From Rhodococcus sp. 1163 (GTDB lineage Bacteria > Actinomycetota > Actinomycetes > Mycobacteriales > Mycobacteriaceae), in contig NZ_MKKX01000038.1 of the NCBI RefSeq assembly GCF_002091985.1, positions 1-64,000 of the forward strand: a DNA stretch of 64,000 nucleotides, read 5' to 3'. The translations under genes were made by a program, and so were the position numbers. Below the pieces are notes generated by a model. The model had not been told where the DNA came from, ran no database searches, and was given only the letters and a program-made list of their open reading frames with translations. Below, one piece after another: positions 1 through 64,000 of the stretch (position 1 is the stretch's first letter; every line of letters starts with the position of its first letter).

Positions 1-1083
1 GCCGATCGACATCTCGGTGCGCATCTGTTCGACCCGGCGACCGGTGGAGTGTTGTTGTGGCAGCACTTGTTCTGGTTCTTCGGCCACCCCGAGGTGTACA
101 TCATCGCGTTGCCGTTCTTCGGGATCGTGTCCGAGGTGTTCCCGGTCTTCTCGCGTAAGCCGATGTTCGGATACACCACCTTGATCTACGCAACGATTGC
201 CATCGCTGCTCTCTCGATCGCGGTGTGGGCCCACCACATGTACGCCACGGGTGCGGTGCTGTTGCCGTTCTTCTCGTTCATGACGTTCTTGATCGCGATT
301 CCGACCGGTGTGAAGATCTTCAACTGGATCGGCACTTTGTGGCGAGGTCAGGTGACACTGGAAACCCCGATGCTGTTCGCATTCGGCTTCTTGATCACGT
401 TCCTCTTCGGCGGTCTCTCCGGTGTCCTGCTCGCCAGCCCGCCGATCGACTTCCACGTCACCGACACCTATTTCCTGGTGGCGCACTTCCACTACGTGGT
501 CTTCGGCACGGTGGTGTTCGCAACGTTCTCGGGCATCTACTTCTGGTTCCCGAAGATGACCGGCCGGATGATGGACGAGACGCTGGGCAAGTGGCACTTC
601 TGGCTCACGTTCCTCGGCTTCCATGGCACTTTCCTGGTCCAGCACTGGCTCGGTAACGAGGGCATGCCGCGTCGCTACGCCGACTACCTGGCCTCCGATG
701 GATTCACCACGCTGAACATCATCTCCACCATCGGTGCGTTCGTGCTCGGTGCTTCGACACTGCCGTTCGTATGGAACGTCTTCAAGTCCTATCGCTACGG
801 CGAGGTGGTCACCGTGGACGATCCTTGGGGCTACGGCAACTCGCTGGAATGGGCCACATCATGCCCACCGCCGCGGCACAACTTCACGGAACTTCCGCGA
901 ATCCGTTCCGAGCGTCCGGCGTTCGAACTCCACTACCCGCACATGGTGGATCGGTTGCGTGCCGAGGCTCATGTCGGCCCGGGCAATCACGGTGGACAGA
1001 CCACCGAGGTTCTCGAGCAGGCGCGTCGAGCTCCTCTCGCTACCAGCGACCACGAGCACTCAGGCGACACGGATCCCAAGTAA
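1..1083 (+). CDS. ctaD: Cytochrome c oxidase subunit I (aa3-type), 5'-truncated by the window edge
   Basis: The reading frame is open from base 1 and gives the last 360 residues of the haem-copper oxidase catalytic subunit. It is an inner-membrane protein that reduces O2 to water and pumps protons in the terminal oxidase. Diagnostic motifs are present: HPEVY near residues 29-33 (Cu-B histidine and the cross-linked tyrosine), the His-His pair in WAHHMY, and the haem ligands in [13 protein letters not shown]. Hydrophobic segments continue between them, and the C-terminal tail is charged and His-rich, as in actinobacterial CtaD. serB follows on the same strand, as in mycobacteria. A hairpin terminator sits just after the stop. 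The N-terminal part lies outside the window. Confidence 0.97.
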
Positions 1084-3209
<2,126 letters not shown>

Positions 3210-3279
3210 CACCGGTAGAGGGTCCACTGGCTCGCGACTGGATGTTTGTGCCGCTACCAGTCTGGCGGACACTCGATAG

Positions 3280-4113
3280 ATGTCTTGGATCGTCTCTGTG
3301 CTCGCCCGTGCTCGCCTGATCCACCTCGGGCGAAGACTCGTAGCGCTCTACGTGGGTTTGTGTCTGTACGGGTTCTCGATGGCGCTGATGATCACCGCCG
3401 GTCTCGGACTCGATCCGTGGGATGTACTACATCAGGGCCTGAGCGTGCACGTGCCACTGAGTTTCGGAGCGATCACCGCAGCGACCGGAGTTGCTGTGTT
3501 GCTTGCCTGGATTCCATTGCGGCAGAAGCCAGGACTGGGAACCATCAGCAATGTGGTGGTGATCGCGGTAGCAGTCGACCTGTCGATTCGATGGCTCCCG
3601 ACATTCGACGCGATCGTTGTCCGAGCGGCCATGATGGCGACCGGCATCGTCGTCAATGCGTTCGCGACGGCCCTGTACATCGGCGCAGGAATGGGCCCCG
3701 GTCCACGAGACGGCCTGATGACCGGATTGGTCGCACGAACGGGGCTCTCGGTTCGCCTCGTCCGGACGTGTATCGAGCTGACCGTCGTCGCAACCGGCTG
3801 GATGCTCGGAGGAACCGTAGGTATCGGAACCGTGCTGTACGCCTTGGGGATCGGGCCACTCGTTCAACTGTTCATGCACTACCTGCCGTCGCTGCGCAGT
3901 ACGAGGACCGTCGAACCAGTAAGGGAGATGGCCGATCCGGCGGGCAACGACGTCGTATCGGCGGGAACCCCGGTGGCGGTGGAGGAGTCGAACACGGGAA
4001 CGAATCTGCTTGCGGCCCAGGAAGGACAGGCCAGTTCGATGTCGGTCGGTCCACCCGAATGCACGATCAACAATGAACTTGCATCCAGGACGGGCTGCCC
4101 GTCGGGATCGTAG
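3280..4113 (+). CDS. YczE-type integral membrane protein
   Basis: 277 aa. The first 200 residues hold about five hydrophobic helices with the YczE-family features AGLGLDPWDVLHQG (near residue 41) and GAGMGPGPRDGLMTGL. The family includes Bacillus YczE and actinobacterial homologues, but its biochemical role is unsettled. The last 75 residues are polar and are read antisense through the 3' end of glgX, giving a 235-bp convergent overlap. The tail may therefore be a stop-codon-loss extension. The start is the ATG at 3280; no convincing Shine-Dalgarno is present. Confidence 0.8.
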   Translation: MSWIVSVLARARLIHLGRRLVALYVGLCLYGFSMALMITAGLGLDPWDVLHQGLSVHVPLSFGAITAATGVAVLLAWIPLRQKPGLGTISNVVVIAVAVDLSIRWLPTFDAIVVRAAMMATGIVVNAFATALYIGAGMGPGPRDGLMTGLVARTGLSVRLVRTCIELTVVATGWMLGGTVGIGTVLYALGIGPLVQLFMHYLPSLRSTRTVEPVREMADPAGNDVVSAGTPVAVEESNTGTNLLAAQEGQASSMSVGPPECTINNELASRTGCPSGS

Positions 4114-6017
4114 GACCGAACGTCTGCGCCGTCCACCCATGCTTGCAACGTGCGCACCGAGTCGTCGTTCCACGAGTGCGAGGTCAGCTCGGCGCCATCG
4201 GCACCGAACCAGACCAGATCCGGCCTGCCCGATGGAGTGTCACGGCCTGTGAAGAATTCCTGTTGGCGCAGTGATGGAGCGCTGCGCCGGATTCGGAGGA
4301 GTCTGGCGACGAAGGCGATCAGGTCGTCGTCGACGTCGGACCAGTCGAGTGCCCACGATTGTGCAGCGGGTGCGTCGGTGGGAACGCAGTAGGCATTGTT
4401 GTTGCCGAACTGGGTGTGGCCGAGCTCGTCACCTGCGAGGAGCATCGGAGTGCCGGTCGAGAGCATCAGCGTGGCGAGGAGTGCGCGGACATGACGGCCG
4501 CGTTCGGCGAGGATGACAGTGTCGTCGGTGGGACCCTCCGTTCCGTGATCGAGAGAGTAGTTGTTGTCGGTCCCGTCGCGATTGTCTTCGCCGTTCGCCT
4601 CGTTGTGTTTGGTTGAGTAAGAGACGAGATCGGCAATGGTGAAGCCGTCGTGTGCGGTCACGAAGTTGATCGATGCCCAAGGCTTGCGGGAACCACCGCC
4701 GTAGATATCTTCCGAACCTGCCATTCGGGAGGCGAGTTCGCGAACACCGGTGTGGCCGGCCCAGAATCGGCGCACGGTGTCGCGGTATCGATCGTTCCAT
4801 TCGGACCACAGACTTCCGAAATTGCCGACTTGGTACCCGGCACCGGTCGCGTCCCACGGCTCGGCGATCAGCTTCGTACGCGAGAGAACCGGATCGGTCG
4901 TGATCGCGGTCAATAGCGGAGCGCGGGGATCGAATCGCCAGCCTCCTGGCCGGCCGAGGGTGCTGGCAAGGTCGAATCTGAATCCGTCGACGCCCATCTC
5001 GGTAACCCAATATCGAAGGCTGTCGCACACCATCCGAACCACGGCAGGGGACGCCGAGTCGAGCGTGTTGCCGCACCCGGTGAGGTCGACGTCGTAGCCA
5101 CGTCCGTCCAGCAAGTAGTAGCCGGGGGCATCGAGCCCACGCCAGCTGATCGAGGGTCCGTCGACCCCGGACTCGCAGGTGTGGTTGTAGACGACGTCGA
5201 GGACGACTTCGATTCCGACGGAATGAAATGCTCGCACCATTGCCCTGAACTCGTCGATCTCGGCTCCCGGTACCGCTGCGAAACGGGGGTCGGGTGCGAA
5301 GTAGGCGCCGGTCGAGTAGCCCCAATGGTTGCGCTTGCCGCGGGCGCGTACACCTGGTTCGGTGAGCATCGCCTGAACCGGGAGCAGTTCGATGGTGGTC
5401 ACACCGAGTCGGGTCAGATGTTCGAGCACAGCGGGTGCGGTCAGTCCGAGATACGTTCCGCGATGTGCGGCGGGAACGGCCGGGTTCGTTGCTGTGTATG
5501 AACCGACGTGCATCTCGTAGATCACTGTCCGATCCCAGGGGACGTCCGGAGCAGAACCGGTGTCGACAGTGGATCGGCCGGTGACGACGGAAAGTGGGAT
5601 CGAGCCCAGGGAATCGATTGTGCTCGGGTGTCCGAACGGATCCTCGTCGTAGGGGAGTAGGGCCTGGGCCGAACCGAGGCTTCCGGTGATCTTGCGGGCG
5701 GCGGGATCGATCAGGATCTTGTGCGCATTGAATCGGCGGCCGGTGGAGGGATCCCAGCGCCCGTGCACCCGGTATCCATACCTCTGTCCCGGTCCGACGT
5801 CGGGGACGATGCCATGCCAGATCCCGTAGGTGCGGCTGCGGAGTTCGACCCTTCGCTCGGCTCCGTCCGGATCGATCAGGCATACCTCGATGCCGTCCGA
5901 TTCGGGGGAGTGGACCGCAAATTGCGTACCACCGGCGTGGACGGTTGCACCGAGGGGGAGCGGCGATCCTGGCGGCGGAGTCTCTTCGCGCCAGGCGAGA
6001 TGAAGGTTGGGCGACAC
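3879..6017 (-). CDS. glgX: Glycogen debranching enzyme GlgX/TreX
   Basis: 712-aa GH13 isoamylase-type enzyme that cuts alpha-1,6 branches in glycogen or maltodextrin. It has an N-terminal CBM48-like domain (from about residue 20: PLGATVHAGGTQF), then the (beta/alpha)8 barrel with DVVYNHT, GFRFDLAS (nucleophile Asp), IAEPWDA (acid Glu) and TAHDGFT. The length matches actinobacterial TreX. I chose the GTG at 6017; another in-frame GTG at 6068 would give 729 aa and start back-to-back with the divergent ABC gene. The 3' end overlaps the convergent YczE gene by 235 bp. Confidence 0.93.
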   Translation of the reverse strand: MSPNLHLAWREETPPPGSPLPLGATVHAGGTQFAVHSPESDGIEVCLIDPDGAERRVELRSRTYGIWHGIVPDVGPGQRYGYRVHGRWDPSTGRRFNAHKILIDPAARKITGSLGSAQALLPYDEDPFGHPSTIDSLGSIPLSVVTGRSTVDTGSAPDVPWDRTVIYEMHVGSYTATNPAVPAAHRGTYLGLTAPAVLEHLTRLGVTTIELLPVQAMLTEPGVRARGKRNHWGYSTGAYFAPDPRFAAVPGAEIDEFRAMVRAFHSVGIEVVLDVVYNHTCESGVDGPSISWRGLDAPGYYLLDGRGYDVDLTGCGNTLDSASPAVVRMVCDSLRYWVTEMGVDGFRFDLASTLGRPGGWRFDPRAPLLTAITTDPVLSRTKLIAEPWDATGAGYQVGNFGSLWSEWNDRYRDTVRRFWAGHTGVRELASRMAGSEDIYGGGSRKPWASINFVTAHDGFTIADLVSYSTKHNEANGEDNRDGTDNNYSLDHGTEGPTDDTVILAERGRHVRALLATLMLSTGTPMLLAGDELGHTQFGNNNAYCVPTDAPAAQSWALDWSDVDDDLIAFVARLLRIRRSAPSLRQQEFFTGRDTPSGRPDLVWFGADGAELTSHSWNDDSVRTLQAWVDGADVRSYDPDGQPVLDASSLLIVHSGGPTDIELACPSWAASRFVPVFDSSTATGVPADTTSLPAGSAISLTGSTVLVLRSDGR

Positions 6018-6068
6018 GCCTGCAGATCCTGCCGTGAAAGCCCGACGAATGTGGGACAAGATAGACAC

Positions 6069-6890
6069 GTGTCTGAACCGGATCCCGATTTGCTCATCGA
6101 TTTCAACAACGTTCTCGTCAGGCGGGGCGGGGTAACACTCGTCGGTCCCGTCACCTGGCAGGTAGAACTCGACGAACGCTGGGTCGTACTCGGGCCCAAC
6201 GGGGCCGGCAAGACCTCGCTGCTGCGCATTGCAGCCGCCGAAGTGCACCCGACCTCGGGAACGGCTCACGTTCTCGGTGAAGTGATCGGCAAGGTCGATG
6301 TCGCCGAACTGAAAACTCGAATCGGCCTCTCGTCGTCCGCGTTGGCACACCGCATACCCCCGGACGAGATCGTGAGCGATCTCGTGGTCTCCGCCGGCTA
6401 CAGCGTGCTCGGCCGCTGGCGTGAGCGCTACGACGAGATGGACACCGAGCGGGCAGTGGAGATGTTGGAAAGCCTCGGCGCCGAGCATCTGGCCGATCGC
6501 ACTTACGGAACGCTGTCCGAGGGCGAACGCAAGCGGGTGCTGATCGCGCGAGCGCTGATGACCGATCCGGAACTGCTGCTACTCGACGAGCCTGCTGCTG
6601 GGCTCGATCTGGGCGGCCGCGAAGAACTCGTCGCACGGTTGGCAGACCTGGCTGCCGATCCTGACGCTCCGGCAACGGTCCTCATCACCCACCATGTCGA
6701 GGAAATACCACCTGGCTTCTCTCACGCACTGCTGCTCAAGGAAGGTGGGGTCGTTGCTCAGGGACTTCTCGATGACGTCATCACCGCGGAGAATCTGACC
6801 GAAGCGTTCAGCCAGTCGATTGCGCTCGATCGTGTCGACGGGCGATTCTTCGCTCGTCGAACCCGCACGCCCGGTCAGCATCGCCGCTGA
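6069..6890 (+). CDS. ABC transporter ATP-binding protein
   Basis: 273 aa with a complete ATPase core: Walker A GPNGAGKTS (about residue 42), Q-loop region, signature LSEGERKR (about 155), Walker B LLLLDEPAAGLD (about 178) and the switch His in ITHHVEE. It resembles the stand-alone YlmA-type ATPases. No permease or binding protein is adjacent, so the cargo is unknown. In M. tuberculosis the corresponding gene (Rv3041c) also sits alone between serB2 and a NUDIX gene. The GTG at 6069 lies inside the palindrome GACACGTGTC, which also contains a possible glgX GTG on the other strand. The open frame runs further upstream, but that part is antisense to glgX. Confidence 0.9.
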   Translation: MSEPDPDLLIDFNNVLVRRGGVTLVGPVTWQVELDERWVVLGPNGAGKTSLLRIAAAEVHPTSGTAHVLGEVIGKVDVAELKTRIGLSSSALAHRIPPDEIVSDLVVSAGYSVLGRWRERYDEMDTERAVEMLESLGAEHLADRTYGTLSEGERKRVLIARALMTDPELLLLDEPAAGLDLGGREELVARLADLAADPDAPATVLITHHVEEIPPGFSHALLLKEGGVVAQGLLDDVITAENLTEAFSQSIALDRVDGRFFARRTRTPGQHRR

Positions 6891-6912
6891 ACGCGGCAGA
6901 CCCGGTGCCGGG

Positions 6913-6918
6913 TAGGTT
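6913..6918 (+). promoter_or_regulatory. -10 box (TAGGTT) for the NUDIX gene
   Basis: TAGGTT ends 7 nt before the ATG at 6926, which places the transcription start at or next to the start codon. This fits a leaderless mRNA. Confidence 0.45.
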
Positions 6919-6925
6919 CTCGAAC

Positions 6926-7747
6926 ATGACATCAACTGGTGTGTCGGTGCCCGAGCAAGTCCCCGTCCGCGACGCGTCGACCGTCATCTTGGTTCGAGAT
7001 GGTGCGCTCGGTATCGAGGTGTTTCTGCTCGAACGCGTCGGTGGAATGGCGTTCGCCGGCGGTATGACCGTCTTTCCGGGTGGTGGCGTCGACTTGTCCG
7101 ACGCGGACGCCGACGTGGCGTGGTCCGGCCCCGGGCCGGCGTGGTGGGCGGACAGGTTCGGTGTCGACGAGCGCAAAGCGACAGCGCTCGTGTGCGCCGC
7201 AGCTCGCGAAACTTTCGAGGAATGCGGAGTTCTTCTCGCAGGCCCCACGCCGGACTCGACCGTCGCCGATACCAGTTGTTTCGCAGAGGATCGCGGCAAG
7301 TTGGAGCGGCGGGAGCAGACCTTCGGCCAGTTTCTCACCCGCAACGGGCTCGTGCTGCGGGCCGATCTGCTGCGGCCGTGGTCGAACTGGATCACTCCGA
7401 TCGGAGAGAAGCGTCGTTACGACACGAGATTCTTCGTGGCAGTGCTTCCGGACGGTCAGGAGGCAGACGGAGCGACCAGTGAAGCGGCATCGGTGGGATG
7501 GCGTTCGTCGACGGCGGCATTGGCGGACTGGCGTCGCGGAGAGACGATCTTGTTGCCCCCGACGTGGAGCCAGCTATCAGGACTCGAAGGCTTCGACTCG
7601 ATCGCCGATATTCTCGACTCGTCGCCCGATATTTTGCCGATCCAACCCGATTTGCATCGGGTCGACGGAAAGATTCGGGTCGATTTCCCAGGCCAGGATG
7701 GGTACTACGCGGACAGTGCGCATCCGTGGTCGGATAGAAAACTCTAG
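6926..7747 (+). CDS. NUDIX hydrolase
   Basis: 273 aa. The NUDIX signature is recognisable around residues 80-105, with the RETFEECG core (REx2EExG) that binds the metal for pyrophosphate hydrolysis. The N-terminal strand (TVILVRDG) and the GGMTVFPGGG segment fit the fold. The substrate cannot be read from the sequence; a nucleoside-diphosphate derivative or CoA is possible. The M. tuberculosis counterpart in the same position is Rv3040c. I chose the ATG at 6926 over an upstream in-frame start because of the -10 box directly in front. Confidence 0.88.
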   Translation: MTSTGVSVPEQVPVRDASTVILVRDGALGIEVFLLERVGGMAFAGGMTVFPGGGVDLSDADADVAWSGPGPAWWADRFGVDERKATALVCAAARETFEECGVLLAGPTPDSTVADTSCFAEDRGKLERREQTFGQFLTRNGLVLRADLLRPWSNWITPIGEKRRYDTRFFVAVLPDGQEADGATSEAASVGWRSSTAALADWRRGETILLPPTWSQLSGLEGFDSIADILDSSPDILPIQPDLHRVDGKIRVDFPGQDGYYADSAHPWSDRKL

Positions 7748-7793
7748 GTCGGTCGTGGCGCCTACCCCTGAGTTCGCAGACCGCGAGCACAGG

Positions 7794-7799
7794 TAGCGT
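7794..7799 (+). promoter_or_regulatory. -10 box (TAGCGT) for the enoyl-CoA hydratase gene
   Basis: TAGCGT ends 8 nt before the ATG at 7808. It fits a leaderless start, and there is no purine-rich ribosome-binding site. Confidence 0.45.
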
Positions 7800-7807
7800 G
7801 TGTTCCC

Positions 7808-8587
7808 ATGGCTGAGTTCGTAACTTTAGAGGTCGAAGACGGTATCGGAACAATTCGGTTGGCTCGTCCACCCATGAATGCGTTGAATCGGCAGGTCCAG
7901 GAGGAACTGCGGGCAGCAGCCCGCGCGGCGACCGTCGATTCTTCGGTCAAGGCGGTCATCGTGTACGGCGGCGAGAAGGTCTTCGCGGCCGGTGCCGACA
8001 TCAAGGAGATGGCAACGCTCACCTTCGGTCAGATGAGCGACATCGCCGGTGAGCTGCAGTCGGCGATCGGGTCCTTGGCCGACATTCCCAAACCTGTCGT
8101 CGCCGCAGTCACCGGATACGCACTCGGTGGCGGACTCGAAGTAGCGCTGAGCGCGGACCGCCGAGTCATCGGAGACAACGTCAAACTGGGTGTGCCGGAA
8201 GTGCTGCTCGGCGTCATCCCCGGCGGCGGCGGCACACAGCGTCTCGCTCGCCTGATCGGGCCGAGCAAGGCCAAGGATCTCGTGTTCACGGGCCGTTTCG
8301 TCGGTGCGGAGGAAGCACTGCGCATCGGTCTCGTCGACGAGGTCGTGGCCCCGGACGAGGTGTACAACGCGGCGCGAAAGTGGGCTTCCCAATTCGTCGG
8401 AGGCGCGTCCAGGGCGTTGGCAGCCGCCAAAGCATCGATCGACCAGGGGCTCGACGCCGACTTGAACACTGGCCTGAAGATCGAGGCCGGCCAGTTCGCA
8501 TCGCTCTTCGCCACGGCCGATCGCACCATCGGGATGGAATCTTTCATCGCGAACGGACCTGGCAAAGCCGAGTTCACCGGCGAGTGA
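7808..8587 (+). CDS. Enoyl-CoA hydratase/isomerase (crotonase family, EchA17-like)
   Basis: 259 aa, the usual crotonase length. The oxyanion-hole segments are visible: AAGADIKEM (about residue 60) and AVTGYALGGGLEVALSADRR (about 100-118), followed by GVPEVLLGVIPGGGGTQRLARLIG with the catalytic Glu region. It would hydrate 2-enoyl-CoA in fatty-acid or lipid beta-oxidation. Position and neighbours match M. tuberculosis echA17 (Rv3039c). Exact chain length and pathway are not evident from the sequence. Confidence 0.93.
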   Translation: MAEFVTLEVEDGIGTIRLARPPMNALNRQVQEELRAAARAATVDSSVKAVIVYGGEKVFAAGADIKEMATLTFGQMSDIAGELQSAIGSLADIPKPVVAAVTGYALGGGLEVALSADRRVIGDNVKLGVPEVLLGVIPGGGGTQRLARLIGPSKAKDLVFTGRFVGAEEALRIGLVDEVVAPDEVYNAARKWASQFVGGASRALAAAKASIDQGLDADLNTGLKIEAGQFASLFATADRTIGMESFIANGPGKAEFTGE

Positions 8588-8602
8588 AAAGATACAAGAA
8601 AC

Positions 8603-8616
8603 TAGAACTTGTTCAT
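8603..8616. promoter_or_regulatory. Possible KstR-like operator half-match
   Basis: TAGAACTTGTTCAT matches the KstR consensus TnnAACnnGTTnnA at every fixed position except the final A. It lies 15 nt upstream of the -10 box of the methyltransferase gene, overlapping its -35 region, where a repressor would act. The motif is short and could be chance. Regulation by KstR is inferred only. Confidence 0.25.
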
Positions 8617-8630
8617 TTCCTACCGGATAG

Positions 8631-8636
8631 TAGGCT
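8631..8636 (+). promoter_or_regulatory. -10 box (TAGGCT) for the class I methyltransferase
   Basis: TAGGCT ends 6 nt before the ATG at 8643, consistent with leaderless transcription. Confidence 0.4.
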
Positions 8637-8642
8637 GCCCTC

Positions 8643-9689
8643 ATGACTGCAAGCCCCCACGACGGCAAAGATTCGTCGACCGGCAGCGCTGACACCAGCC
8701 TGCGAGCTGTCCCCGACGCTTCGAGCGACCCGACGCCCAACCCACATGCCACCGCCGAGCAGGTGGAGGCGGCACGGTCCGATACCAAGCTCGCCCAGGT
8801 GCTCTACCACGACTGGGAAGCCGAAACGTACGACGACAAATGGTCGATCTCGTACGACGAGCGTTGCATCGACTACGCGCGTGGTCGATTCGATCAGGCT
8901 GTCAGTGGGCAAGCAGGCGCCCAGGAAGCGCTGCCGTACGGACGAGCACTCGAACTCGGGTGTGGCACCGGTTTCTTCCTTCTCAACCTCATGCAGGCCG
9001 GTGTGGCCGAGAAGGGCTCGGTCACGGACCTGTCGCCCGGAATGGTCAAGGTTGCATTGCGCAACGCAGGCCATTTGAATCTCGACGTAGATGGCCGGGT
9101 CGCCGATGCCGAGACGATTCCGTACGAAGACAACACGTTCGATCTGGTCGTAGGACATGCGGTGCTGCACCACATCCCCGACGTCGAGCAGTCTCTTCGT
9201 GAGGTGCTGAGAGTGCTCAAGCCCGGTGGGCGTTTCGTGTTCGCCGGTGAACCCACAACCGTCGGCAACTTCTACGCCCGCTGGCTCGGCCGGCTGACGT
9301 GGGAGGCGACCACTCGCACGACCAAGCTGCCTTTCCTGAGCAGCTGGCGCAAGCCGCAGGAGGAGCTCGACGAGTCGTCCCGCGCAGCGGCGCTCGAGGC
9401 AGTTGTCGATCTGCATACGTTCGATCCAACGGATCTCGAGAACATTGCCGTGTCGGCAGGGGCCGTCCACGTCCAGGCTCGGACCGAAGAATTTGCAGCA
9501 GCTCTGCTCGGTTGGCCGGTCCGCACTTTCGAGGCCGCCGTGCCTGCAGACAAGCTCGGATGGAACTGGGCCAAGTTCGCGTTCGGTAGCTGGAAGACGC
9601 TGAGCTGGCTCGATGAGAAGGTGCTCACGCACGTCGTTCCGCGTGGATACTTCTACAACGTGATGATTACCGGAGTGAAGTCGGACTGA
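8643..9689 (+). CDS. Class I SAM-dependent methyltransferase (Rv3038c-like)
   Basis: 348 aa. The Rossmann SAM-binding motif is LELGCGTGF (about residue 102), followed by acidic loop TDLSPGMVK, motif II DNTFDLVVGHAVLHHI and LKPGGRFVFAGE. The first 45 residues are low-complexity, and the C-terminal third (from about residue 225) is a domain I do not recognise. The acceptor is unknown. The gene sits next to the enoyl-CoA hydratase and a THUMP-like methyltransferase, the same trio seen in mycobacteria. The start is supported by the -10 box immediately upstream. Confidence 0.88.
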   Translation: MTASPHDGKDSSTGSADTSLRAVPDASSDPTPNPHATAEQVEAARSDTKLAQVLYHDWEAETYDDKWSISYDERCIDYARGRFDQAVSGQAGAQEALPYGRALELGCGTGFFLLNLMQAGVAEKGSVTDLSPGMVKVALRNAGHLNLDVDGRVADAETIPYEDNTFDLVVGHAVLHHIPDVEQSLREVLRVLKPGGRFVFAGEPTTVGNFYARWLGRLTWEATTRTTKLPFLSSWRKPQEELDESSRAAALEAVVDLHTFDPTDLENIAVSAGAVHVQARTEEFAAALLGWPVRTFEAAVPADKLGWNWAKFAFGSWKTLSWLDEKVLTHVVPRGYFYNVMITGVKSD

Positions 9690-9714
9690 TCCAGCGTTCA
9701 CCCCGGTACTGCAC

Positions 9715-10902
9715 ATGGCTTATCTTTTCGGCGACGCCGACATCGACTATCTCGTCAGCGATGTCGGCGTCGCTGCGCTGGCAGATGTCGATCGCTATGC
9801 GTTGACGCCGAAGTCGATGTTGGCCGACATCGGGGCGATCAGGTCGGCGCACTCCGATCATGTCGCAGCTCTCGTGGAAACGGTCACGCTTCGTCGTCGC
9901 GCTCGCGTGAAGTTGACCGACGCCGAACGATGGCTGTTGACCGACGATGCCGTTCAACAGGCGACACCGTCACTAGTCGCCGATCGTAGGGCTCGCCGTT
10001 TGGCAGGAAGAGCAGTGCACGATGTGACGTGTTCCATCGGCACCGAATTGGCCTCCCTGACCGGTGCAGGCAACGACACTGTGATCGGCAGCGATCTGGA
10101 TCCGACGCGGCTGCGGATGGCCGCGCACAACGTGCCTGGCGCGGCCCTGCTGCGCGCGGACGCCCTGACCCCGACCACGAGGGGCACGGTGATCCTTGCC
10201 GATCCAGGACGCCGTAGCGGTGGGAGACGAACACTCGATCCCGCGGCACTCGAACCTCCGCTCCCGGCGCTTCTCGACGCGTATGGCGGGCGCGATCTGG
10301 TCGTCAAATGTGCACCCGGCTTGGATTTCGACCGACTCGACTTCGCCGGTGAGATCGAGGTGACATCACTGGATTCCGGGGTCCGAGAGGCTTGTCTGTG
10401 GTCGCCCGGTCTCACACGGCCCGACGTACGTAGACGTGCATCGGTGCTCTCCTCGACGGGATCGTCCTACGAGATCACCGACGCGGAGCCCGATGACATC
10501 GAGGTCAAAGCTCCAGGGGCATGGATCGTCGACCCCGACGGCGCGGTCGTCCGCGCAGGTTTGGTGCGACACTATGCGGCCAGACACGGACTGTGGCAAC
10601 TCGATCCCCGGATTGCGTACCTCACCGGAGACTCGGTGCCGGACGGGGTCAATGGATTTCGCATCCTGGAGCGAATCAAGTACTCGGAGAAGACGCTGCG
10701 CCAAGCTTTGACTGCTCAAGGATGTGGAGCTGTCGAGATTCTCGTGCGCGGCGTCGACGTCGACCCGGCCCTGCTGCGTCCCAAACTCAAGCTGCGAGGT
10801 GAGACCGCCTTGTCGGTGATCATCACCCGAATCGAGCGTGCGGGAGTCGCGTTCATCTGCGAAGCACGCCGACCGGGCGCGCCGGTCAGGACGCGTAGGT
10901 GA
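9715..10902 (+). CDS. THUMP-like / class I SAM methyltransferase-fold protein (Rv3037c-like)
   Basis: 395 aa. The centre has a Rossmann-type SAM site: DVTCSIGTELASL (about residue 103), VIGSDLDPTRLRMAAHN, and ILADPGRRSGGRR, where a DPxR motif stands in the catalytic position used by nucleic-acid methyltransferases. The C-terminal 100 residues match the THUMP-like domain found in this actinobacterial family. An RNA target is plausible but not shown. Its 3' end overlaps the convergent lipoprotein gene by 17 bp. Confidence 0.82.
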   Translation: MAYLFGDADIDYLVSDVGVAALADVDRYALTPKSMLADIGAIRSAHSDHVAALVETVTLRRRARVKLTDAERWLLTDDAVQQATPSLVADRRARRLAGRAVHDVTCSIGTELASLTGAGNDTVIGSDLDPTRLRMAAHNVPGAALLRADALTPTTRGTVILADPGRRSGGRRTLDPAALEPPLPALLDAYGGRDLVVKCAPGLDFDRLDFAGEIEVTSLDSGVREACLWSPGLTRPDVRRRASVLSSTGSSYEITDAEPDDIEVKAPGAWIVDPDGAVVRAGLVRHYAARHGLWQLDPRIAYLTGDSVPDGVNGFRILERIKYSEKTLRQALTAQGCGAVEILVRGVDVDPALLRPKLKLRGETALSVIITRIERAGVAFICEARRPGAPVRTRR

Positions 10903-12196
10903 AGATCTCGCCCAGGTAGGTCGAGGTGACGACCTCACCGTCCGGTCCGATCGAGGTACCTACGGTGAAACCTGTTGCGTCCGGAAGGATCTGCTCGGAG
11001 TTGGTAGTCCCGGATTGAGCATCGAGGTTGGTGAGTGCCAATTCCTCGCCGCGGCGGACTACCGTCTGTACGGTACCGTCCGCGCTCTGGACTGGAATCC
11101 CGGCTTGCTGCAGGTCATTTCGCGACCACACGAGAGTGGCGTGGTCTCCGTCGTCCTGTAAGGCTTGCATGCCGCTGTCTCCGCCCGTCGGAACTATCAA
11201 GCCGGTGGAGGAGACCGACGGCGATCCCGAAGCGCCGAAGGCTGCGCCCTGCGTCCACTTCACGGTGCCGTCCGAGGCGTTGTAGGCGCCGACTCGGCCG
11301 TCGACGTCGGCGATGTACACGGTGGAGCCGTCCTGCGACAGGACCGGGCTCGAGGTCACCCCTGCGGGGAGCAACTCCGAAGACCATCGCTCGGTCAGAG
11401 CGGGGGTGGCGTTGGCGTCGTACTGGAGTGAGACCAGCTGTGGCGCAATGGCACCGGGCCGCCACAGGACGAGGTAGATCGAGGACGATTCGAGGTCCAC
11501 CGCGGGGGCTGCGCCGACGGGGCAGGACGCCGATCCGGTTGCGCAGTCGGCAAGTCCGGAGTCCGGTGGGAGGAAGTTCGTGTTGGGGGATTCGAGGAAA
11601 TCGGGGGTATCGATCAAGTCGTGGATAGGAACGGTCAACTGTCCCGTCTGTGTGTTCAGAACGTTGACCTGACCCAGCTGTGTCACCGCGAGCACGCTTC
11701 CGTCGCCGAGGAATTGGGCGGTGCGCGGGACGCCGTAGACCGGTGTGCGCCAGCGCAACTGACCGTGATCGTTGAAGGAGGAAAAAGCACCGTCTTCGCC
11801 GACGTACACGTTCGCTACCGAGTCCACGAGCGGGGTGGACACGGCTACGGAAGGCGCGAGTCGGTTGCACCAGCGCTTGCGACCGGAATCGATATCGAAC
11901 GAGAAAAGGTTGCACCCAGCGTCGGTGTAGGTCGAGACGAACATCTGACCGCTTGCGGCAATCGAAACCGGCGACACCACAGCGCCACCGAGCGGACGCG
12001 ACCACGCGAACGACACCGCGGACAAGTCGGTGTGTTCGGTGGTGTTGCTGTTTCGTGCGTCGCCGTGTGCGACGGGCCAACTCCCCGGCGCGAACGCGTC
12101 GATGGTCCCGGTCCCGCTCGAGCAGGCACCGACGGTCAAGATGCCGACAATCGCAAGGGTCGCGATTCGCACGCGGTCCGCTCTGCCGCCAAGCAC
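10886..12196 (-). CDS. PQQ-repeat beta-propeller lipoprotein (Rv3035-like)
   Basis: 436 aa. The N-terminus has a hydrophobic segment and lipobox TVGAC at about residue 25, predicting lipidation and anchoring outside the membrane. The rest shows repeated beta-propeller blades (for example GDGSVLAVTQLGQVNVLN and DGSTVYIADVDGRVGAYNASDGTVKW) as in PQQ-like/BamB folds. No enzymatic motif is evident. It lies at the edge of the methylglucose-lipopolysaccharide type cluster, as in M. tuberculosis, so a role in envelope polysaccharide or lipid assembly is possible. That role is inferred from position. Confidence 0.85.
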   Translation of the reverse strand: MLGGRADRVRIATLAIVGILTVGACSSGTGTIDAFAPGSWPVAHGDARNSNTTEHTDLSAVSFAWSRPLGGAVVSPVSIAASGQMFVSTYTDAGCNLFSFDIDSGRKRWCNRLAPSVAVSTPLVDSVANVYVGEDGAFSSFNDHGQLRWRTPVYGVPRTAQFLGDGSVLAVTQLGQVNVLNTQTGQLTVPIHDLIDTPDFLESPNTNFLPPDSGLADCATGSASCPVGAAPAVDLESSSIYLVLWRPGAIAPQLVSLQYDANATPALTERWSSELLPAGVTSSPVLSQDGSTVYIADVDGRVGAYNASDGTVKWTQGAAFGASGSPSVSSTGLIVPTGGDSGMQALQDDGDHATLVWSRNDLQQAGIPVQSADGTVQTVVRRGEELALTNLDAQSGTTNSEQILPDATGFTVGTSIGPDGEVVTSTYLGEIFTYAS

Positions 12197-12400
12197 CTTG
12201 TGATCTCCTTCGTGTCCGGTCTCTGCTCATGATCTTCGCGGGAGGGGCCGGGGGAGGCGCCGCACTCGTCGGGACAGAGACTATCGCGGCCGAGGTGTCG
12301 ATCTCGCGTCGCGGCCTCTCTGGCGATCCCGTGGTGTCCGACGTATCGACGGCCGTCGGAAAGCTCGGACGGCCAAGTTGGATTGCGAGAGCACCGAAAC

Positions 12401-12406
12401 TAGGGT
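12401..12406 (+). promoter_or_regulatory. -10 box (TAGGGT) for the hexapeptide acyltransferase
   Basis: TAGGGT ends 8 nt before the ATG at 12415. It supports a leaderless transcript and this start codon. Confidence 0.45.
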
Positions 12407-12414
12407 GAGGCGTT

Positions 12415-13191
12415 ATGACGAGCATGTGGAACGCACCGCTGCGTACGCGGTGGCGTGGTTCGAGACGACGCGACCCCGACCAGGCACAGTTCCTCACGCT
12501 CGACTCACTGCGATGGATCCGCCGAAACAAGGCATACACGCCGTGGTACCTCGTCCGGTACTACCGTCTCGCCCGGTTCAAGATGGCGAACCCGCACGTG
12601 ATTCTGCGGGGCATGGTGTTCCTCGGTAAGAACGTGGAAATCCACTCGACTCCAGAGCTGTCGCGGCTCGAGATCGGTCGATGGGTCCACATCGGCGATG
12701 GCAACGCCATTCGGAGCCACGAGGGATCGCTGCGGATCGGTGACAAAGTGGTCTTCGGCAAGGACAACGTCGTCAACGCCTACCTCGACATCGAGATCGG
12801 TGCGTCGACACTGGTCGCGGACTGGTGCTACATCTGCGACTTCGATCATCGGATGGACGACGTCACGATGCCCATCAAGGATCAGGGAATCGTCAAGGGG
12901 CCGGTCCGAATCGGCCCGGACACCTGGATCGCGGCCAAGGTGACAGTGCTGCGGGAGACGCGCGTCGGGCGAGGCTGCGTTCTCGGTGCACACGCCGTCG
13001 TCAAGGGCGATATACCCGACTACAGCATTGCTGTGGGTGCGCCCGTCAAGGTCGTGCGCAATCGGAAAGTGGACTGGGAAGCGGGTGCGGCCAAGCGTGC
13101 CGAGTACATCGCCGCTCTCGAGGACATTGCCCGCAAGAAGGCGCTCACTGCGGCCGAGGCGGCTCGGGACGACTCAACCACGTTCGGGTAG
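12415..13191 (+). CDS. Left-handed beta-helix (hexapeptide) acyltransferase, Rv3034c-like
   Basis: 258 aa. The middle (about residues 60-210) is a run of hexapeptide-repeat turns (LRIGDKVVFGKDNVVNAYLDIEIGAST; VRIGPDTWIAAKVTVLRETRVGRG; AHAVVKGDIPDYSIAVGAP), typical of acetyl- or acyl-CoA transferases of the LbH family that work as trimers. The first 60 residues are basic and aromatic. The gene sits within the MGLP-type cluster, where the M. tuberculosis counterpart is thought to acylate the 6-O-methylglucose polysaccharide. The acyl donor and acceptor are not visible in the sequence. Confidence 0.88.
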   Translation: MTSMWNAPLRTRWRGSRRRDPDQAQFLTLDSLRWIRRNKAYTPWYLVRYYRLARFKMANPHVILRGMVFLGKNVEIHSTPELSRLEIGRWVHIGDGNAIRSHEGSLRIGDKVVFGKDNVVNAYLDIEIGASTLVADWCYICDFDHRMDDVTMPIKDQGIVKGPVRIGPDTWIAAKVTVLRETRVGRGCVLGAHAVVKGDIPDYSIAVGAPVKVVRNRKVDWEAGAAKRAEYIAALEDIARKKALTAAEAARDDSTTFG

Positions 13192-14421
13192 CGCACGCTC
13201 GACGATATTCGGCCGTGCAAGCGGGAACCGAACCTTGCGCTTTGCCGAAAGATAGACCTGCGCTGTCGATTCGGCCACGTGTTTCCAGTCGAAATCGACG
13301 GTGAGGCGTTCTCGCGCCGCCGAAGCACGTGTCTGGGCTGCATCGGCGTTGTCGAGCACGTTCCGGACGGCGGCCGTCAGCCCGGCGACATCCGCCGGTT
13401 CGAACGACAAGCCGGTCTGCCCGTCCACGATCGCCTCGCCCAGCCCACCCGCGGTCGATGCGACCAGCGGTGTGCCTGCTGCCGCAGCCTCGAGCGCGAT
13501 TATCCCGAAAGGTTCGTATCGGCTCGGGAGCACGATGGCGTCGGCACTGTGGAGGGCACCGAGTAGATCTGCGTGACCGAGGGTGCCGAGGAAAGAGACC
13601 GCACGAGCGACGCGGTGGGTCCGTGCCAGCTGTGCCAACCAGGTGAATTGGGTTCCCTCCCCGGCAATGTGCAACGTGGTGCCGGGGTGAGAGCGTCTGA
13701 TGCGGGGGAGTGCGGCGATGGCATCCTGAATGCCCTTCTCGTACTCGAGTCGACCGACGTAGAGCAGTGTCGCCGGTGTCGACCGCGGCTCCCGTAGCCG
13801 GAAGTTCCACGCACGAATGTCGATACCGTTCCTGATGACGGTGACCGCGGCGTCTGGAATGTCGAAAAGTCGGGTCACCTCGTCCTTCATGGACGCAGAG
13901 CAGGCGATGACGGCGTCGGAGTCGTTGGCGAGCCACCATTCGATCGAGTGCACCTGCCGATTGACAGGACCGGAGATCCAGCCGCTGTGCCGTCCTGCCT
14001 CGGTGGCGTGGATGGTGGACACCAGAGGGACGTCGTAGTGCTCGGCGAGGGTGATGGAGGGGTGAGCGACGAGCCAGTCGTGTGCGTGGACGACGTCGGG
14101 TTGCCAGCCCTCACCGAGCCCTGGTTTACCCAACGCGATTCCTGCCCGAACCATGGCGTGCCCCATCGCCAGCGTCCATGCCAGCATGTCTTCACCGAAG
14201 ACGAAGTGGGCAGGATCCTCGGCGACCGCGACCACGAGAACGCCGTCCTCGATGTGGTGCGAGGTCGGATGTGTGGATGCGTCGGTGCCGGTTGGACGGC
14301 GTGAGAGAACGACGACCTCGTGGCCTGCGCGCACAAGTTCGGTGGCGAGATGGTGGACGTGTCGACCGAGCCCCCCGACAACGACCGGTGGATACTCCCA
14401 CGACACCATCAGAATCTTCAC
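13174..14421 (-). CDS. GT4 glycosyltransferase, alpha-glucan/MGLP synthase (Rv3032-like)
   Basis: 415 aa, GT-B fold. The N-terminus has SWEYPPVVVGGLGRHVHHL, the glucan-synthase signature for nucleotide-sugar binding. The C-terminal domain carries LLYVGRLEYEKG and the E-x7-E motif around PSRYEPFGIIALEAAA. The family elongates alpha-1,4-glucan, and in mycobacteria this position encodes the MGLP/capsular glucan synthase Rv3032 (414 aa). The GTG at 14421 has GGAGGGG 9 nt upstream; an upstream in-frame start is less likely. It lies 47 nt after the GH57 stop on the same strand, and its 3' end overlaps the convergent acyltransferase by 18 bp. Confidence 0.92.
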   Translation of the reverse strand: MKILMVSWEYPPVVVGGLGRHVHHLATELVRAGHEVVVLSRRPTGTDASTHPTSHHIEDGVLVVAVAEDPAHFVFGEDMLAWTLAMGHAMVRAGIALGKPGLGEGWQPDVVHAHDWLVAHPSITLAEHYDVPLVSTIHATEAGRHSGWISGPVNRQVHSIEWWLANDSDAVIACSASMKDEVTRLFDIPDAAVTVIRNGIDIRAWNFRLREPRSTPATLLYVGRLEYEKGIQDAIAALPRIRRSHPGTTLHIAGEGTQFTWLAQLARTHRVARAVSFLGTLGHADLLGALHSADAIVLPSRYEPFGIIALEAAAAGTPLVASTAGGLGEAIVDGQTGLSFEPADVAGLTAAVRNVLDNADAAQTRASAARERLTVDFDWKHVAESTAQVYLSAKRKVRFPLARPNIVERALPERG

Positions 14422-14468
14422 TTCGACGTTCCCCTCCGTACGACCGCGTGTGAAAGTGTGCAAGTGGC

Positions 14469-15983
14469 CTACCGACGACCACCCGGTAGGCGGCGGGCAT
14501 CGAGCGCAGGAAACAGTCCGTCTGCTCGGTTCCACTGCGCAGCGAGCCGCTCTGCTGCCGCGTCGTGCCCCTGGTTCACCGCGTCGGCGATTTCCCGGAG
14601 AGCGTGCGCGTGTACGTGCGCTCGTTCGCGGGCATAACCGGCGGCGGTGTCCTTGCTGACCATGAAGGCCCAGTCGCTCGCTACCGCCATCAGTGTCTCA
14701 CGCAGCATCTGGTCGTTGATTCGGTTACGCAATTCGGGTTGTCCTGGAATCGATGCGTTGTCGCGAGAGCTGTCGACGGTATCGAGCGCGGCCGCCACGA
14801 CCTCGGCGTTGAGCGTGACCAAGTCTTCGACGGCATTTCCTGCCCAGACCCGCCAGTCCTTGCCCGAGCCCCACGACGAGTCCTCCAGCTCGACCGAGGA
14901 CCCGACGTAGCCCCTCGATCGGGCATCGTCGAGGGTGCCGACGTCGATGCCGGCTTCGGGTAGTGCTCGCAGAACCCGTTCGAGCCAGACCGGACCCTCG
15001 AACCACCAATGGCCGAACAGTTCGGTGTCGAACGCGGCCACCACGAGGGCCGGTCTTCCGGCACGAGCGGTTTCGGCGCGTAGGCGTTGTCGTATCGCAT
15101 CGACGAAATCCACCACGTGACGATCGATGGCTGCGGATGCGAGCTCCGGGTCGTACGGCGCCTTGTCCGCCGAGTCCACGTTTCGACCCGTCACCCGCGA
15201 AGATTTGAGTCCGGTCGCGTGGTCGTAGGTGTGGAAATCGCGATAGGCGCTGTGCCCCGGGTATCCGGATTTGGGCGACCACACCCGATAGCTCACCTGA
15301 AGATCCCGCCCGAATGCGACGACGTCGGAGTCTCGGACGGGCCGGCCCACGGTCGTGTCGCCGCGCAACGCCGGCCCGTCGACCATGAAGTGGGTGACCC
15401 CTGCCGCGTCGTATTCGACTTCCATGCCAGGTGTGTATGCGCACTCCGGTGCCCAGAGCCCGTTCGGTCTCGTGCCCCAGCGTGTCTGCGCATCCGAGAG
15501 CCCCTCCTCCAGTGAGAACTGGCGCAGGCGTGGATCCAGCAGCGGAGTGAAGGGATGGGCGAGTGGACCACCGAGAAGTTCGATGGTGCCCGCATCGACG
15601 AGTCGACGAACGACCGCGGAACCGCCGTGACGCCAGTGCGTTTCGAAAGTGTCCAACGCCGATGCGGCAGCGCGATGTTCGCGGATCGCCAGCATCCGAT
15701 CGGTCGACTCGTGGGCGCGCAGTTGCCAATTGCCGAGCCAGTGGTGCATTCCGGCGAGACTGTGCGGATCGTCCAGTTGCGCAGCGAGCACCGGGGTGAT
15801 GCCCAAGGACAGCAAGTTGTGACGTCCCTCACCTGCCAGGCGCGTCAGCATCTCGGTCAAGGGCAGATACGACGCGGCCCATGACTGATACAGCCATTCC
15901 TCGCCGACGGGCCACCGGCCGTGGTTGGCGAGCCAGGGGAGATGGGAATGAAGTACCAGGGAGAACATCCCGGGTTCTTTCAC
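14469..15983 (-). CDS. GH57 1,4-alpha-glucan branching enzyme (Rv3031-like)
   Basis: 504 aa. Four GH57 motifs are visible: HSHLPW (about residue 13), GLWAPECAY (catalytic Glu, about 175), DTELFGHWWFEG (catalytic Asp, about 315), and a helical C-terminal domain typical of branching enzymes. It would make alpha-1,6 branches in the glucan elongated by the neighbouring GT4 enzyme. The GTG at 15983 overlaps the stop of the preceding methyltransferase (GTGA), so the three minus-strand genes form a coupled operon. Confidence 0.92.
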   Translation of the reverse strand: MKEPGMFSLVLHSHLPWLANHGRWPVGEEWLYQSWAASYLPLTEMLTRLAGEGRHNLLSLGITPVLAAQLDDPHSLAGMHHWLGNWQLRAHESTDRMLAIREHRAAASALDTFETHWRHGGSAVVRRLVDAGTIELLGGPLAHPFTPLLDPRLRQFSLEEGLSDAQTRWGTRPNGLWAPECAYTPGMEVEYDAAGVTHFMVDGPALRGDTTVGRPVRDSDVVAFGRDLQVSYRVWSPKSGYPGHSAYRDFHTYDHATGLKSSRVTGRNVDSADKAPYDPELASAAIDRHVVDFVDAIRQRLRAETARAGRPALVVAAFDTELFGHWWFEGPVWLERVLRALPEAGIDVGTLDDARSRGYVGSSVELEDSSWGSGKDWRVWAGNAVEDLVTLNAEVVAAALDTVDSSRDNASIPGQPELRNRINDQMLRETLMAVASDWAFMVSKDTAAGYARERAHVHAHALREIADAVNQGHDAAAERLAAQWNRADGLFPALDARRLPGGRR

Positions 15984-16816
15984 CCGCTTACCGAACTCAT
16001 GTGTGCCGAGTCGGGTTTCACCGCGATCGCAACGAGGTCGAGACTGGCGTCGATATCGTCCGGAGTGAGATCGAAATCAGCTGTCGTCACGGCAGCGACG
16101 TCCGCAGTAAGTTCCGCAGGCCATGGCTGGCCTGCGAGAGCGCGTTCGATCTGCGCATCGATGAACGAACCGCCGTGCTTGACGTCCAGCGCGCGCAGGC
16201 CCGCGCCGTGGTGGACCCCGGTCATCACCTCGACGCCGAAACGAGCATCTTCGAGGAGTTCGGTGAGTTCGGCCGCGTTCAGTTCGCGGGTGTGAAACGG
16301 ATTGAGCGGCGTGTCGCGGCCGGGGGAGAACGTGATGCGGTTGGGCGTGGAGATCAGCAGCAGGCCGCCGGGAGCCAGCACGCGGAAGCACTCGTCGAGA
16401 AACTGCGCTTGGTCCCAGAGATGTTCGATGACCTGAAAGTTGACGACGACGTCGACGGAGGAATCTTCGATGGGCAACTGTGCGAGGTTGCCGCGCAGCA
16501 TTGCGATTCGGGGATAGCGAGCAGCCACGTGCGCTGCTGCGGATGCGTCGTAGTCCAGCCCGATGACCGTCTTCGCGAGCGCGGCAATCATGTTGGCGCC
16601 GTAGCCTTCTCCCGAGCCGGCTTCCAGGACCGTGCGGTCGACGCAGTGGCTCGCCAGGCGCTCGTACACGATTTCGTGTCTACGGAACCAGTAGTTTTCC
16701 TCCGCTATGCCGGGGACCGTCCGTTCCCCGGTGAGAGGGAGCGGCTGAGCCGCATCGGTTGCCGGGTTCATCACCGTGGGTGTCGCTGCCGAGGCTGCGT
16801 TCGAAGAATCGCTCAC
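15980..16816 (-). CDS. SAM-dependent methyltransferase of the MGLP-type cluster (Rv3030-like)
   Basis: 278 aa. SAM motif LEAGSGEGYGANM (about residue 65), then IGLDYDASAAAHV, and FQVIEHLWDQAQFLDECFRVLAPGG typical of class I methyltransferases. It is the first gene of a coupled operon with GH57 and GT4 glucan enzymes, so sugar O-methylation of a glucan is the likely role. The family counterpart in M. tuberculosis is about the same length. The GTG at 16816 has TAACCT 7 nt upstream, suggesting a leaderless start. The frame stays open much further upstream, but that region is antisense to etfB and etfA. Confidence 0.9.
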   Translation of the reverse strand: MSDSSNAASAATPTVMNPATDAAQPLPLTGERTVPGIAEENYWFRRHEIVYERLASHCVDRTVLEAGSGEGYGANMIAALAKTVIGLDYDASAAAHVAARYPRIAMLRGNLAQLPIEDSSVDVVVNFQVIEHLWDQAQFLDECFRVLAPGGLLLISTPNRITFSPGRDTPLNPFHTRELNAAELTELLEDARFGVEVMTGVHHGAGLRALDVKHGGSFIDAQIERALAGQPWPAELTADVAAVTTADFDLTPDDIDASLDLVAIAVKPDSAHMSSVSG

Positions 16817-16823
16817 CGACGAG

Positions 16824-16829
16824 AGGTTA
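16824..16829 (-). promoter_or_regulatory. -10 box (TAACCT) of the MGLP-type operon
   Basis: On the minus strand TAACCT ends 7 nt before the GTG at 16816. It would drive the methyltransferase, GH57 and GT4 genes as one leaderless operon. Confidence 0.4.
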
Positions 16830-16908
16830 GTGCCTACGGGATCGGTTCGGCGGAGAGTGGTCACTTGGTCCGGTGCGGTCGGATGTATGGTCAATCGGGA
16901 AACGTCGT

Positions 16909-16928
16909 AAGTTACCCGCCAGTAACTT
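16909..16928. promoter_or_regulatory. Palindromic operator candidate in front of etfBA
   Basis: AAGTTAC-CCGCCA-GTAACTT is a perfect inverted repeat with 7-bp arms. It ends 9 nt upstream of the TAATCT -10 box at 16938, so it covers the -35 region, a typical repressor position. TetR-family regulators of fatty-acid genes in actinobacteria often use GTTAC...GTAAC sites. The regulator here is not identified. Confidence 0.5.
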
Positions 16929-16937
16929 GGCATGGGG

Positions 16938-16943
16938 TAATCT
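16938..16943 (+). promoter_or_regulatory. -10 box (TAATCT) for etfBA
   Basis: TAATCT preceded by GG lies about 110 nt upstream of the etfB ATG and just after the palindrome at 16909-16928. It predicts a leader of about 100 nt. Confidence 0.35.
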
Positions 16944-17053
16944 TCGGCAGAGTCGTAAGAACTGCACTGCGGTGCTGCACCGAAGCGGCATCGCATTAAC
17001 ACCGAACGAACATTCGATACAGCGGAACATGACCAGGAGGTCGACGCAGACCC

Positions 17054-17854
17054 ATGACGAACATCGTTGTTTTGATCAAGCAGGTTCCCGACACGTGGTC
17101 CGAGCGCAAGCTGACGGACGGCGACTTCACTCTGGATCGTGAAGCAGCCGACGCAGTGCTCGACGAGATCAACGAGCGCGCAGTCGAGGAAGCTTTGCTC
17201 ATCAAGGAGTCCAAGGGCGGCGAGGTGAAGGTCCTGTCCGCAGGCCCCGACCGCGCGACCGACGCAATCCGCAAAGCACTCTCCATGGGTGTCGATAGCG
17301 CTGTCCACCTCAACGACCCGGCCCTCCACGGCTCGGACGCGATCCAGACGGGCTGGGCCCTCGCGGCTGCGCTCGGTCAGATCGAGTTCGAAAACGGTGA
17401 GCCGACAGAGCTCATCATCGCGGGCAACGAGGCAACCGACGGTCGTACCGGCGCAGTTCCGGCGATCATCGCCGAGTACCTCGGGATTCCTCAGCTGACG
17501 CAGCTCCGCAAGCTGACGATCGACGGTGACACCGTCTCCGGTGAGCGCGAGACCGACGAGGGCATCTTCGGCCTCGAGGCCACCTTGCCTGCGATCGTCA
17601 GTGTCACCGAGAAGATCAACGAGCCGAGATTCCCGTCCTTCAAGGGAATCATGGCAGCGAAGAAGAAGACTGTGCAGACGCTCACGCTGGCCGAGATCGG
17701 TGTCGATCCCGAGACCGTCGGCGTCGAGAACGCCGGCACCACTGTGACTTCGTCCACTCCGAAGCCTCCCAAGACTGCGGGCGAGCGGGTCACCGACGAG
17801 GGCGACGGCGGCGACAAGATCGCGGCGTACCTCGTGGGCCAGAAAATCATCTGA
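17054..17854 (+). CDS. etfB: Electron transfer flavoprotein beta subunit
   Basis: 266 aa, the standard EtfB length. It starts IVVLIKQVPDT and contains the AMP-binding stretch GNEATDGRTGAVPAIIAEYLG (about residues 123-143) and the conserved LPAIVSVTEKINEPRFPSFKGIM loop. With EtfA it passes electrons from acyl-CoA dehydrogenases to the membrane quinone oxidoreductase. AGGAGG is present but 14 nt from the ATG. etfA follows after 43 nt. Confidence 0.97.
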   Translation: MTNIVVLIKQVPDTWSERKLTDGDFTLDREAADAVLDEINERAVEEALLIKESKGGEVKVLSAGPDRATDAIRKALSMGVDSAVHLNDPALHGSDAIQTGWALAAALGQIEFENGEPTELIIAGNEATDGRTGAVPAIIAEYLGIPQLTQLRKLTIDGDTVSGERETDEGIFGLEATLPAIVSVTEKINEPRFPSFKGIMAAKKKTVQTLTLAEIGVDPETVGVENAGTTVTSSTPKPPKTAGERVTDEGDGGDKIAAYLVGQKII

Positions 17855-17897
17855 GCACACACCCGAAGCAACGCAGACCACAAGAGGAGAGCAAGAA

Positions 17898-18854
17898 ATG
17901 GCAGAAGTACTTGTGCTCGTCGAGCACGCAGAGGGAACGCTCAAGAAGGTCAGTCTCGAGCTCATCACCGCGGCACGCGCACTCGGTGAGCCGTCGGCAG
18001 TCGTAACCGGTCCGGCCGGCACTACCGACAAGCTGGCCGACGCACTGGCAGAGGCCGGTGCCGAGAAGATCTACGCCGCCGAGTCCGAGGACATCGACGG
18101 CTTCCTTCTCACACCGAAGATCGATGTCCTGTCGAGCCTCGCGGAGTCCGTGAGCCCGGCAGCGATCATCACTGCGGCCAGTGCCGAGGGCAAAGAGGTT
18201 GCAGGCCGCCTGGCTGCACGCCTGGGATCCGGGCTGCACTCCGACGTCGTCGCCGTGAACGGTGACGGCAGCGCCGTGTACTCCATCTTCGGTGGCGCGT
18301 TCACCGTCGAGGCCAAGGCCAACGGCGACGTTCCCGTCATCTCGGTTCGCCCGGGTGCAATCGAAGCCGAGCCGAAGGCCGGCGCAGGCACCCGCGAGGC
18401 CGTCGAGGTACCAGCTCAGGAAGAGGGCGTGACCAAGGTCACCTCGCGTGACCCGATCGTCGGCGGCGACCGTCCGGAACTGACCGAGGCGAAGGTTGTC
18501 GTCTCCGGTGGCCGTGGCGTCGGTAGCGCCGACAAGTTCAGCGTCATCGAAGAACTGGCCGATTCGCTCGGTGCCGCCGTCGGCGCATCGCGCGCAGCGG
18601 TCGACTCCGGCTACTACCCGGGCCAGTTCCAGGTCGGCCAGACGGGCAAGACCGTCTCACCGCAGCTCTACATCGCTCTCGGAATTTCCGGTGCCATCCA
18701 GCACCGCGCGGGCATGCAGACTTCGAAGACGATCGTCGCGATCAACAAGGACGAAGAGGCACCGATCTTCGAGATTGCCGACTACGGCATCGTGGGCGAC
18801 CTGTTCAACGTTGCACCGCAGCTCAAGGACGCAGTGAAGAAGCACAAGGGCTGA
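17898..18854 (+). CDS. etfA: Electron transfer flavoprotein alpha subunit
   Basis: 318 aa. The C-terminal FAD domain is clear: [22 protein letters not shown] (about residues 202-223), [41 protein letters not shown], and [23 protein letters not shown]. The N-terminal domain is more variable. It forms the FAD-binding half of the EtfAB heterodimer. AGAGGAGA upstream gives a good ribosome-binding site. A strong terminator follows the stop. Confidence 0.97.
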
Positions 18855-18872
18855 CAGGCTCTGTAATTGCCG

Positions 18873-18913
18873 AAGAATGTCCCCGCCGTCCTCGCGACTG
18901 CGGGGACATTCTT
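18873..18913 (+). terminator. Intrinsic terminator after etfA
   Basis: AAGAATGTCCCCGC and its exact complement GCGGGGACATTCTT form a 14-bp perfect stem with a 13-nt loop, 18 nt after the etfA stop. Confidence 0.85.
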
Positions 18914-19014
18914 CTATGACGACCTGTTCACAGAAGAAGCAGTTCACACAACGGCTTCGGACGCGTTACCCGCTGGATGCGCTGACGCCGCACCCAGTCG
19001 TTAGACACAGCATC

Positions 19015-19836
19015 ATGGCCACCTCAGTCATGAATTTGCACCTCTCGACCGCTCCCGTCACCGACCGATACACGGTGGTGATGGAAACCGACAAAGACCA
19101 CCGCGAAGCCGCGCAGCGCCTTCGCTACGACGTGTTTGCCTCCGAACCGGGCTTTCGAATGCCGAGTAATTCCGATGGACGCGACTTCGACCGATTCGAT
19201 GAACACTGCGACCACATACTCGTCCGCGACAATCGGAGCGACTCCTTCGTCGGGTGCTATCGAATGCTCCCTCCCGACGCTGCGATCCGGGCTGGTGGGT
19301 ACTACACCGCGACCGAGTTCGACATCACCGCGCTGGACCCGGTGGGCGCCAGGGTTGTCGAAATGGGCCGAGCCGTCGTGCATCCCGACCACAGATCGGG
19401 ATCCGTTCTGGGTTTGATGTGGGCCGGAATTCTGCACTATCTCGAGGTCACCGGGCTGGAGTCGGTGATGGGTTGTGTGTCGGTACCCATGCAGTGCGGG
19501 GATGCGGAACTGCCCGGTGCGAACATTCGTGGGGTGCGTGACTTCCTCCTCGATCGGCATGGATCCCCGCTCGATCGGCGGGCTGTGCCATACAACCCCG
19601 TGGTCGTCGAGGGAAGATCGCTCGACGACATAGCGAGCCCTGTCCGGATCTCGATTCCGCCGCTGTTGAAGGGCTACCTGAGGCTCGGCGCCACGATATG
19701 CGGGGAACCCGCTCATGATCCGGCATTCGCAGTTGCCGATTTTGTTGCGCTCCTCGGTCTGCAGCAAGCGAATACGCGCTACCTGGACCGGCTTCGTAGC
19801 GCTGCGGAATCGTTCGAGAGGAAGTCGAGCGCGTGA
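19015..19836 (+). CDS. GNAT-family N-acyltransferase, OlsB/Rv3027c-like
   Basis: 273 aa. It resembles the acyl-homoserine-lactone-synthase/OlsB branch of the GNAT fold: RLRYDVFASE near residue 38, then GCYRMLPPD, the YYTATEFD segment, and EMGRAVVHPDHRSGSVLGLMWAGI forming the acyl-donor site. OlsB enzymes transfer a 3-hydroxyacyl chain to ornithine. The next gene overlaps by 4 nt and encodes an acyl-glycerophosphate-type acyltransferase, the same pairing as OlsB/OlsA. Function is inferred from fold and neighbour. An internal ATG at 19030 is an alternative start. Confidence 0.82.
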   Translation: MATSVMNLHLSTAPVTDRYTVVMETDKDHREAAQRLRYDVFASEPGFRMPSNSDGRDFDRFDEHCDHILVRDNRSDSFVGCYRMLPPDAAIRAGGYYTATEFDITALDPVGARVVEMGRAVVHPDHRSGSVLGLMWAGILHYLEVTGLESVMGCVSVPMQCGDAELPGANIRGVRDFLLDRHGSPLDRRAVPYNPVVVEGRSLDDIASPVRISIPPLLKGYLRLGATICGEPAHDPAFAVADFVALLGLQQANTRYLDRLRSAAESFERKSSA

Positions 19837-20714
19837 GCGAGCACTCGTGGATGCCGTCGAGTCCGTGCGGAGACCGCTGCATTCCGCGCAGCGCGGAGTC
19901 CATCCGGCGGATCGGAGTGGTGGTGCGCGCCGCATCGGCATTGTTCGCCATCGGATTGGTGCCACTGTTGATTCTGATCGGTCTGTTCTGGCCACGTGTC
20001 CGAAGCGGCGCAGCGATAATCGGCGCGAGAGTGTTGTTGGCGGCGGTCGGCATCGGTCTCCGAGTGGAGGATCTTCGATCCGACCGAGAGGCCTCGCGCA
20101 CGCGGAACGGTTCGCTGGTGGTCGCAGGCCATGTCTCCTGGACCGACATCCTGGTGTTGACCGCGATTCGCCCCGCCAGATTCGTCGCTCGGGGAGATCT
20201 GGTCGAGTGGCCCGTCCTCGGACTCCTGGCGCGGTCGATGAAGGTGATTCCCATCGATCGAGGAAGGCTTCGCGCGCTTCCCGGGACAGTCGATCAGGTA
20301 TCGGCCACGCTGCGCGACGGTGGCTCGGTCATCGTTTTTCCCGAGGGGACGACGTGGTGCGGTCTCGCCTACGGATCGTTCCGGCCCGCCATGTTCCAAG
20401 CCGCGATCGATACCGAGACCTGGGTGCAGCCGGTTCGGCTGCGATATGTCGACAGCTTTCGCGATCGGACGACGACGTCGACGTGCTTCGTCGGGGACGA
20501 GACCATCGGTCGGTCGATCGGACGTATTTTTCGGTTGAGGGGCATAGTGGCGGAGGTCGCATTGGTCGCCCCGCAGGCCCCAGGACACGACCGACGCGAC
20601 CTCGCGCGTCGATGTGAGGACTCGGTCAGGGCCGATGACGTGCACGACCGGCGCCTTCATCCAATAAATGAGCGCGTGGACATCGATCCGAAGGCCACGT
20701 TCACGCGCAGGTGA
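19833..20714 (+). CDS. 1-acylglycerol-3-phosphate-type O-acyltransferase, OlsA/Rv3026c-like
   Basis: 293 aa. The PlsC motifs are present: HVSWTD (HX4D, about residue 107) and FPEGTT (about 170), preceded by two hydrophobic N-terminal helices, as in membrane-bound lysophospholipid acyltransferases. Coupled by GTGA overlap to the GNAT gene, it could add the second acyl chain to a lyso-ornithine lipid or make phosphatidic acid. The sequence alone does not separate the two. The C-terminus continues past the PlsC domain with about 80 polar residues. Confidence 0.85.
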
Positions 20715-20763
20715 CGCACTCCGGTCCCGGTATCGCGTGCAAAGGGCAATGGCGAGGACCCGC

Positions 20764-20769
20764 TATCCT
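20764..20769 (+). promoter_or_regulatory. -10 box (TATCCT) for iscS
   Basis: TATCCT ends 10 nt before the iscS ATG at 20780, giving a leaderless or very short-leader transcript. Confidence 0.4.
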
Positions 20770-20779
20770 GGTAATCGTT

Positions 20780-22018
20780 ATGCCTTCTGCCCGCAGTTCG
20801 GCTGCTATCGACTCGACGAGTCCTCCCGTCTACCTCGATCACGCAGCGACGACACCGATGTCCGCCGCCGCGATCGAGGCGATGACTGCTGCTTTCGCTA
20901 CCGTCGGCAACGCGTCGTCCTTGCATGGCTCGGGCCGTGCGGCCAGACGCCGTGTCGAGGAGTCTCGTGAATCGATCGCTGCAGACCTCGGCGCGCGGCC
21001 TTCGGAAGTGATCTTCACCTCAGGTGGCACCGAGAGCGACAACCTCGCTGTGAAGGGAATCTTCACTGCCCGACGCGACGAAGACTCCCGTCGTACCAGG
21101 ATCATCGCCTCATCCGTGGAGCACCACGCCGTGCTCGACGCGGTGGAGTGGCTCGTTGCGCACGAGGGCGCTCAGGTGACGTGGCTGCCGGTCGACGAGT
21201 CGGGATGCGTGCATCCCGACGTACTTCGCGCCGAACTCGATGTAAGCGCGAGTGAGACGGCGCTGGTCACCGTCATGTGGGCGAACAACGAAGTCGGCAC
21301 CATCATGCCGATCCGAGCTCTCGCACGTGTTGCTCGCGAATTCGATGTGCCGATGCACAGTGACGCCATTCAGGCAGTTCCACATCTGCAGGTCGACTTC
21401 GCTGACAGCGGGCTGTCCGCGCTCAGTATCGCGGCGCATAAATTCGGTGGCCCGCAGGGCGTCGGAGCGTTGCTGCTCGGCCGGACCGTCCCCTGCGTTC
21501 CGCTGTTGCACGGTGGCGGCCACGAACGTGACGTTCGATCGGGCACCCACGACACAGCCTCTATCGTCGCCATGGCTGCAGCGCTGAGGGAGGCCGTCGA
21601 CAATCGTGAGCGGCAGCACGAAGAACTGTCCCGGCTGCGCGATCGCATGATCGCCGGGGTCCGCGCATTCGATCCCGATGTGATCGTCAACGGCGCCGCA
21701 GGCGAAGGTGGCCTGGCAGGTATTGCACATTTCACATTTCCTGGTTGCGAGGGCGATTCGCTGTTGATGCTGCTCGATGCCGCCGGGATCGAATGCTCGA
21801 CGGGGTCTGCGTGCACGGCAGGCGTTGCAAGCGCCAGTCATGTATTGATAGCGATGGGGGCGGACCCGTCGACTGCGCGGGGGTCGTTGCGGTTCTCGTT
21901 GGGAGCCGGGTCTTCCGACAGTGACATCGACGCCCTCCTGGCGGCTTTGCCTCAGGTAATCGAACGTGCCCGCGCTGCGGGACTTGCGAGCGTAGGAGCT
22001 CGGGGAGGACATCGCTGA
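20780..22018 (+). CDS. iscS: Cysteine desulfurase (NifS/IscS family)
   Basis: 412-aa PLP enzyme. It starts with [11 protein letters not shown], has the PLP-lysine segment [14 protein letters not shown] (about residues 220-233) and the active-site cysteine loop [11 protein letters not shown] (about 340). It would supply persulfide sulfur for the tRNA 2-thiolase MnmA encoded directly downstream (1-nt overlap) and for Fe-S cluster assembly. The ATG at 20780 with its -10 box is preferred over the longer open frame. Confidence 0.96.
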
Positions 22019-23109
22019 TGCGTATTTTGGCAGCAATGAGCGGCGGAGTCGATTCGGCGGTGGCGGCGGCTCGGGCCGTCGACGACGGACACGATGTCGT
22101 CGGTGTACATCTGGCATTGTCCAGCGAGCCCGGGACGCTTCGCACGGGCTCACGTGGGTGCTGCTCGAAGGAGGACGCCGGTGATGCACGCCGCGCTGCT
22201 GACGTCCTCGGAATCCCGTTCTACGTCTGGGATTTCGCCGACCGATTCAAAGAAGACGTCATCGACGACTTCATCGAATCCTATGCCGCAGGCGAGACTC
22301 CCAATCCGTGCTTGCGCTGCAACGAGAAGATCAAGTTCTCTGCGCTGGCCGACCGCGCACTGGCACTCGGCTTCGACGCCGTCGCAACCGGTCACTATGC
22401 GCAACTGCACGATGGTGTCCTGCGTCGAGCGGTCGATGCCGACAAAGACCAGTCGTATGTACTTGCCGTTCTCACCGAGAGCCAACTCTCTCGCGCGATG
22501 TTCCCGATCGGCGACACACCGAAATCGGAGATCCGCGCCGAAGCGGCCGAGCGGGGACTCGCTGTCGCCGACAAGCCGGACAGCCACGACATCTGCTTCA
22601 TTCCCTCGGGTGACACCCGAGCATTCCTCGGTGCCACGATCGGAATCAGGCCGGGCAAGGTCGTCGACGCCGACACCGGCGCCGAGCTGGCCGACCACGA
22701 CGGAATACATGGATTCACCATCGGGCAGCGCAAGGGCCTGGGTGTCGAGGGACCTGCAGCAGACGGGAAGCCGCGCTACGTGACGGCGATCGAAGCCGAG
22801 AGTGGCAACGTGATCGTAGGATCGGCGACGCGGCTGGATGTCTGGGGCATCACCGGAGAGCGCGCGGTATGGACGCAGGGAACCGCGCCGATCGGGCCGA
22901 TCGAGTGCGTCGTGCAGGTTCGTGCGCACGGCGGCCTGACCGACGCCGTAGCCGAGGCCACCGCCGACGGAGGCATGGACATTACTCTTCGTGCACCGCT
23001 CACTGGCGTTGCGCGGGGACAGGCTGCCGTTCTGTATCGCCGGGATATGGAGGGAGACATCGTGATCGGGAGCTCCACGATCTCCGGTACTCGTTCCGAG
23101 AACGTGTGA
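22018..23109 (+). CDS. mnmA: tRNA-specific 2-thiouridylase
   Basis: 363 aa. Motifs: MSGGVDSA (PP-loop, residue 5), [10 protein letters not shown] with the nucleophilic Cys, [13 protein letters not shown] and [12 protein letters not shown] around the second catalytic cysteine. It puts the 2-thio group on U34 of Lys, Glu and Gln tRNAs using sulfur from IscS. The start ATG shares its A with the iscS stop, and the stop overlaps the next GTG. Confidence 0.96.
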
Positions 23110-24125
23110 CCGCGGGCGTTTTCAGCTCCCTCTCGACCGGTATCGGATCGTGGCCCGGTGTCGACGTTCGTGAAGCCTGCGTCGTCGTGCTCGGGGAGCT
23201 ACCGGTTCTGCCTCATCTCGTAGAACTCCCAGCCCGCGGCATCGGAGCCGACATGATCGGTCGTACCGGTGCCATCATGGCGGACATCGAACTGGATGTC
23301 CGAACTTCGGGTTACCGTGTCGCTCAGCGTAAGTCGCTCACCGGACGGCGTGCTGCGGACCTACTGCGCGAGGATCTCGATGTTCTCGAAGAGCTTTGGG
23401 AGACGGGTGGTTTCGCGTCCTCGGACCGCCGGTTGAAAATTCAGGTCGCCGGCCCGTTCACCATGGCTGCGCAGGTGGAGCTTCGGTCGGCCCATCGCGT
23501 GCTGACCGACCGTGGTGCGGTGCGCGACTTCGCTGGATCGCTGGCAGAGGGGATCCGGCAACACTGTGCGGAGATATCCTCGCGCCTCGGCGTCGAGGTG
23601 GTCGTCCAACTCGACGAGCCGAGTCTTCCTGCGGTGCTGGAAGGTTCACTGAGTGGGGTGACGATGCTGGATTCGGTGCGCGCTATGCCGGAGCCCGACG
23701 CGCTGGATCTGCTCGACACCGTCATAGCTGGTATCGGCCTCCCGGTTGCCGTCCATTGTTGCGCTCCTGCCGCTCCGCTCGAGTTGATTCGTCGGAGTGC
23801 TGCGCAGGCCGCGGCAGTCGACGTCTCCTTGCTGCGATCACGCGATCTCGATTCTGTGGGTGAGTTCCTGCAGGCCGGAAAAACGTTGATGTTGGGGTTG
23901 GTGCCCGCTGTCGCCCCGGATCGGACACCGAAATGGCGTGAGGTGGCGACACCTGCGGTGACGCTCGTCGACCGGCTCGGGTTTCCGCGGTCCGTGCTCG
24001 CGACGCAGATGTCGGTAGTACCTGCGTGCGGACTTGCGGAGGCGACGCCCGAGTGGGCTCGCACTGCGCTGGCTCTGGCGAAGGACGTCGCAGACGCCTT
24101 TCAGGATGCGCCCGACTCCCTGTAG
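23106..24125 (+). CDS. MetE C-terminal-like / UROD-superfamily protein (Rv3015c-like)
   Basis: 339 aa. The fold resembles the catalytic half of cobalamin-independent methionine synthase: [13 protein letters not shown] (about residue 170), AVHCCAP (His and Cys as possible zinc ligands, about 217) and [15 protein letters not shown] (third ligand Cys, about 302). It is half the length of MetE and lacks the N-terminal substrate-docking domain, so it is unlikely to be a normal methionine synthase. The function is unknown. It is coupled to mnmA by GTGA overlap. Confidence 0.8.
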
Positions 24126-24170
24126 CGCTTTCGGTGCGCCGACGTCGTCAACGGTGTCGGTCGGGTCCGT

Positions 24171-26327
<2,157 letters not shown>

Positions 26328-26337
26328 GACGGACGAT

Positions 26338-26988
26338 CTAGTTCAGAACAGTGGCGACGATGCCGGCCAAATATCCGAGGCGGGCTACTTCCGACGGCCT
26401 GAACTCTGGACCGCCGGGGCGTCCGAGCATCAATACTGTTCCGGTCGAGCCCAGCGGCGCGGCAGCCAGTGTCGTGTCCATGTCTCGCCACACCTTGGGG
26501 ACCCAATCGGCATCGCCGTCGAGGCTTGCCGGACGTGTGAGCGGCATCCAGGGCATCTCGGTGGCGTGGGTTTCGGGGGCGCCCGAGCTGCCGACGACTC
26601 GAAACGATCCGTGTTTGTTCGTCGCCACCACGACGCTCCACCCGACGCGCAATACTCGTGGTGCGCCGTCGACGAGTACCTGAAGTCGATCGTCGGACGC
26701 CGCTGCGACGCGGTCGATGAGTTCCAGTTCACGGTGGGTGTCCAGCACTCCGGTGTACGGCCTGATGGAGTCGACTCGGACATCGGTCACATTCTCCGAA
26801 GCAGTGATCAACGTGTCCGGCAGAGATCCGGGCGCCACCTCCACGACGAGGTCGTCCACCGCGTAGCCGTCGCCCCGTTCGATCACGTCGAGGGACAGGA
26901 TGTCCGCGCCGACGGAACCCAACGCGACTGCGAGTGCACCGAGACTGCCTGGTCGATCGGGCAGTTGGACGCGGAGCAGGTACGACAT
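26338..26988 (-). CDS. ACT-domain amino-acid-binding protein (Rv3013-like)
   Basis: 216 aa. An ACT-type fold opens the protein (YLLRVQLPDRPGSLGALAVALG, then ADILSLDVIERG). A second region, DDRLQVLVDGAPRVLRVGWSVVVA, may be a degenerate sensor domain. There is no catalytic motif. It is convergent with ligA with only 10 bp between stops, as in M. tuberculosis. A sensory or regulatory role is inferred from the ACT fold. Confidence 0.85.
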   Translation of the reverse strand: MSYLLRVQLPDRPGSLGALAVALGSVGADILSLDVIERGDGYAVDDLVVEVAPGSLPDTLITASENVTDVRVDSIRPYTGVLDTHRELELIDRVAAASDDRLQVLVDGAPRVLRVGWSVVVATNKHGSFRVVGSSGAPETHATEMPWMPLTRPASLDGDADWVPKVWRDMDTTLAAAPLGSTGTVLMLGRPGGPEFRPSEVARLGYLAGIVATVLN

Positions 26989-27273
26989 GTCGCAGCCTTT
27001 CGGTGGCGTGTGGCGGAAGAGTTCGGTGCCGTCAGCTATCGGAACTTAACCGACCCGATGCGCCGCATCTGTACAGCGCCGCGCGCAATCCTCGCACTGT
27101 CTTGGATCTGAGGTCGAACTGCAGCCCCGCACGTAACCGGGGCGACATATACCGCGGTGTCGACCGAGGAGAGTGAACGCTGAATGCGACGACTGGATGG
27201 TCAGCTACTACGCTTGCACACGGTCGCGTACCTGTGCGGCTTGCTCTCGACTTGTGTGAAAGGGGTCTACGCG

Positions 27274-27573
27274 GTGCCTGATATCTCCCGCGACGAGGTG
27301 GCTCACCTCGCCCGGCTGTCCCGGCTGGCTCTCAGCGAAGCCGAATTGGACGAGTTCGCCGGCCAGCTGGATTCGATTCTTCACTACGTGAAGACGGTCG
27401 CGGAGGTTGCGGCGGACGACGTCCCACCGACGGCCAATCCCAGTGCTATCACCAACGTGACGCGACCGGACGTGATCGTGCCGGGTCTTACCCCCGAGCA
27501 AGCGTTGTCGAGTGCGCCCAACGCAGAGGGGAATCGGTTCGCCGTCCCGCAGATTCTGGGAGAGAACGAATGA
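27274..27573 (+). CDS. gatC: Asp-tRNA(Asn)/Glu-tRNA(Gln) amidotransferase subunit C
   Basis: 99 aa, the normal GatC length: [20 protein letters not shown] at the start and NRFAVPQIL at the end, the segment that wraps between GatA and GatB. The GTG at 27274 has AAAGGGG 8 nt upstream; a longer in-frame start at 27184 is not supported by the family. The stop overlaps gatA (ATGA). Confidence 0.95.
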
Positions 27574-29042
27574 CCGATCTGACTGCTCTCGACGCCTCCG
27601 AACTGGCGTCGCGTATTCACTCTCGTGAAGTCTCGGCAGTGGAGGTGACGCAGGCTCACCTGGACCGTATCGACAAGGTCGACGGCGAGTTCCACGCATT
27701 CCTTCATGTCGCCGGAGCCGGTGCCTTGGTGTCCGCCAAAGAGGTCGATGCTTCGCTCGCTGCCGGGGATGCGCCCGCATCCGCGCTCGCCGGGGTGCCG
27801 CTTGCGCTCAAGGACGTCTTCACCACGACCGATATGCCGACGACGGCTGCGTCGAAAATTCTCGAGGGATGGATCTCTCCCTACGATTCGACGGTCACCT
27901 CCAAGCTTCGGGCCGCGGGTATCCCATTGTTGGGCAAGACCAACATGGACGAATTCGCGATGGGCTCGTCCACCGAGAACTCGGCCTACGGACCGACCAA
28001 GAACCCGTGGGACACCACACGCATCCCGGGTGGCTCCGGAGGCGGAAGTGCGGCAGCGCTGGCCTCGTACCAAGCCCCGCTCGCCATCGGCACGGACACC
28101 GGCGGTTCGATTCGTCAGCCCGCTGCCCTTACCGGCACGGTCGGCACCAAGCCGACGTACGGCACGGTGTCTCGCTACGGGCTCATCGCCTGCGCGTCCT
28201 CGCTCGATCAGGGCGGCCCCTGCGGGCGCACAGTTCTGGACACCGCATTGCTGCACGAGGTCATCGCTGGGCACGACCCACGCGATTCCACCTCGGTCGA
28301 CACCGTTGTGCCGTCGGTCGTTGCGGCAGCACGCGAAGGTGCCCGAGGGGACCTTTCCGGTGTTCGTGTCGGCGTCGTGAAGGAATTGCACTCCGACAGT
28401 TATCAATCCGGTGTCATCTCCTCCTTCGATGCCGCCGTGGCGACTTTGACCGGTCTCGGTGCCGAGGTGGTCGAGGTGTCGTGCCCCAGTTTCGTGCATG
28501 CCCTCGCCGCGTACTACCTGATTCTGCCTTCCGAGGTGTCCTCGAACCTTGCCCGTTTCGACGGTATGCGATATGGCGCCCGCGCTGGTGACGACGGAAG
28601 TAACAGCGCCGATCAGGTCATGGCCATCACGCGCGCCGAAGGATTCGGCGCAGAAGTCAAGCGTCGCATCATGATCGGTACCTACGCGTTGTCCGCCGGG
28701 TACTACGACGAGTACTACGGTCAGGCACTCAAGGTCCGCACTCTCATCGCGCGGGACTTCGACGCCGCTTACGAGAAGGTGGACGTGCTGCTGTCGCCGA
28801 CGACACCGACGACAGCGTTCCCGTTGGGGGACAAGGTGAACGATCCGATCGCGATGTACCTCAACGACCTGTGCACGTTGCCGACCAACCTTGCCGGCCA
28901 CTGCGCAATGTCCGTGCCTTCGGGTCTGGCGGCCGAGGACGGGTTGCCTGTCGGCTTGCAGATCATGGCACCGGCATTCGCCGACGATCGCCTCTACCGG
29001 ATCGGTGCGGCATACGAGATTGCTCGCGGCCCACTGAAGTAA
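27570..29042 (+). CDS. gatA: Asp-tRNA(Asn)/Glu-tRNA(Gln) amidotransferase subunit A
   Basis: 490 aa, amidase-signature family. The catalytic Lys lies in LALKDVFTT (about residue 80), the cis-Ser in [12 protein letters not shown] (about 155) and the nucleophilic Ser in [12 protein letters not shown] (about 178). It releases ammonia from glutamine for transamidation of misacylated tRNAs with GatB and GatC. gatB is separated by about 6.6 kb here because a lipase and two-component block and pfkA lie between. Confidence 0.97.
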
Positions 29043-29049
29043 CGCGATC

Positions 29050-30255
29050 ATGAGGTCGTGGCCGCGTGGTTTCGCACATAACGTGGTTCATCTACGTATC
29101 GAGGGTCAGTTCGTCTCGATAGCGACGGTCGCGGCGATAGCGGCCGTGATGATGGTGGCGGTCGTGCTGTGGGTTCGCCTCGGTCGCGGAGGGGGCGGTT
29201 TCGTTCGCACCGGAGATACCGCGATCGGTGCGGCCGGACTCGCTGCTGCAGTCCTCGTCGTCCTGGCTACTGCAGCTCAATTGAACGTGCACACCTTCGA
29301 GTACCCCACACTGGCGGCGGCGCTGGGCCATCCACCGGTAGTCGCGGCTGAGTTATCCGCGCTGGAGAAGCCGGCATCCTCGGTGGTCGAGAGCCGACCA
29401 CTCGAGGATGCGTGGCAACAGTCCATTACTTGGCGAGGGTCCGACGCCCTGCCCGATCACGGCAATGTCATCGAAGCGGATATTCCCGGCACCGCATCGG
29501 GTTTCTCCGCACGCCCAGCGTCGATCTACTTCCCTCCCGCTTACTTGTCGGACCCCCGCGCCGATCTGCCGGTCCTGGTACTGCTGACCGGCCAGCCGGG
29601 ACACGTAGTGGACTGGCTGGCCGGCGGCCACCTCGCGCGCACGATGGATACGTTTGCCGCCGCCCACAACGGACTCGCCCCGGTCGTGGTGGTGGCGGAC
29701 GCTCTCGGTGACACCGAGGCCAACCCCATGTGCATGGATTCCGATCTCGGGAACGCGTTCACGTACCTGTCCGTCGACCTGCCGACGTGGGTGCGTGGAC
29801 ATCTTCAGGTGGCATCCGATCCGCGGGATTGGGCGATAGGCGGTTACTCCTACGGTGGAACCTGCGCGTTGCAGACTGCGGTCCTCGCACCGGCCGTGTA
29901 TCCGACGTTTCTCGACATCTCGGGTGAGGACGAACCGCGGCGAGGGACGCGAGAGGAGTCGATCGCGGCCGCTTTCGGCGACAACAGTGAGGAATCGGTG
30001 CGCCGCTTCGATTCCGTGGCGCCGCTGACGGTTCTCGACGAGCGTTGTTTCGGCTCCAGCGCCGGGGCATTCGTGGTGGGGACCGACGATACCGAGTTTC
30101 GACCGCAGACCGAACGTGCCTTCGCCGCCGCGAAGGTAGCCGGAGTCGACGCGCATCTTCGCGAGCTTCCCGGTGGGCACTCGATGTATGTGTGGGCACC
30201 AGCTTTGGAAGCGGAAATGGACTGGCTCGCAGCACGTATGGGGCTGACCTCTTAG
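29050..30255 (+). CDS. Membrane-anchored esterase/mycolyltransferase-like alpha/beta hydrolase
   Basis: 401 aa. Two hydrophobic helices occupy about residues 22-75, then an extracytoplasmic esterase-D-type alpha/beta-hydrolase domain. The nucleophile elbow is GGYSYGGT (G-x-S-x-G, about residue 260) and the catalytic His is in PGGHSMYVW (about 378). The domain resembles the PF00756 family that includes antigen 85, but the tail is different and the substrate is unknown. It starts 7 nt after gatA and is absent from this position in M. tuberculosis. It converges with the Abhydrolase_9 gene (4-bp overlap). Confidence 0.82.
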   Translation: MRSWPRGFAHNVVHLRIEGQFVSIATVAAIAAVMMVAVVLWVRLGRGGGGFVRTGDTAIGAAGLAAAVLVVLATAAQLNVHTFEYPTLAAALGHPPVVAAELSALEKPASSVVESRPLEDAWQQSITWRGSDALPDHGNVIEADIPGTASGFSARPASIYFPPAYLSDPRADLPVLVLLTGQPGHVVDWLAGGHLARTMDTFAAAHNGLAPVVVVADALGDTEANPMCMDSDLGNAFTYLSVDLPTWVRGHLQVASDPRDWAIGGYSYGGTCALQTAVLAPAVYPTFLDISGEDEPRRGTREESIAAAFGDNSEESVRRFDSVAPLTVLDERCFGSSAGAFVVGTDDTEFRPQTERAFAAAKVAGVDAHLRELPGGHSMYVWAPALEAEMDWLAARMGLTS

Positions 30256-31649
30256 CATCCGGGCATCGAGGTTCCCTGGTCGGTGCCGTATCGGTGGCCG
30301 TGCCCAGCAGGGACGCCGAGTGCGGAGAACAGGTCCACTGTCGTCTGGACGAAGCTGACGACCGGTATCCATCGCGGTATCGGCGCGTCGCGACGGGCGA
30401 AGCTCAGATCTGGTTTCGATCCGACGAGTTCGGTGGACCACCAGACGACTGGGTCCGATGCGTTCGCCAACATCACCGCGTTTCCGGGGGCAACCTCGTG
30501 CGCAGGTGGGCCTGCCCACAGCGCTCCACACAGTGTCGTCGGCACAGTAGTTCTCCGGAGTACGGCTGCGGCCGAACTGCCTCCGATGGCCCCGAGACTT
30601 TGGCCGTAGAGATAGAGGTTCGGCCGCGCCTCGAGCGGTACCTCGCTTACACGGCGCGATATCGCCTCGAGCAATGCCGTCGCTGACGCCTCGGCCAGCG
30701 GTTGTGCGAAAAGGAAAGTGGCCCAACTGGGTTCATATGAATACTGGGCCGCAACGGTGGCGACATCACCGTCGAACCGTGTTTCTAGTCCGGTGACGGC
30801 ATTCTCGTCGATCCACCCGGAACCGGTCGGTACAGCGACGACGATGTGCGAGCGGTCGAATCCACCTGCGCGGTCGAGCTCGCGTACTGCCAACTCGGCG
30901 CGTGCCTCGACGTCGGTGGACGCTTGGACTCCGATGTAGGCGCGTACGGTCGAAATATCAGTACCGCCCGCGGCGAAAATGCGGCCTTCACGGCCCAGAT
31001 CGTTCCAGGTGATAAGCGATGCAGCACTGCCGGACCGAGAACGCGAATTCGGAATCGGCAGGGAAATGTCGACGAGCGAATTCGCTACAGCGGACCGTTC
31101 GGCAAGGCTGGAGAAGGCCATCGGTACCGCGATGAAGTAGGAGCCGATCAGGAGGACTGTCAGCATGACAATCGCCTTCACTCGTCCAAGGCGTAGATAT
31201 CCGCGAGTGGTCGCGAGAAAGAGCACGATCAGAATCGCCGAGACGGAGACCGAACCGCACAGTACTTCGACCCAATGCAACCGGCTTGCTGCAGGCATGC
31301 CCATGGACGAGCGCAGGGAGCTCTGCCACCTCGCTGCGGCAACTCCTGCGAGAGCTACCGAGACAACACTTGCCGCAGCCGCCACACGTCGGGCTCCGCA
31401 CTGCGGGGCGACCGGCACGAGTCGGCGGAGAAGTCGGTGGAGTCCAGCCGACAGTCCGAGGCCGAGGGCCGCCATGACTCCAGTGACCAGTGCTTGTGTC
31501 AGCGAAGACCTGGGCAGAAGTCCCGGGGCAAGCGATGCTGCAACCATGCCTCCGACGATCAGCGATGTCGCGACGCGAGGAACAGCGAGTCGGGGCTCGG
31601 GAGCAGTCCGAAGTGCAGCAGTGGGGCGCAGGCGGACGGACGTGGTCAT
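30252..31649 (-). CDS. Alpha/beta-hydrolase family membrane protein (Abhydrolase_9 type)
   Basis: 465 aa. The first 190 residues form four or five hydrophobic helices (Abhydrolase_9 N-terminal type). The rest is the hydrolase domain with LYGQSLGAIGG (nucleophile Ser, about residue 352), a WAGPP motif and NASDPVVWW. The C-terminal HGHRYG may carry the catalytic His. It is predicted to be a membrane lipase/esterase; the substrate is unknown. The ATG at 31649 overlaps the stop of the phospholipase-like gene (ATGA), so the two are cotranslated. Confidence 0.82.
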   Translation of the reverse strand: MTTSVRLRPTAALRTAPEPRLAVPRVATSLIVGGMVAASLAPGLLPRSSLTQALVTGVMAALGLGLSAGLHRLLRRLVPVAPQCGARRVAAAASVVSVALAGVAAARWQSSLRSSMGMPAASRLHWVEVLCGSVSVSAILIVLFLATTRGYLRLGRVKAIVMLTVLLIGSYFIAVPMAFSSLAERSAVANSLVDISLPIPNSRSRSGSAASLITWNDLGREGRIFAAGGTDISTVRAYIGVQASTDVEARAELAVRELDRAGGFDRSHIVVAVPTGSGWIDENAVTGLETRFDGDVATVAAQYSYEPSWATFLFAQPLAEASATALLEAISRRVSEVPLEARPNLYLYGQSLGAIGGSSAAAVLRRTTVPTTLCGALWAGPPAHEVAPGNAVMLANASDPVVWWSTELVGSKPDLSFARRDAPIPRWIPVVSFVQTTVDLFSALGVPAGHGHRYGTDQGTSMPGC

Positions 31650-32326
31650 GATGACACTGCCTGGCGGGCGCGACGAGAAGGACAGGGCGACAAGGCGCCC
31701 AGCGTCGCGGCCGACAGTGCGGTAACGACAGCGCCGGCAAGCAGGAACGGTAGTGCAGGTTCCGGAATGGGTGTCCCGTCGTGCTGACGCCATGAGTTCA
31801 AACGAACCGAGGATGCGGCAACCTCGGCCATGCCGTCGCACACTGCCCGAGAAAGAACTTCGGTCCGCTGCGCACACGCGGCGTGCATATCTGCTGCAAG
31901 CTTCGAATCGAGGCTTCGTCGGGCAGAGGAGGGAAGCCTGTTGCCGTGAATCGCGCCGTGGCGTAGCAGATCGTAGCCGAGATCATGTGCTGCGCAGGCA
32001 GATTCGAACTCATCGGGCAGCGGTATCGGCGACGAGCAGCTCCCACCGGGATTCACCAGCAAGTCATGTTCGATGGTAGGGGAGTAACCGAAGTCGCCGA
32101 CGAAGGCGGGCGGCACTTTCGATGCCGCGTCGGCTGCGTCGTGCATGGTCAGTGCCTCGATAGCAATCGTGGTTTCGGTACGCACCGTCGATCCGGATGA
32201 AGCGTCGGCACTCGCCTTTGGTACCGAGAACGCCACGTTCGCAGCCAGTGCTGCGCACACCGCCGCCACCGTGACCAGGTGGTTCGTTCGTCTTGTTTCG
32301 CTGGGCGTCCCGGCCGTTTGCTTCAT
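31646..32326 (-). CDS. Secreted phospholipase A2-like protein with C-terminal membrane anchor
   Basis: 226 aa. The N-terminal signal/TM segment ends ASA (about residue 38). The prokaryotic PLA2 motif CAAHDLGYDLLR (about 110-121) supplies the catalytic His-Asp pair, and flanking cysteines could form disulphides. A second hydrophobic helix (about 195-213) near the C-terminus suggests anchoring, which is unusual for secreted PLA2. The ATG at 32326 has TAGCGT 7 nt upstream. It forms an operon with the following hydrolase. Confidence 0.75.
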   Translation of the reverse strand: MKQTAGTPSETRRTNHLVTVAAVCAALAANVAFSVPKASADASSGSTVRTETTIAIEALTMHDAADAASKVPPAFVGDFGYSPTIEHDLLVNPGGSCSSPIPLPDEFESACAAHDLGYDLLRHGAIHGNRLPSSARRSLDSKLAADMHAACAQRTEVLSRAVCDGMAEVAASSVRLNSWRQHDGTPIPEPALPFLLAGAVVTALSAATLGALSPCPSRRARQAVSS

Positions 32327-32333
32327 AGTCAGA

Positions 32334-32339
32334 ACGCTA
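32334..32339 (-). promoter_or_regulatory. -10 box (TAGCGT) for the PLA2-like operon
   Basis: On the minus strand TAGCGT ends 7 nt before the ATG at 32326, a leaderless arrangement. It faces the promoter of the divergent two-component system. Confidence 0.45.
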
Positions 32340-32481
32340 TGAACGGGTTGCGCCAGGCGTCCTCGCCCTGCGGTGCTGGTTCTGCCCGACACCGACACCT
32401 GAACGTCGACGCTGCGCTGATACCTAGGGGTTGGTGCTCTCTCACTCCTCAGTACGATGACTTTTCGGGTCAGGGTTCCTA

Positions 32482-33732
32482 GTGTTCACACCTGTGGGCA
32501 GAAGAATACTCTTCAGAACGCGCCGGACGAACGGCGCACGGACGGGCGCCGTTGCGCGCGTCGTTTCCTATATCGGTCCGATTCGGCTGGTGGATATCGC
32601 GATCGTGGTGATCACTGCCGTTCTCTATGCGGTGGCGTGGCCGACGCTCGCTCTCACCCATCAGGTTCCAGCCCCGATCATGCCGATCATCGCTGCGCTC
32701 GCTGCGTTTCCGTTTGTCGCGGTCCGCACCAATCCAGCACTGGGATGGGCTGTTTCGGCAGGCTCTGGATTGATCATCCCGGTCGCGTTTTCGCTGCAGC
32801 CGGGGTGGGAGTATCCCTGGCAGGTCGTGCATATCATCGTTTTGCTGACTCTTCTGTTCGCGGTGAGCTTGCGATGTGCAGTGCCGATCGTTGCGGTCGC
32901 CTGGGTGTCGACCGTGTTGCTTTTCGTTGCCGACATGCCCGGATCCGACGGGATCGGCTGGGCGGTGGGCCTGACGGCGATCACGATCTTCGGCCTGCTG
33001 ATCCGCTGGCTGATCCTCTCGCGTCGACAACTGGCGAAGCAAGAGGAAGTAAACGATCTCGAGCGGACACGGCGCACAGTGTTGGAAGAGAAAGCCAAGA
33101 TTGCACGCGACCTGCACGACGTGGTTGCCCACCACATGTCGCTGGTCGTTGTTCAAGCCCAGACCGCACCTTTTCGTCTCGACGATGTATCACCCTCGGC
33201 TGCAGCTGAATTCGATGCGATCGGCGCCACCGCACGCGAGGCGCTCAACGAAATACGTGGAATGCTCGGGGTACTTCGAAGCGATGGGGAACAAGCGGCG
33301 GATGCGCCGCAACCCGGAGCGGCCGACGTCGAGTCACTGCTCGAAGGCAGCCTCCGCGCAGGGGTCCGATTGAGCTGGACATCGACCGGAGATCCGGCGG
33401 TCATGTCGGATGCAGCAGGTCTCGCGCTGTACCGCATCGTGCAAGAATCGCTGTCCAATGTGGCCAGGCATGCCCCTGGGGCGGAAGTTCGAGTGCGGCT
33501 TACCTACGACCGAGACCCGGTATCGATGGAGGTCGTCAACGGACCTGCACCTGGCAACGGAACTGCGGTGATCGAATCGGGCACCGGCGGACATGGTGTG
33601 CGCGGTATGCGCGATCGCGCGATGGCCGCATCGGGGTGGCTGGATGCAAGGATTCTTCCCGACGGCGGATTCGAGGTAGTCGCGCGGTTGCCGCCACGCG
33701 TCACCGCCCCAGCGGCAGACAGGTCGGCATAG
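32482..33732 (+). CDS. Two-component sensor histidine kinase, NarL/DesK family
   Basis: 416 aa. Five or six hydrophobic helices (about residues 30-185) with only short loops suggest a membrane-embedded sensor. The HisKA_3 H-box is ARDLHDVVAHHMS (phospho-His about residue 213), followed by an ATPase domain with a GHGVRGMRDRA G-box near residue 373. It is followed 1 nt later by its response regulator. It is divergent from the phospholipase operon, so lipid or envelope stress sensing is a reasonable guess only. Confidence 0.9.
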   Translation: MFTPVGRRILFRTRRTNGARTGAVARVVSYIGPIRLVDIAIVVITAVLYAVAWPTLALTHQVPAPIMPIIAALAAFPFVAVRTNPALGWAVSAGSGLIIPVAFSLQPGWEYPWQVVHIIVLLTLLFAVSLRCAVPIVAVAWVSTVLLFVADMPGSDGIGWAVGLTAITIFGLLIRWLILSRRQLAKQEEVNDLERTRRTVLEEKAKIARDLHDVVAHHMSLVVVQAQTAPFRLDDVSPSAAAEFDAIGATAREALNEIRGMLGVLRSDGEQAADAPQPGAADVESLLEGSLRAGVRLSWTSTGDPAVMSDAAGLALYRIVQESLSNVARHAPGAEVRVRLTYDRDPVSMEVVNGPAPGNGTAVIESGTGGHGVRGMRDRAMAASGWLDARILPDGGFEVVARLPPRVTAPAADRSA

Positions 33733-33733
33733 G

Positions 33734-34405
33734 GTGTCGCCTGTGGCCATCACCGTTTTCATCGCCGACGATCAGGCCATGGTTCGGCAAGGATTCGGCG
33801 CACTTCTAGCCGCGCAGTCCGACATCAGCGTCGTTGGCGACGCAGACAACGGCGCTACCGCGGTGACCGAAGTCGAACGTCTGAGACCCGACGTCGTATT
33901 GATGGATGTGCGGATGCCGCAGATGAACGGACTGGAGGCCGCCCGGGCGATCCTGCGCGGCTCGCATGACCCACCGGTACGTGTCTTGATGTTGACGACG
34001 TTCGATATCGACGATTACGTGTACGAGGCACTGGCTGTCGGTGCGAGCGGGTTCATGCTCAAGGATGCGCCTGCCGAGGAGTTGATTCGCGGCGTTCGCG
34101 TCGTCGCGGCCGGTCAGGCTCTGTTGGCGCCGTCGGTGACGAGGCGGCTCATCGCAGACGTGACCAAGAGACGTGGTTCGCTGCGATCGCAGCCGGCGAA
34201 GTTGGCCGTCCTCACACCCCGCGAACGCGAGGTCCTCGAACTGATCGCACAGGGCCTGTCGAACGGCGAAATCGCCGAGGCACTCTTCGTAGCGGAACAG
34301 ACCGTCAAAACGCACGTCGGCAAAGTTCTCGGCAAACTTCACTTGCGCGATCGAGCCCAAGCGGTTGTGCTCGCCTACGAAACTGGAGTCGTCACACCCG
34401 GCTGA
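33734..34405 (+). CDS. Two-component response regulator, NarL/FixJ family
   Basis: 223 aa. The receiver domain has the acidic pair ADD (residue 11), phospho-Asp in [11 protein letters not shown] (about 56), Thr in MLTTFD and Lys in LKDAPA. The C-terminal LuxR-type helix-turn-helix is [25 protein letters not shown] (about 158-182). It is the partner of the upstream kinase. The ATG-less start is GTG at 33734; GTG at 33743 is also possible. Confidence 0.93.
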
Positions 34406-34488
34406 TGTTGCCCATCGTGCTGCCGAAGCGGAAACGAACCGGCAAGATTACGGTGGACGGTATGGATTCGAGGAGAGGCGAGAATGCT

Positions 34489-35520
34489 ATGCGCATCGGA
34501 GTTCTGACCGGCGGTGGTGATTGCCCAGGTCTCAATGCGGTGATCAGAGCAGTGGTGCGCACTGCAGATGCGCGATACGGATCGACCGTCGTGGGATTTC
34601 AGGACGGATGGCGCGGCCTGCTCGAGAATCGGCGTGTCCAGCTTCGCAACGACGACCGCAACGATCGGCTGCTGACCAAGGGCGGCACGATGCTCGGAAC
34701 GGCGCGTACCAATCCCGATGTGCTTCGGGCCGGGCTCGACAGAATCAAGGAAACGCTCGAGGACAACGGAATCGATGTCCTCATCCCGATCGGTGGTGAG
34801 GGCACTTTGACTGCCGCACACTGGTTGTCGGAGGAAGGGGTACCCGTCGTCGGGGTGCCGAAGACCATCGACAACGACATCGACTGCACCGATGTCACAT
34901 TCGGGTTCGACACTGCTCTGACGATCGCCACCGACGCCATCGACCGTCTGCACAGCACCGCGGAGTCCCATCAGCGGGTCATGCTCGTGGAAGTAATGGG
35001 CCGTCACGCCGGCTGGATCGCGCTGCATGCAGGTCTCGCGTCGGGATCTCACATGACGCTGATCCCGGAGCATCCCTTCGATGTTGACGAGGTCTGCGAT
35101 TTGGTGCGTAAGCGCTTTCAGCGCGGTGATTCTCATTTCATCTGCGTCGTCGCCGAGGGCGCCAAGCCGAAAGAAGGATCGATGTCGTTGCTCGACGGCG
35201 GCATCGACGAGTTCGGACACGTCAAGTTCACCGGAGTTGCCCACCAACTGGGCCAGGAGATCGAGCGTCGGATCAACAAGGAAGTGCGCACCACGGTCCT
35301 GGGTCATGTCCAGCGCGGCGGCACACCCACTCCATATGACCGGGTGCTGGCGACAAGATTCGGGGTCAATGCAGTCGACGCTGCTCATGCGGGCGATTTC
35401 GGTCAGATGGTATCGGCGCGTGGCACCGAAATCGGTCTGGTATCGCTTGCCGAGGCGGTCAAGCAACTCAAACGAGTGCCCGAGAGTCGGTACATCGATG
35501 CAGCGGCGTTCTTCGGATAG
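34489..35520 (+). CDS. pfkA: 6-phosphofructokinase
   Basis: 343 aa, equal to mycobacterial PfkA. Motifs: [14 protein letters not shown] (residue 7), IGGEGTL (about 102) and PKTIDNDID (about 124). The Gly in GGEGT with Lys in PKTID is the actinobacterial group III pattern, which from established work on this family goes with ATP rather than pyrophosphate. The ATG at 34489 is preceded by AGGAGAGG at 10 nt; ATG 34462 is possible. It would phosphorylate fructose-6-phosphate in glycolysis. Confidence 0.95.
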
Positions 35521-35600
35521 AGCACCGCCTGTTCGTGTTCATACCTCACCGTCCGATCCCGATCGGCACCCGTGGTTACTCGCACGATGTTCCGAGCGCA

Positions 35601-35606
35601 TAAACT
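35601..35606 (+). promoter_or_regulatory. -10 box (TAAACT) for gatB
   Basis: TAAACT ends 7 nt before the ATG at 35614 and supports that start as leaderless. Confidence 0.45.
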
Positions 35607-35613
35607 CCTGTCC

Positions 35614-37119
35614 ATGACTGCTGCCATGGTCGATCTGATCGATTACGACGACGTGCTGACCCGTTTCGACCCCGTACTGGGTATGGAGGTTCACGTCGAG
35701 TTGGGCACAGCCACCAAGATGTTCTGTGGATGCCCGACGGCGTTCGGCGCCGAGCCGAACACTCAGGTGTGCCCGGTGTGCCTGAGTCTTCCGGGCGCGT
35801 TACCCGTCGTGAACGAGGCGGCCGTGGAATCTGCGATCCGCATCGGGCTGGCCTTGAACTGTTCGATCACGCCGTGGGGAAGATTCGCGCGCAAGAACTA
35901 CTTCTACCCCGATCAGCCCAAGAACTATCAGATCTCCCAGTACGACGAGCCGATCGCGACCGAGGGCTACCTCGACGTGTTGCTCGACGACGGCAGCACC
36001 TTCCGCGTCGAGATCGAGCGTGCTCATATGGAAGAGGACACCGGAAAGTCAACTCACGTCGGCGGCGCCACCGGCCGGATCGAAGGGGCGAGTCACTCGC
36101 TGCTCGATTACAACCGTGCCGGAGTTCCGCTGGTCGAAATAGTCACCAAGACCATCACCGGCACCGGCGCCCGTGCACCAGAGGTCGCTCGCGCGTACGT
36201 GACTGCGCTGCGCGATCTGCTGAAGTCGCTCGAGGTGTCGGACGTCCGGATGGATCAGGGCTCACTACGTTGTGATGCCAACGTGTCTTTGATGGAGAAG
36301 ACAGCAACCGAGTTCGGTACGCGTACCGAGACCAAGAACGTCAACTCCCTCAAGAGCGTGGAGGTGGCGGTCCGCTACGAGATGCGCCGTCAGGCCGCCG
36401 TGCTTGTCGCTGGCGGCGAGATCACCCAGGAAACGCGTCACTTCCAGGAAGTGGACGGCACGACGACCAAGGGTCGCAAGAAGGAGACCGCCGAGGACTA
36501 CCGGTATTTCCCGGAGCCGGACTTGGCGCCCGTTGCGCCCGACGCTGCGTGGATCGAGGAACTGCGCGGCACACTTCCAGAGTTGCCGTGGTTGCGCCGA
36601 GCACGGATCCAGGCCGACTGGGGCGTCTCCGACGAAGAGATGCGAGACCTCGTCAACTCCGGCGCACTCGAACTTGTGGCTGCGACGGTCGACGCTGGTG
36701 CACCACCGCAGGCAGCGCGCTCGTGGTGGGTCTCATACCTGAGCCAACAGGCCAACATCGCCGGCATCGAATTGGGCGCACTCGCGATCACACCCGCTCA
36801 GGTGGCCGAGGTTGCCGCACTGGTCGAAGACGGCAAGGTCAACAACAACGGTGCTCGTCAGATCGTCGACGGTGTCCTCGCCGGTGAAGGTGAACCCGCG
36901 GCAGTCATGGCTGCCCGCGGCCTCGTCGTGGAGAAGGACGAGGGGAAGCTCCAGGCCGCGGTGGATGAGGCTCTGGCAGCGAATCCCGGTGTCGCGGAGA
37001 AGATCCGCAGCGGAAAGGTGCAGGCCGCTGGTGCAATCGTCGGTGCTGTCATGAAAGCTACTCGCGGACAAGCCGATGCGGCTCGGGTGAAGGAACTGGT
37101 ACTTCAAGCTTGTAGCTGA
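35614..37119 (+). CDS. gatB: Asp-tRNA(Asn)/Glu-tRNA(Gln) amidotransferase subunit B
   Basis: 501 aa. [18 protein letters not shown] opens the kinase-like cradle domain with zinc cysteines (CGC and VCPVCL), then [37 protein letters not shown], and the YqeY-like C-terminal tail. It activates and amidates Asp/Glu on misacylated tRNA together with GatCA. The ATG at 35614 is supported by its -10 box. The stop is 14 nt before the antiporter. Confidence 0.96.
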
Positions 37120-37121
37120 GT

Positions 37122-37127
37122 TAGAGT
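37122..37127 (+). promoter_or_regulatory. -10 box (TAGAGT) for the antiporter gene
   Basis: TAGAGT ends 6 nt before the ATG at 37134. It overlaps the region immediately after the gatB stop. Confidence 0.4.
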
Positions 37128-37133
37128 CGGTTC

Positions 37134-38348
37134 ATGCCGTCGGCGGGAGCATCCCTTTTCTGGATCTCACTGATCGCGGTGCTCGCGCCGCTCGTGGCAG
37201 GGTTCGTGCCGCGTCGGTTACTGCCGGAAGTCGTTCTTCTGTTGGTGTTCGGAATGCTGGTGGGGCCGAACGTTCTCGGTCTCGCAGTCGACGGCGCCGA
37301 AGTGGACTTACTGCGCGAGCTCGGCCTCGGCATGCTTTTTCTCCTCGCAGGTTTCGAGATCGACGTCTCGGAAATCACCGGGCGCGGGGGCCGTCGAGCG
37401 CTGGTCACATGGCTGGTCAGTCTGGCGGCAGCATTCGGAGCGGTATTTCTGCTCGGGCAATCCGGTATGGCCACCGCGGAGATCGCGGTGGCCATCGCAT
37501 TGACCTCGACGGCTCTCGGAACCTTGCTGCCGATCCTCAAGGACAGTGGTCTACAGAACACACCGCTCGGACGCACTGTGATCAATCACGGAGCGATCGG
37601 CGAGCTCGGTCCGGTGATCGCGATGGCCGTCCTGCTCGGTTCACGCGGAGACGTGAAGTCGATCGTGATTCTCGCGCTGTTCGTCGCTGCAGCCGTCGCC
37701 GTCGGCTTCGTCCCAGCGCGATTGCTTCGCGAAGGCTCCGATCTATTGGCGGTGATTCGTCGAGGTGCCGGCACCACCGCACAGACGACGGTCCGCCTTA
37801 CGATGTTGCTGCTGATCACGCTGATCGCCATCGCTACGATCTTCGGGCTCGACATCATTCTCGGTGCCTTTGCCGCCGGGTTCATTCTGCGGCGGGTCGT
37901 ACCGAGCGGCGATGAACAACTCGAGACCAAACTCGAGGGCTTGGCGTTCGGGTTCCTGATCCCGGTCTTCTTCGTGACCTCAGGGATGTCGATCGACATC
38001 GGTGCTGTGCTCGCGGAGCCTGGAATTCTCCTTGCGTTTCTGGCTCTTCTCGTCCTGATTCGGGGTGTTCCGGTATTCATCGCAACCAGGTTGGATCGAC
38101 AGGAAAAGTTCACCACCCGCGAGCAGTTCCGCGTCGCGCTCTACGCGACAACCGGCCTCCCACTCATCGTCGCGGTCACCGGTGTAGCGGTCGACGCGGG
38201 GGAGATGTCCACGGCCAGTGCCTCGATACTCGTTGCTGCAGGCGCGATTACAGTGTTGGTGCTCCCACTGGTCGCAACCCTCCTCGCCTCGGATCCTCCG
38301 AAGCTCGACCAGTCACCTCACGAGGTACACCCAGGAGAACCCTCCTGA
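37134..38348 (+). CDS. Kef-type cation:proton antiporter (CPA2)
   Basis: 404 aa with 11-12 hydrophobic helices. Family features include GLGMLFLLAGFEIDVSEI (about residue 63), ALTSTALGTLLPILKDSG, and VFFVTSGMSIDIGAV. There is no C-terminal RCK/TrkA domain, so it is a transporter-only type. The predicted role is Na+ or K+ exchange for protons at the membrane. The tail is short and polar. Confidence 0.9.
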   Translation: MPSAGASLFWISLIAVLAPLVAGFVPRRLLPEVVLLLVFGMLVGPNVLGLAVDGAEVDLLRELGLGMLFLLAGFEIDVSEITGRGGRRALVTWLVSLAAAFGAVFLLGQSGMATAEIAVAIALTSTALGTLLPILKDSGLQNTPLGRTVINHGAIGELGPVIAMAVLLGSRGDVKSIVILALFVAAAVAVGFVPARLLREGSDLLAVIRRGAGTTAQTTVRLTMLLLITLIAIATIFGLDIILGAFAAGFILRRVVPSGDEQLETKLEGLAFGFLIPVFFVTSGMSIDIGAVLAEPGILLAFLALLVLIRGVPVFIATRLDRQEKFTTREQFRVALYATTGLPLIVAVTGVAVDAGEMSTASASILVAAGAITVLVLPLVATLLASDPPKLDQSPHEVHPGEPS

Positions 38349-38415
38349 CGCCATCGACGCGGGCGGCGTCGGCGGACAGCGAGGCCGGATCCAGAATGTC
38401 TGCCGAGGCCTTCAT

Positions 38416-39012
38416 TCATTGACGGTCAACTGCGATATCCAATACCAGTCCGACATCCATCCGATGGGTGTACCCACTGCGCATTTCACCGCGGTAGAAC
38501 CACCTCGGACTTCGCGTCACGGCCCGCAGAATGTCCGAACCCTCGATTGGCTCCCAGCCTTGGCCTTCGACTTCCTGGTATGTCTGCGATCGGATCTTGA
38601 TTCCGATGACGAGGCCGATGGTCAAGGGAATTTCGTTCGGAGTTGAGCCCCCGAGCAGTGTTCCTGACAGCACACCGCGTATGTCACCGGTCAGAAGTAC
38701 TTCAGGATCCTGTGGGGCGTTTATCCAGTACACGACAGTCCCTCCGGATTCGAGAGTCCGGCGGTCGGGTGCCCAAGTCGGATTTCGAGGGAAAGGCCGA
38801 GCGTAGGGCTCGTCTGCGGTGCGAAAGCTCAACTTCAAAGCGGCTTTTAGGCCGACAACTGGCGGCGGGGTTGCTCCGTCTTCGATGTCCAGGTTGTCGA
38901 TGTCAACGGTCAAGACATCGACCATTGATTCGACCGGTGTTGGGTCGGTGAAGCGATGCATCGATTGTGTCCCGTGCACTCGGAGGAGCCGACGGACGAA
39001 GCCGTCGGGCAC
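38416..39012 (-). CDS. Hypothetical protein
   Basis: 198 aa from GTG at 39012; ATG at 38961 would give 181 aa. I do not recognise the family. It has no signal peptide or membrane helix. The central part alternates short beta-type stretches with Asp/Gly turns, and there is a tryptophan-containing TVVYWINAPQDPEVLLTG motif near residue 92. Codon use looks normal for the genome. It is the first gene past the conserved gatB-antiporter pair and is convergent with the antiporter. Confidence 0.6.
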   Translation of the reverse strand: MPDGFVRRLLRVHGTQSMHRFTDPTPVESMVDVLTVDIDNLDIEDGATPPPVVGLKAALKLSFRTADEPYARPFPRNPTWAPDRRTLESGGTVVYWINAPQDPEVLLTGDIRGVLSGTLLGGSTPNEIPLTIGLVIGIKIRSQTYQEVEGQGWEPIEGSDILRAVTRSPRWFYRGEMRSGYTHRMDVGLVLDIAVDRQ

Positions 39013-39628
39013 GGGATTACCTTGCCCTCGAGATTACTCGGTTCGTGGCCGACACCGTCCGGTCAGGGATCTTCTTTCGGTGTCTCACCGAAGCACCGCC
39101 TCAGAACCAGACGAATCTGGGACGGATCCGCTTTTCGGGCAGCTACCGAGTGCGGCTTCGGTCATTTTCTTCGTTCATCGAGAGCTGCGTCGCCGAGATC
39201 CGCAGCGGCCTTCAACTCGAGACCCCGATGCGGTTCGCGCAACGCCTCGATCGCCGAGGTCCGGTTCGTTGTCGATTCGATCGCAGACTCCATGCCCATC
39301 GCTGACCGATCTCACTGTCGAGCAACCGCACGAGCTTCGACATCCCAACCCCCTTGGTCATCCCAGCACAACATCAACGAAGTGTCTCAACAGACTCGAG
39401 GACACCCGCAGTGGTAGGCCATCGTCCCACTGACCTTGTGCGGTCGTAGCTTTCGTAAGTACTCGCTGGTCGATCGCGGTCGATATCGGCCTCGAGACGA
39501 ATTGTTTCCGCTGTCGCATGCCGTTCCTGCAAACAGAACCCAAGCCAATACCGTTGCAGTCCAGGCCAAGTCGAACGCCAGCGGCACGGTGGGGTCGATG
39601 GGGACGTACTCCGTCCGACAGCGGGATT
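39013..39628. other. 616-bp stretch without a convincing gene
   Basis: No frame is clearly coding. Two small minus-strand open frames are noted. 39387-39587 has one hydrophobic segment near its N-terminus and starts 42 nt after the epimerase stop, so it could be a small membrane protein. 39162-39299 is 45 codons of coding-like composition (MGMESAIEST...) and lies just past a short frame with a good AAGGGGG ribosome-binding site in another phase, as a frameshifted remnant would. Neither has a family match I can name. Confidence 0.3.
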
Positions 39629-40540
39629 CTAGGAGTTCGCCAGCACCGTTTCCACCAGTTTCTCAGCTGCCCGGGTGCAGTCGTTGCGGGTGTAGTCCAG
39701 TAGGCGCATGTCTTCGGCTCCGGGTTCGTATGCGAGTGTATTTCCGCGTCCCTGGATGATGGCGGCGTCCGGTAGCAGCGGGTGCGCCTCGTCGCGTTCG
39801 GCGATGATGCGTGTGCTGCCGGCAGCGTCGACGAGCATCTGGAAGAACTGCTGATAGGAGAGATTCTGGTCGCCTATCAGGTATGCCGCGCCAGGAACGG
39901 CATTGCGTAGAGCTCCCCAAATCGCCTCGGCCAAAGAGTCGACAGACATGTAGTTCGTGCCGCCGGTAGGGGCGAAGTCCGGGATGTCCGGTTCATTTCC
40001 GGCTGCCCACGACACCATCCGTCGGTACCGCGCTGTCGATGCGCCCGGCATGACACCGATGATCGATGGCGGGTTGAGGGTGGAGACGACGAATGATTCG
40101 TCCGCAAGAGCGCGGGCCCCTTCGTCGGCAGCCTTTCGGGCGGCGATGTAGGGGTTGTCCGCGGCAAGCTCGGGTCGAAGATGGTGATAGTAGCTACCCA
40201 CTTGGACGAACCGTTTGACACCAGCTTGCTTTGCGAGCGCGGCGAAGCGTGGGACGCCGACGCTTTGAGTCTCCTCCCAGAAGCGTCGGTCGTCGCTGTT
40301 CGCCGGTTTGTGCCGCACGTCTTGACCCGCGGCGAAGACGATGCCGTCGAAGACCGAGAGCTGATCTGCGGTGAAGGTGGGGACTGTGTAATCACCCGCG
40401 AGGAGCGGGAACTCAGCCGCGGGCGAGTTTTCCGATAGCGGCCCACGGGCCGCCACTGTGACGTCGTTACCGCTTCGGCGTAGGTGGAGGGCGGTGTGCG
40501 CGCCGATCATGCCGGTGCCGCCGATAACCAGGATCTTCAT
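39629..40540 (-). CDS. NAD(P)-dependent epimerase/dehydratase (extended SDR)
   Basis: 303 aa. The nucleotide-binding motif is GGTGMIGAH (residue 7). An SDR Tyr-x3-Lys-like site is not obvious: YYHHLRPE is the closest, so it may be an atypical SDR. The C-terminal half has TNYMSVDSLAEAIWGAL, common in isoflavone-reductase/epimerase-like proteins. It follows the interrupted SDR gene by 27 nt on the same strand with AAAGG upstream, so both were probably one operon controlled by the IclR protein. The substrate is unknown. Confidence 0.8.
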   Translation of the reverse strand: MKILVIGGTGMIGAHTALHLRRSGNDVTVAARGPLSENSPAAEFPLLAGDYTVPTFTADQLSVFDGIVFAAGQDVRHKPANSDDRRFWEETQSVGVPRFAALAKQAGVKRFVQVGSYYHHLRPELAADNPYIAARKAADEGARALADESFVVSTLNPPSIIGVMPGASTARYRRMVSWAAGNEPDIPDFAPTGGTNYMSVDSLAEAIWGALRNAVPGAAYLIGDQNLSYQQFFQMLVDAAGSTRIIAERDEAHPLLPDAAIIQGRGNTLAYEPGAEDMRLLDYTRNDCTRAAEKLVETVLANS

Positions 40541-40567
40541 CGTGAGGTGCCTTTCGAAGGGGTGGGT

Positions 40568-41041
40568 TCAGGGATTACGCGGACGGTTGGTCCACCCGCC
40601 GGAATGACGCGGCACCCAGCCGCCTGCAGCGTGGGTGCCGCCGTCGACGTGCACAGTGCCGCCGGTGACGAAACGGGACAGTGAGGAGGCGAGGAACAGG
40701 GCCACACCCGCGACGTCGTCCGGCCGACCGGGACCGCCGAGCGGTGACCAGGTGGGCCAGAGCGACTGGTCTTCTTCGGGCACGAGCGTCGCGTAGGGAA
40801 CCTGGATCGACTCGATGAGATCCGGAGCGATCGCGTTGACTCTGATCCCGGACGGCCCGACTTCCGCGGCCAACGACCGAGTGAACTGCGTGAGCGCGGC
40901 CTTGTACGCGGAGTAGACGGTCTGACCCGGAATCGCTCGGTGGGATTCGACCGTCGTGACGTTGATTATCGAGCCGCCCCCGCCTTCGATCATGCCGGGA
41001 AGCAGCGCGTGCGTGAGGCGGAGGATGTGCGCGAAGTTGAT
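40568..41041 (-). pseudogene. C-terminal half of a split short-chain dehydrogenase
   Basis: The frame starts at the element junction with INFAHILRL and ends after 157 residues. It contains the catalytic YSAYK (Tyr-x3-Lys) with a preceding Ser region (NVTTVES), SGIRVNAIAPDL and the C-terminal FVTGGTVHVDGGTH, all SDR hallmarks. It lacks the Rossmann GxxxGxG half, which is found at 49944-50291 on the same strand 8.9 kb away. Bases 41041 and 49944 join in frame (GAA GAC ATC AAC). Local internal starts (for example ATG 40993) could still make a fragment, but without cofactor binding it would be inactive. Confidence 0.92.
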
Positions 41042-41042
41042 T

Positions 41043-41052
41043 TATCTTCACC
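41043..41052 (+). repeat. Left terminal inverted repeat of the Tn554-like element
   Basis: TATCTTCACC, the inverted partner of 49933-49942. It directly abuts the C-terminal SDR half. Confidence 0.65.
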
Positions 41053-41151
41053 CCCACCGCAGGAGTCTGTCACGTCGCAGGAGCGTCGGCGTGTCGGCTT
41101 GGTTTGGTCGTGAACGAATGGTTGCCTACACCCGTACGGGAGGTGGGTGTC

Positions 41152-42366
41152 ATGGCTCGGACGCAGAAGGTGGTACTGCCGGACGGCGGGGTGACCTGGA
41201 CTGTCCTCGACCATGATTACGCAGTGGTGGACCCTGTCGAGGAATGGCTGGAGTGGCTTCGCGTCGCGTGCGCTTTCAGCCCCAACACTGTGAAGGCATA
41301 CTCCCGCGGGCTCGCGTTGTGGTGGCACTACCTCGAGCAGACCGGCGTCGACTGGCGCGATCCTGGACTGACCGCTCTGAGCGGATTCATCGGCTGGCTC
41401 GCCGGCGGGAATCTCCCCACCACTCGCCTATCTCCGGCCAAGCCCACCACCTGCGGACCGCGCACAGTGTCACTACGCTTAGCGGCACTGGCCTCGTTCT
41501 ACGAATGGTCCGAACGCCAATACGGCACGGTGGCACCACGATTGGGACGTGCGAGACGCGAGCCGGAGTTCCAATCGTTCTTGGCGCACCTGCGGAACAG
41601 GCGTCGCGATCGACCCGCCGTACTCGTTCCGCGCCGCCGCTGGCACACCGGTCCGACACCGGTGTTCCTGCCGGTGCATGTGCAACGGATCTTCGATACC
41701 GCAGCGACATTCGATCCGGCCAACCGGTCGTGGACCGGGAATCTGCGTGACCGTTTACTGTTCGAAATACTCGCAGAGACCGGTCTTCGTCTCGGAGAAG
41801 CGTTGGGGCTGCGCCACGAGGACTGGATAGTCGGTCGCGGGTCCACGCCCTACATCGAGGTCGTACCTCGCGACGACAATTCCAACGGTGCCCGGGTGAA
41901 GAACCTGAAAGGTCGGCGTGTGTTCGTATCCGACCGGCTCGAGCGGCTGTACGGGGATTTCCTCTACGAGGTCGGCGATCTCGCCGACCGCCGCGGCTTA
42001 CCGCTTCGTGACACCGATCCCGTGCTGGTCAATACCGGTGGCGGGCAACTGCTGTCGGCGATGACACCGAGCGGTGTCTACCGGGTCGTCGAGAGGCTGC
42101 ACCGCCGCCTCGGGAACAGCGTCCCCACAGGCTGGACTCCGCACTGGTTCCGGCATACCCACGCCACCGCGCTACTTCTGAGCGGTGTCCCCGAACATGT
42201 CGTCATGCGCCGACTCGGTCATGCCCAGGTCCAGACCACCCTGGACCTCTACGGGTGGGTGACCGAAGAAGCCGAGCTGCGCAGCGTGGCGGAGTGGCGC
42301 AAGTACGCGCAAGGATGGGCACTGCCAGCGGTGCCCGGCTATGCAACGGAACCGGAGGTTCGATGA
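41152..42366 (+). CDS. Tyrosine recombinase, TnpA-type (Tn554 family)
   Basis: 404 aa. It has an N-terminal SAM-like core-binding domain (about residues 25-125). The catalytic domain has Arg213 (GLRLGE), a beta-hairpin Lys about 253, His331-x2-Arg334 (HWFRH), His357 and Tyr367 (TLDLYG): all catalytic residues are present, so it should be active. GGGAGGTG lies upstream of the ATG at 41152; an earlier start at 41104 is less likely. It overlaps the next gene by ATGA. Together with two downstream proteins it forms the Tn554-type transposition set. Confidence 0.93.
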   Translation: MARTQKVVLPDGGVTWTVLDHDYAVVDPVEEWLEWLRVACAFSPNTVKAYSRGLALWWHYLEQTGVDWRDPGLTALSGFIGWLAGGNLPTTRLSPAKPTTCGPRTVSLRLAALASFYEWSERQYGTVAPRLGRARREPEFQSFLAHLRNRRRDRPAVLVPRRRWHTGPTPVFLPVHVQRIFDTAATFDPANRSWTGNLRDRLLFEILAETGLRLGEALGLRHEDWIVGRGSTPYIEVVPRDDNSNGARVKNLKGRRVFVSDRLERLYGDFLYEVGDLADRRGLPLRDTDPVLVNTGGGQLLSAMTPSGVYRVVERLHRRLGNSVPTGWTPHWFRHTHATALLLSGVPEHVVMRRLGHAQVQTTLDLYGWVTEEAELRSVAEWRKYAQGWALPAVPGYATEPEVR

Positions 42367-44612
42367 AGTCTGCTGCGCTGCCGCTGCCCGAACACACACC
42401 GGCCGGGGTGACCGACCAGGACCTGTGGGAACTCGTACCTGAACATCTCAGGCCGGGAGCGACGCTCGACATGCTGGCCTGGCCGTGGCACGAGGTGATC
42501 TACCACTACGGAAGCCGAACTCACCGGTACGTCGCACTCGATGTTCCCGACCCGATCCGTCATGAATTCATCTGGTGGCTGTGGTCACTGCATGTCACCG
42601 GTGAACGGGTCGCGCCAGCCGCAGTCTCGGCGTGGATGCATCAGATCGCGCAGATCAGCACCTCGCGGGTCCAGCAAGGCCAGCCACCGATCGCCTCTGT
42701 CCTCGATCTGGACCTCGACACGTGGATCGCCGAAGCCCGATCAGCGTTCACCGCCCGCCACCAGCGGCTTCCGGGCGCACGGTTCAGCCAAAACCACCTG
42801 CAGATCATGCGCCGCCTGCGGCGGGCGGTCGGCATCGCCTACCACGAACAAGCATGGTGGCAGGCCGAGCTGTGGGACCCCTTCCATGACCCCCGAATAC
42901 CGGCGCGTCGACACGAACCGCGCGGTCAAGCCACCGTCGACTGGTCGAGTGTGGAACCGGACTGGCTGCGCGCGGCCGGGCAATGGTGGCTCGGAACCCT
43001 CATCAACGCCGACCGGATTCGGTGGGGCAGCGTAGGCCGATACCGGACCTCGTTGACTGCTCATTTCGGGCCGTTTCTGATCGAACGCGGCATCAACAGT
43101 CCTGTACTGGTCACTGACCCGGCGACGATGCTGCGCCCGTTCGCGAACGACTTCCTCGGATGGCTACGCACCCGCCGCGCCGCCAATGGACCCAACAAGG
43201 GTCAGCCGTTGTCCAACAAGACGATCTCCCTCACCCAGACGGCGGTGAACTCGATGTACGCCTTCTTCGTCGAACACCGCGACGAAGCAGCGTTCGTGCT
43301 CGGCGACCCGCGGTGGCGTGAGTTGACCGAACGCCACCTCGTGATGTGGCCGCGGGGAGAAACGATCTCGGTCAGGCGCTCCGACGACGCACCCGAATAC
43401 CTCGACGAACACGACCTCAGCCGCGTCACCGCACACCTGGATTTGATCGGTTTACCGGTATCGGAAAGCCGCACCATTGTGGTCGACGGGCGCGAGAGAG
43501 AAGTGTTCGGGCTCGGCGATCCGCAGGTCATGCGCGCCTATCTGCTGCTGATCCTCACCGGGCGGCGCGTCAACGAGATCCTGATGCTCGATCCGCAGCC
43601 GCTGAGCTCCCTACTCACGACACCCGGTCGACACTCCGATCCGCAGAACACCGAATCCGAAGCCCCAGTGTCGGAGTTCTTCGTGGCACGGCTGCGCTAC
43701 CAGCAAACCAAGATCGATGGGGCCCCGAACACGATCCCGGTCGAGCAGGCCGTAGTGAACATCATTCGCGAGCAAGAGGACTGGGTTCGCGACACCATCC
43801 TCCCGACGTTGACCGATGGCGCGGAACCGAAGTACCTCTTCCTCGCCCGCAAAAGCAACCAACGTGGCCAACGCCCCCTCGGCGGCATCAGGCAGCGACT
43901 GACCGACCTCGCCGCACTGATCGAGCTCCGCGACAAACACGGACGGCCCGTCGATTTCCAGCGCACCCACCGGCTGCGACATACCAAAGCCACTCAGATG
44001 CTCAATGCAGGCACACCACTGCACGTCGTGCAACGCTATCTCGGTCACGTCTCACCGGAGATGACGCTGCGCTACGCGAAAACACTCGCCAGCACTCACG
44101 AGGAAGAATTCCTGAGACTGACATTGATCGGCACCGACGGGCGTGACCACGACATCGACCAACACGCACTACTCGACGTCCTGCAACTCGATCAACGCAC
44201 CGACCGGATCCTGCCCAACGGCTACTGTCTGCTGCCGCGCCCGAAAACCTGCGAACGGGGCAACGCATGCCTCACCTGCGGCGAATTCGCCACCAACGCC
44301 ACCTACCAGACCGAACTCGAAGATCAACGGCACTCGACACTGCAACTGATCGAAACCCGACGCACACAACACTTCCAGCGCACCGGCAAGCACATGACCG
44401 ACGACAACATCTGGCTCAGCACCCGCCACAGCGAAGTCGCCGCACTAACCCTGATCATCGCCAACCTCACCGACGCTGACGGCGACGGCGACGAATCGAC
44501 CACAGTACAGGGAGCCGGAGTCGGCGGCCGAGATGCGATCCGCCGAGCATCAGAGCCGCGGACGCCGGTCGACCTGCCACTGGGACCGAGCCGGAAAGGA
44601 CATCGACTATGA
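42363..44612 (+). CDS. Large tyrosine recombinase, TnpB-type (Tn554 family)
   Basis: 749 aa, long for an integrase, as in TnpB of Tn554. The N-terminal 350 residues are DNA-binding/helical. The catalytic set is Arg401 (TGRRVNE), His537-x2-Arg540 (THRLRH), His562 (LGHV) and Tyr571 (LRYAKT). After it comes a cysteine cluster C622, C630, C636, C639 (a likely zinc-binding module) and a variable tail. It acts with TnpA in excision and integration. Coupled on both sides by ATGA overlaps. Confidence 0.92.
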   Translation: MKSAALPLPEHTPAGVTDQDLWELVPEHLRPGATLDMLAWPWHEVIYHYGSRTHRYVALDVPDPIRHEFIWWLWSLHVTGERVAPAAVSAWMHQIAQISTSRVQQGQPPIASVLDLDLDTWIAEARSAFTARHQRLPGARFSQNHLQIMRRLRRAVGIAYHEQAWWQAELWDPFHDPRIPARRHEPRGQATVDWSSVEPDWLRAAGQWWLGTLINADRIRWGSVGRYRTSLTAHFGPFLIERGINSPVLVTDPATMLRPFANDFLGWLRTRRAANGPNKGQPLSNKTISLTQTAVNSMYAFFVEHRDEAAFVLGDPRWRELTERHLVMWPRGETISVRRSDDAPEYLDEHDLSRVTAHLDLIGLPVSESRTIVVDGREREVFGLGDPQVMRAYLLLILTGRRVNEILMLDPQPLSSLLTTPGRHSDPQNTESEAPVSEFFVARLRYQQTKIDGAPNTIPVEQAVVNIIREQEDWVRDTILPTLTDGAEPKYLFLARKSNQRGQRPLGGIRQRLTDLAALIELRDKHGRPVDFQRTHRLRHTKATQMLNAGTPLHVVQRYLGHVSPEMTLRYAKTLASTHEEEFLRLTLIGTDGRDHDIDQHALLDVLQLDQRTDRILPNGYCLLPRPKTCERGNACLTCGEFATNATYQTELEDQRHSTLQLIETRRTQHFQRTGKHMTDDNIWLSTRHSEVAALTLIIANLTDADGDGDESTTVQGAGVGGRDAIRRASEPRTPVDLPLGPSRKGHRL

Positions 44613-45016
44613 CACTCGACGCCGAACAACGCAGCCAATTGCTCCGTCGATCCGCCGAAGCCCGTACTGCCGCCGCGTTCGAGAAGGCATCGAAAGCAAT
44701 TGCCGCACTGAACAAACGCGGGGAAGCGGTGAATTTCCGGAAGGTGGCACGCGAAGGCAACGTCAGCCTCGACTTTCTCTACCGCAACACCGAACTCCGA
44801 GAGACGATCACCCGCCTGCGCACCCGCAATCAACCAGCACCAGCCACGCCGGTCTCCCCGGACACGCACAGCACGATCGTGCTCAGCCTCACCCGCCAGC
44901 TAGGTGAAGCGAAAGCCGAAATAACCCGGCTGCATGCCGCGCTCGCCGCGGCGCACGGCGAGAACCTCGCACTACGCCGAACCACGACCACGCCCCGGTA
45001 CGAGCCTGCGACGTGA
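44609..45016 (+). CDS. TnpC-type accessory protein (DUF6262)
   Basis: 135 aa. The N-terminal half is helical with VNFRKVAREGNVSLDFLYRN, a helix-turn-helix-like region. The C-terminal half (LGEAKAEITRLHAAL...) is a heptad-rich coiled coil. This size, composition and position after two tyrosine recombinases are typical of TnpC, which in Tn554 influences orientation and efficiency of transposition. Starts ATGA-coupled to TnpB. Confidence 0.88.
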   Translation: MTLDAEQRSQLLRRSAEARTAAAFEKASKAIAALNKRGEAVNFRKVAREGNVSLDFLYRNTELRETITRLRTRNQPAPATPVSPDTHSTIVLSLTRQLGEAKAEITRLHAALAAAHGENLALRRTTTTPRYEPAT

Positions 45017-45216
45017 TTGGTGCGCCTCCCTTTGCTGTTGTGACTCTTCACTTCTCATGCTGCTCCGCGACCCCCGCTCACATATGGACGTAACCGATCT
45101 CGACCAGGCGTACGAACAAATCTCACCCAGGGCGCAGATGAGTTGTGTATGCAGTGCACACCTCGTTGCTGACGGAAGGCTGTTTTGCCGACCGTCGACA
45201 GGGAACTTGGCTGGGT

Positions 45217-46251
45217 ATGGTGGCAGCAGTTAGACCTTTAGCCAAAAACACAACGGTCGGTTTTAGTGGCAGAATATTCTGTGTGAAGGACCAACGTCGT
45301 TCCTGGCTACTCATCGATGCAATGGATCCGGAACAGCCCTGTGTGCTCGCCGTGGGTCAGTCTCAACGTTCAGCAAAGGCGCTCACCGCGGTCCTTCGGG
45401 GCCCTAACTGCAAGCGTGCATTGGATGCAGTCTCGAACGTCGCTAATCTGCGAACGGGTGCGTCGGAGGAGCAGCTGCCTCAGGATCTGGTGTTACGCGC
45501 CGAGCCGATTGTCGCCGAGGACGGACACGTCCCAGGGGTGTGGCTTGGCATCTTCGGACAGAGGGTGCCGCTCCCCGATCGGGGACCTGTGCTCGCTTTT
45601 CGGTGGAACGTCACGAAAGGCCTGACGGAAAGTGAGATTGGAGTTGCCGAACGTCTCCACATGGTCGACTACGGAACCGATGCGGGTGCAATTCTCAGCG
45701 TCCTTGCGGCACCGCGGTATGCGACAGGGTTCGACTCGGTAGTGCTCGACCGTAAGGAGATCCCACACCAGAGGTTTCGTGTTCGTGCACGCATCGACGA
45801 CGCGGTGGTCAGCGGACACGTCAGCAGTGGCAGTGGGAGCACTGACCGGTTCCTCTCCGGACTTTCAATTCCCCTGCCTGAACATGTCGACGGGCCAATT
45901 GACGGGCGAGAAAGTCTCGACGGTTTGGTTGCGCAAGCGAGTTCCAGAGTCGGCGTCCACCGTGCTGTGGTCAGGTCGCAAGATCTGGAACTGCTGCATT
46001 GGTACGACGAACCGCCCACCGGGACCGCTTGGCGGTACCGGGACCGAAAAGGTAAGAGCTTGTTCAATCCGATCGATATGACGTCACTCCCATCTGAAAC
46101 CCGCCCCGAGACGGCTATGCGACGTGGAACGGTGCGGCTTCTACATCAGAATGGGCAGTATCAAGCGTTTCACTGTGAATTGAAGCCAATCCCTGACGTC
46201 GAAAATGCTTCTCTCGCAACATTTACCGTAGTTCGCAGATCCGTGGCGTAG
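45217..46251 (+). CDS. DUF5593-like (PAS-like) protein, element cargo
   Basis: 344 aa. It resembles the actinobacterial DUF5593 family: SWLLIDAM near the start, then PGVWLGIFG and a FRWNVTKGLTE segment of a PAS-like fold, and a C-terminal domain ending with beta strands (ASLATFTVVRRS). Family function is unclear; some members are linked to signalling or stress. Start choice is uncertain: GTG 45145, ATG 45217 and GTG 45283 are all in frame, and the family pattern favours 45217 or 45283. It stands apart from the recombinase operon by about 200 nt and uses more A/T-rich third positions than the host genes. Confidence 0.6.
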   Translation: MVAAVRPLAKNTTVGFSGRIFCVKDQRRSWLLIDAMDPEQPCVLAVGQSQRSAKALTAVLRGPNCKRALDAVSNVANLRTGASEEQLPQDLVLRAEPIVAEDGHVPGVWLGIFGQRVPLPDRGPVLAFRWNVTKGLTESEIGVAERLHMVDYGTDAGAILSVLAAPRYATGFDSVVLDRKEIPHQRFRVRARIDDAVVSGHVSSGSGSTDRFLSGLSIPLPEHVDGPIDGRESLDGLVAQASSRVGVHRAVVRSQDLELLHWYDEPPTGTAWRYRDRKGKSLFNPIDMTSLPSETRPETAMRRGTVRLLHQNGQYQAFHCELKPIPDVENASLATFTVVRRSVA

Positions 46252-46442
46252 CGGATCGGTATCGGCTACTGTTCGAGATCTCTCGCACTTACCGAAATAC
46301 CCGGGTCATTCTTGTGGAGATCGGGATGGCCTTGACCGCCTAGTAACGCGTCGTTGCTATTTGCGCCTATGCCACACAGCCGGTTGTCTGCTGTCCCGGT
46401 TGCGACCACCTTTCATGTGTACGTCGATGCCGAAGAGGTTTC

Positions 46443-47648
46443 ATGTCCCAACGCCGACCATTCGGGGCGATTATTGCCCTGGTGTTGACCATGCAGGTCC
46501 TGAGTAGCGCAAATGCGTTCGCCCAACCTGTCGATACACCAGCCCCACTTGAGGTACCCGATTCGCCCACTGTGCCTGGGGAGCAGTTGCCGGGTCCCGC
46601 GCCAGCTCCGGAACAGCTTCCGACTCCCGATTCCGAAATCTTCGTTCGCAGTCTACCGATTGTCCAGGTCACCGATCCTGCTGAGATTCAACGGATCGGC
46701 GATTCAGCGATTCAGGAATCTGCGCAACAACAACGATCTGCGACCCCTATCCAGGGGTGCAACAACACCCGCTTCAAATCGTGTGGGGTGTACATCGCTC
46801 CAATCCTGCAGTACCGGAGGGGGACGGACGGCGTCGCGGTTCCTTTTGGAACGTTGAATGTGAACATCACCCTCGTCATGTCGTCGTCGGTCAACAACCG
46901 CCAATCCAATATCTTCGCGTACTTCGAGAGCGAGATCGAATGGGGAACACCGATAACAACAGGTACTTTCACCTTCACTCCTTCGAAAGTGGGACCTGAT
47001 GGAATCCAAGCTCCTATCGCCGAGATGCGTACGTTCAATCTGAATCCACCTGGGGTGATTTCGTACGAGCAATACCCCGAGTTCTCCAAGCTCACGACGA
47101 GCAGCATCGGCTGGTCGACGTACACGTTCGCCTGGACCTCCGTCATCGCAGGCACCATTCAGGAAGGTCCGCCGCCTGGAACGTTCTACACGGAGCAGCG
47201 GATCCGCTGCGACAGTACGGCAGCGTTCGGCGCAGCCGGATGCGTCAATCCGACAAACTATCCCACGGTCTACTACAACAAGGCTGTTATCCCGACTATT
47301 ACGCAACACGTTCTCGACCGTCAAGCCATAACCGGTGAGGGCCGCCCGTTCGGGTCGTCTCTCACACGGACGAACAAAGACGGAATCGACCTAAACCGCG
47401 ACATATCGTGCCCGGCCTCACAACTTCGACGGCTCGAACTGTTGGGAGAAAAGCCGGGACCGGACGAGATGGAGAATCCCTCGTGCGATGAGTACCCGCT
47501 CGCTTCCTCCGATCAGGGCGGGTCCGGGGCATCTGTTCGATGGGTTCCGTTGAAAGAAAACAATTCTCAAGGCGGAACGATGTCCCAATTCTATAAAGGA
47601 AACCGCGTGATGGTCGGTGACAACTTCTACGTCAATGCCTTCAACTGA
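46443..47648 (+). CDS. Secreted NucA/NucB-type deoxyribonuclease protein, element cargo
   Basis: 401 aa. A Sec signal peptide ends AFAQ (about residue 28), followed by a Pro-rich linker (about 30-60), a middle region of beta character with paired cysteines (GCNNTRFKSC and RCDSTAAFGAAGC), and a C-terminal NucA/NucB-like domain: DISCPAS, CDEYPLASSDQGG (C348-D-E-Y-P) and KENNSQGG (from 371) followed by GDNFYV. Those last motifs are the family's metal/active-site signature. It should act outside the cell. GAAGAGG lies 5 nt upstream of the ATG. Only the C-terminal domain is recognised. Confidence 0.75.
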   Translation: MSQRRPFGAIIALVLTMQVLSSANAFAQPVDTPAPLEVPDSPTVPGEQLPGPAPAPEQLPTPDSEIFVRSLPIVQVTDPAEIQRIGDSAIQESAQQQRSATPIQGCNNTRFKSCGVYIAPILQYRRGTDGVAVPFGTLNVNITLVMSSSVNNRQSNIFAYFESEIEWGTPITTGTFTFTPSKVGPDGIQAPIAEMRTFNLNPPGVISYEQYPEFSKLTTSSIGWSTYTFAWTSVIAGTIQEGPPPGTFYTEQRIRCDSTAAFGAAGCVNPTNYPTVYYNKAVIPTITQHVLDRQAITGEGRPFGSSLTRTNKDGIDLNRDISCPASQLRRLELLGEKPGPDEMENPSCDEYPLASSDQGGSGASVRWVPLKENNSQGGTMSQFYKGNRVMVGDNFYVNAFN

Positions 47649-47695
47649 CCGCCCAGTTTCAGTTCATTCCCTCCCGACCAGAAAGCAGAGTCATC

Positions 47696-48472
47696 ATGAA
47701 AGTACGTTCAGCACGTAAGGCCCTGGCAGTCGGCGCACTCTTGAGTGCAGCTGTAATCCTCGCACCAGGTACCGCAAATGCAGCCGCAGTGACCGGGTGG
47801 GTCGGTCCCGCGGGAAGCAACGGCGGCGGCATCCAGTTTTTGAACACCTCTACCATCATCAACTCACCCAACCTGACCGCACAGTCGAAGATCTACTCAG
47901 TCTTTGGCCAGACAGCCCCTCCAGGAGACATCGGCGTCCGCGCCCGCCTGTTCAAGAGCGGGGTCTTGTGCGAGGCGATCGACTATAAGTACAACGCATT
48001 CCCAGCGCCAGAGCTAACAGTCGGCACGACGAAGACCTGTGGTACCGGTTCGTACAACAGCCACGGATTCACCGCCGTGTGGAACGGCACCAGTGCCTAC
48101 CGGGAGGCCCTGACGTTCCCCAGCAACCCTCTCGACTGGACAGCTCCGGCCGCCCGATCGGCAGAACCCTCGACCGATAGCGGCGATACCGTCGCAGAAT
48201 CCGGCACGAACGATCAGGGCCAGACGTACGGACAAGGTGATGCCGCCAGCGACGCTGAGTTGCCCGACCTCGTCGCGGCGTTCGGAGATGATGGTACCGC
48301 TGGCTATATCGAGAAGTCTGCGCTTCAAAGCGCGGTAGCGTCGCCGGCGGAAGCGACAGCGCTAGAACGGCAGACCATCGGCGGCGTGGACGTCTACGGC
48401 TCTGCGCCCAGGACGGTGCCGGTCTTCGCCGAGGACGGCATGACGAAGATCAGTGACTTCACGATCTCCTGA
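47696..48472 (+). CDS. Secreted protein of unknown function, probable partner of the nuclease
   Basis: 258 aa. The signal peptide ends ANAAA (about residue 31). Residues about 34-140 form a beta-rich domain with one Cys pair, then an acidic Ser/Asp linker (about 150-190). The C-terminal part, AGYIEKSALQ...RTVPVFAEDGMTKISDFTIS, resembles the C-terminal motif of many small exported actinobacterial proteins. It lies 47 nt after the nuclease gene on the same strand, and a perfect hairpin follows. It may be an inhibitor or chaperone of the nuclease, but no sequence motif proves this. Confidence 0.65.
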   Translation: MKVRSARKALAVGALLSAAVILAPGTANAAAVTGWVGPAGSNGGGIQFLNTSTIINSPNLTAQSKIYSVFGQTAPPGDIGVRARLFKSGVLCEAIDYKYNAFPAPELTVGTTKTCGTGSYNSHGFTAVWNGTSAYREALTFPSNPLDWTAPAARSAEPSTDSGDTVAESGTNDQGQTYGQGDAASDAELPDLVAAFGDDGTAGYIEKSALQSAVASPAEATALERQTIGGVDVYGSAPRTVPVFAEDGMTKISDFTIS

Positions 48473-48477
48473 AGAAT

Positions 48478-48517
48478 CGACTCCTGCCGAGTGTGCGCGT
48501 GCACTCGGCAGGAGTCG
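48478..48517. terminator. Bidirectional terminator between convergent cargo genes
   Basis: CGACTCCTGCCGAGTG and CACTCGGCAGGAGTCG make a perfect 16-bp stem with an 8-nt loop, followed by TTGTCTT. It sits 5 nt after the secreted-partner stop and 5 nt before the DUF6924 stop on the other strand, so it can serve both. Confidence 0.85.
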
Positions 48518-48522
48518 TTGTC

Positions 48523-49341
48523 TTACTTACTTGCCTGCTGCTGTTCTGGGGTAGGCATACGTGTCATGAGGGCTGTTATGGGGGCCAGAGTGTCCGGGTC
48601 CAAGTACACACCCCACCTGCCGTACGAAATCGGCAGACCGAAGACCAGGGCCGATCCCCCATCGCGGGTGGCGTCGATTGTCTCGTCGAGTCCTAGAACT
48701 TCCTCAAACATCCAATAGTTGTCTCGTCCGGAAGCGTAGTACTCATGCGTCGCACGAAGATCCGGTGCCAGCTTTGCCTCCCACTCGCTGCGTGACTCTT
48801 TTTCGAGGTCGCTGCGGTACCGCGCAAGAATCGTCTCTGTCAGGTTGCCGTCTGCGGCCGCCTCGAGGAGGCGCTGTTTTGTCACTATGCGGGTGGTGGT
48901 CTGTGGTGAACCGAAACCGCGGAAGATGCCATCGCTGTCCGCGGCGTTCTGGTAGTCGGCGAAATCGAGATTGGCGATGGACAAGTTGTTCTCGACGTCT
49001 GCCAACACTGCCGGCATTACTCGAAACGCCGGCATCGGCTCACTGCCTCCGCTGTTGCGGAATTCGATTGCCAGAATGGGCATTTCGGAGCTTTCGAATG
49101 TTTGGCGGTCGGCGATGAACGCATAGGTCGGCGGGGGTGCTTGCAGGAGGCTGATCACCTCGGCCGGGGACGCGTTTTCGAACGACGTATCGTCGATCAA
49201 CGTCAACGTCGCCTGAACCTCAGTAGCGTCTGATTGCGTGTGGCTTTTCGACGCTGCGGCAACGATGTCGTCCCATGACCCCTGATCACCGAAATAGGTT
49301 CTGATCAATAATGATTCGCCCTCGTGCGCTATTTCGACCAT
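48523..49341 (-). CDS. DUF6924 domain protein, element cargo
   Basis: 272 aa. The N-terminal 150 residues match the DUF6924 pattern: LLIRTYFGDQGSWDDI near the start, TLIDDTSFENASPAEVISL, AFIADRQTF, ILAIEF, and VENNLSIANLDFADYQNAADSDGIFRGF at the end. The C-terminal 120 residues (YRSDLEKES...RWGVYLDP) are unassigned. The function is unknown. The chosen ATG is at 49341; the frame stays open to 49776 but the extra part does not look like one protein. It points toward the nuclease pair from the opposite strand. Confidence 0.65.
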   Translation of the reverse strand: MVEIAHEGESLLIRTYFGDQGSWDDIVAAASKSHTQSDATEVQATLTLIDDTSFENASPAEVISLLQAPPPTYAFIADRQTFESSEMPILAIEFRNSGGSEPMPAFRVMPAVLADVENNLSIANLDFADYQNAADSDGIFRGFGSPQTTTRIVTKQRLLEAAADGNLTETILARYRSDLEKESRSEWEAKLAPDLRATHEYYASGRDNYWMFEEVLGLDETIDATRDGGSALVFGLPISYGRWGVYLDPDTLAPITALMTRMPTPEQQQASK

Positions 49342-49932
49342 GGCCTCTACGTTACAAGACTCACTCCAATCGATGCAGGGAATGTAACCGTCGATCCGAC
49401 ATGACTTCTGACCTCTTGCGGACCTACCGTCCGCGCTGCTGCCAAGACCAAATCGGGCGATAGGACAGCGAGAAAGGCCGAGGTCGGAGGGAGCCTGGCC
49501 GGGGCCGACGCTCGATTTCTTAATATCGGTGCGGTTTACCGAACCGAATATGGCGGCGTGAGCAGGGGCCGCGGAGGTCGCGGGCATGTTGTCGAGTGTG
49601 TATCGGCGGGCCCGCGGTCTCGACGCTGCGAAGCGTGCATTCACGCAGGCGCGGTAGTCGTCGTCGTCTGACCCGTGAATCGCTACCGATGCCAGCGAGG
49701 TCAAGGCCGGGCGATCACATGGAGCAGGTAAAAGCCCGGCTCGTTCACGCAACTCTGCCGCCATGTCCTCCCACAAGGAAGGGGATGGGGCGAGCTCGCA
49801 CTCATGAACCCAGCCCGGAATTGAGTAGCGTTGTCACCGACGCTCCTCGATCTGAGAACCCGCAGTACGTAGTCGTCACAGAGATGCCTGTCAGGACGTA
49901 AGGTGCGTCTTCATCCCCCAAAACGACAGGCT
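49342..49932. other. Right-end region of the element, no firm gene
   Basis: About 590 bp. On the minus strand the frame that contains the DUF6924 gene stays open up to about 49834. Within it 49590-49834 reads like the end of a real protein (WEDMAAELRERAGLLP, then DDDDYRACVNARFAA, RRYTLDN), with GGGAGG near 49770. It has no start I trust and no family I recognise, so a truncated remnant is likely. No other coding signal was seen. Confidence 0.35.
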
Positions 49933-49942
49933 GGTGTAGATA
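49933..49942 (-). repeat. Right terminal inverted repeat of the Tn554-like element
   Basis: GGTGTAGATA on the plus strand, complementary to the left repeat at 41043-41052 with one mismatch. It abuts the N-terminal SDR half. Confidence 0.65.
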
Positions 49943-49943
49943 G

Positions 49944-50291
49944 GTCTTCCTCGTGCAGTTCGTCCCACAACGACGGCGCGTTCTCGACGAACGAGCCCTG
50001 TGGTTGCAGAAAATGGCCGACATTGTTCACCAGCACGTCGGGGTTGAATCGGCAAACGTCGGGAAGGACGGAGGACTCGCGAACGTCCCAGTCGAGTGCG
50101 GTGAGGGAGCCCCCTGCCTCTGCATCGAATTCGAGCGACCCGAGCTGAGTGTTGTCCACGACAAGGACATCGGCGCCGTGGGAAGCGAAGGTGCGTGCGA
50201 TCGCGGCTCCGATACCTCCTGCTCCACCGGTGACCACGGCGCGACGGCCGGCCAGCATCGTGCTGGAGGGGAATGGCTGCGGATTTGGCAT
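49944..50291 (-). pseudogene. N-terminal half of the split short-chain dehydrogenase
   Basis: 116 codons from ATG 50291 to the element boundary. It carries the SDR cofactor motif TGGAGGIG (about residue 21), an adenine-binding Asp (VVDNTQ) and NNVGH (NNAG-like). Without the element the next codon would be ATC of the C-terminal half. As it stands, the ribosome continues into the element for a few residues and stops at 49911. The promoter lies divergent to the IclR gene, so expression is probably IclR-controlled. Confidence 0.93.
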
Positions 50292-50444
50292 AACTCTGAT
50301 TACAAGGGATCGCCTCTAGGAGTACCAGGTGAATTCCCGCTCGATGGAAGAATCCGCATTCGCAGTCGCTCAGGGTGCTATCACTGAAGGCTGCGGCAGT
50401 TATGAGCGTCTTTCGCTGTTCGCGCACAACGAAACGGAGAGCGC

Positions 50445-51215
50445 ATGCAACCCCACGGCTCGGATGAGCCTCCGACTGGTGTCCTACGACGCGCAGCGCG
50501 AATCCTCGACACCTTCGAAGCTCAGGCAGGTGGGTTGGCGGGCGGACTGAACCTGACACAGGTTGTTGCGGCCACCGGGCTGCCGGTTTCCTCGGTCCAC
50601 CGGGCATTGGAGCAGATGGTGTCCCTTCGGTGGCTGCATCGTCAGGGCATGGAGTATCGCCTCGGCATGCGTCTGACCGAACTCGGCTCCGCGGCGGCGG
50701 ATGCCGATGCGCTTCGACAAGCTGCGCTGCCAAGTCTGCGGTGGCTGCACCACAACACCGGATTCGTCGTCCACCTGGGCGTACTCGATGGCACGGACGT
50801 GGTCTATCTGGAGAAGATCGGTGGAGAATCGATTCCGGACATCCAGTCACGGGTGGGAAGCCGAATGCCCGCACATTCTTCTACGATCGGAAAGGCGCTG
50901 TTGGCGCTCGACAGGACGGTCGATGCGGAGAGATCGGAGATCGACCAGGTGCGCGAGTCGCGCATCGCCTACGCACGGGAACGATGCATAAAGGGGTTCA
51001 GCTGTGTTGCGGCGCCGATCGGTCCGCAGAGGTGGGGTGACGCGGCCGCGATCTCGGTTTTCGGCGCGACAGCACGGGTCGACACCGATGAACAACTACG
51101 AATGTCGTTGCAGGCGGCTGCTGCCGACATCTGGCGCCGATTGAATACGCAGAGATCGCCGATGAAAGCGAGCGTCCTCGATGCCCGCGCACCTCGATGT
51201 GGACTGCCGCGTTGA
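50445..51215 (+). CDS. IclR-family transcriptional regulator
   Basis: 256 aa. Winged helix-turn-helix at about residues 15-75 (NLTQVVAATGLPVSSVHRALEQM), then the IclR effector domain with LEKIGGESIPDIQSRVGSRMPAHSSTIGKALLAL. It is divergent from the interrupted SDR gene across 153 bp and so very likely regulates that SDR/epimerase operon. The ATG at 50445 is preceded by GGAGAG. Effector and target are unknown. Confidence 0.9.
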   Translation: MQPHGSDEPPTGVLRRAARILDTFEAQAGGLAGGLNLTQVVAATGLPVSSVHRALEQMVSLRWLHRQGMEYRLGMRLTELGSAAADADALRQAALPSLRWLHHNTGFVVHLGVLDGTDVVYLEKIGGESIPDIQSRVGSRMPAHSSTIGKALLALDRTVDAERSEIDQVRESRIAYARERCIKGFSCVAAPIGPQRWGDAAAISVFGATARVDTDEQLRMSLQAAAADIWRRLNTQRSPMKASVLDARAPRCGLPR

Positions 51216-51323
51216 GCAGTGCGCGCAGAGTCGGTCCAGCCCACCAGATCGAACTGCCATAGGTTGCGGCACGATCTGGTGGGCGCGGACCAACGATGCC
51301 GCATTTTCCGGATGTGGCTCCGC

Positions 51324-51548
51324 TCAGACGAGATCGCCGAAACGCCCCTCTACGGTGGCCGCTCTGATCGACGCACGCATGGAATCGCACCCGCGAGTGA
51401 GCGACGCGACATCGTCTCGATCCGCGAACGGCGCCAATACCGGGCAGCTCGCCACCGCGTCCGCGGTCCATTGCACCGAGGTGTGTTCCCAGCTGAACTT
51501 CTCCGCGAGCACGCAGACCCCACACTCGCTGCACTGTATGGATTGCAT
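51324..51548 (-). CDS. Small Cys-containing protein, Rieske-oxygenase associated (ferredoxin-like?)
   Basis: 74 aa. The N-terminus is CSECGVCVLAEKFSWEHTSVQWT with a C-x2-C-x2-C cluster, then a later Cys in SCPVLAP and one in RGCDS, enough to suggest metal binding. It starts 4 nt after the KshA-fragment stop, so it belonged to that operon. I do not know a named family; a ferredoxin-like electron carrier or chaperone is possible but not proven. The opposing plus-strand frame here is not convincing. Confidence 0.6.
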   Translation of the reverse strand: MQSIQCSECGVCVLAEKFSWEHTSVQWTADAVASCPVLAPFADRDDVASLTRGCDSMRASIRAATVEGRFGDLV

Positions 51549-51552
51549 CGAC

Positions 51553-52335
51553 TCAGCCCTGCACTGCCGCGCGGCGGGCGAGGTTCTCCTCGACCTCCTG
51601 TTTCCATGACTCCACCGGCCTGGTGGTGTCGAGCTCGAACTCGAACCGGTCGGTCATGTCCGGGGTGATGTCTGCGACATCGACGTAGAACTGTTCGTAC
51701 CAGCGACGCAATTGGTAGACCGGGCCGTCCTGCTCGCACAACAGTGGGTTGTCTATGCGCGTTTTGGTTCGCCAGATCTCGACATCCTGCTCGAAACCTT
51801 TGCTGATGAACATGCTCATCCCATCGGCAAGTTTCTCCGCGGCGTCCACCGCTAGATGTTGGGAAGACTCGACGATCACCCCGTAAGTCAGCACGAAGGA
51901 GTTGGCGTCGATCGGGTAGTGGCAATTGAGCAGGACAGCGTCCACGTCGAAACCCTCGTAGTGGTAGGTCAACTCGGTGATCATGAAGGCTGGGCCGTAG
52001 TAGGCGGCAGCAGACGAGTTGCCGAGCACCTGTGGTTCGCCAGGCTGAGCGGGGCGTCGGACATCCTGGCGCGCAACACCGTTCATGTATTGAGCAGCGG
52101 CATGGCCCTCGAAGACGTTGCGGAAGAACGTCGGGAAGGATCCGTGGACGTAGAAGAAGTGCGCCATGTCGACGTTGTTGTCGATGAGTTCGCGGACGTT
52201 CGTATGCACGATCGTCTGTTTGAAGCCCTTCCAGTCCGTCCAGTCGTCGGCCAGCACACCGGGGATGCGCGGTGGCTGCACTTCAGCCGGTGGCGGGTCG
52301 GAAAGTCGATGAGTCAGGCGATGCTGGTGGTACAC
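51553..52335 (-). pseudogene. kshA: 3-ketosteroid 9-alpha-monooxygenase oxygenase subunit, N-terminally truncated
   Basis: 260 residues of the C-terminal catalytic half of KshA: DNNVDMAHFFYVHGSFP with the mononuclear-iron D-x2-H-x4-H motif, NVFEGHAAAQYMNG, and a normal C-terminus. The N-terminal Rieske domain (C-x-H...C-x2-H) is missing. Upstream of the internal GTG at 52335 the frame meets a stop (TGA) after a few codons, and another short frame ends over the same place. The protein could not receive electrons by the usual route. It probably marks a recombination scar in a steroid- or cyclic-compound-catabolic region. Confidence 0.8.
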
Positions 52336-52452
52336 GCCCAGAACAGATCGTCGTCATGTTGGTAGGACTGTTGAGGGCGCCATTCGTCACACCACTCGAG
52401 GATCTGAAAACGTGACTGGGATCTGCCGCACCCACCGCTGCGCCTCGGAGTC

Positions 52453-53577
52453 CTAGTCGAACCCGCCGCCGCCGGCCGGAATGGGAATCTTGACTACCCG
52501 ATCGTCGTTGGGGCCGGGAGCGTCACCGTTCTTGTTGACGGTGCCGGCCCAGATCTGACCGTCAGGGGCCATTGCCGCACCGTTGAGTTGGCCGTAACGA
52601 TCCTGGACGAGCAGTGTCGGGGCCGCGGTGACCGAGCCGGTGTCCTGATCGGTGGCGAGCACTGCCATCGCGCGAGCAGTGGTCAGTGATACCGCGACGG
52701 TGCCGGGTCCGGCCGCGCATCCCGCGACGCCGGGGCGGTCGGGCCACGTCCAGACCGGCGAGATCACCGTACCGAGAGGATCGATGCGCTGCAGTCGATC
52801 CTCGATGGCTGTGCGATCGGTGACCCAGATGCTGCCTGTCGGATCCAGGCACACGTCTCCTGCTGTTCCGATTCCGCTGAGCGCGACCTGAGGCGGGGGC
52901 TGCGTCGCCGACGGTGTGAGGGACTCGACACGTAGGAGCTTTCCGGCCAATGACGCGGGATTCGTTGCCGCAGAAGGGTTTCCCGCATCTCCGGTCAGGA
53001 CGAGCAGTTGGTTCGGGCTGTAGAAGTCGAGGGCGCCGCGATTGCCTTGGCTCCCTTTGGGAATGCCGGTGAGGACCGCCTTGGGTGTGTCGCCGACTGC
53101 GATTCGTACGACGCGGTTGTCCGAATCGGAAGTGATGTAGGCGTAGATCAGCCCGTCTTCGGTATAGGTGGGGGATAGGGCGAGGTCGAGAAGTCCTCCG
53201 TCGCCTTGGGCGTCGACGTCGATCTGTGCGATCTGGATCGGAGACTGCCCCGCAGTCACTTGCATGATGCGTCCTGTGCGACGCTCGGGCACCAAGGCGG
53301 ACACCCCGCCCGGCAACACCACGAGACCGCCGGTCGAGTCCAAGCAGGTGGCGACGACGTTGGGGTCTGGGTCCACACAAGGCCCCGCTGGCGGCGCCTG
53401 TCCGCCGGGTTGCGTCGAGGTCGGCGGTGCATCGGGATCCACCGGGTTTATCTCCGCGGCACCGAACGACGGTTCCGGGCTGAAGGGTGTCGACGCCGAC
53501 TCGTCGAACCGCGCACATCCGGTCGCGATTACTGCCGTCACCGCGAGGATGGCTGCTGCAGTTCGGGTCGGCCTCAT
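52453..53577 (-). CDS. lppZ: LppZ-like lipoprotein, PQQ/sorbosone-dehydrogenase-type propeller
   Basis: 374 aa (the M. tuberculosis homologue is 373). The signal peptide ends in lipobox VIATGC (about residue 19). A Pro/Thr linker precedes a glucose/sorbosone-dehydrogenase-like beta-propeller from about residue 80 (VLPGGVSALVPERRTGRIMQV; LLDLALSPTY; DVCLDPTGSIWVTDR). No clear PQQ-binding catalytic residues can be assigned, so enzymatic activity is uncertain. The ATG at 53577 has TACCCT 7 nt upstream. It is divergent from the DoxX gene, as in mycobacteria. Confidence 0.88.
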   Translation of the reverse strand: MRPTRTAAAILAVTAVIATGCARFDESASTPFSPEPSFGAAEINPVDPDAPPTSTQPGGQAPPAGPCVDPDPNVVATCLDSTGGLVVLPGGVSALVPERRTGRIMQVTAGQSPIQIAQIDVDAQGDGGLLDLALSPTYTEDGLIYAYITSDSDNRVVRIAVGDTPKAVLTGIPKGSQGNRGALDFYSPNQLLVLTGDAGNPSAATNPASLAGKLLRVESLTPSATQPPPQVALSGIGTAGDVCLDPTGSIWVTDRTAIEDRLQRIDPLGTVISPVWTWPDRPGVAGCAAGPGTVAVSLTTARAMAVLATDQDTGSVTAAPTLLVQDRYGQLNGAAMAPDGQIWAGTVNKNGDAPGPNDDRVVKIPIPAGGGGFD

Positions 53578-53584
53578 CGTCTGA

Positions 53585-53590
53585 AGGGTA
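53585..53590 (-). promoter_or_regulatory. -10 box (TACCCT) for lppZ
   Basis: On the minus strand TACCCT ends 7 nt before the ATG at 53577, a leaderless arrangement. Confidence 0.4.
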
Positions 53591-53676
53591 CTCAAAAGCG
53601 AGAGGGCCATCGCGCGGCGGCCGCATTTGTGCCGCCGCGCGGAGGCGAATGAGCCTGGATCGGCGACGCGGCGATC

Positions 53677-53682
53677 TAGTGT
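53677..53682 (+). promoter_or_regulatory. -10 box (TAGTGT) for the DoxX gene
   Basis: TAGTGT ends 7 nt before the GTG at 53690 and decides that start over the longer open frame. Confidence 0.45.
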
Positions 53683-53689
53683 TGAGCGC

Positions 53690-54643
53690 GTGACCGACAA
53701 GCCTCGTGACTCCGACGCATCCGACTCCGGCTACGAACCGGCGCCGAGCCCGTACGACCAACCGACCGAACAGCTGACGCCGACGACTCGGTCGACACCG
53801 ACCCCGCCCGTGACATCCGCTGGTCCCGGTAGCAGTGGATCGGACCGCAGTGGATCGGATCGGATGCCGCGTACCGATGAGGATCTGGACTTCGGCGAGC
53901 GCGGCTCCGGGTCGTATCCGACCGAGCAGATACCGTCTTTTCGGCCGTCCAAGTACGACGAGCCGATCGCCCCGGATTCGCGATACGGCTCCGGTTCCTA
54001 CTCGGAGCAGCCGACAGAGTTCATCGAAACACCAGCGGCCAACACTCGTGGGAGTGGTGCCGCCGAGGTGGCCGCACCGGTCCCCGAGCCGATCACCCGG
54101 ACTGAAACCGTCGAGATCCCTGCGCGAAGAGGAACGACGGATCTCGGTTTGCTCCTACTCAGGCTGGCTGTGGGCGGAATTTTCCTGGTCCACGGGCTGC
54201 AGAAGCTCATCGGCCTGTGGAACGGTCCGGGTCTCGACGGATTTCGCACACTTCTCGAGGACTCCGGCTACGAGCAGGCCAATCTGTTGGCCATCGCCGG
54301 TGCAGTCGGTGAGACGGCCGGTGGTGCGCTACTGATCCTCGGCTTGGCGACGCCGTTAGCCGGGGCTGCGGTTCTCGCTGTCGCCATCAACGCGTGGTGC
54401 TTCAAGCAGGCTGCCGAGCCCGGCCTTGCATTCTTCGCGCCGGACGGCGTGGAATACGAAACTTTGCTCGGTGTTGCAGCGGCGGCGATCATTTTGACCG
54501 GCCCGGGCAAGATTGCCTTCGACGGTCGTCGAGGCTGGGCAACGCGACCGCGCTTCGGCTCGTTCATCGCGCTCGTACTCGGCATCGCAGGCGGCGTGTG
54601 CTTGTGGATTTTCCTGAACGGTGCCAACCCGCTGGTGCAGTAG
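53690..54643 (+). CDS. DoxX-family membrane protein with disordered N-terminus
   Basis: 317 aa. The first 150 residues are Ser/Thr/Pro/acidic and low-complexity. The C-terminal DoxX domain has four hydrophobic helices and the family segment LLLRLAVGGIFLVHGLQKLIGLW (split here for length: LLLRLAVGGIFLVHG, then LQKLIGLW). M. tuberculosis Rv3005c occupies the same position and is part of a membrane oxidoreductase system for oxidative stress. The role here is inferred. A strong terminator follows the stop. Confidence 0.85.
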   Translation: MTDKPRDSDASDSGYEPAPSPYDQPTEQLTPTTRSTPTPPVTSAGPGSSGSDRSGSDRMPRTDEDLDFGERGSGSYPTEQIPSFRPSKYDEPIAPDSRYGSGSYSEQPTEFIETPAANTRGSGAAEVAAPVPEPITRTETVEIPARRGTTDLGLLLLRLAVGGIFLVHGLQKLIGLWNGPGLDGFRTLLEDSGYEQANLLAIAGAVGETAGGALLILGLATPLAGAAVLAVAINAWCFKQAAEPGLAFFAPDGVEYETLLGVAAAAIILTGPGKIAFDGRRGWATRPRFGSFIALVLGIAGGVCLWIFLNGANPLVQ

Positions 54644-54656
54644 GTCTTCCAACAGT

Positions 54657-54695
54657 GAAGGGCCCGGATGCGCATCGAGCGCAACCGGGCCCTTC
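54657..54695. terminator. Bidirectional terminator between DoxX and ilvD
   Basis: GAAGGGCCCGG and CCGGGCCCTTC give an 11-bp perfect stem. It lies between the convergent stops at 54643 and 54710 and can serve both. Confidence 0.8.
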
Positions 54696-54709
54696 GCTGT
54701 TTTCACTAC

Positions 54710-56551
54710 TCAGGGGACGTATCGAACAGCGCCTTTGTCGGCGGAAGTGGCCAGAGCCGCGTAGGCGCGCAATGCCGTGGTGACCGTTCGCTGCCGGTCC
54801 ACCGGCTGCCACGGCCGTTCGGACGCATTCATTTTCGCTCGTCGCTCGTCGAGAATCTCGGCGTCGACGAGTATTTCCAGTGTGCGCGTGGCGACGTCGA
54901 TGCGTACCTGGTCCCCATCCTGAACGAGACCGATGGCGCCTCCTGCCGCTGCCTCCGGAGAGATGTGGCCGATGGACAATCCGGATGTTCCGCCGGAGAA
55001 TCTTCCGTCGGTGATCAGTGCGCAGACCTTGCCGAGTCCGGCTCCCTTCAGGAATGCGGTCGGGTGCAGCATCTCCTGCATTCCCGGGCCGCCCTTGGGG
55101 CCTTCGTAGCGTACGACCAGGACATCTCCTGCCTTGATCTTCTTCTGCAGGATCGCCGAGACCGCCTCTTCTTGCGACTCGACGACCAGCGCGGGGCCCT
55201 GGAAGGTGAACAGCTCTTCCTCGATCCCTGCCGTTTTCAGGATTGCGCCGTCGAGTGCGACATTTCCGCGTAAAACGACCAGGCCGCCCTCGACGGTGTA
55301 AGCGTGTTCCTTGTCACGAATGCATCCTCCGGCCGCGTCGGTATCGAGCGAAGACCATCGGTTGTCGGTCGAGAACGGTTCGACGGTGCGCACTCCGCCC
55401 GGTGCGGCGTGGAACAACTCGATCGCCTCGTCCGAGGCGGTACCCGAACGTATGTCCCAGGTGTCGAGCCACTCTTCGAAGCTATTGGTGTGGACGGTGG
55501 ATACGTCGGTTTCGAGAAGTCCTGCACGTCGCAGTTCGCCGAGTAACGCCGGAATTCCGCCCGCACGGTGTACGTCTTCCATGTGGTAGTCCGAGTTGGG
55601 GGAGACCTTGGACAGACACGGCACCTTGCGGCTGATGTCATCGATGGTGTCCAGATCGAAGTCGACCTCGCCTTCCTGCGCAGCAGCGAGCGTATGCAGA
55701 ACGGTGTTGGTCGATCCCCCCATCGCGACGTCGAGAGCCATCGCGTTTCTGAATGCCGCCGGAGTGGCGATATTGCGGGGCAGAACGGAGGAGTCCTCGT
55801 CGCGGTAATACTTGAGTGCCGCTTCGACAATGGTGGTTCCGGCACGGGTGAACAGTGCGCGCCGCGCCGAATGCGTGGCCAGCGTCGAGCCGTTTCCCGG
55901 CAATGCGAGCCCGAGTGCCTCGGTGAGGCAATTCATCGAATTGGCGGTGAACATTCCCGAGCAGGATCCACAGGTCGGGCAGGCGCTGCGCTCGATCTCG
56001 TCGAGTCCGTCCTCGGACACGGCATCGTTGGCCGATGCCGAGATGGCGGTGATCAGGTCCGTCGGAGCTTGCGCGACGCCATCGACGACGACGGCCTTGC
56101 CTGCCTCCATCGGCCCCCCGGAGACGAAGACTGCCGGAATGTTGAGGCGCATGGCGGCATTGAGCATGCCCGGGGTGATCTTGTCGCAATTCGAGATGCA
56201 GACGAGTGCGTCGGCGGTGTGCGCGTTGGCCATGTATTCGACGGAATCGGCGATGATCTCGCGGCTGGGCAGCGAATACAACATGCCGCCGTGACCCATC
56301 GCGATTCCGTCGTCGACGGCGATGGTGTGAAATTCGCGAGGCACTCCGCCTGCGGCACGGACGGCGTCCGCGACGATCTCGCCGACATTCTTCAGATGTA
56401 CGTGGCCGGGCACGAACTGGGTATAGGAATTGGCGATTGCCACGATCGGTTTGCCGAAGTCGGAGTCCGTCATTCCTGTTGCGCGCCACAGCGAGCGAGC
56501 GCCCGCAGCGTTGCGTCCGACAGTGGTTACTCGTGACCGTAGCGGGGGCAT
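54710..56551 (-). CDS. ilvD: Dihydroxy-acid dehydratase
   Basis: 613 aa. The Fe-S cysteines lie in [11 protein letters not shown] and [19 protein letters not shown], and the substrate/metal Ser in the C-terminal [11 protein letters not shown]. It converts dihydroxy-isovalerate or -methylvalerate to the keto acids of valine and isoleucine. GAGGA lies 9 nt upstream of the ATG. It follows the PH-domain gene by 56 nt on the same strand, and is divergent overall from ilvBNC, which encodes the preceding steps. Confidence 0.96.
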
Positions 56552-56607
56552 GTCTTCGATTCCTCAATCTCGGAGCGGATTATCGCGCCGTCGAGATTAC
56601 TCCCGCG

Positions 56608-57111
56608 CTAGGAAGTGTCCGTCTCTGGCGCGATCTCCGGGGCCTGTTCTGGATGTTCGGTATCTCGCTCGGCGTCGGCTCGGGCCGAGGCGTAGGGATC
56701 GGTGATTCGTCCACCGCTTGCAGCCGCCAACTGGGGTAGTCGATCGAACCGGACGAGGGGTAGTGACTTCTCGGTCTTGTCGGTCAGGACAACGCGGGCC
56801 CAGCGACGGTCGGGGAAGTGAATTCCTCGAACTCGGTCCCATTCGATGAACTCCGAACCCACGATCCGACGCACCGCGAGGCCCTGCTCGCTGACGGTCG
56901 TGCGGACTCGGAGGACCCAGATGGCGACCGCCACGGGAACGAGGAACAGCCAGCCGAACGCGGCGGGCCAACTCGCTGCCGGGAACGACACGCCGAACAG
57001 AAGAAGGACAACGCCCACCAACGCGAGCTTGGGGAGTCGGATGACCTGCGGAGACGGATCGGGGGTGTGGGATGATGAGTCCGGTGGTTCGGACTGCTGT
57101 GAGGATGACAC
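56608..57111 (-). CDS. PH-domain protein, Cfp6/Rv3004-like
   Basis: 167 aa. After a polar N-terminus come two hydrophobic helices (about residues 28-68), then a bacterial PH-type beta-barrel segment (RTTVSEQGLAVRRIVG, FIEWDRVRGIHFPDRRWARVVL). The C-terminus is acidic and disordered. In M. tuberculosis this position encodes low-molecular-weight antigen 6. The GTG at 57111 is the best family-consistent start; the frame remains open far upstream across ilvB, but that part is antisense. Confidence 0.8.
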   Translation of the reverse strand: MSSSQQSEPPDSSSHTPDPSPQVIRLPKLALVGVVLLLFGVSFPAASWPAAFGWLFLVPVAVAIWVLRVRTTVSEQGLAVRRIVGSEFIEWDRVRGIHFPDRRWARVVLTDKTEKSLPLVRFDRLPQLAAASGGRITDPYASARADAERDTEHPEQAPEIAPETDTS

Positions 57112-57208
57112 CCCTTCATCTTCGCATTGCAACTGCGCGATCTCACATAATGGGATTGCGTCGTGACGAGTTTGACTCTTCCCTATGCGCGCGCCTACCG
57201 TCGAGCAC

Positions 57209-57256
57209 GTGAAGCGGAATTGGATACTCGTAATCGGCCGGCGCGTCAACGCCTGA
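57209..57256 (+). CDS. ilvB leader peptide
   Basis: 15 codons from GTG, reading [15 protein letters not shown], with Ile-Leu-Val-Ile in a row and another Val: the amino acids made by the downstream operon. It ends 30 nt before the terminator-like hairpin at 57287. Leader peptides that stall on scarce branched-chain aminoacyl-tRNAs are known for ilvB in actinobacteria and enterobacteria. It is too short to be detected by ordinary gene calling. Confidence 0.75.
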
Positions 57257-57286
57257 GCCGGTTGTTCAAACTCGCATCGACGCGCC

Positions 57287-57320
57287 ACCCTCGTACAGCT
57301 ACTGCTGACGGGGGTTTTTT
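57287..57320 (+). promoter_or_regulatory. Attenuator hairpin upstream of ilvB
   Basis: ACCCTCGT pairs with ACGGGGGT and CAGC with GCTG around loop TACT, one bulged A, then TTTTT: an intrinsic terminator placed between the leader peptide and ilvB (46 nt before the ilvB GTG). Ribosome stalling on the Ile/Leu/Val codons would favour an alternative structure and read-through. Confidence 0.8.
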
Positions 57321-57366
57321 CTTGCCCAGAGATCGCCCAGAACTCGAAATTCCTGAGGAAGCAGCA

Positions 57367-59316
57367 GTGAGCGCACCAACCGCACGCCCAGGGCCCACGA
57401 CTCGTAAGTCGGGCACAGTCAACAGCTCGTCGACGTCCGAAACGCCGACGGCCGGATCCATCGACGGATCGCGTCGTCACGTCGCGCCCGAGAAGGTGAC
57501 CGGCGCACAGTCCGTCGTCCGAGCGCTCGAAGAACTCGATGTCGACACTGTCTTCGGCATTCCGGGAGGGGCAGTACTTCCGGTGTACGACCCGCTCTTC
57601 GATTCGAAGAAGGTTCGACACGTCCTGGTTCGCCATGAGCAAGGCGCCGGACATGCCGCGACCGGTTATGCGCAAGCCACCGGCCGTGTCGGCGTGTGCA
57701 TGGCGACCTCCGGCCCCGGAGCGACCAACCTTGTCACTCCGCTCGCCGACGCTCAGATGGACTCGGTTCCGATCGTTGCGATCACCGGTCAGGTCGCCCG
57801 GTCGCTCATCGGTACCGATGGTTTCCAGGAAGCCGACATCTCGGGCATCACGATGCCGGTGACCAAGCACAACTTCTTGATCACCGACGGCGCCGACATC
57901 CCGCGCATCATGGCCGAGGCGTTCTACCTCGCTGCCTCGGGGCGTCCCGGTGCTGTGCTGGTCGATATCCCGAAAGATGTGCTCCAGGCGCAGACCACCT
58001 TCTCGTGGCCGCCGGAGATGCGTCTGCCCGGCTACCGGCCTGTCACCAAGCCGCACGGAAAGCAGGTCCGCGAGGCCGCGCGCTACATCGCCGATGCCAA
58101 GCAGCCGGTCCTCTACGTCGGCGGCGGCGTCATCAAGTCCAACAGCTCCGCCGAACTGCTCGAGCTCGCCGAGCTGACCGGGATCCCGGTCGTCACGACG
58201 CTCATGGCCAGGGGAGCGTTCCCGGACAGCCATCAGCTCAATCTCGGCATGCCTGGAATGCACGGGACAGTCGCTGCCGTCGCTGCGCTGCAGCGCAGCG
58301 ATCTGCTCATCACTCTCGGCGCGCGCTTCGACGACCGCGTCACCGGTCAGTTGTCCACGTTCGCCACCAATGCCAAGGTCATCCACGCCGACATCGATCC
58401 GGCCGAGATCGGTAAGAACCGCTACGCGGACGTCCCGATCGTGGGCGACTGCAAAGAGGTCATCACCGAACTCATCGAGGCCATCCGCGCGGACCGGGCG
58501 ACCGGAACGACGCTCGAGCTCGCCGACTGGTGGGTCTATCTCGACGACATCCGCAAGACTTACCCGTTGAGCTACGACCGTCCGACCGACGGTGCGATGT
58601 CGCCGGAGTTCGTCATCTCCTCGGTCGGTAAGTTCGCCGGACCGGATGCGATCTACTGCGCGGGAGTGGGCCAGCATCAGATGTGGGCCGCCCAGTTCAT
58701 CAAGTACGAGAAGCCGCGCACATGGCTGAACTCGGGTGGACTCGGAACCATGGGTTACGCGGTTCCCGCAGCGATGGGCGCAAAGATGGGATTGCCCGAC
58801 GCCGAGGTGTGGGCGATCGACGGTGACGGCTGCTTCCAGATGACCAATCAGGAGCTTGCTACCTGCGCAGTCGAAGGCATCCCCATCAAGGTCGCCGTGA
58901 TCAACAACGGCAACCTGGGCATGGTGCGCCAGTGGCAGACCCTGTTCTACGAAGAGCGGTACTCCAACACGAACCTGGGTACGCACGGCGCCAAGCGCAT
59001 CCCGGACTTCGTCATGCTCGCCGAAGCGCTCGGGTGTGTCGGACTGCGGTGCGAGCGGGAAGAGGATGTCGAGGATGTGATCGCACAGGCCCGTGCGATC
59101 AACGACCGTCCGGTGGTCATCGACTTCATCGTCGGTGCCGACGCGCAGGTGTGGCCGATGGTCGCAGCAGGCACCGGAAACGACGAGATCATGGCTGCCC
59201 GCGGCATCCGGCCACTGTTCGACGATGACGAGGCTACGGGCGCCGAGCCTGCCGTGATCGAAGAAGCCATGGCACGCGAGCAGGCGCACGGCGAAGCGAA
59301 AGGCACCGACAAGTGA
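57367..59316 (+). CDS. ilvB: Acetolactate synthase large subunit
   Basis: 649 aa. ThDP-dependent: [13 protein letters not shown] with [17 protein letters not shown] (catalytic Glu), FAD-binding middle domain, and the ThDP motif [12 protein letters not shown]...[18 protein letters not shown] lies 6 nt before the GTG at 57367; the frame is open upstream but that part includes the attenuator. It condenses pyruvates (or pyruvate and 2-ketobutyrate) in valine, leucine and isoleucine synthesis. ilvN overlaps by 4 nt. Confidence 0.97.
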
Positions 59317-59816
59317 GCACGAGCCATACCCTCAGCGTTCTCGTCGAGGACAAGCCAGGCGTCCTCGCCCGAGTCGCGGCATTGTTCTCGCGACGCGGAT
59401 TCAACATCTCCTCACTCGCCGTGGGCGGGACCGAGATCCCCGAGATCTCGCGGATGACGATCGTGGTCACTGTCGACGAGTTCCCGCTGGAACAGGTGAC
59501 CAAGCAGCTGAACAAGCTCATCAACGTCATCAAGATCGTCGAGCAGGACGACGATTCTTCGGTGGCCCGCGAACTGGTCCTGATCAAGGTGCGAGCCGAC
59601 TCGAGCGTGCGTAGCGAGGTCATCGAGACCGTGAACCTGTTCCGCGCCAAGGTTATCGACGTGTCGCCCGAGGCGGTCACGGTCGAAGCAACGGGAACGA
59701 GGTCGAAACTCGATGCGTTGCTCAAGATGTTGGACCCCTATGGAATTCGAGAAATAGTCCAGTCGGGAGTCGTTGCCGTCGGACGTGGACCGAAATCGAT
59801 CACCGCGTCGCGCTAG
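59313..59816 (+). CDS. ilvN: Acetolactate synthase small (regulatory) subunit
   Basis: 167 aa. The N-terminal ACT domain ([27 protein letters not shown]) binds valine for feedback inhibition. The C-terminal domain ([14 protein letters not shown]) activates IlvB. GTG at 59313 overlaps the ilvB stop. Confidence 0.97.
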
Positions 59817-59863
59817 CGACCGCAGTGACGAACTAGCGTAAAACCCAAGAGGAAAGGTAGTAA

Positions 59864-60880
<1,017 letters not shown>

Positions 60881-60915
60881 TCGCAGCCGAATTCGTTCGG
60901 TAGTACCTGCTTGAC

Positions 60916-60963
60916 AAGAGGGGCGCCCCACGCACTGACCAGTGCATGAGGGCGCCCTTCTTC
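60916..60963 (+). terminator. Intrinsic terminator after ilvC
   Basis: AAGAGGGGCGCCC pairs with GGGCGCCCTTCTT, and an inner GCACT/AGTGC stem lies in the loop. It isolates ilvBNC from serA. Confidence 0.75.
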
Positions 60964-61005
60964 CCGGGTCGTGAGGGCGACACCGATGCGCCCCACCTCG
61001 GCATC

Positions 61006-61011
61006 TAAACT
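61006..61011 (+). promoter_or_regulatory. -10 box (TAAACT) for serA
   Basis: TAAACT lies 70 nt before the serA GTG, predicting a leader of about 60 nt. Confidence 0.35.
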
Positions 61012-61081
61012 TGTGCCGCACCACGCCATTCTTCATTCCGATCGACAGCATCATTTTCCGATGACATAGGGAGTACTTCAC

Positions 61082-62677
61082 GTGAGTCAGCCAGGCCGTC
61101 CTGTCGTTCTGATCGCCGATAAACTTGCGCAGTCCACAGTCGAGGCACTCGGCGACGGCGTAGAGGTCCGTTGGGTCGACGGCCCGGATCGCCCCGCACT
61201 TCTCGCGGCAGTCCCCGAAGCCGACGCCATCCTCGTCCGGTCCGCAACCACGGTCGACGCCGAGGTTCTCGCCGCCGGCACGAAACTCAAGATCGTTGCT
61301 CGCGCGGGTGTCGGCCTCGACAACGTCGACGTGCCTGCCGCCACCGAGCGTGGCGTCCTCGTGGTCAATGCCCCGACGTCGAATATCCACACCGCTGCCG
61401 AGCACGCTGTGACGCTGTTGCTGTCCGCTGCTCGCCAGATCCCCGCTGCCGACGCCACGCTGCGTCAGCACGAGTGGAAGCGCAGCAAGTTCAACGGTGT
61501 CGAAATCTTCGGCAAGACAGTGGGAGTCGTCGGACTCGGCCGTATCGGCCAGCTGTTCGCTCAGCGCATGGCTGCTTTCGAGACGCATGTCATCGCGTAC
61601 GACCCCTACGTCTCCGCTGCTCGCGCAGCCCAGCTCGGAATCGAACTCGTCAGCCTCGACGAGTTGCTGACACGCGCCGACATGTTCTCCGTGCACCTTC
61701 CGAAGACACCTGAGACCAAGGGCATCATCGGCAAGGAAGCCCTCGCGAAGACCAAGCCGGGTGTCATCGTCGTCAACGCCGCCCGCGGCGGTCTCGTCGA
61801 CGAGCAGGCGCTCGCCGACGCCATCACCAGCGGACACGTGTTCGCTGCCGGAATCGACGTCTATGCGTCCGAGCCGTGCACCGACAGCCCGCTGTTCGAG
61901 CTGCCGCAGGCCGTCGTCACCCCTCACCTCGGAGCATCGACCACCGAAGCTCAGGACCGTGCGGGCACCGACGTCGCGAAGTCTGTATTGCTCGCTCTCG
62001 CAGGTGAATTCGTTCCCGACGCAGTCAACGTCAAGGGCGGCGCAGTCGGCGAAGAGGTATCGCCTTGGCTCGAGATCGTCCGCAAGCAGGGCGTGCTTCT
62101 CGGCGCACTCTCCGAAGAACTTCCCTCCTCGTTGTCGGTCGATGTGCGCGGCGAGCTCGCTGCCGAAGACGTCGAGATCCTCAAGCTGTCGGCACTGCGC
62201 GGCCTGTTCTCCGCTGTCATCGAGGACTCGGTCACCTTCGTCAACGCTCCGTCACTCGCCGAGGAGCGCGGGGTCACCGCCGAGGTCACCAAGGCGCCCG
62301 AGAGTGAGAACCATCGCAGCGTCGTCGACATTCGCGCCGTATACGGCGACGGAACCGTCCTCAACGTCGCAGGCACTCTCACCGGCACCAAGCAGGTCGA
62401 GAAGATCGTCAACATCAACGGCCGCAACTTCGACCTTCGCGCCGAAGGCAAGAACCTGATCGTCAACTACGCAGATCAGCCCGGCAGCCTCGGCCGTATC
62501 GGCACACTGCTCGGTGATGCCGGAATCGACATCCAGGCCGCAGCGCTCAGCCAGGACACCGAGGGCGAAGGTGCCACGATCCTGCTCCGCGTCGACAAGG
62601 ACGTGCCGTCGGAGCTGAGTGCAAGCATTGCCACCGCAGTCGGCGCATCGACGATCGAACTCGTCGACCTTTCCTGA
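61082..62677 (+). CDS. serA: D-3-phosphoglycerate dehydrogenase
   Basis: 531 aa, the long form. N- and C-terminal parts of the substrate domain flank the Rossmann fold ([16 protein letters not shown], about residue 145). Catalytic residues lie in NAARGG, and His in TPHLGAST. Then come an ASB (allosteric substrate-binding) domain and a C-terminal ACT domain ([21 protein letters not shown]) for serine feedback, as in M. tuberculosis. It provides the first step of serine synthesis, and SerB (at 1210-2436) the last. Confidence 0.96.
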
Positions 62678-62720
62678 GCACCGTCTCATCCCGAACGCAT
62701 TACACAGAACGAGGAGTTCA

Positions 62721-63731
62721 ATGAAGCTCGCCGTCATCGCTGGAGATGGAATCGGCCCTGAGGTCGTCGAACAGGCATTGAAGGTGCTGGACATCGTCGT
62801 GCCCGGTGTCGAGAAGACCGAATACGACCTCGGTGCCCGCCGCTACAACGCGACCGGCGAACTTCTTCCGGACTCGGTCCTGGAAGAGATTCGCGGACAT
62901 GACGCAATTCTCCTGGGTGCCATCGGCGACCCATCGGTTCCCAGCGGAATCCTCGAACGCGGCCTGTTGCTCAATGCACGGTTCGCGCTCGATCACCACA
63001 TCAACCTGCGGCCGTCCAAGTTGTACCCCGGCGTGGTCGGACCACTTGCGGGAAACAAGAGTATCGACGTCGTCGTCGTGCGTGAGGGCACCGAAGGCCC
63101 CTACACCGGAAACGGTGGTGCCCTACGTGTCGGCACACCGCACGAGGTTGCCACCGAGGTCAGTGTCAACACTCGCTACGGTGTCGAGCGGGTCGTTCGC
63201 GACGGGTTCGCCCGTGCGCTCGGACGTCGCAAGCACTTGACGTTGCTGCACAAGACCAACGTGTTGGCCTTCGCCGGCAGCCTGTGGGCACGCACCGTCG
63301 AAGAGGTCTCTTCGGAATTTCCCGACGTCGAGGTTGCCTATCAGCACATCGATGCCGCGATGATTCACCTGGTCACCGACCCGGGCCGGTTCGACGTCAT
63401 CGTGACCGACAACCTCTTCGGTGACATCGTGACGGACCTGTCCGCTGCTGTCGGTGGCGGCATCGGCCTTGCGGCCAGCGGAAACATCGATGCCACCGGC
63501 ACCAATCCGTCGATGTTCGAGCCGGTCCACGGCAGTGCGCCCGATATCGCGGGCCAGGGCAAGGCCGACCCGACTGCGGCAATTCTGTCCGTCTCGTTGC
63601 TGCTGGCACACCTGGGCGATACCGCAAACTCCGAGCGGGTGGAAGCTGCGGTCGCAGCGGATCTCGCCTCACGTGGGGCGGTCGTCGCGAGTACCCAGGA
63701 GATCGGCGACCGGATCGCCGGCAAGTTGTAA
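62721..63731 (+). CDS. leuB: 3-isopropylmalate dehydrogenase
   Basis: 336 aa. [13 protein letters not shown] at the start, the active-site [15 protein letters not shown], and metal-binding [13 protein letters not shown] with the NAD motif [15 protein letters not shown]. It makes the third step of leucine synthesis. GAGGAG lies 4 nt before the ATG at 62721. The open frame extends further upstream but is not needed. Confidence 0.97.
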
Positions 63732-63749
63732 ATTTCATAGCTTCGAGTC

Positions 63750-63793
63750 GAATGTCTCTCACGTGCACCTTCTGGGTGCGGTGAGAGGCATTC
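63750..63793. terminator. Terminator between leuB and the MFS gene
   Basis: GAATG-CTCTCAC-TGCACC pairs with GGGTGC-GTGAGAG-CATTC around a TTCT loop with three single-base bulges. It lies between convergent stops. Confidence 0.7.
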
Positions 63794-63808
63794 GTTCGTT
63801 CTCGGTCT

Positions 63809-64000
63809 CTACTCGTTGCTCTCGTGATCTTCGGGGATGACGGGGACGGACAAGGCAGGGAAGACGGCCGAGACCAGGAATGCCAGCGGAAAGCTCACTG
63901 CGGCGAGGGCGCCGAACGCCGGCGGTACGAGAGACGCCGCGATGTACTGCCCGGTGTTCTGGACGCCGAGGGCGCGCCCGCTCCAATAGGATCCCGAGAA
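63809..64000 (-). CDS. MFS transporter, 3' end only (Rv2994-like)
   Basis: The last 63 residues before the stop are in frame to the window edge: GRALGVQNTGQYIAAS, a hydrophobic helix and PVIPEDHESNE at the end. The GRALGVQNTGQ loop is typical of a family of MFS efflux-like transporters next to leuB in mycobacteria. The rest lies outside the window. Substrate unknown. Confidence 0.75.
   Translation of the reverse strand, partial: FSGSYWSGRALGVQNTGQYIAASLVPPAFGALAAVSFPLAFLVSAVFPALSVPVIPEDHESNE

Follow-up and report, generated by a model that had tools for sequence, protein, structure and literature searches.

The locus analyzed here raises the question of whether an SDR gene that is split by a Tn554-related element can be switched off and on by excision of that element or is broken for good. 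In the window, i.e., the whole stretch of 64,000 nucleotides from Rhodococcus sp. 1163 that was analyzed, two minus-strand SDR pieces, 49944-50291 (348 bp) and 40568-41041 (474 bp), are 8902 bp apart, and joining them at 41041/49944 gives an open frame of 273 residues plus a stop codon. These coordinates were correctly described in the initial annotation, which regarded the join as a base-precise restoration of the frame and proposed a recent, potentially reversible insertion. Each of the two pieces matches SDR models. However, the frame across 41041/49944 is open only because the excess length is a multiple of three, and a join gains little support from an open frame.

The joined protein was compared with intact relatives. 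An SDR search gave matches in 66 of 301 genomes, and those fetched as loci (L004-L033) were aligned together with the paralogue in the window's own genome (L002; n = 31). Residues 115-116 of the joined protein, which are coded by 49944-49949, are missing from all 31 intact relatives in the protein alignment. For this reason, 49944-49949 is regarded as foreign and not as part of the SDR gene; the count of six bases derives from the protein alignment, and its exact register could shift through chance similarity. Thus, the joined 273-residue protein is two residues too long compared with intact relatives, and the claim of base-precise restoration does not hold. Solved structures (149 sequences matched) have the same two-residue gap in two of the three alignments shown, while the gap in the third lies ∼8 residues later. 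The N-terminal part of the SDR comprises 49950-50291 (minus strand, 114 codons), which matches SDR models and is colinear with the 31 relatives up to 49950; the C-terminal part comprises 40568-41041 (minus strand, 157 codons plus stop), as supported by an SDR model match and the relatives' alignment. At the other junction, the SDR Ile-Asn codons at 41036-41041 (gttgat on the plus strand) represent the target core; their Asn, taken to be the catalytic one in the SDR tetrad, is kept in all 31 relatives, where it is preceded by I or V. The foreign core at 49944-49949 (gtcttc on the plus strand) agrees with the target core at two of six positions. Based on these alignments, the insert consists of an element of 8902 bp together with a foreign 6-bp core at its tnpA-distal end, the target core being retained at the tnpA-proximal end, and the true empty site would be 41041/49950 rather than 41041/49944.

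The element itself spans 41042-49943 on the plus strand. Its ends, TATCTTCACC and TATCTACACC, agree at nine of 10 positions, in line with the imperfect 10-bp inverted repeats described previously; the terminal repeats are TTATCTTCACC (41042-41052, plus strand) and CTATCTACACC (read inward; 49933-49943, minus strand). While the right end was placed by the inverted repeat together with the relatives' alignment, the left end is fixed independently because three related elements start at 41042, 41042, and 41044. These are the elements in Rhodococcus sp. 1168 (G116; 97.3% identical over 41042-46343), Rhodococcus sp. KRD197 (G299; 86% over 41042-45014), and G145 (79% over 41044-44983). The matches end beyond tnpC or the Rv3651-like gene, and further cargo varies. 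A left-end pattern derived from these copies occurs five times in four of 301 family genomes (twice in G299 and once each in the window's genome, G116, and G145). TnpA is 83-98% identical to that of the G116, G299, and G145 copies, 40-53% identical to other family members found, and less than 60% identical to each of the 401 matching plasmid records; TnpB shares 32% identity across 236 residues with a plasmid gene that carries the annotation 'Tn554 family transposase B'. A search of the window's own genome for a second close copy gave weak other matches only. A phage or plasmid vehicle was rejected, there being no phage match, no relative on a viral contig, and no plasmid DNA match.

Two adjacent tyrosine recombinase genes, one of ordinary length and one long (420 and 773-785 residues), are followed by a small third gene. 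tnpA (41104-42366, plus strand; Phage_integrase, 3.5e-19) encodes R229, H347, R350, H373, and Y383, and tnpB (42255-44612, plus strand; Phage_integrase, 1.5e-13) encodes R425, H560, R563, H586, and Y595, as numbered from 42291; both start codons are provisional. The tnpC-like gene (44609-45016, plus strand) overlaps tnpB by 4 bp and encodes a 135-residue DUF6262 protein (7e-09), identified by domain match. Accordingly, of the proposed TnpA-TnpB-TnpC trio with intact catalytic residues, the Arg, His-x-x-Arg, His, and Tyr residues of TnpA and TnpB are confirmed, and the third gene stands as a DUF6262 match. In 23 family loci (L065, L066, L068-L087, and L090), TnpB has all five catalytic positions in 23/23, and TnpA has four in 23/23 and the first Arg in 22/23; this count omits L067, with its genes in several pieces, L103, the duplicates L088/L089, and the fragment L091.

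The cargo consists of ORFs for an Rv3651-like protein (45145-46251, plus strand), which lies inside the 97.3% match to the G116 element, a NucA/NucB DNase domain protein (46443-47648, plus strand; 6.4e-18), a protein without a Pfam match (47696-48472, plus strand), and a DUF6924 protein (48523-49776, minus strand; 1.3e-37). PADLOC gave no match to defence genes in these four ORFs, and no resistance gene is among the cargo matches. By eye, the NucA/NucB-domain protein and the product of the following ORF (46443-48472) have a signal-peptide-like start, and a perfect 16-bp inverted repeat at 48478-48517, between two convergent cargo ORFs, resembles a terminator. Among related elements, we noticed that those at L071 16027-17669 and L072 11839-13481 seemingly occupy homologous targets in opposite orientation, with ∼4 kb between tnpA and tnpB in L072. 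Elements of another subfamily at L073 ∼3893-7935 and L103 ∼3742-5175 have 13-bp perfect inverted repeats at their outermost ends, which differ in sequence between the two.

A second insertion allowed a comparison with an uninterrupted site. The left flank (1802 bp) and the right flank (1504 bp) of the KRD197 element (L066) are both 100% identical to an uninterrupted stretch of G303 (L120), and the two matches overlap by six bases; the net gain is 7118 bp. With the ends read as TTATC and GATTA, this gain resolves into an element of 7112 bp and a tnpA-distal GTATTC, the target core GAATTC being retained at the tnpA-proximal end. A right end at GGTGTGGATAA, 8071 bp from the left end, was ruled out by this mapping. 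The actual right end, TAATCTGGATCC (read inward), has little in common with that of the window element beyond TNATC. KRD197 also has a second, truncated copy (L091 ∼9933-10234) consisting of the left end and approximately the first 80 residues of tnpA. Because GAATTC and GTATTC differ at one base, the KRD197 insertion alone is ambiguous and could be read as a mutated target-site duplication. The idea that the extra 6 bp are generally a duplication, or a random small insertion, and not a core brought in by the element nevertheless appears very unlikely to us, as the two cores in the window agree at only two of six positions and the extra bases have the same length and lie on the same side in both insertions. 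From these comparisons, the anatomy of the KRD197 insertion is consistent with that of the window, and one clear and one consistent actinobacterial insertion carry the footprint.

How does this footprint compare with those of known systems? The Tn554-related class was defined in 2012 and is reported from Rhodococcus, Mycobacterium, and Streptomyces; its actinobacterial members combine an ordinary and an abnormally long tyrosine recombinase, often with a TnpC-type partner (PMC3414803). The window has two such recombinases and a tnpC-like third gene; the cargo beyond the transposition genes differs among copies. Tn554 and Tn552-II of Staphylococcus share with the window, whose third gene is tnpC-like, the tnpABC order and a right-end core that comes from the donor (PMC12486829); they differ in having a core of 7 bp rather than 6 bp and a different target, and no resistance gene is among the window's cargo matches. 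The strand-biased circularizing integrative elements (SEs) have, like the window element, a 6-bp footprint with the target core on the intA-proximal side and the brought-in core at the other end. However, SEs are described as having four core genes, one of which, Tfp, lies between the recombinase genes, and the window element lacks a counterpart of Tfp because there is no gene between tnpA and tnpB. RIT elements likewise have three adjacent genes for DNA rearrangement; all three are described as recombinases with a catalytic Tyr, whereas the third gene of the window element encodes the DUF6262 protein, which has no recombinase match. The arrangement typical of Tn554, i.e., the target core tnpA-proximal and a foreign 6-7-bp core tnpA-distal, is found in the window, and KRD197 is consistent with it. 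We conclude that the window element is a further member of the known Tn554-related class. Among the literature matches listed, which are a narrow base for claiming absence, there is no report of this footprint in actinobacterial elements.

The insertion site in the SDR gene shows little resemblance to the target arm of the other copies. The four other left junctions, two of which are from one genome, have 14-22 of 26 arm positions in common pairwise, while the SDR site has 6-11 of 26 in common with them. In both orientations, the SDR site scores like random positions, with 10-31% of 6000 random positions scoring as well, which speaks against a usual target; from these few sequences, we take the gene as no more than a likely secondary target of the element. 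By eye, the sp. 1168 element is located near the 3' end of a gene for what looks like a photolyase relative. The tnpA-proximal (left) core of this element recurs in three of the seven empty sites shown (L130, which is in the window's own genome, L131, and L133); in the other four, three of which are more diverged, the core differs or the alignment is short. The right end of this copy was not found on its contig. The predicted donor, with the left core gtcttc, was not found among the five left ends seen (0/5).

The interrupted gene is itself embedded in DNA of limited distribution. An NAD-dependent epimerase gene (39629-40540, minus strand) lies just downstream of the SDR gene and adjoins it in relatives, suggesting a shared transcription unit, and a divergent gene for an IclR-type regulator (50445-51215, plus strand) adjoins the SDR gene in six relatives. 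We compared the flanks in the window with thirteen stretches, comprising twelve SDR loci and one transposon locus (L103). The IclR, SDR, and epimerase genes lie side by side and uninterrupted in six genomes of other genera (L093-L098), whereas they are apart in L099, an IclR match is absent in L100-L102, and neither neighbor is present in L105. In L104 (9774-10214; G098), the SDR gene beside the IclR gene is without its N-terminal part, a sign that the gene can be dispensable. Over 33000-38374, the backbone shares 94% identity with four sister species. Three of these (L137-L139) lack both 39604-51193 and 51229-52452, two stretches separated by a 35-bp match (51194-51228); the stretch fetched from the fourth (L140) is consistent with this (76-bp match), its left side being partly covered. 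Among 37 genus genomes, the IclR gene is matched at full length only in the window's own genome, and the others have matches to short IclR pieces or the KshA region only. Among the genomes compared, these flanks thus mark a species-specific SDR locus with the transposon nested inside it. The same genome also has an intact SDR gene (63% identity) beside an epimerase gene on contig C20. KshA usually carries an N-terminal Rieske part; 51553-52335 encodes a 260-residue protein with a KshA-type C-terminal domain, apparently without this part. The surrounding stretch (51229-52452), which is missing from the three sister species, is also absent in the fourth as far as fetched.

The initial annotation considered the insertion recent. 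The SDR halves have no internal stop codon, and a change is seen at only one of the 82 positions that do not vary among the other 31 sequences; accordingly, the insertion need not be old, and the claim stands in this weaker form. We also considered two other readings of the halves, as separate functional genes or as an old pseudogene. The N-terminal half is unusually diverged, with 62-69% identity to eight relatives that are 76-94% identical among themselves (83-89% versus 86-97% for the C-terminal half), and its pN/pS is 0.36-0.43 compared with 0.25-0.30 for the whole SDR. The latter is slightly raised relative to the 0.17-0.24 in four pairs of relatives. Against six relatives, dN is 0.14-0.17 and dS 0.76-0.99 for the SDR gene, compared with 0.16-0.20 and 1.04-1.69 for the epimerase gene. 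However, the split interrupts a motif shared by all 31 relatives. Five of these relatives have N-half end branches longer than that of the window, and the trees place both halves in the same region, although this placement is weakly supported. Moreover, in a closer set of 16, three of 123 invariant positions are changed in the window SDR, and other members reach three to five. Alongside the 1/82 changed positions, these data make separate genes or an old pseudogene highly improbable. On the same weakly supported tree placement, we also rejected a chimera in which the element joins two SDR alleles. The relatives' alignment and the shared left ends support the original proposal that a Tn554-related element interrupts one SDR gene.

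Can this interruption be reversed? Precise excision was presented as a known property of the Tn554 family. According to PMC10214605, SEs leave six target bases beside one end, bring bases from the donor's left flank to the other, and circularize while the donor site stays occupied; the 6-bp footprint is shared by Tn554-related elements, and the Tn554 empty site had not yet been evaluated, so this study does not bear out that property. For Tn552-II, an 'att-brought-in' rule and a single-strand route have been proposed, and circles mainly have the left core, with a minority carrying the other core (PMC12486829). By sequence, the window footprint matches this published footprint of Tn552-II/Tn554 and SEs. 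At a probability of roughly 0.8, our reading is that a Tn554-related transposon entered the Ile-Asn codon pair of the SDR gene and brought a foreign core along, and that strand-biased copying keeps the gene interrupted. According to this model, the foreign core would derive from the left flank of the site that the element occupied before, the recombinases would exchange one strand first to give a circle with the left core, and this circle would then be copied, so that the SDR gene stays interrupted when the element moves. The last two steps follow published relatives, the copying route being modeled on Staphylococcus and Vibrio elements.

The alternative that precise double-stranded excision restores the gene and turns it on and off draws on the three open transposition genes with their recombinase residues, on SDR halves without an internal stop and with few odd changes, and on the fact that either leftover core would preserve the frame. 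Nevertheless, we consider it unlikely. The foreign core is at the tnpA-distal end as in the published footprint, SEs leave no empty donor site, and Tn552-II circles are biased toward the left core; reversibility is therefore not supported. An excision event could leave either core behind and would preserve the frame in both cases, but the conserved Asn would be kept in only one of the two products; the 273-residue join holds both cores and equals neither product. In addition, neither the split SDR gene nor this insertion is present in any of the other 300 family genomes searched (one genome per species), and nothing therefore points to a maintained switch. Relatives with an intact SDR gene exist, the nearest 79% identical, and a near-identical empty site was not seen among them. 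Altogether, under the strand-biased copying that we favor, the SDR gene is most likely inactive, and its disruption is probably permanent and not part of an on/off switch.

Thus, the attractive reading of this locus as a reversible gene switch is corrected, and the comparison with intact relatives instead exposes the 6-bp fingerprint of this transposon class. Its occurrence in actinobacterial elements makes the copy-out question testable in another phylum. More tentatively, and with considerable doubt, we speculate that the actinobacterial Tn554 branch moves by strand-biased copy-out/copy-in, that the 6-bp fingerprint is heritable and records the previous home of the element, and that a rare double-strand excision could swap the Asn for a donor-derived residue in frame. 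If so, the next circle would carry the SDR Ile-Asn codons to the next site, and a rare excision would be an active-site change and not a clean on/off switch.
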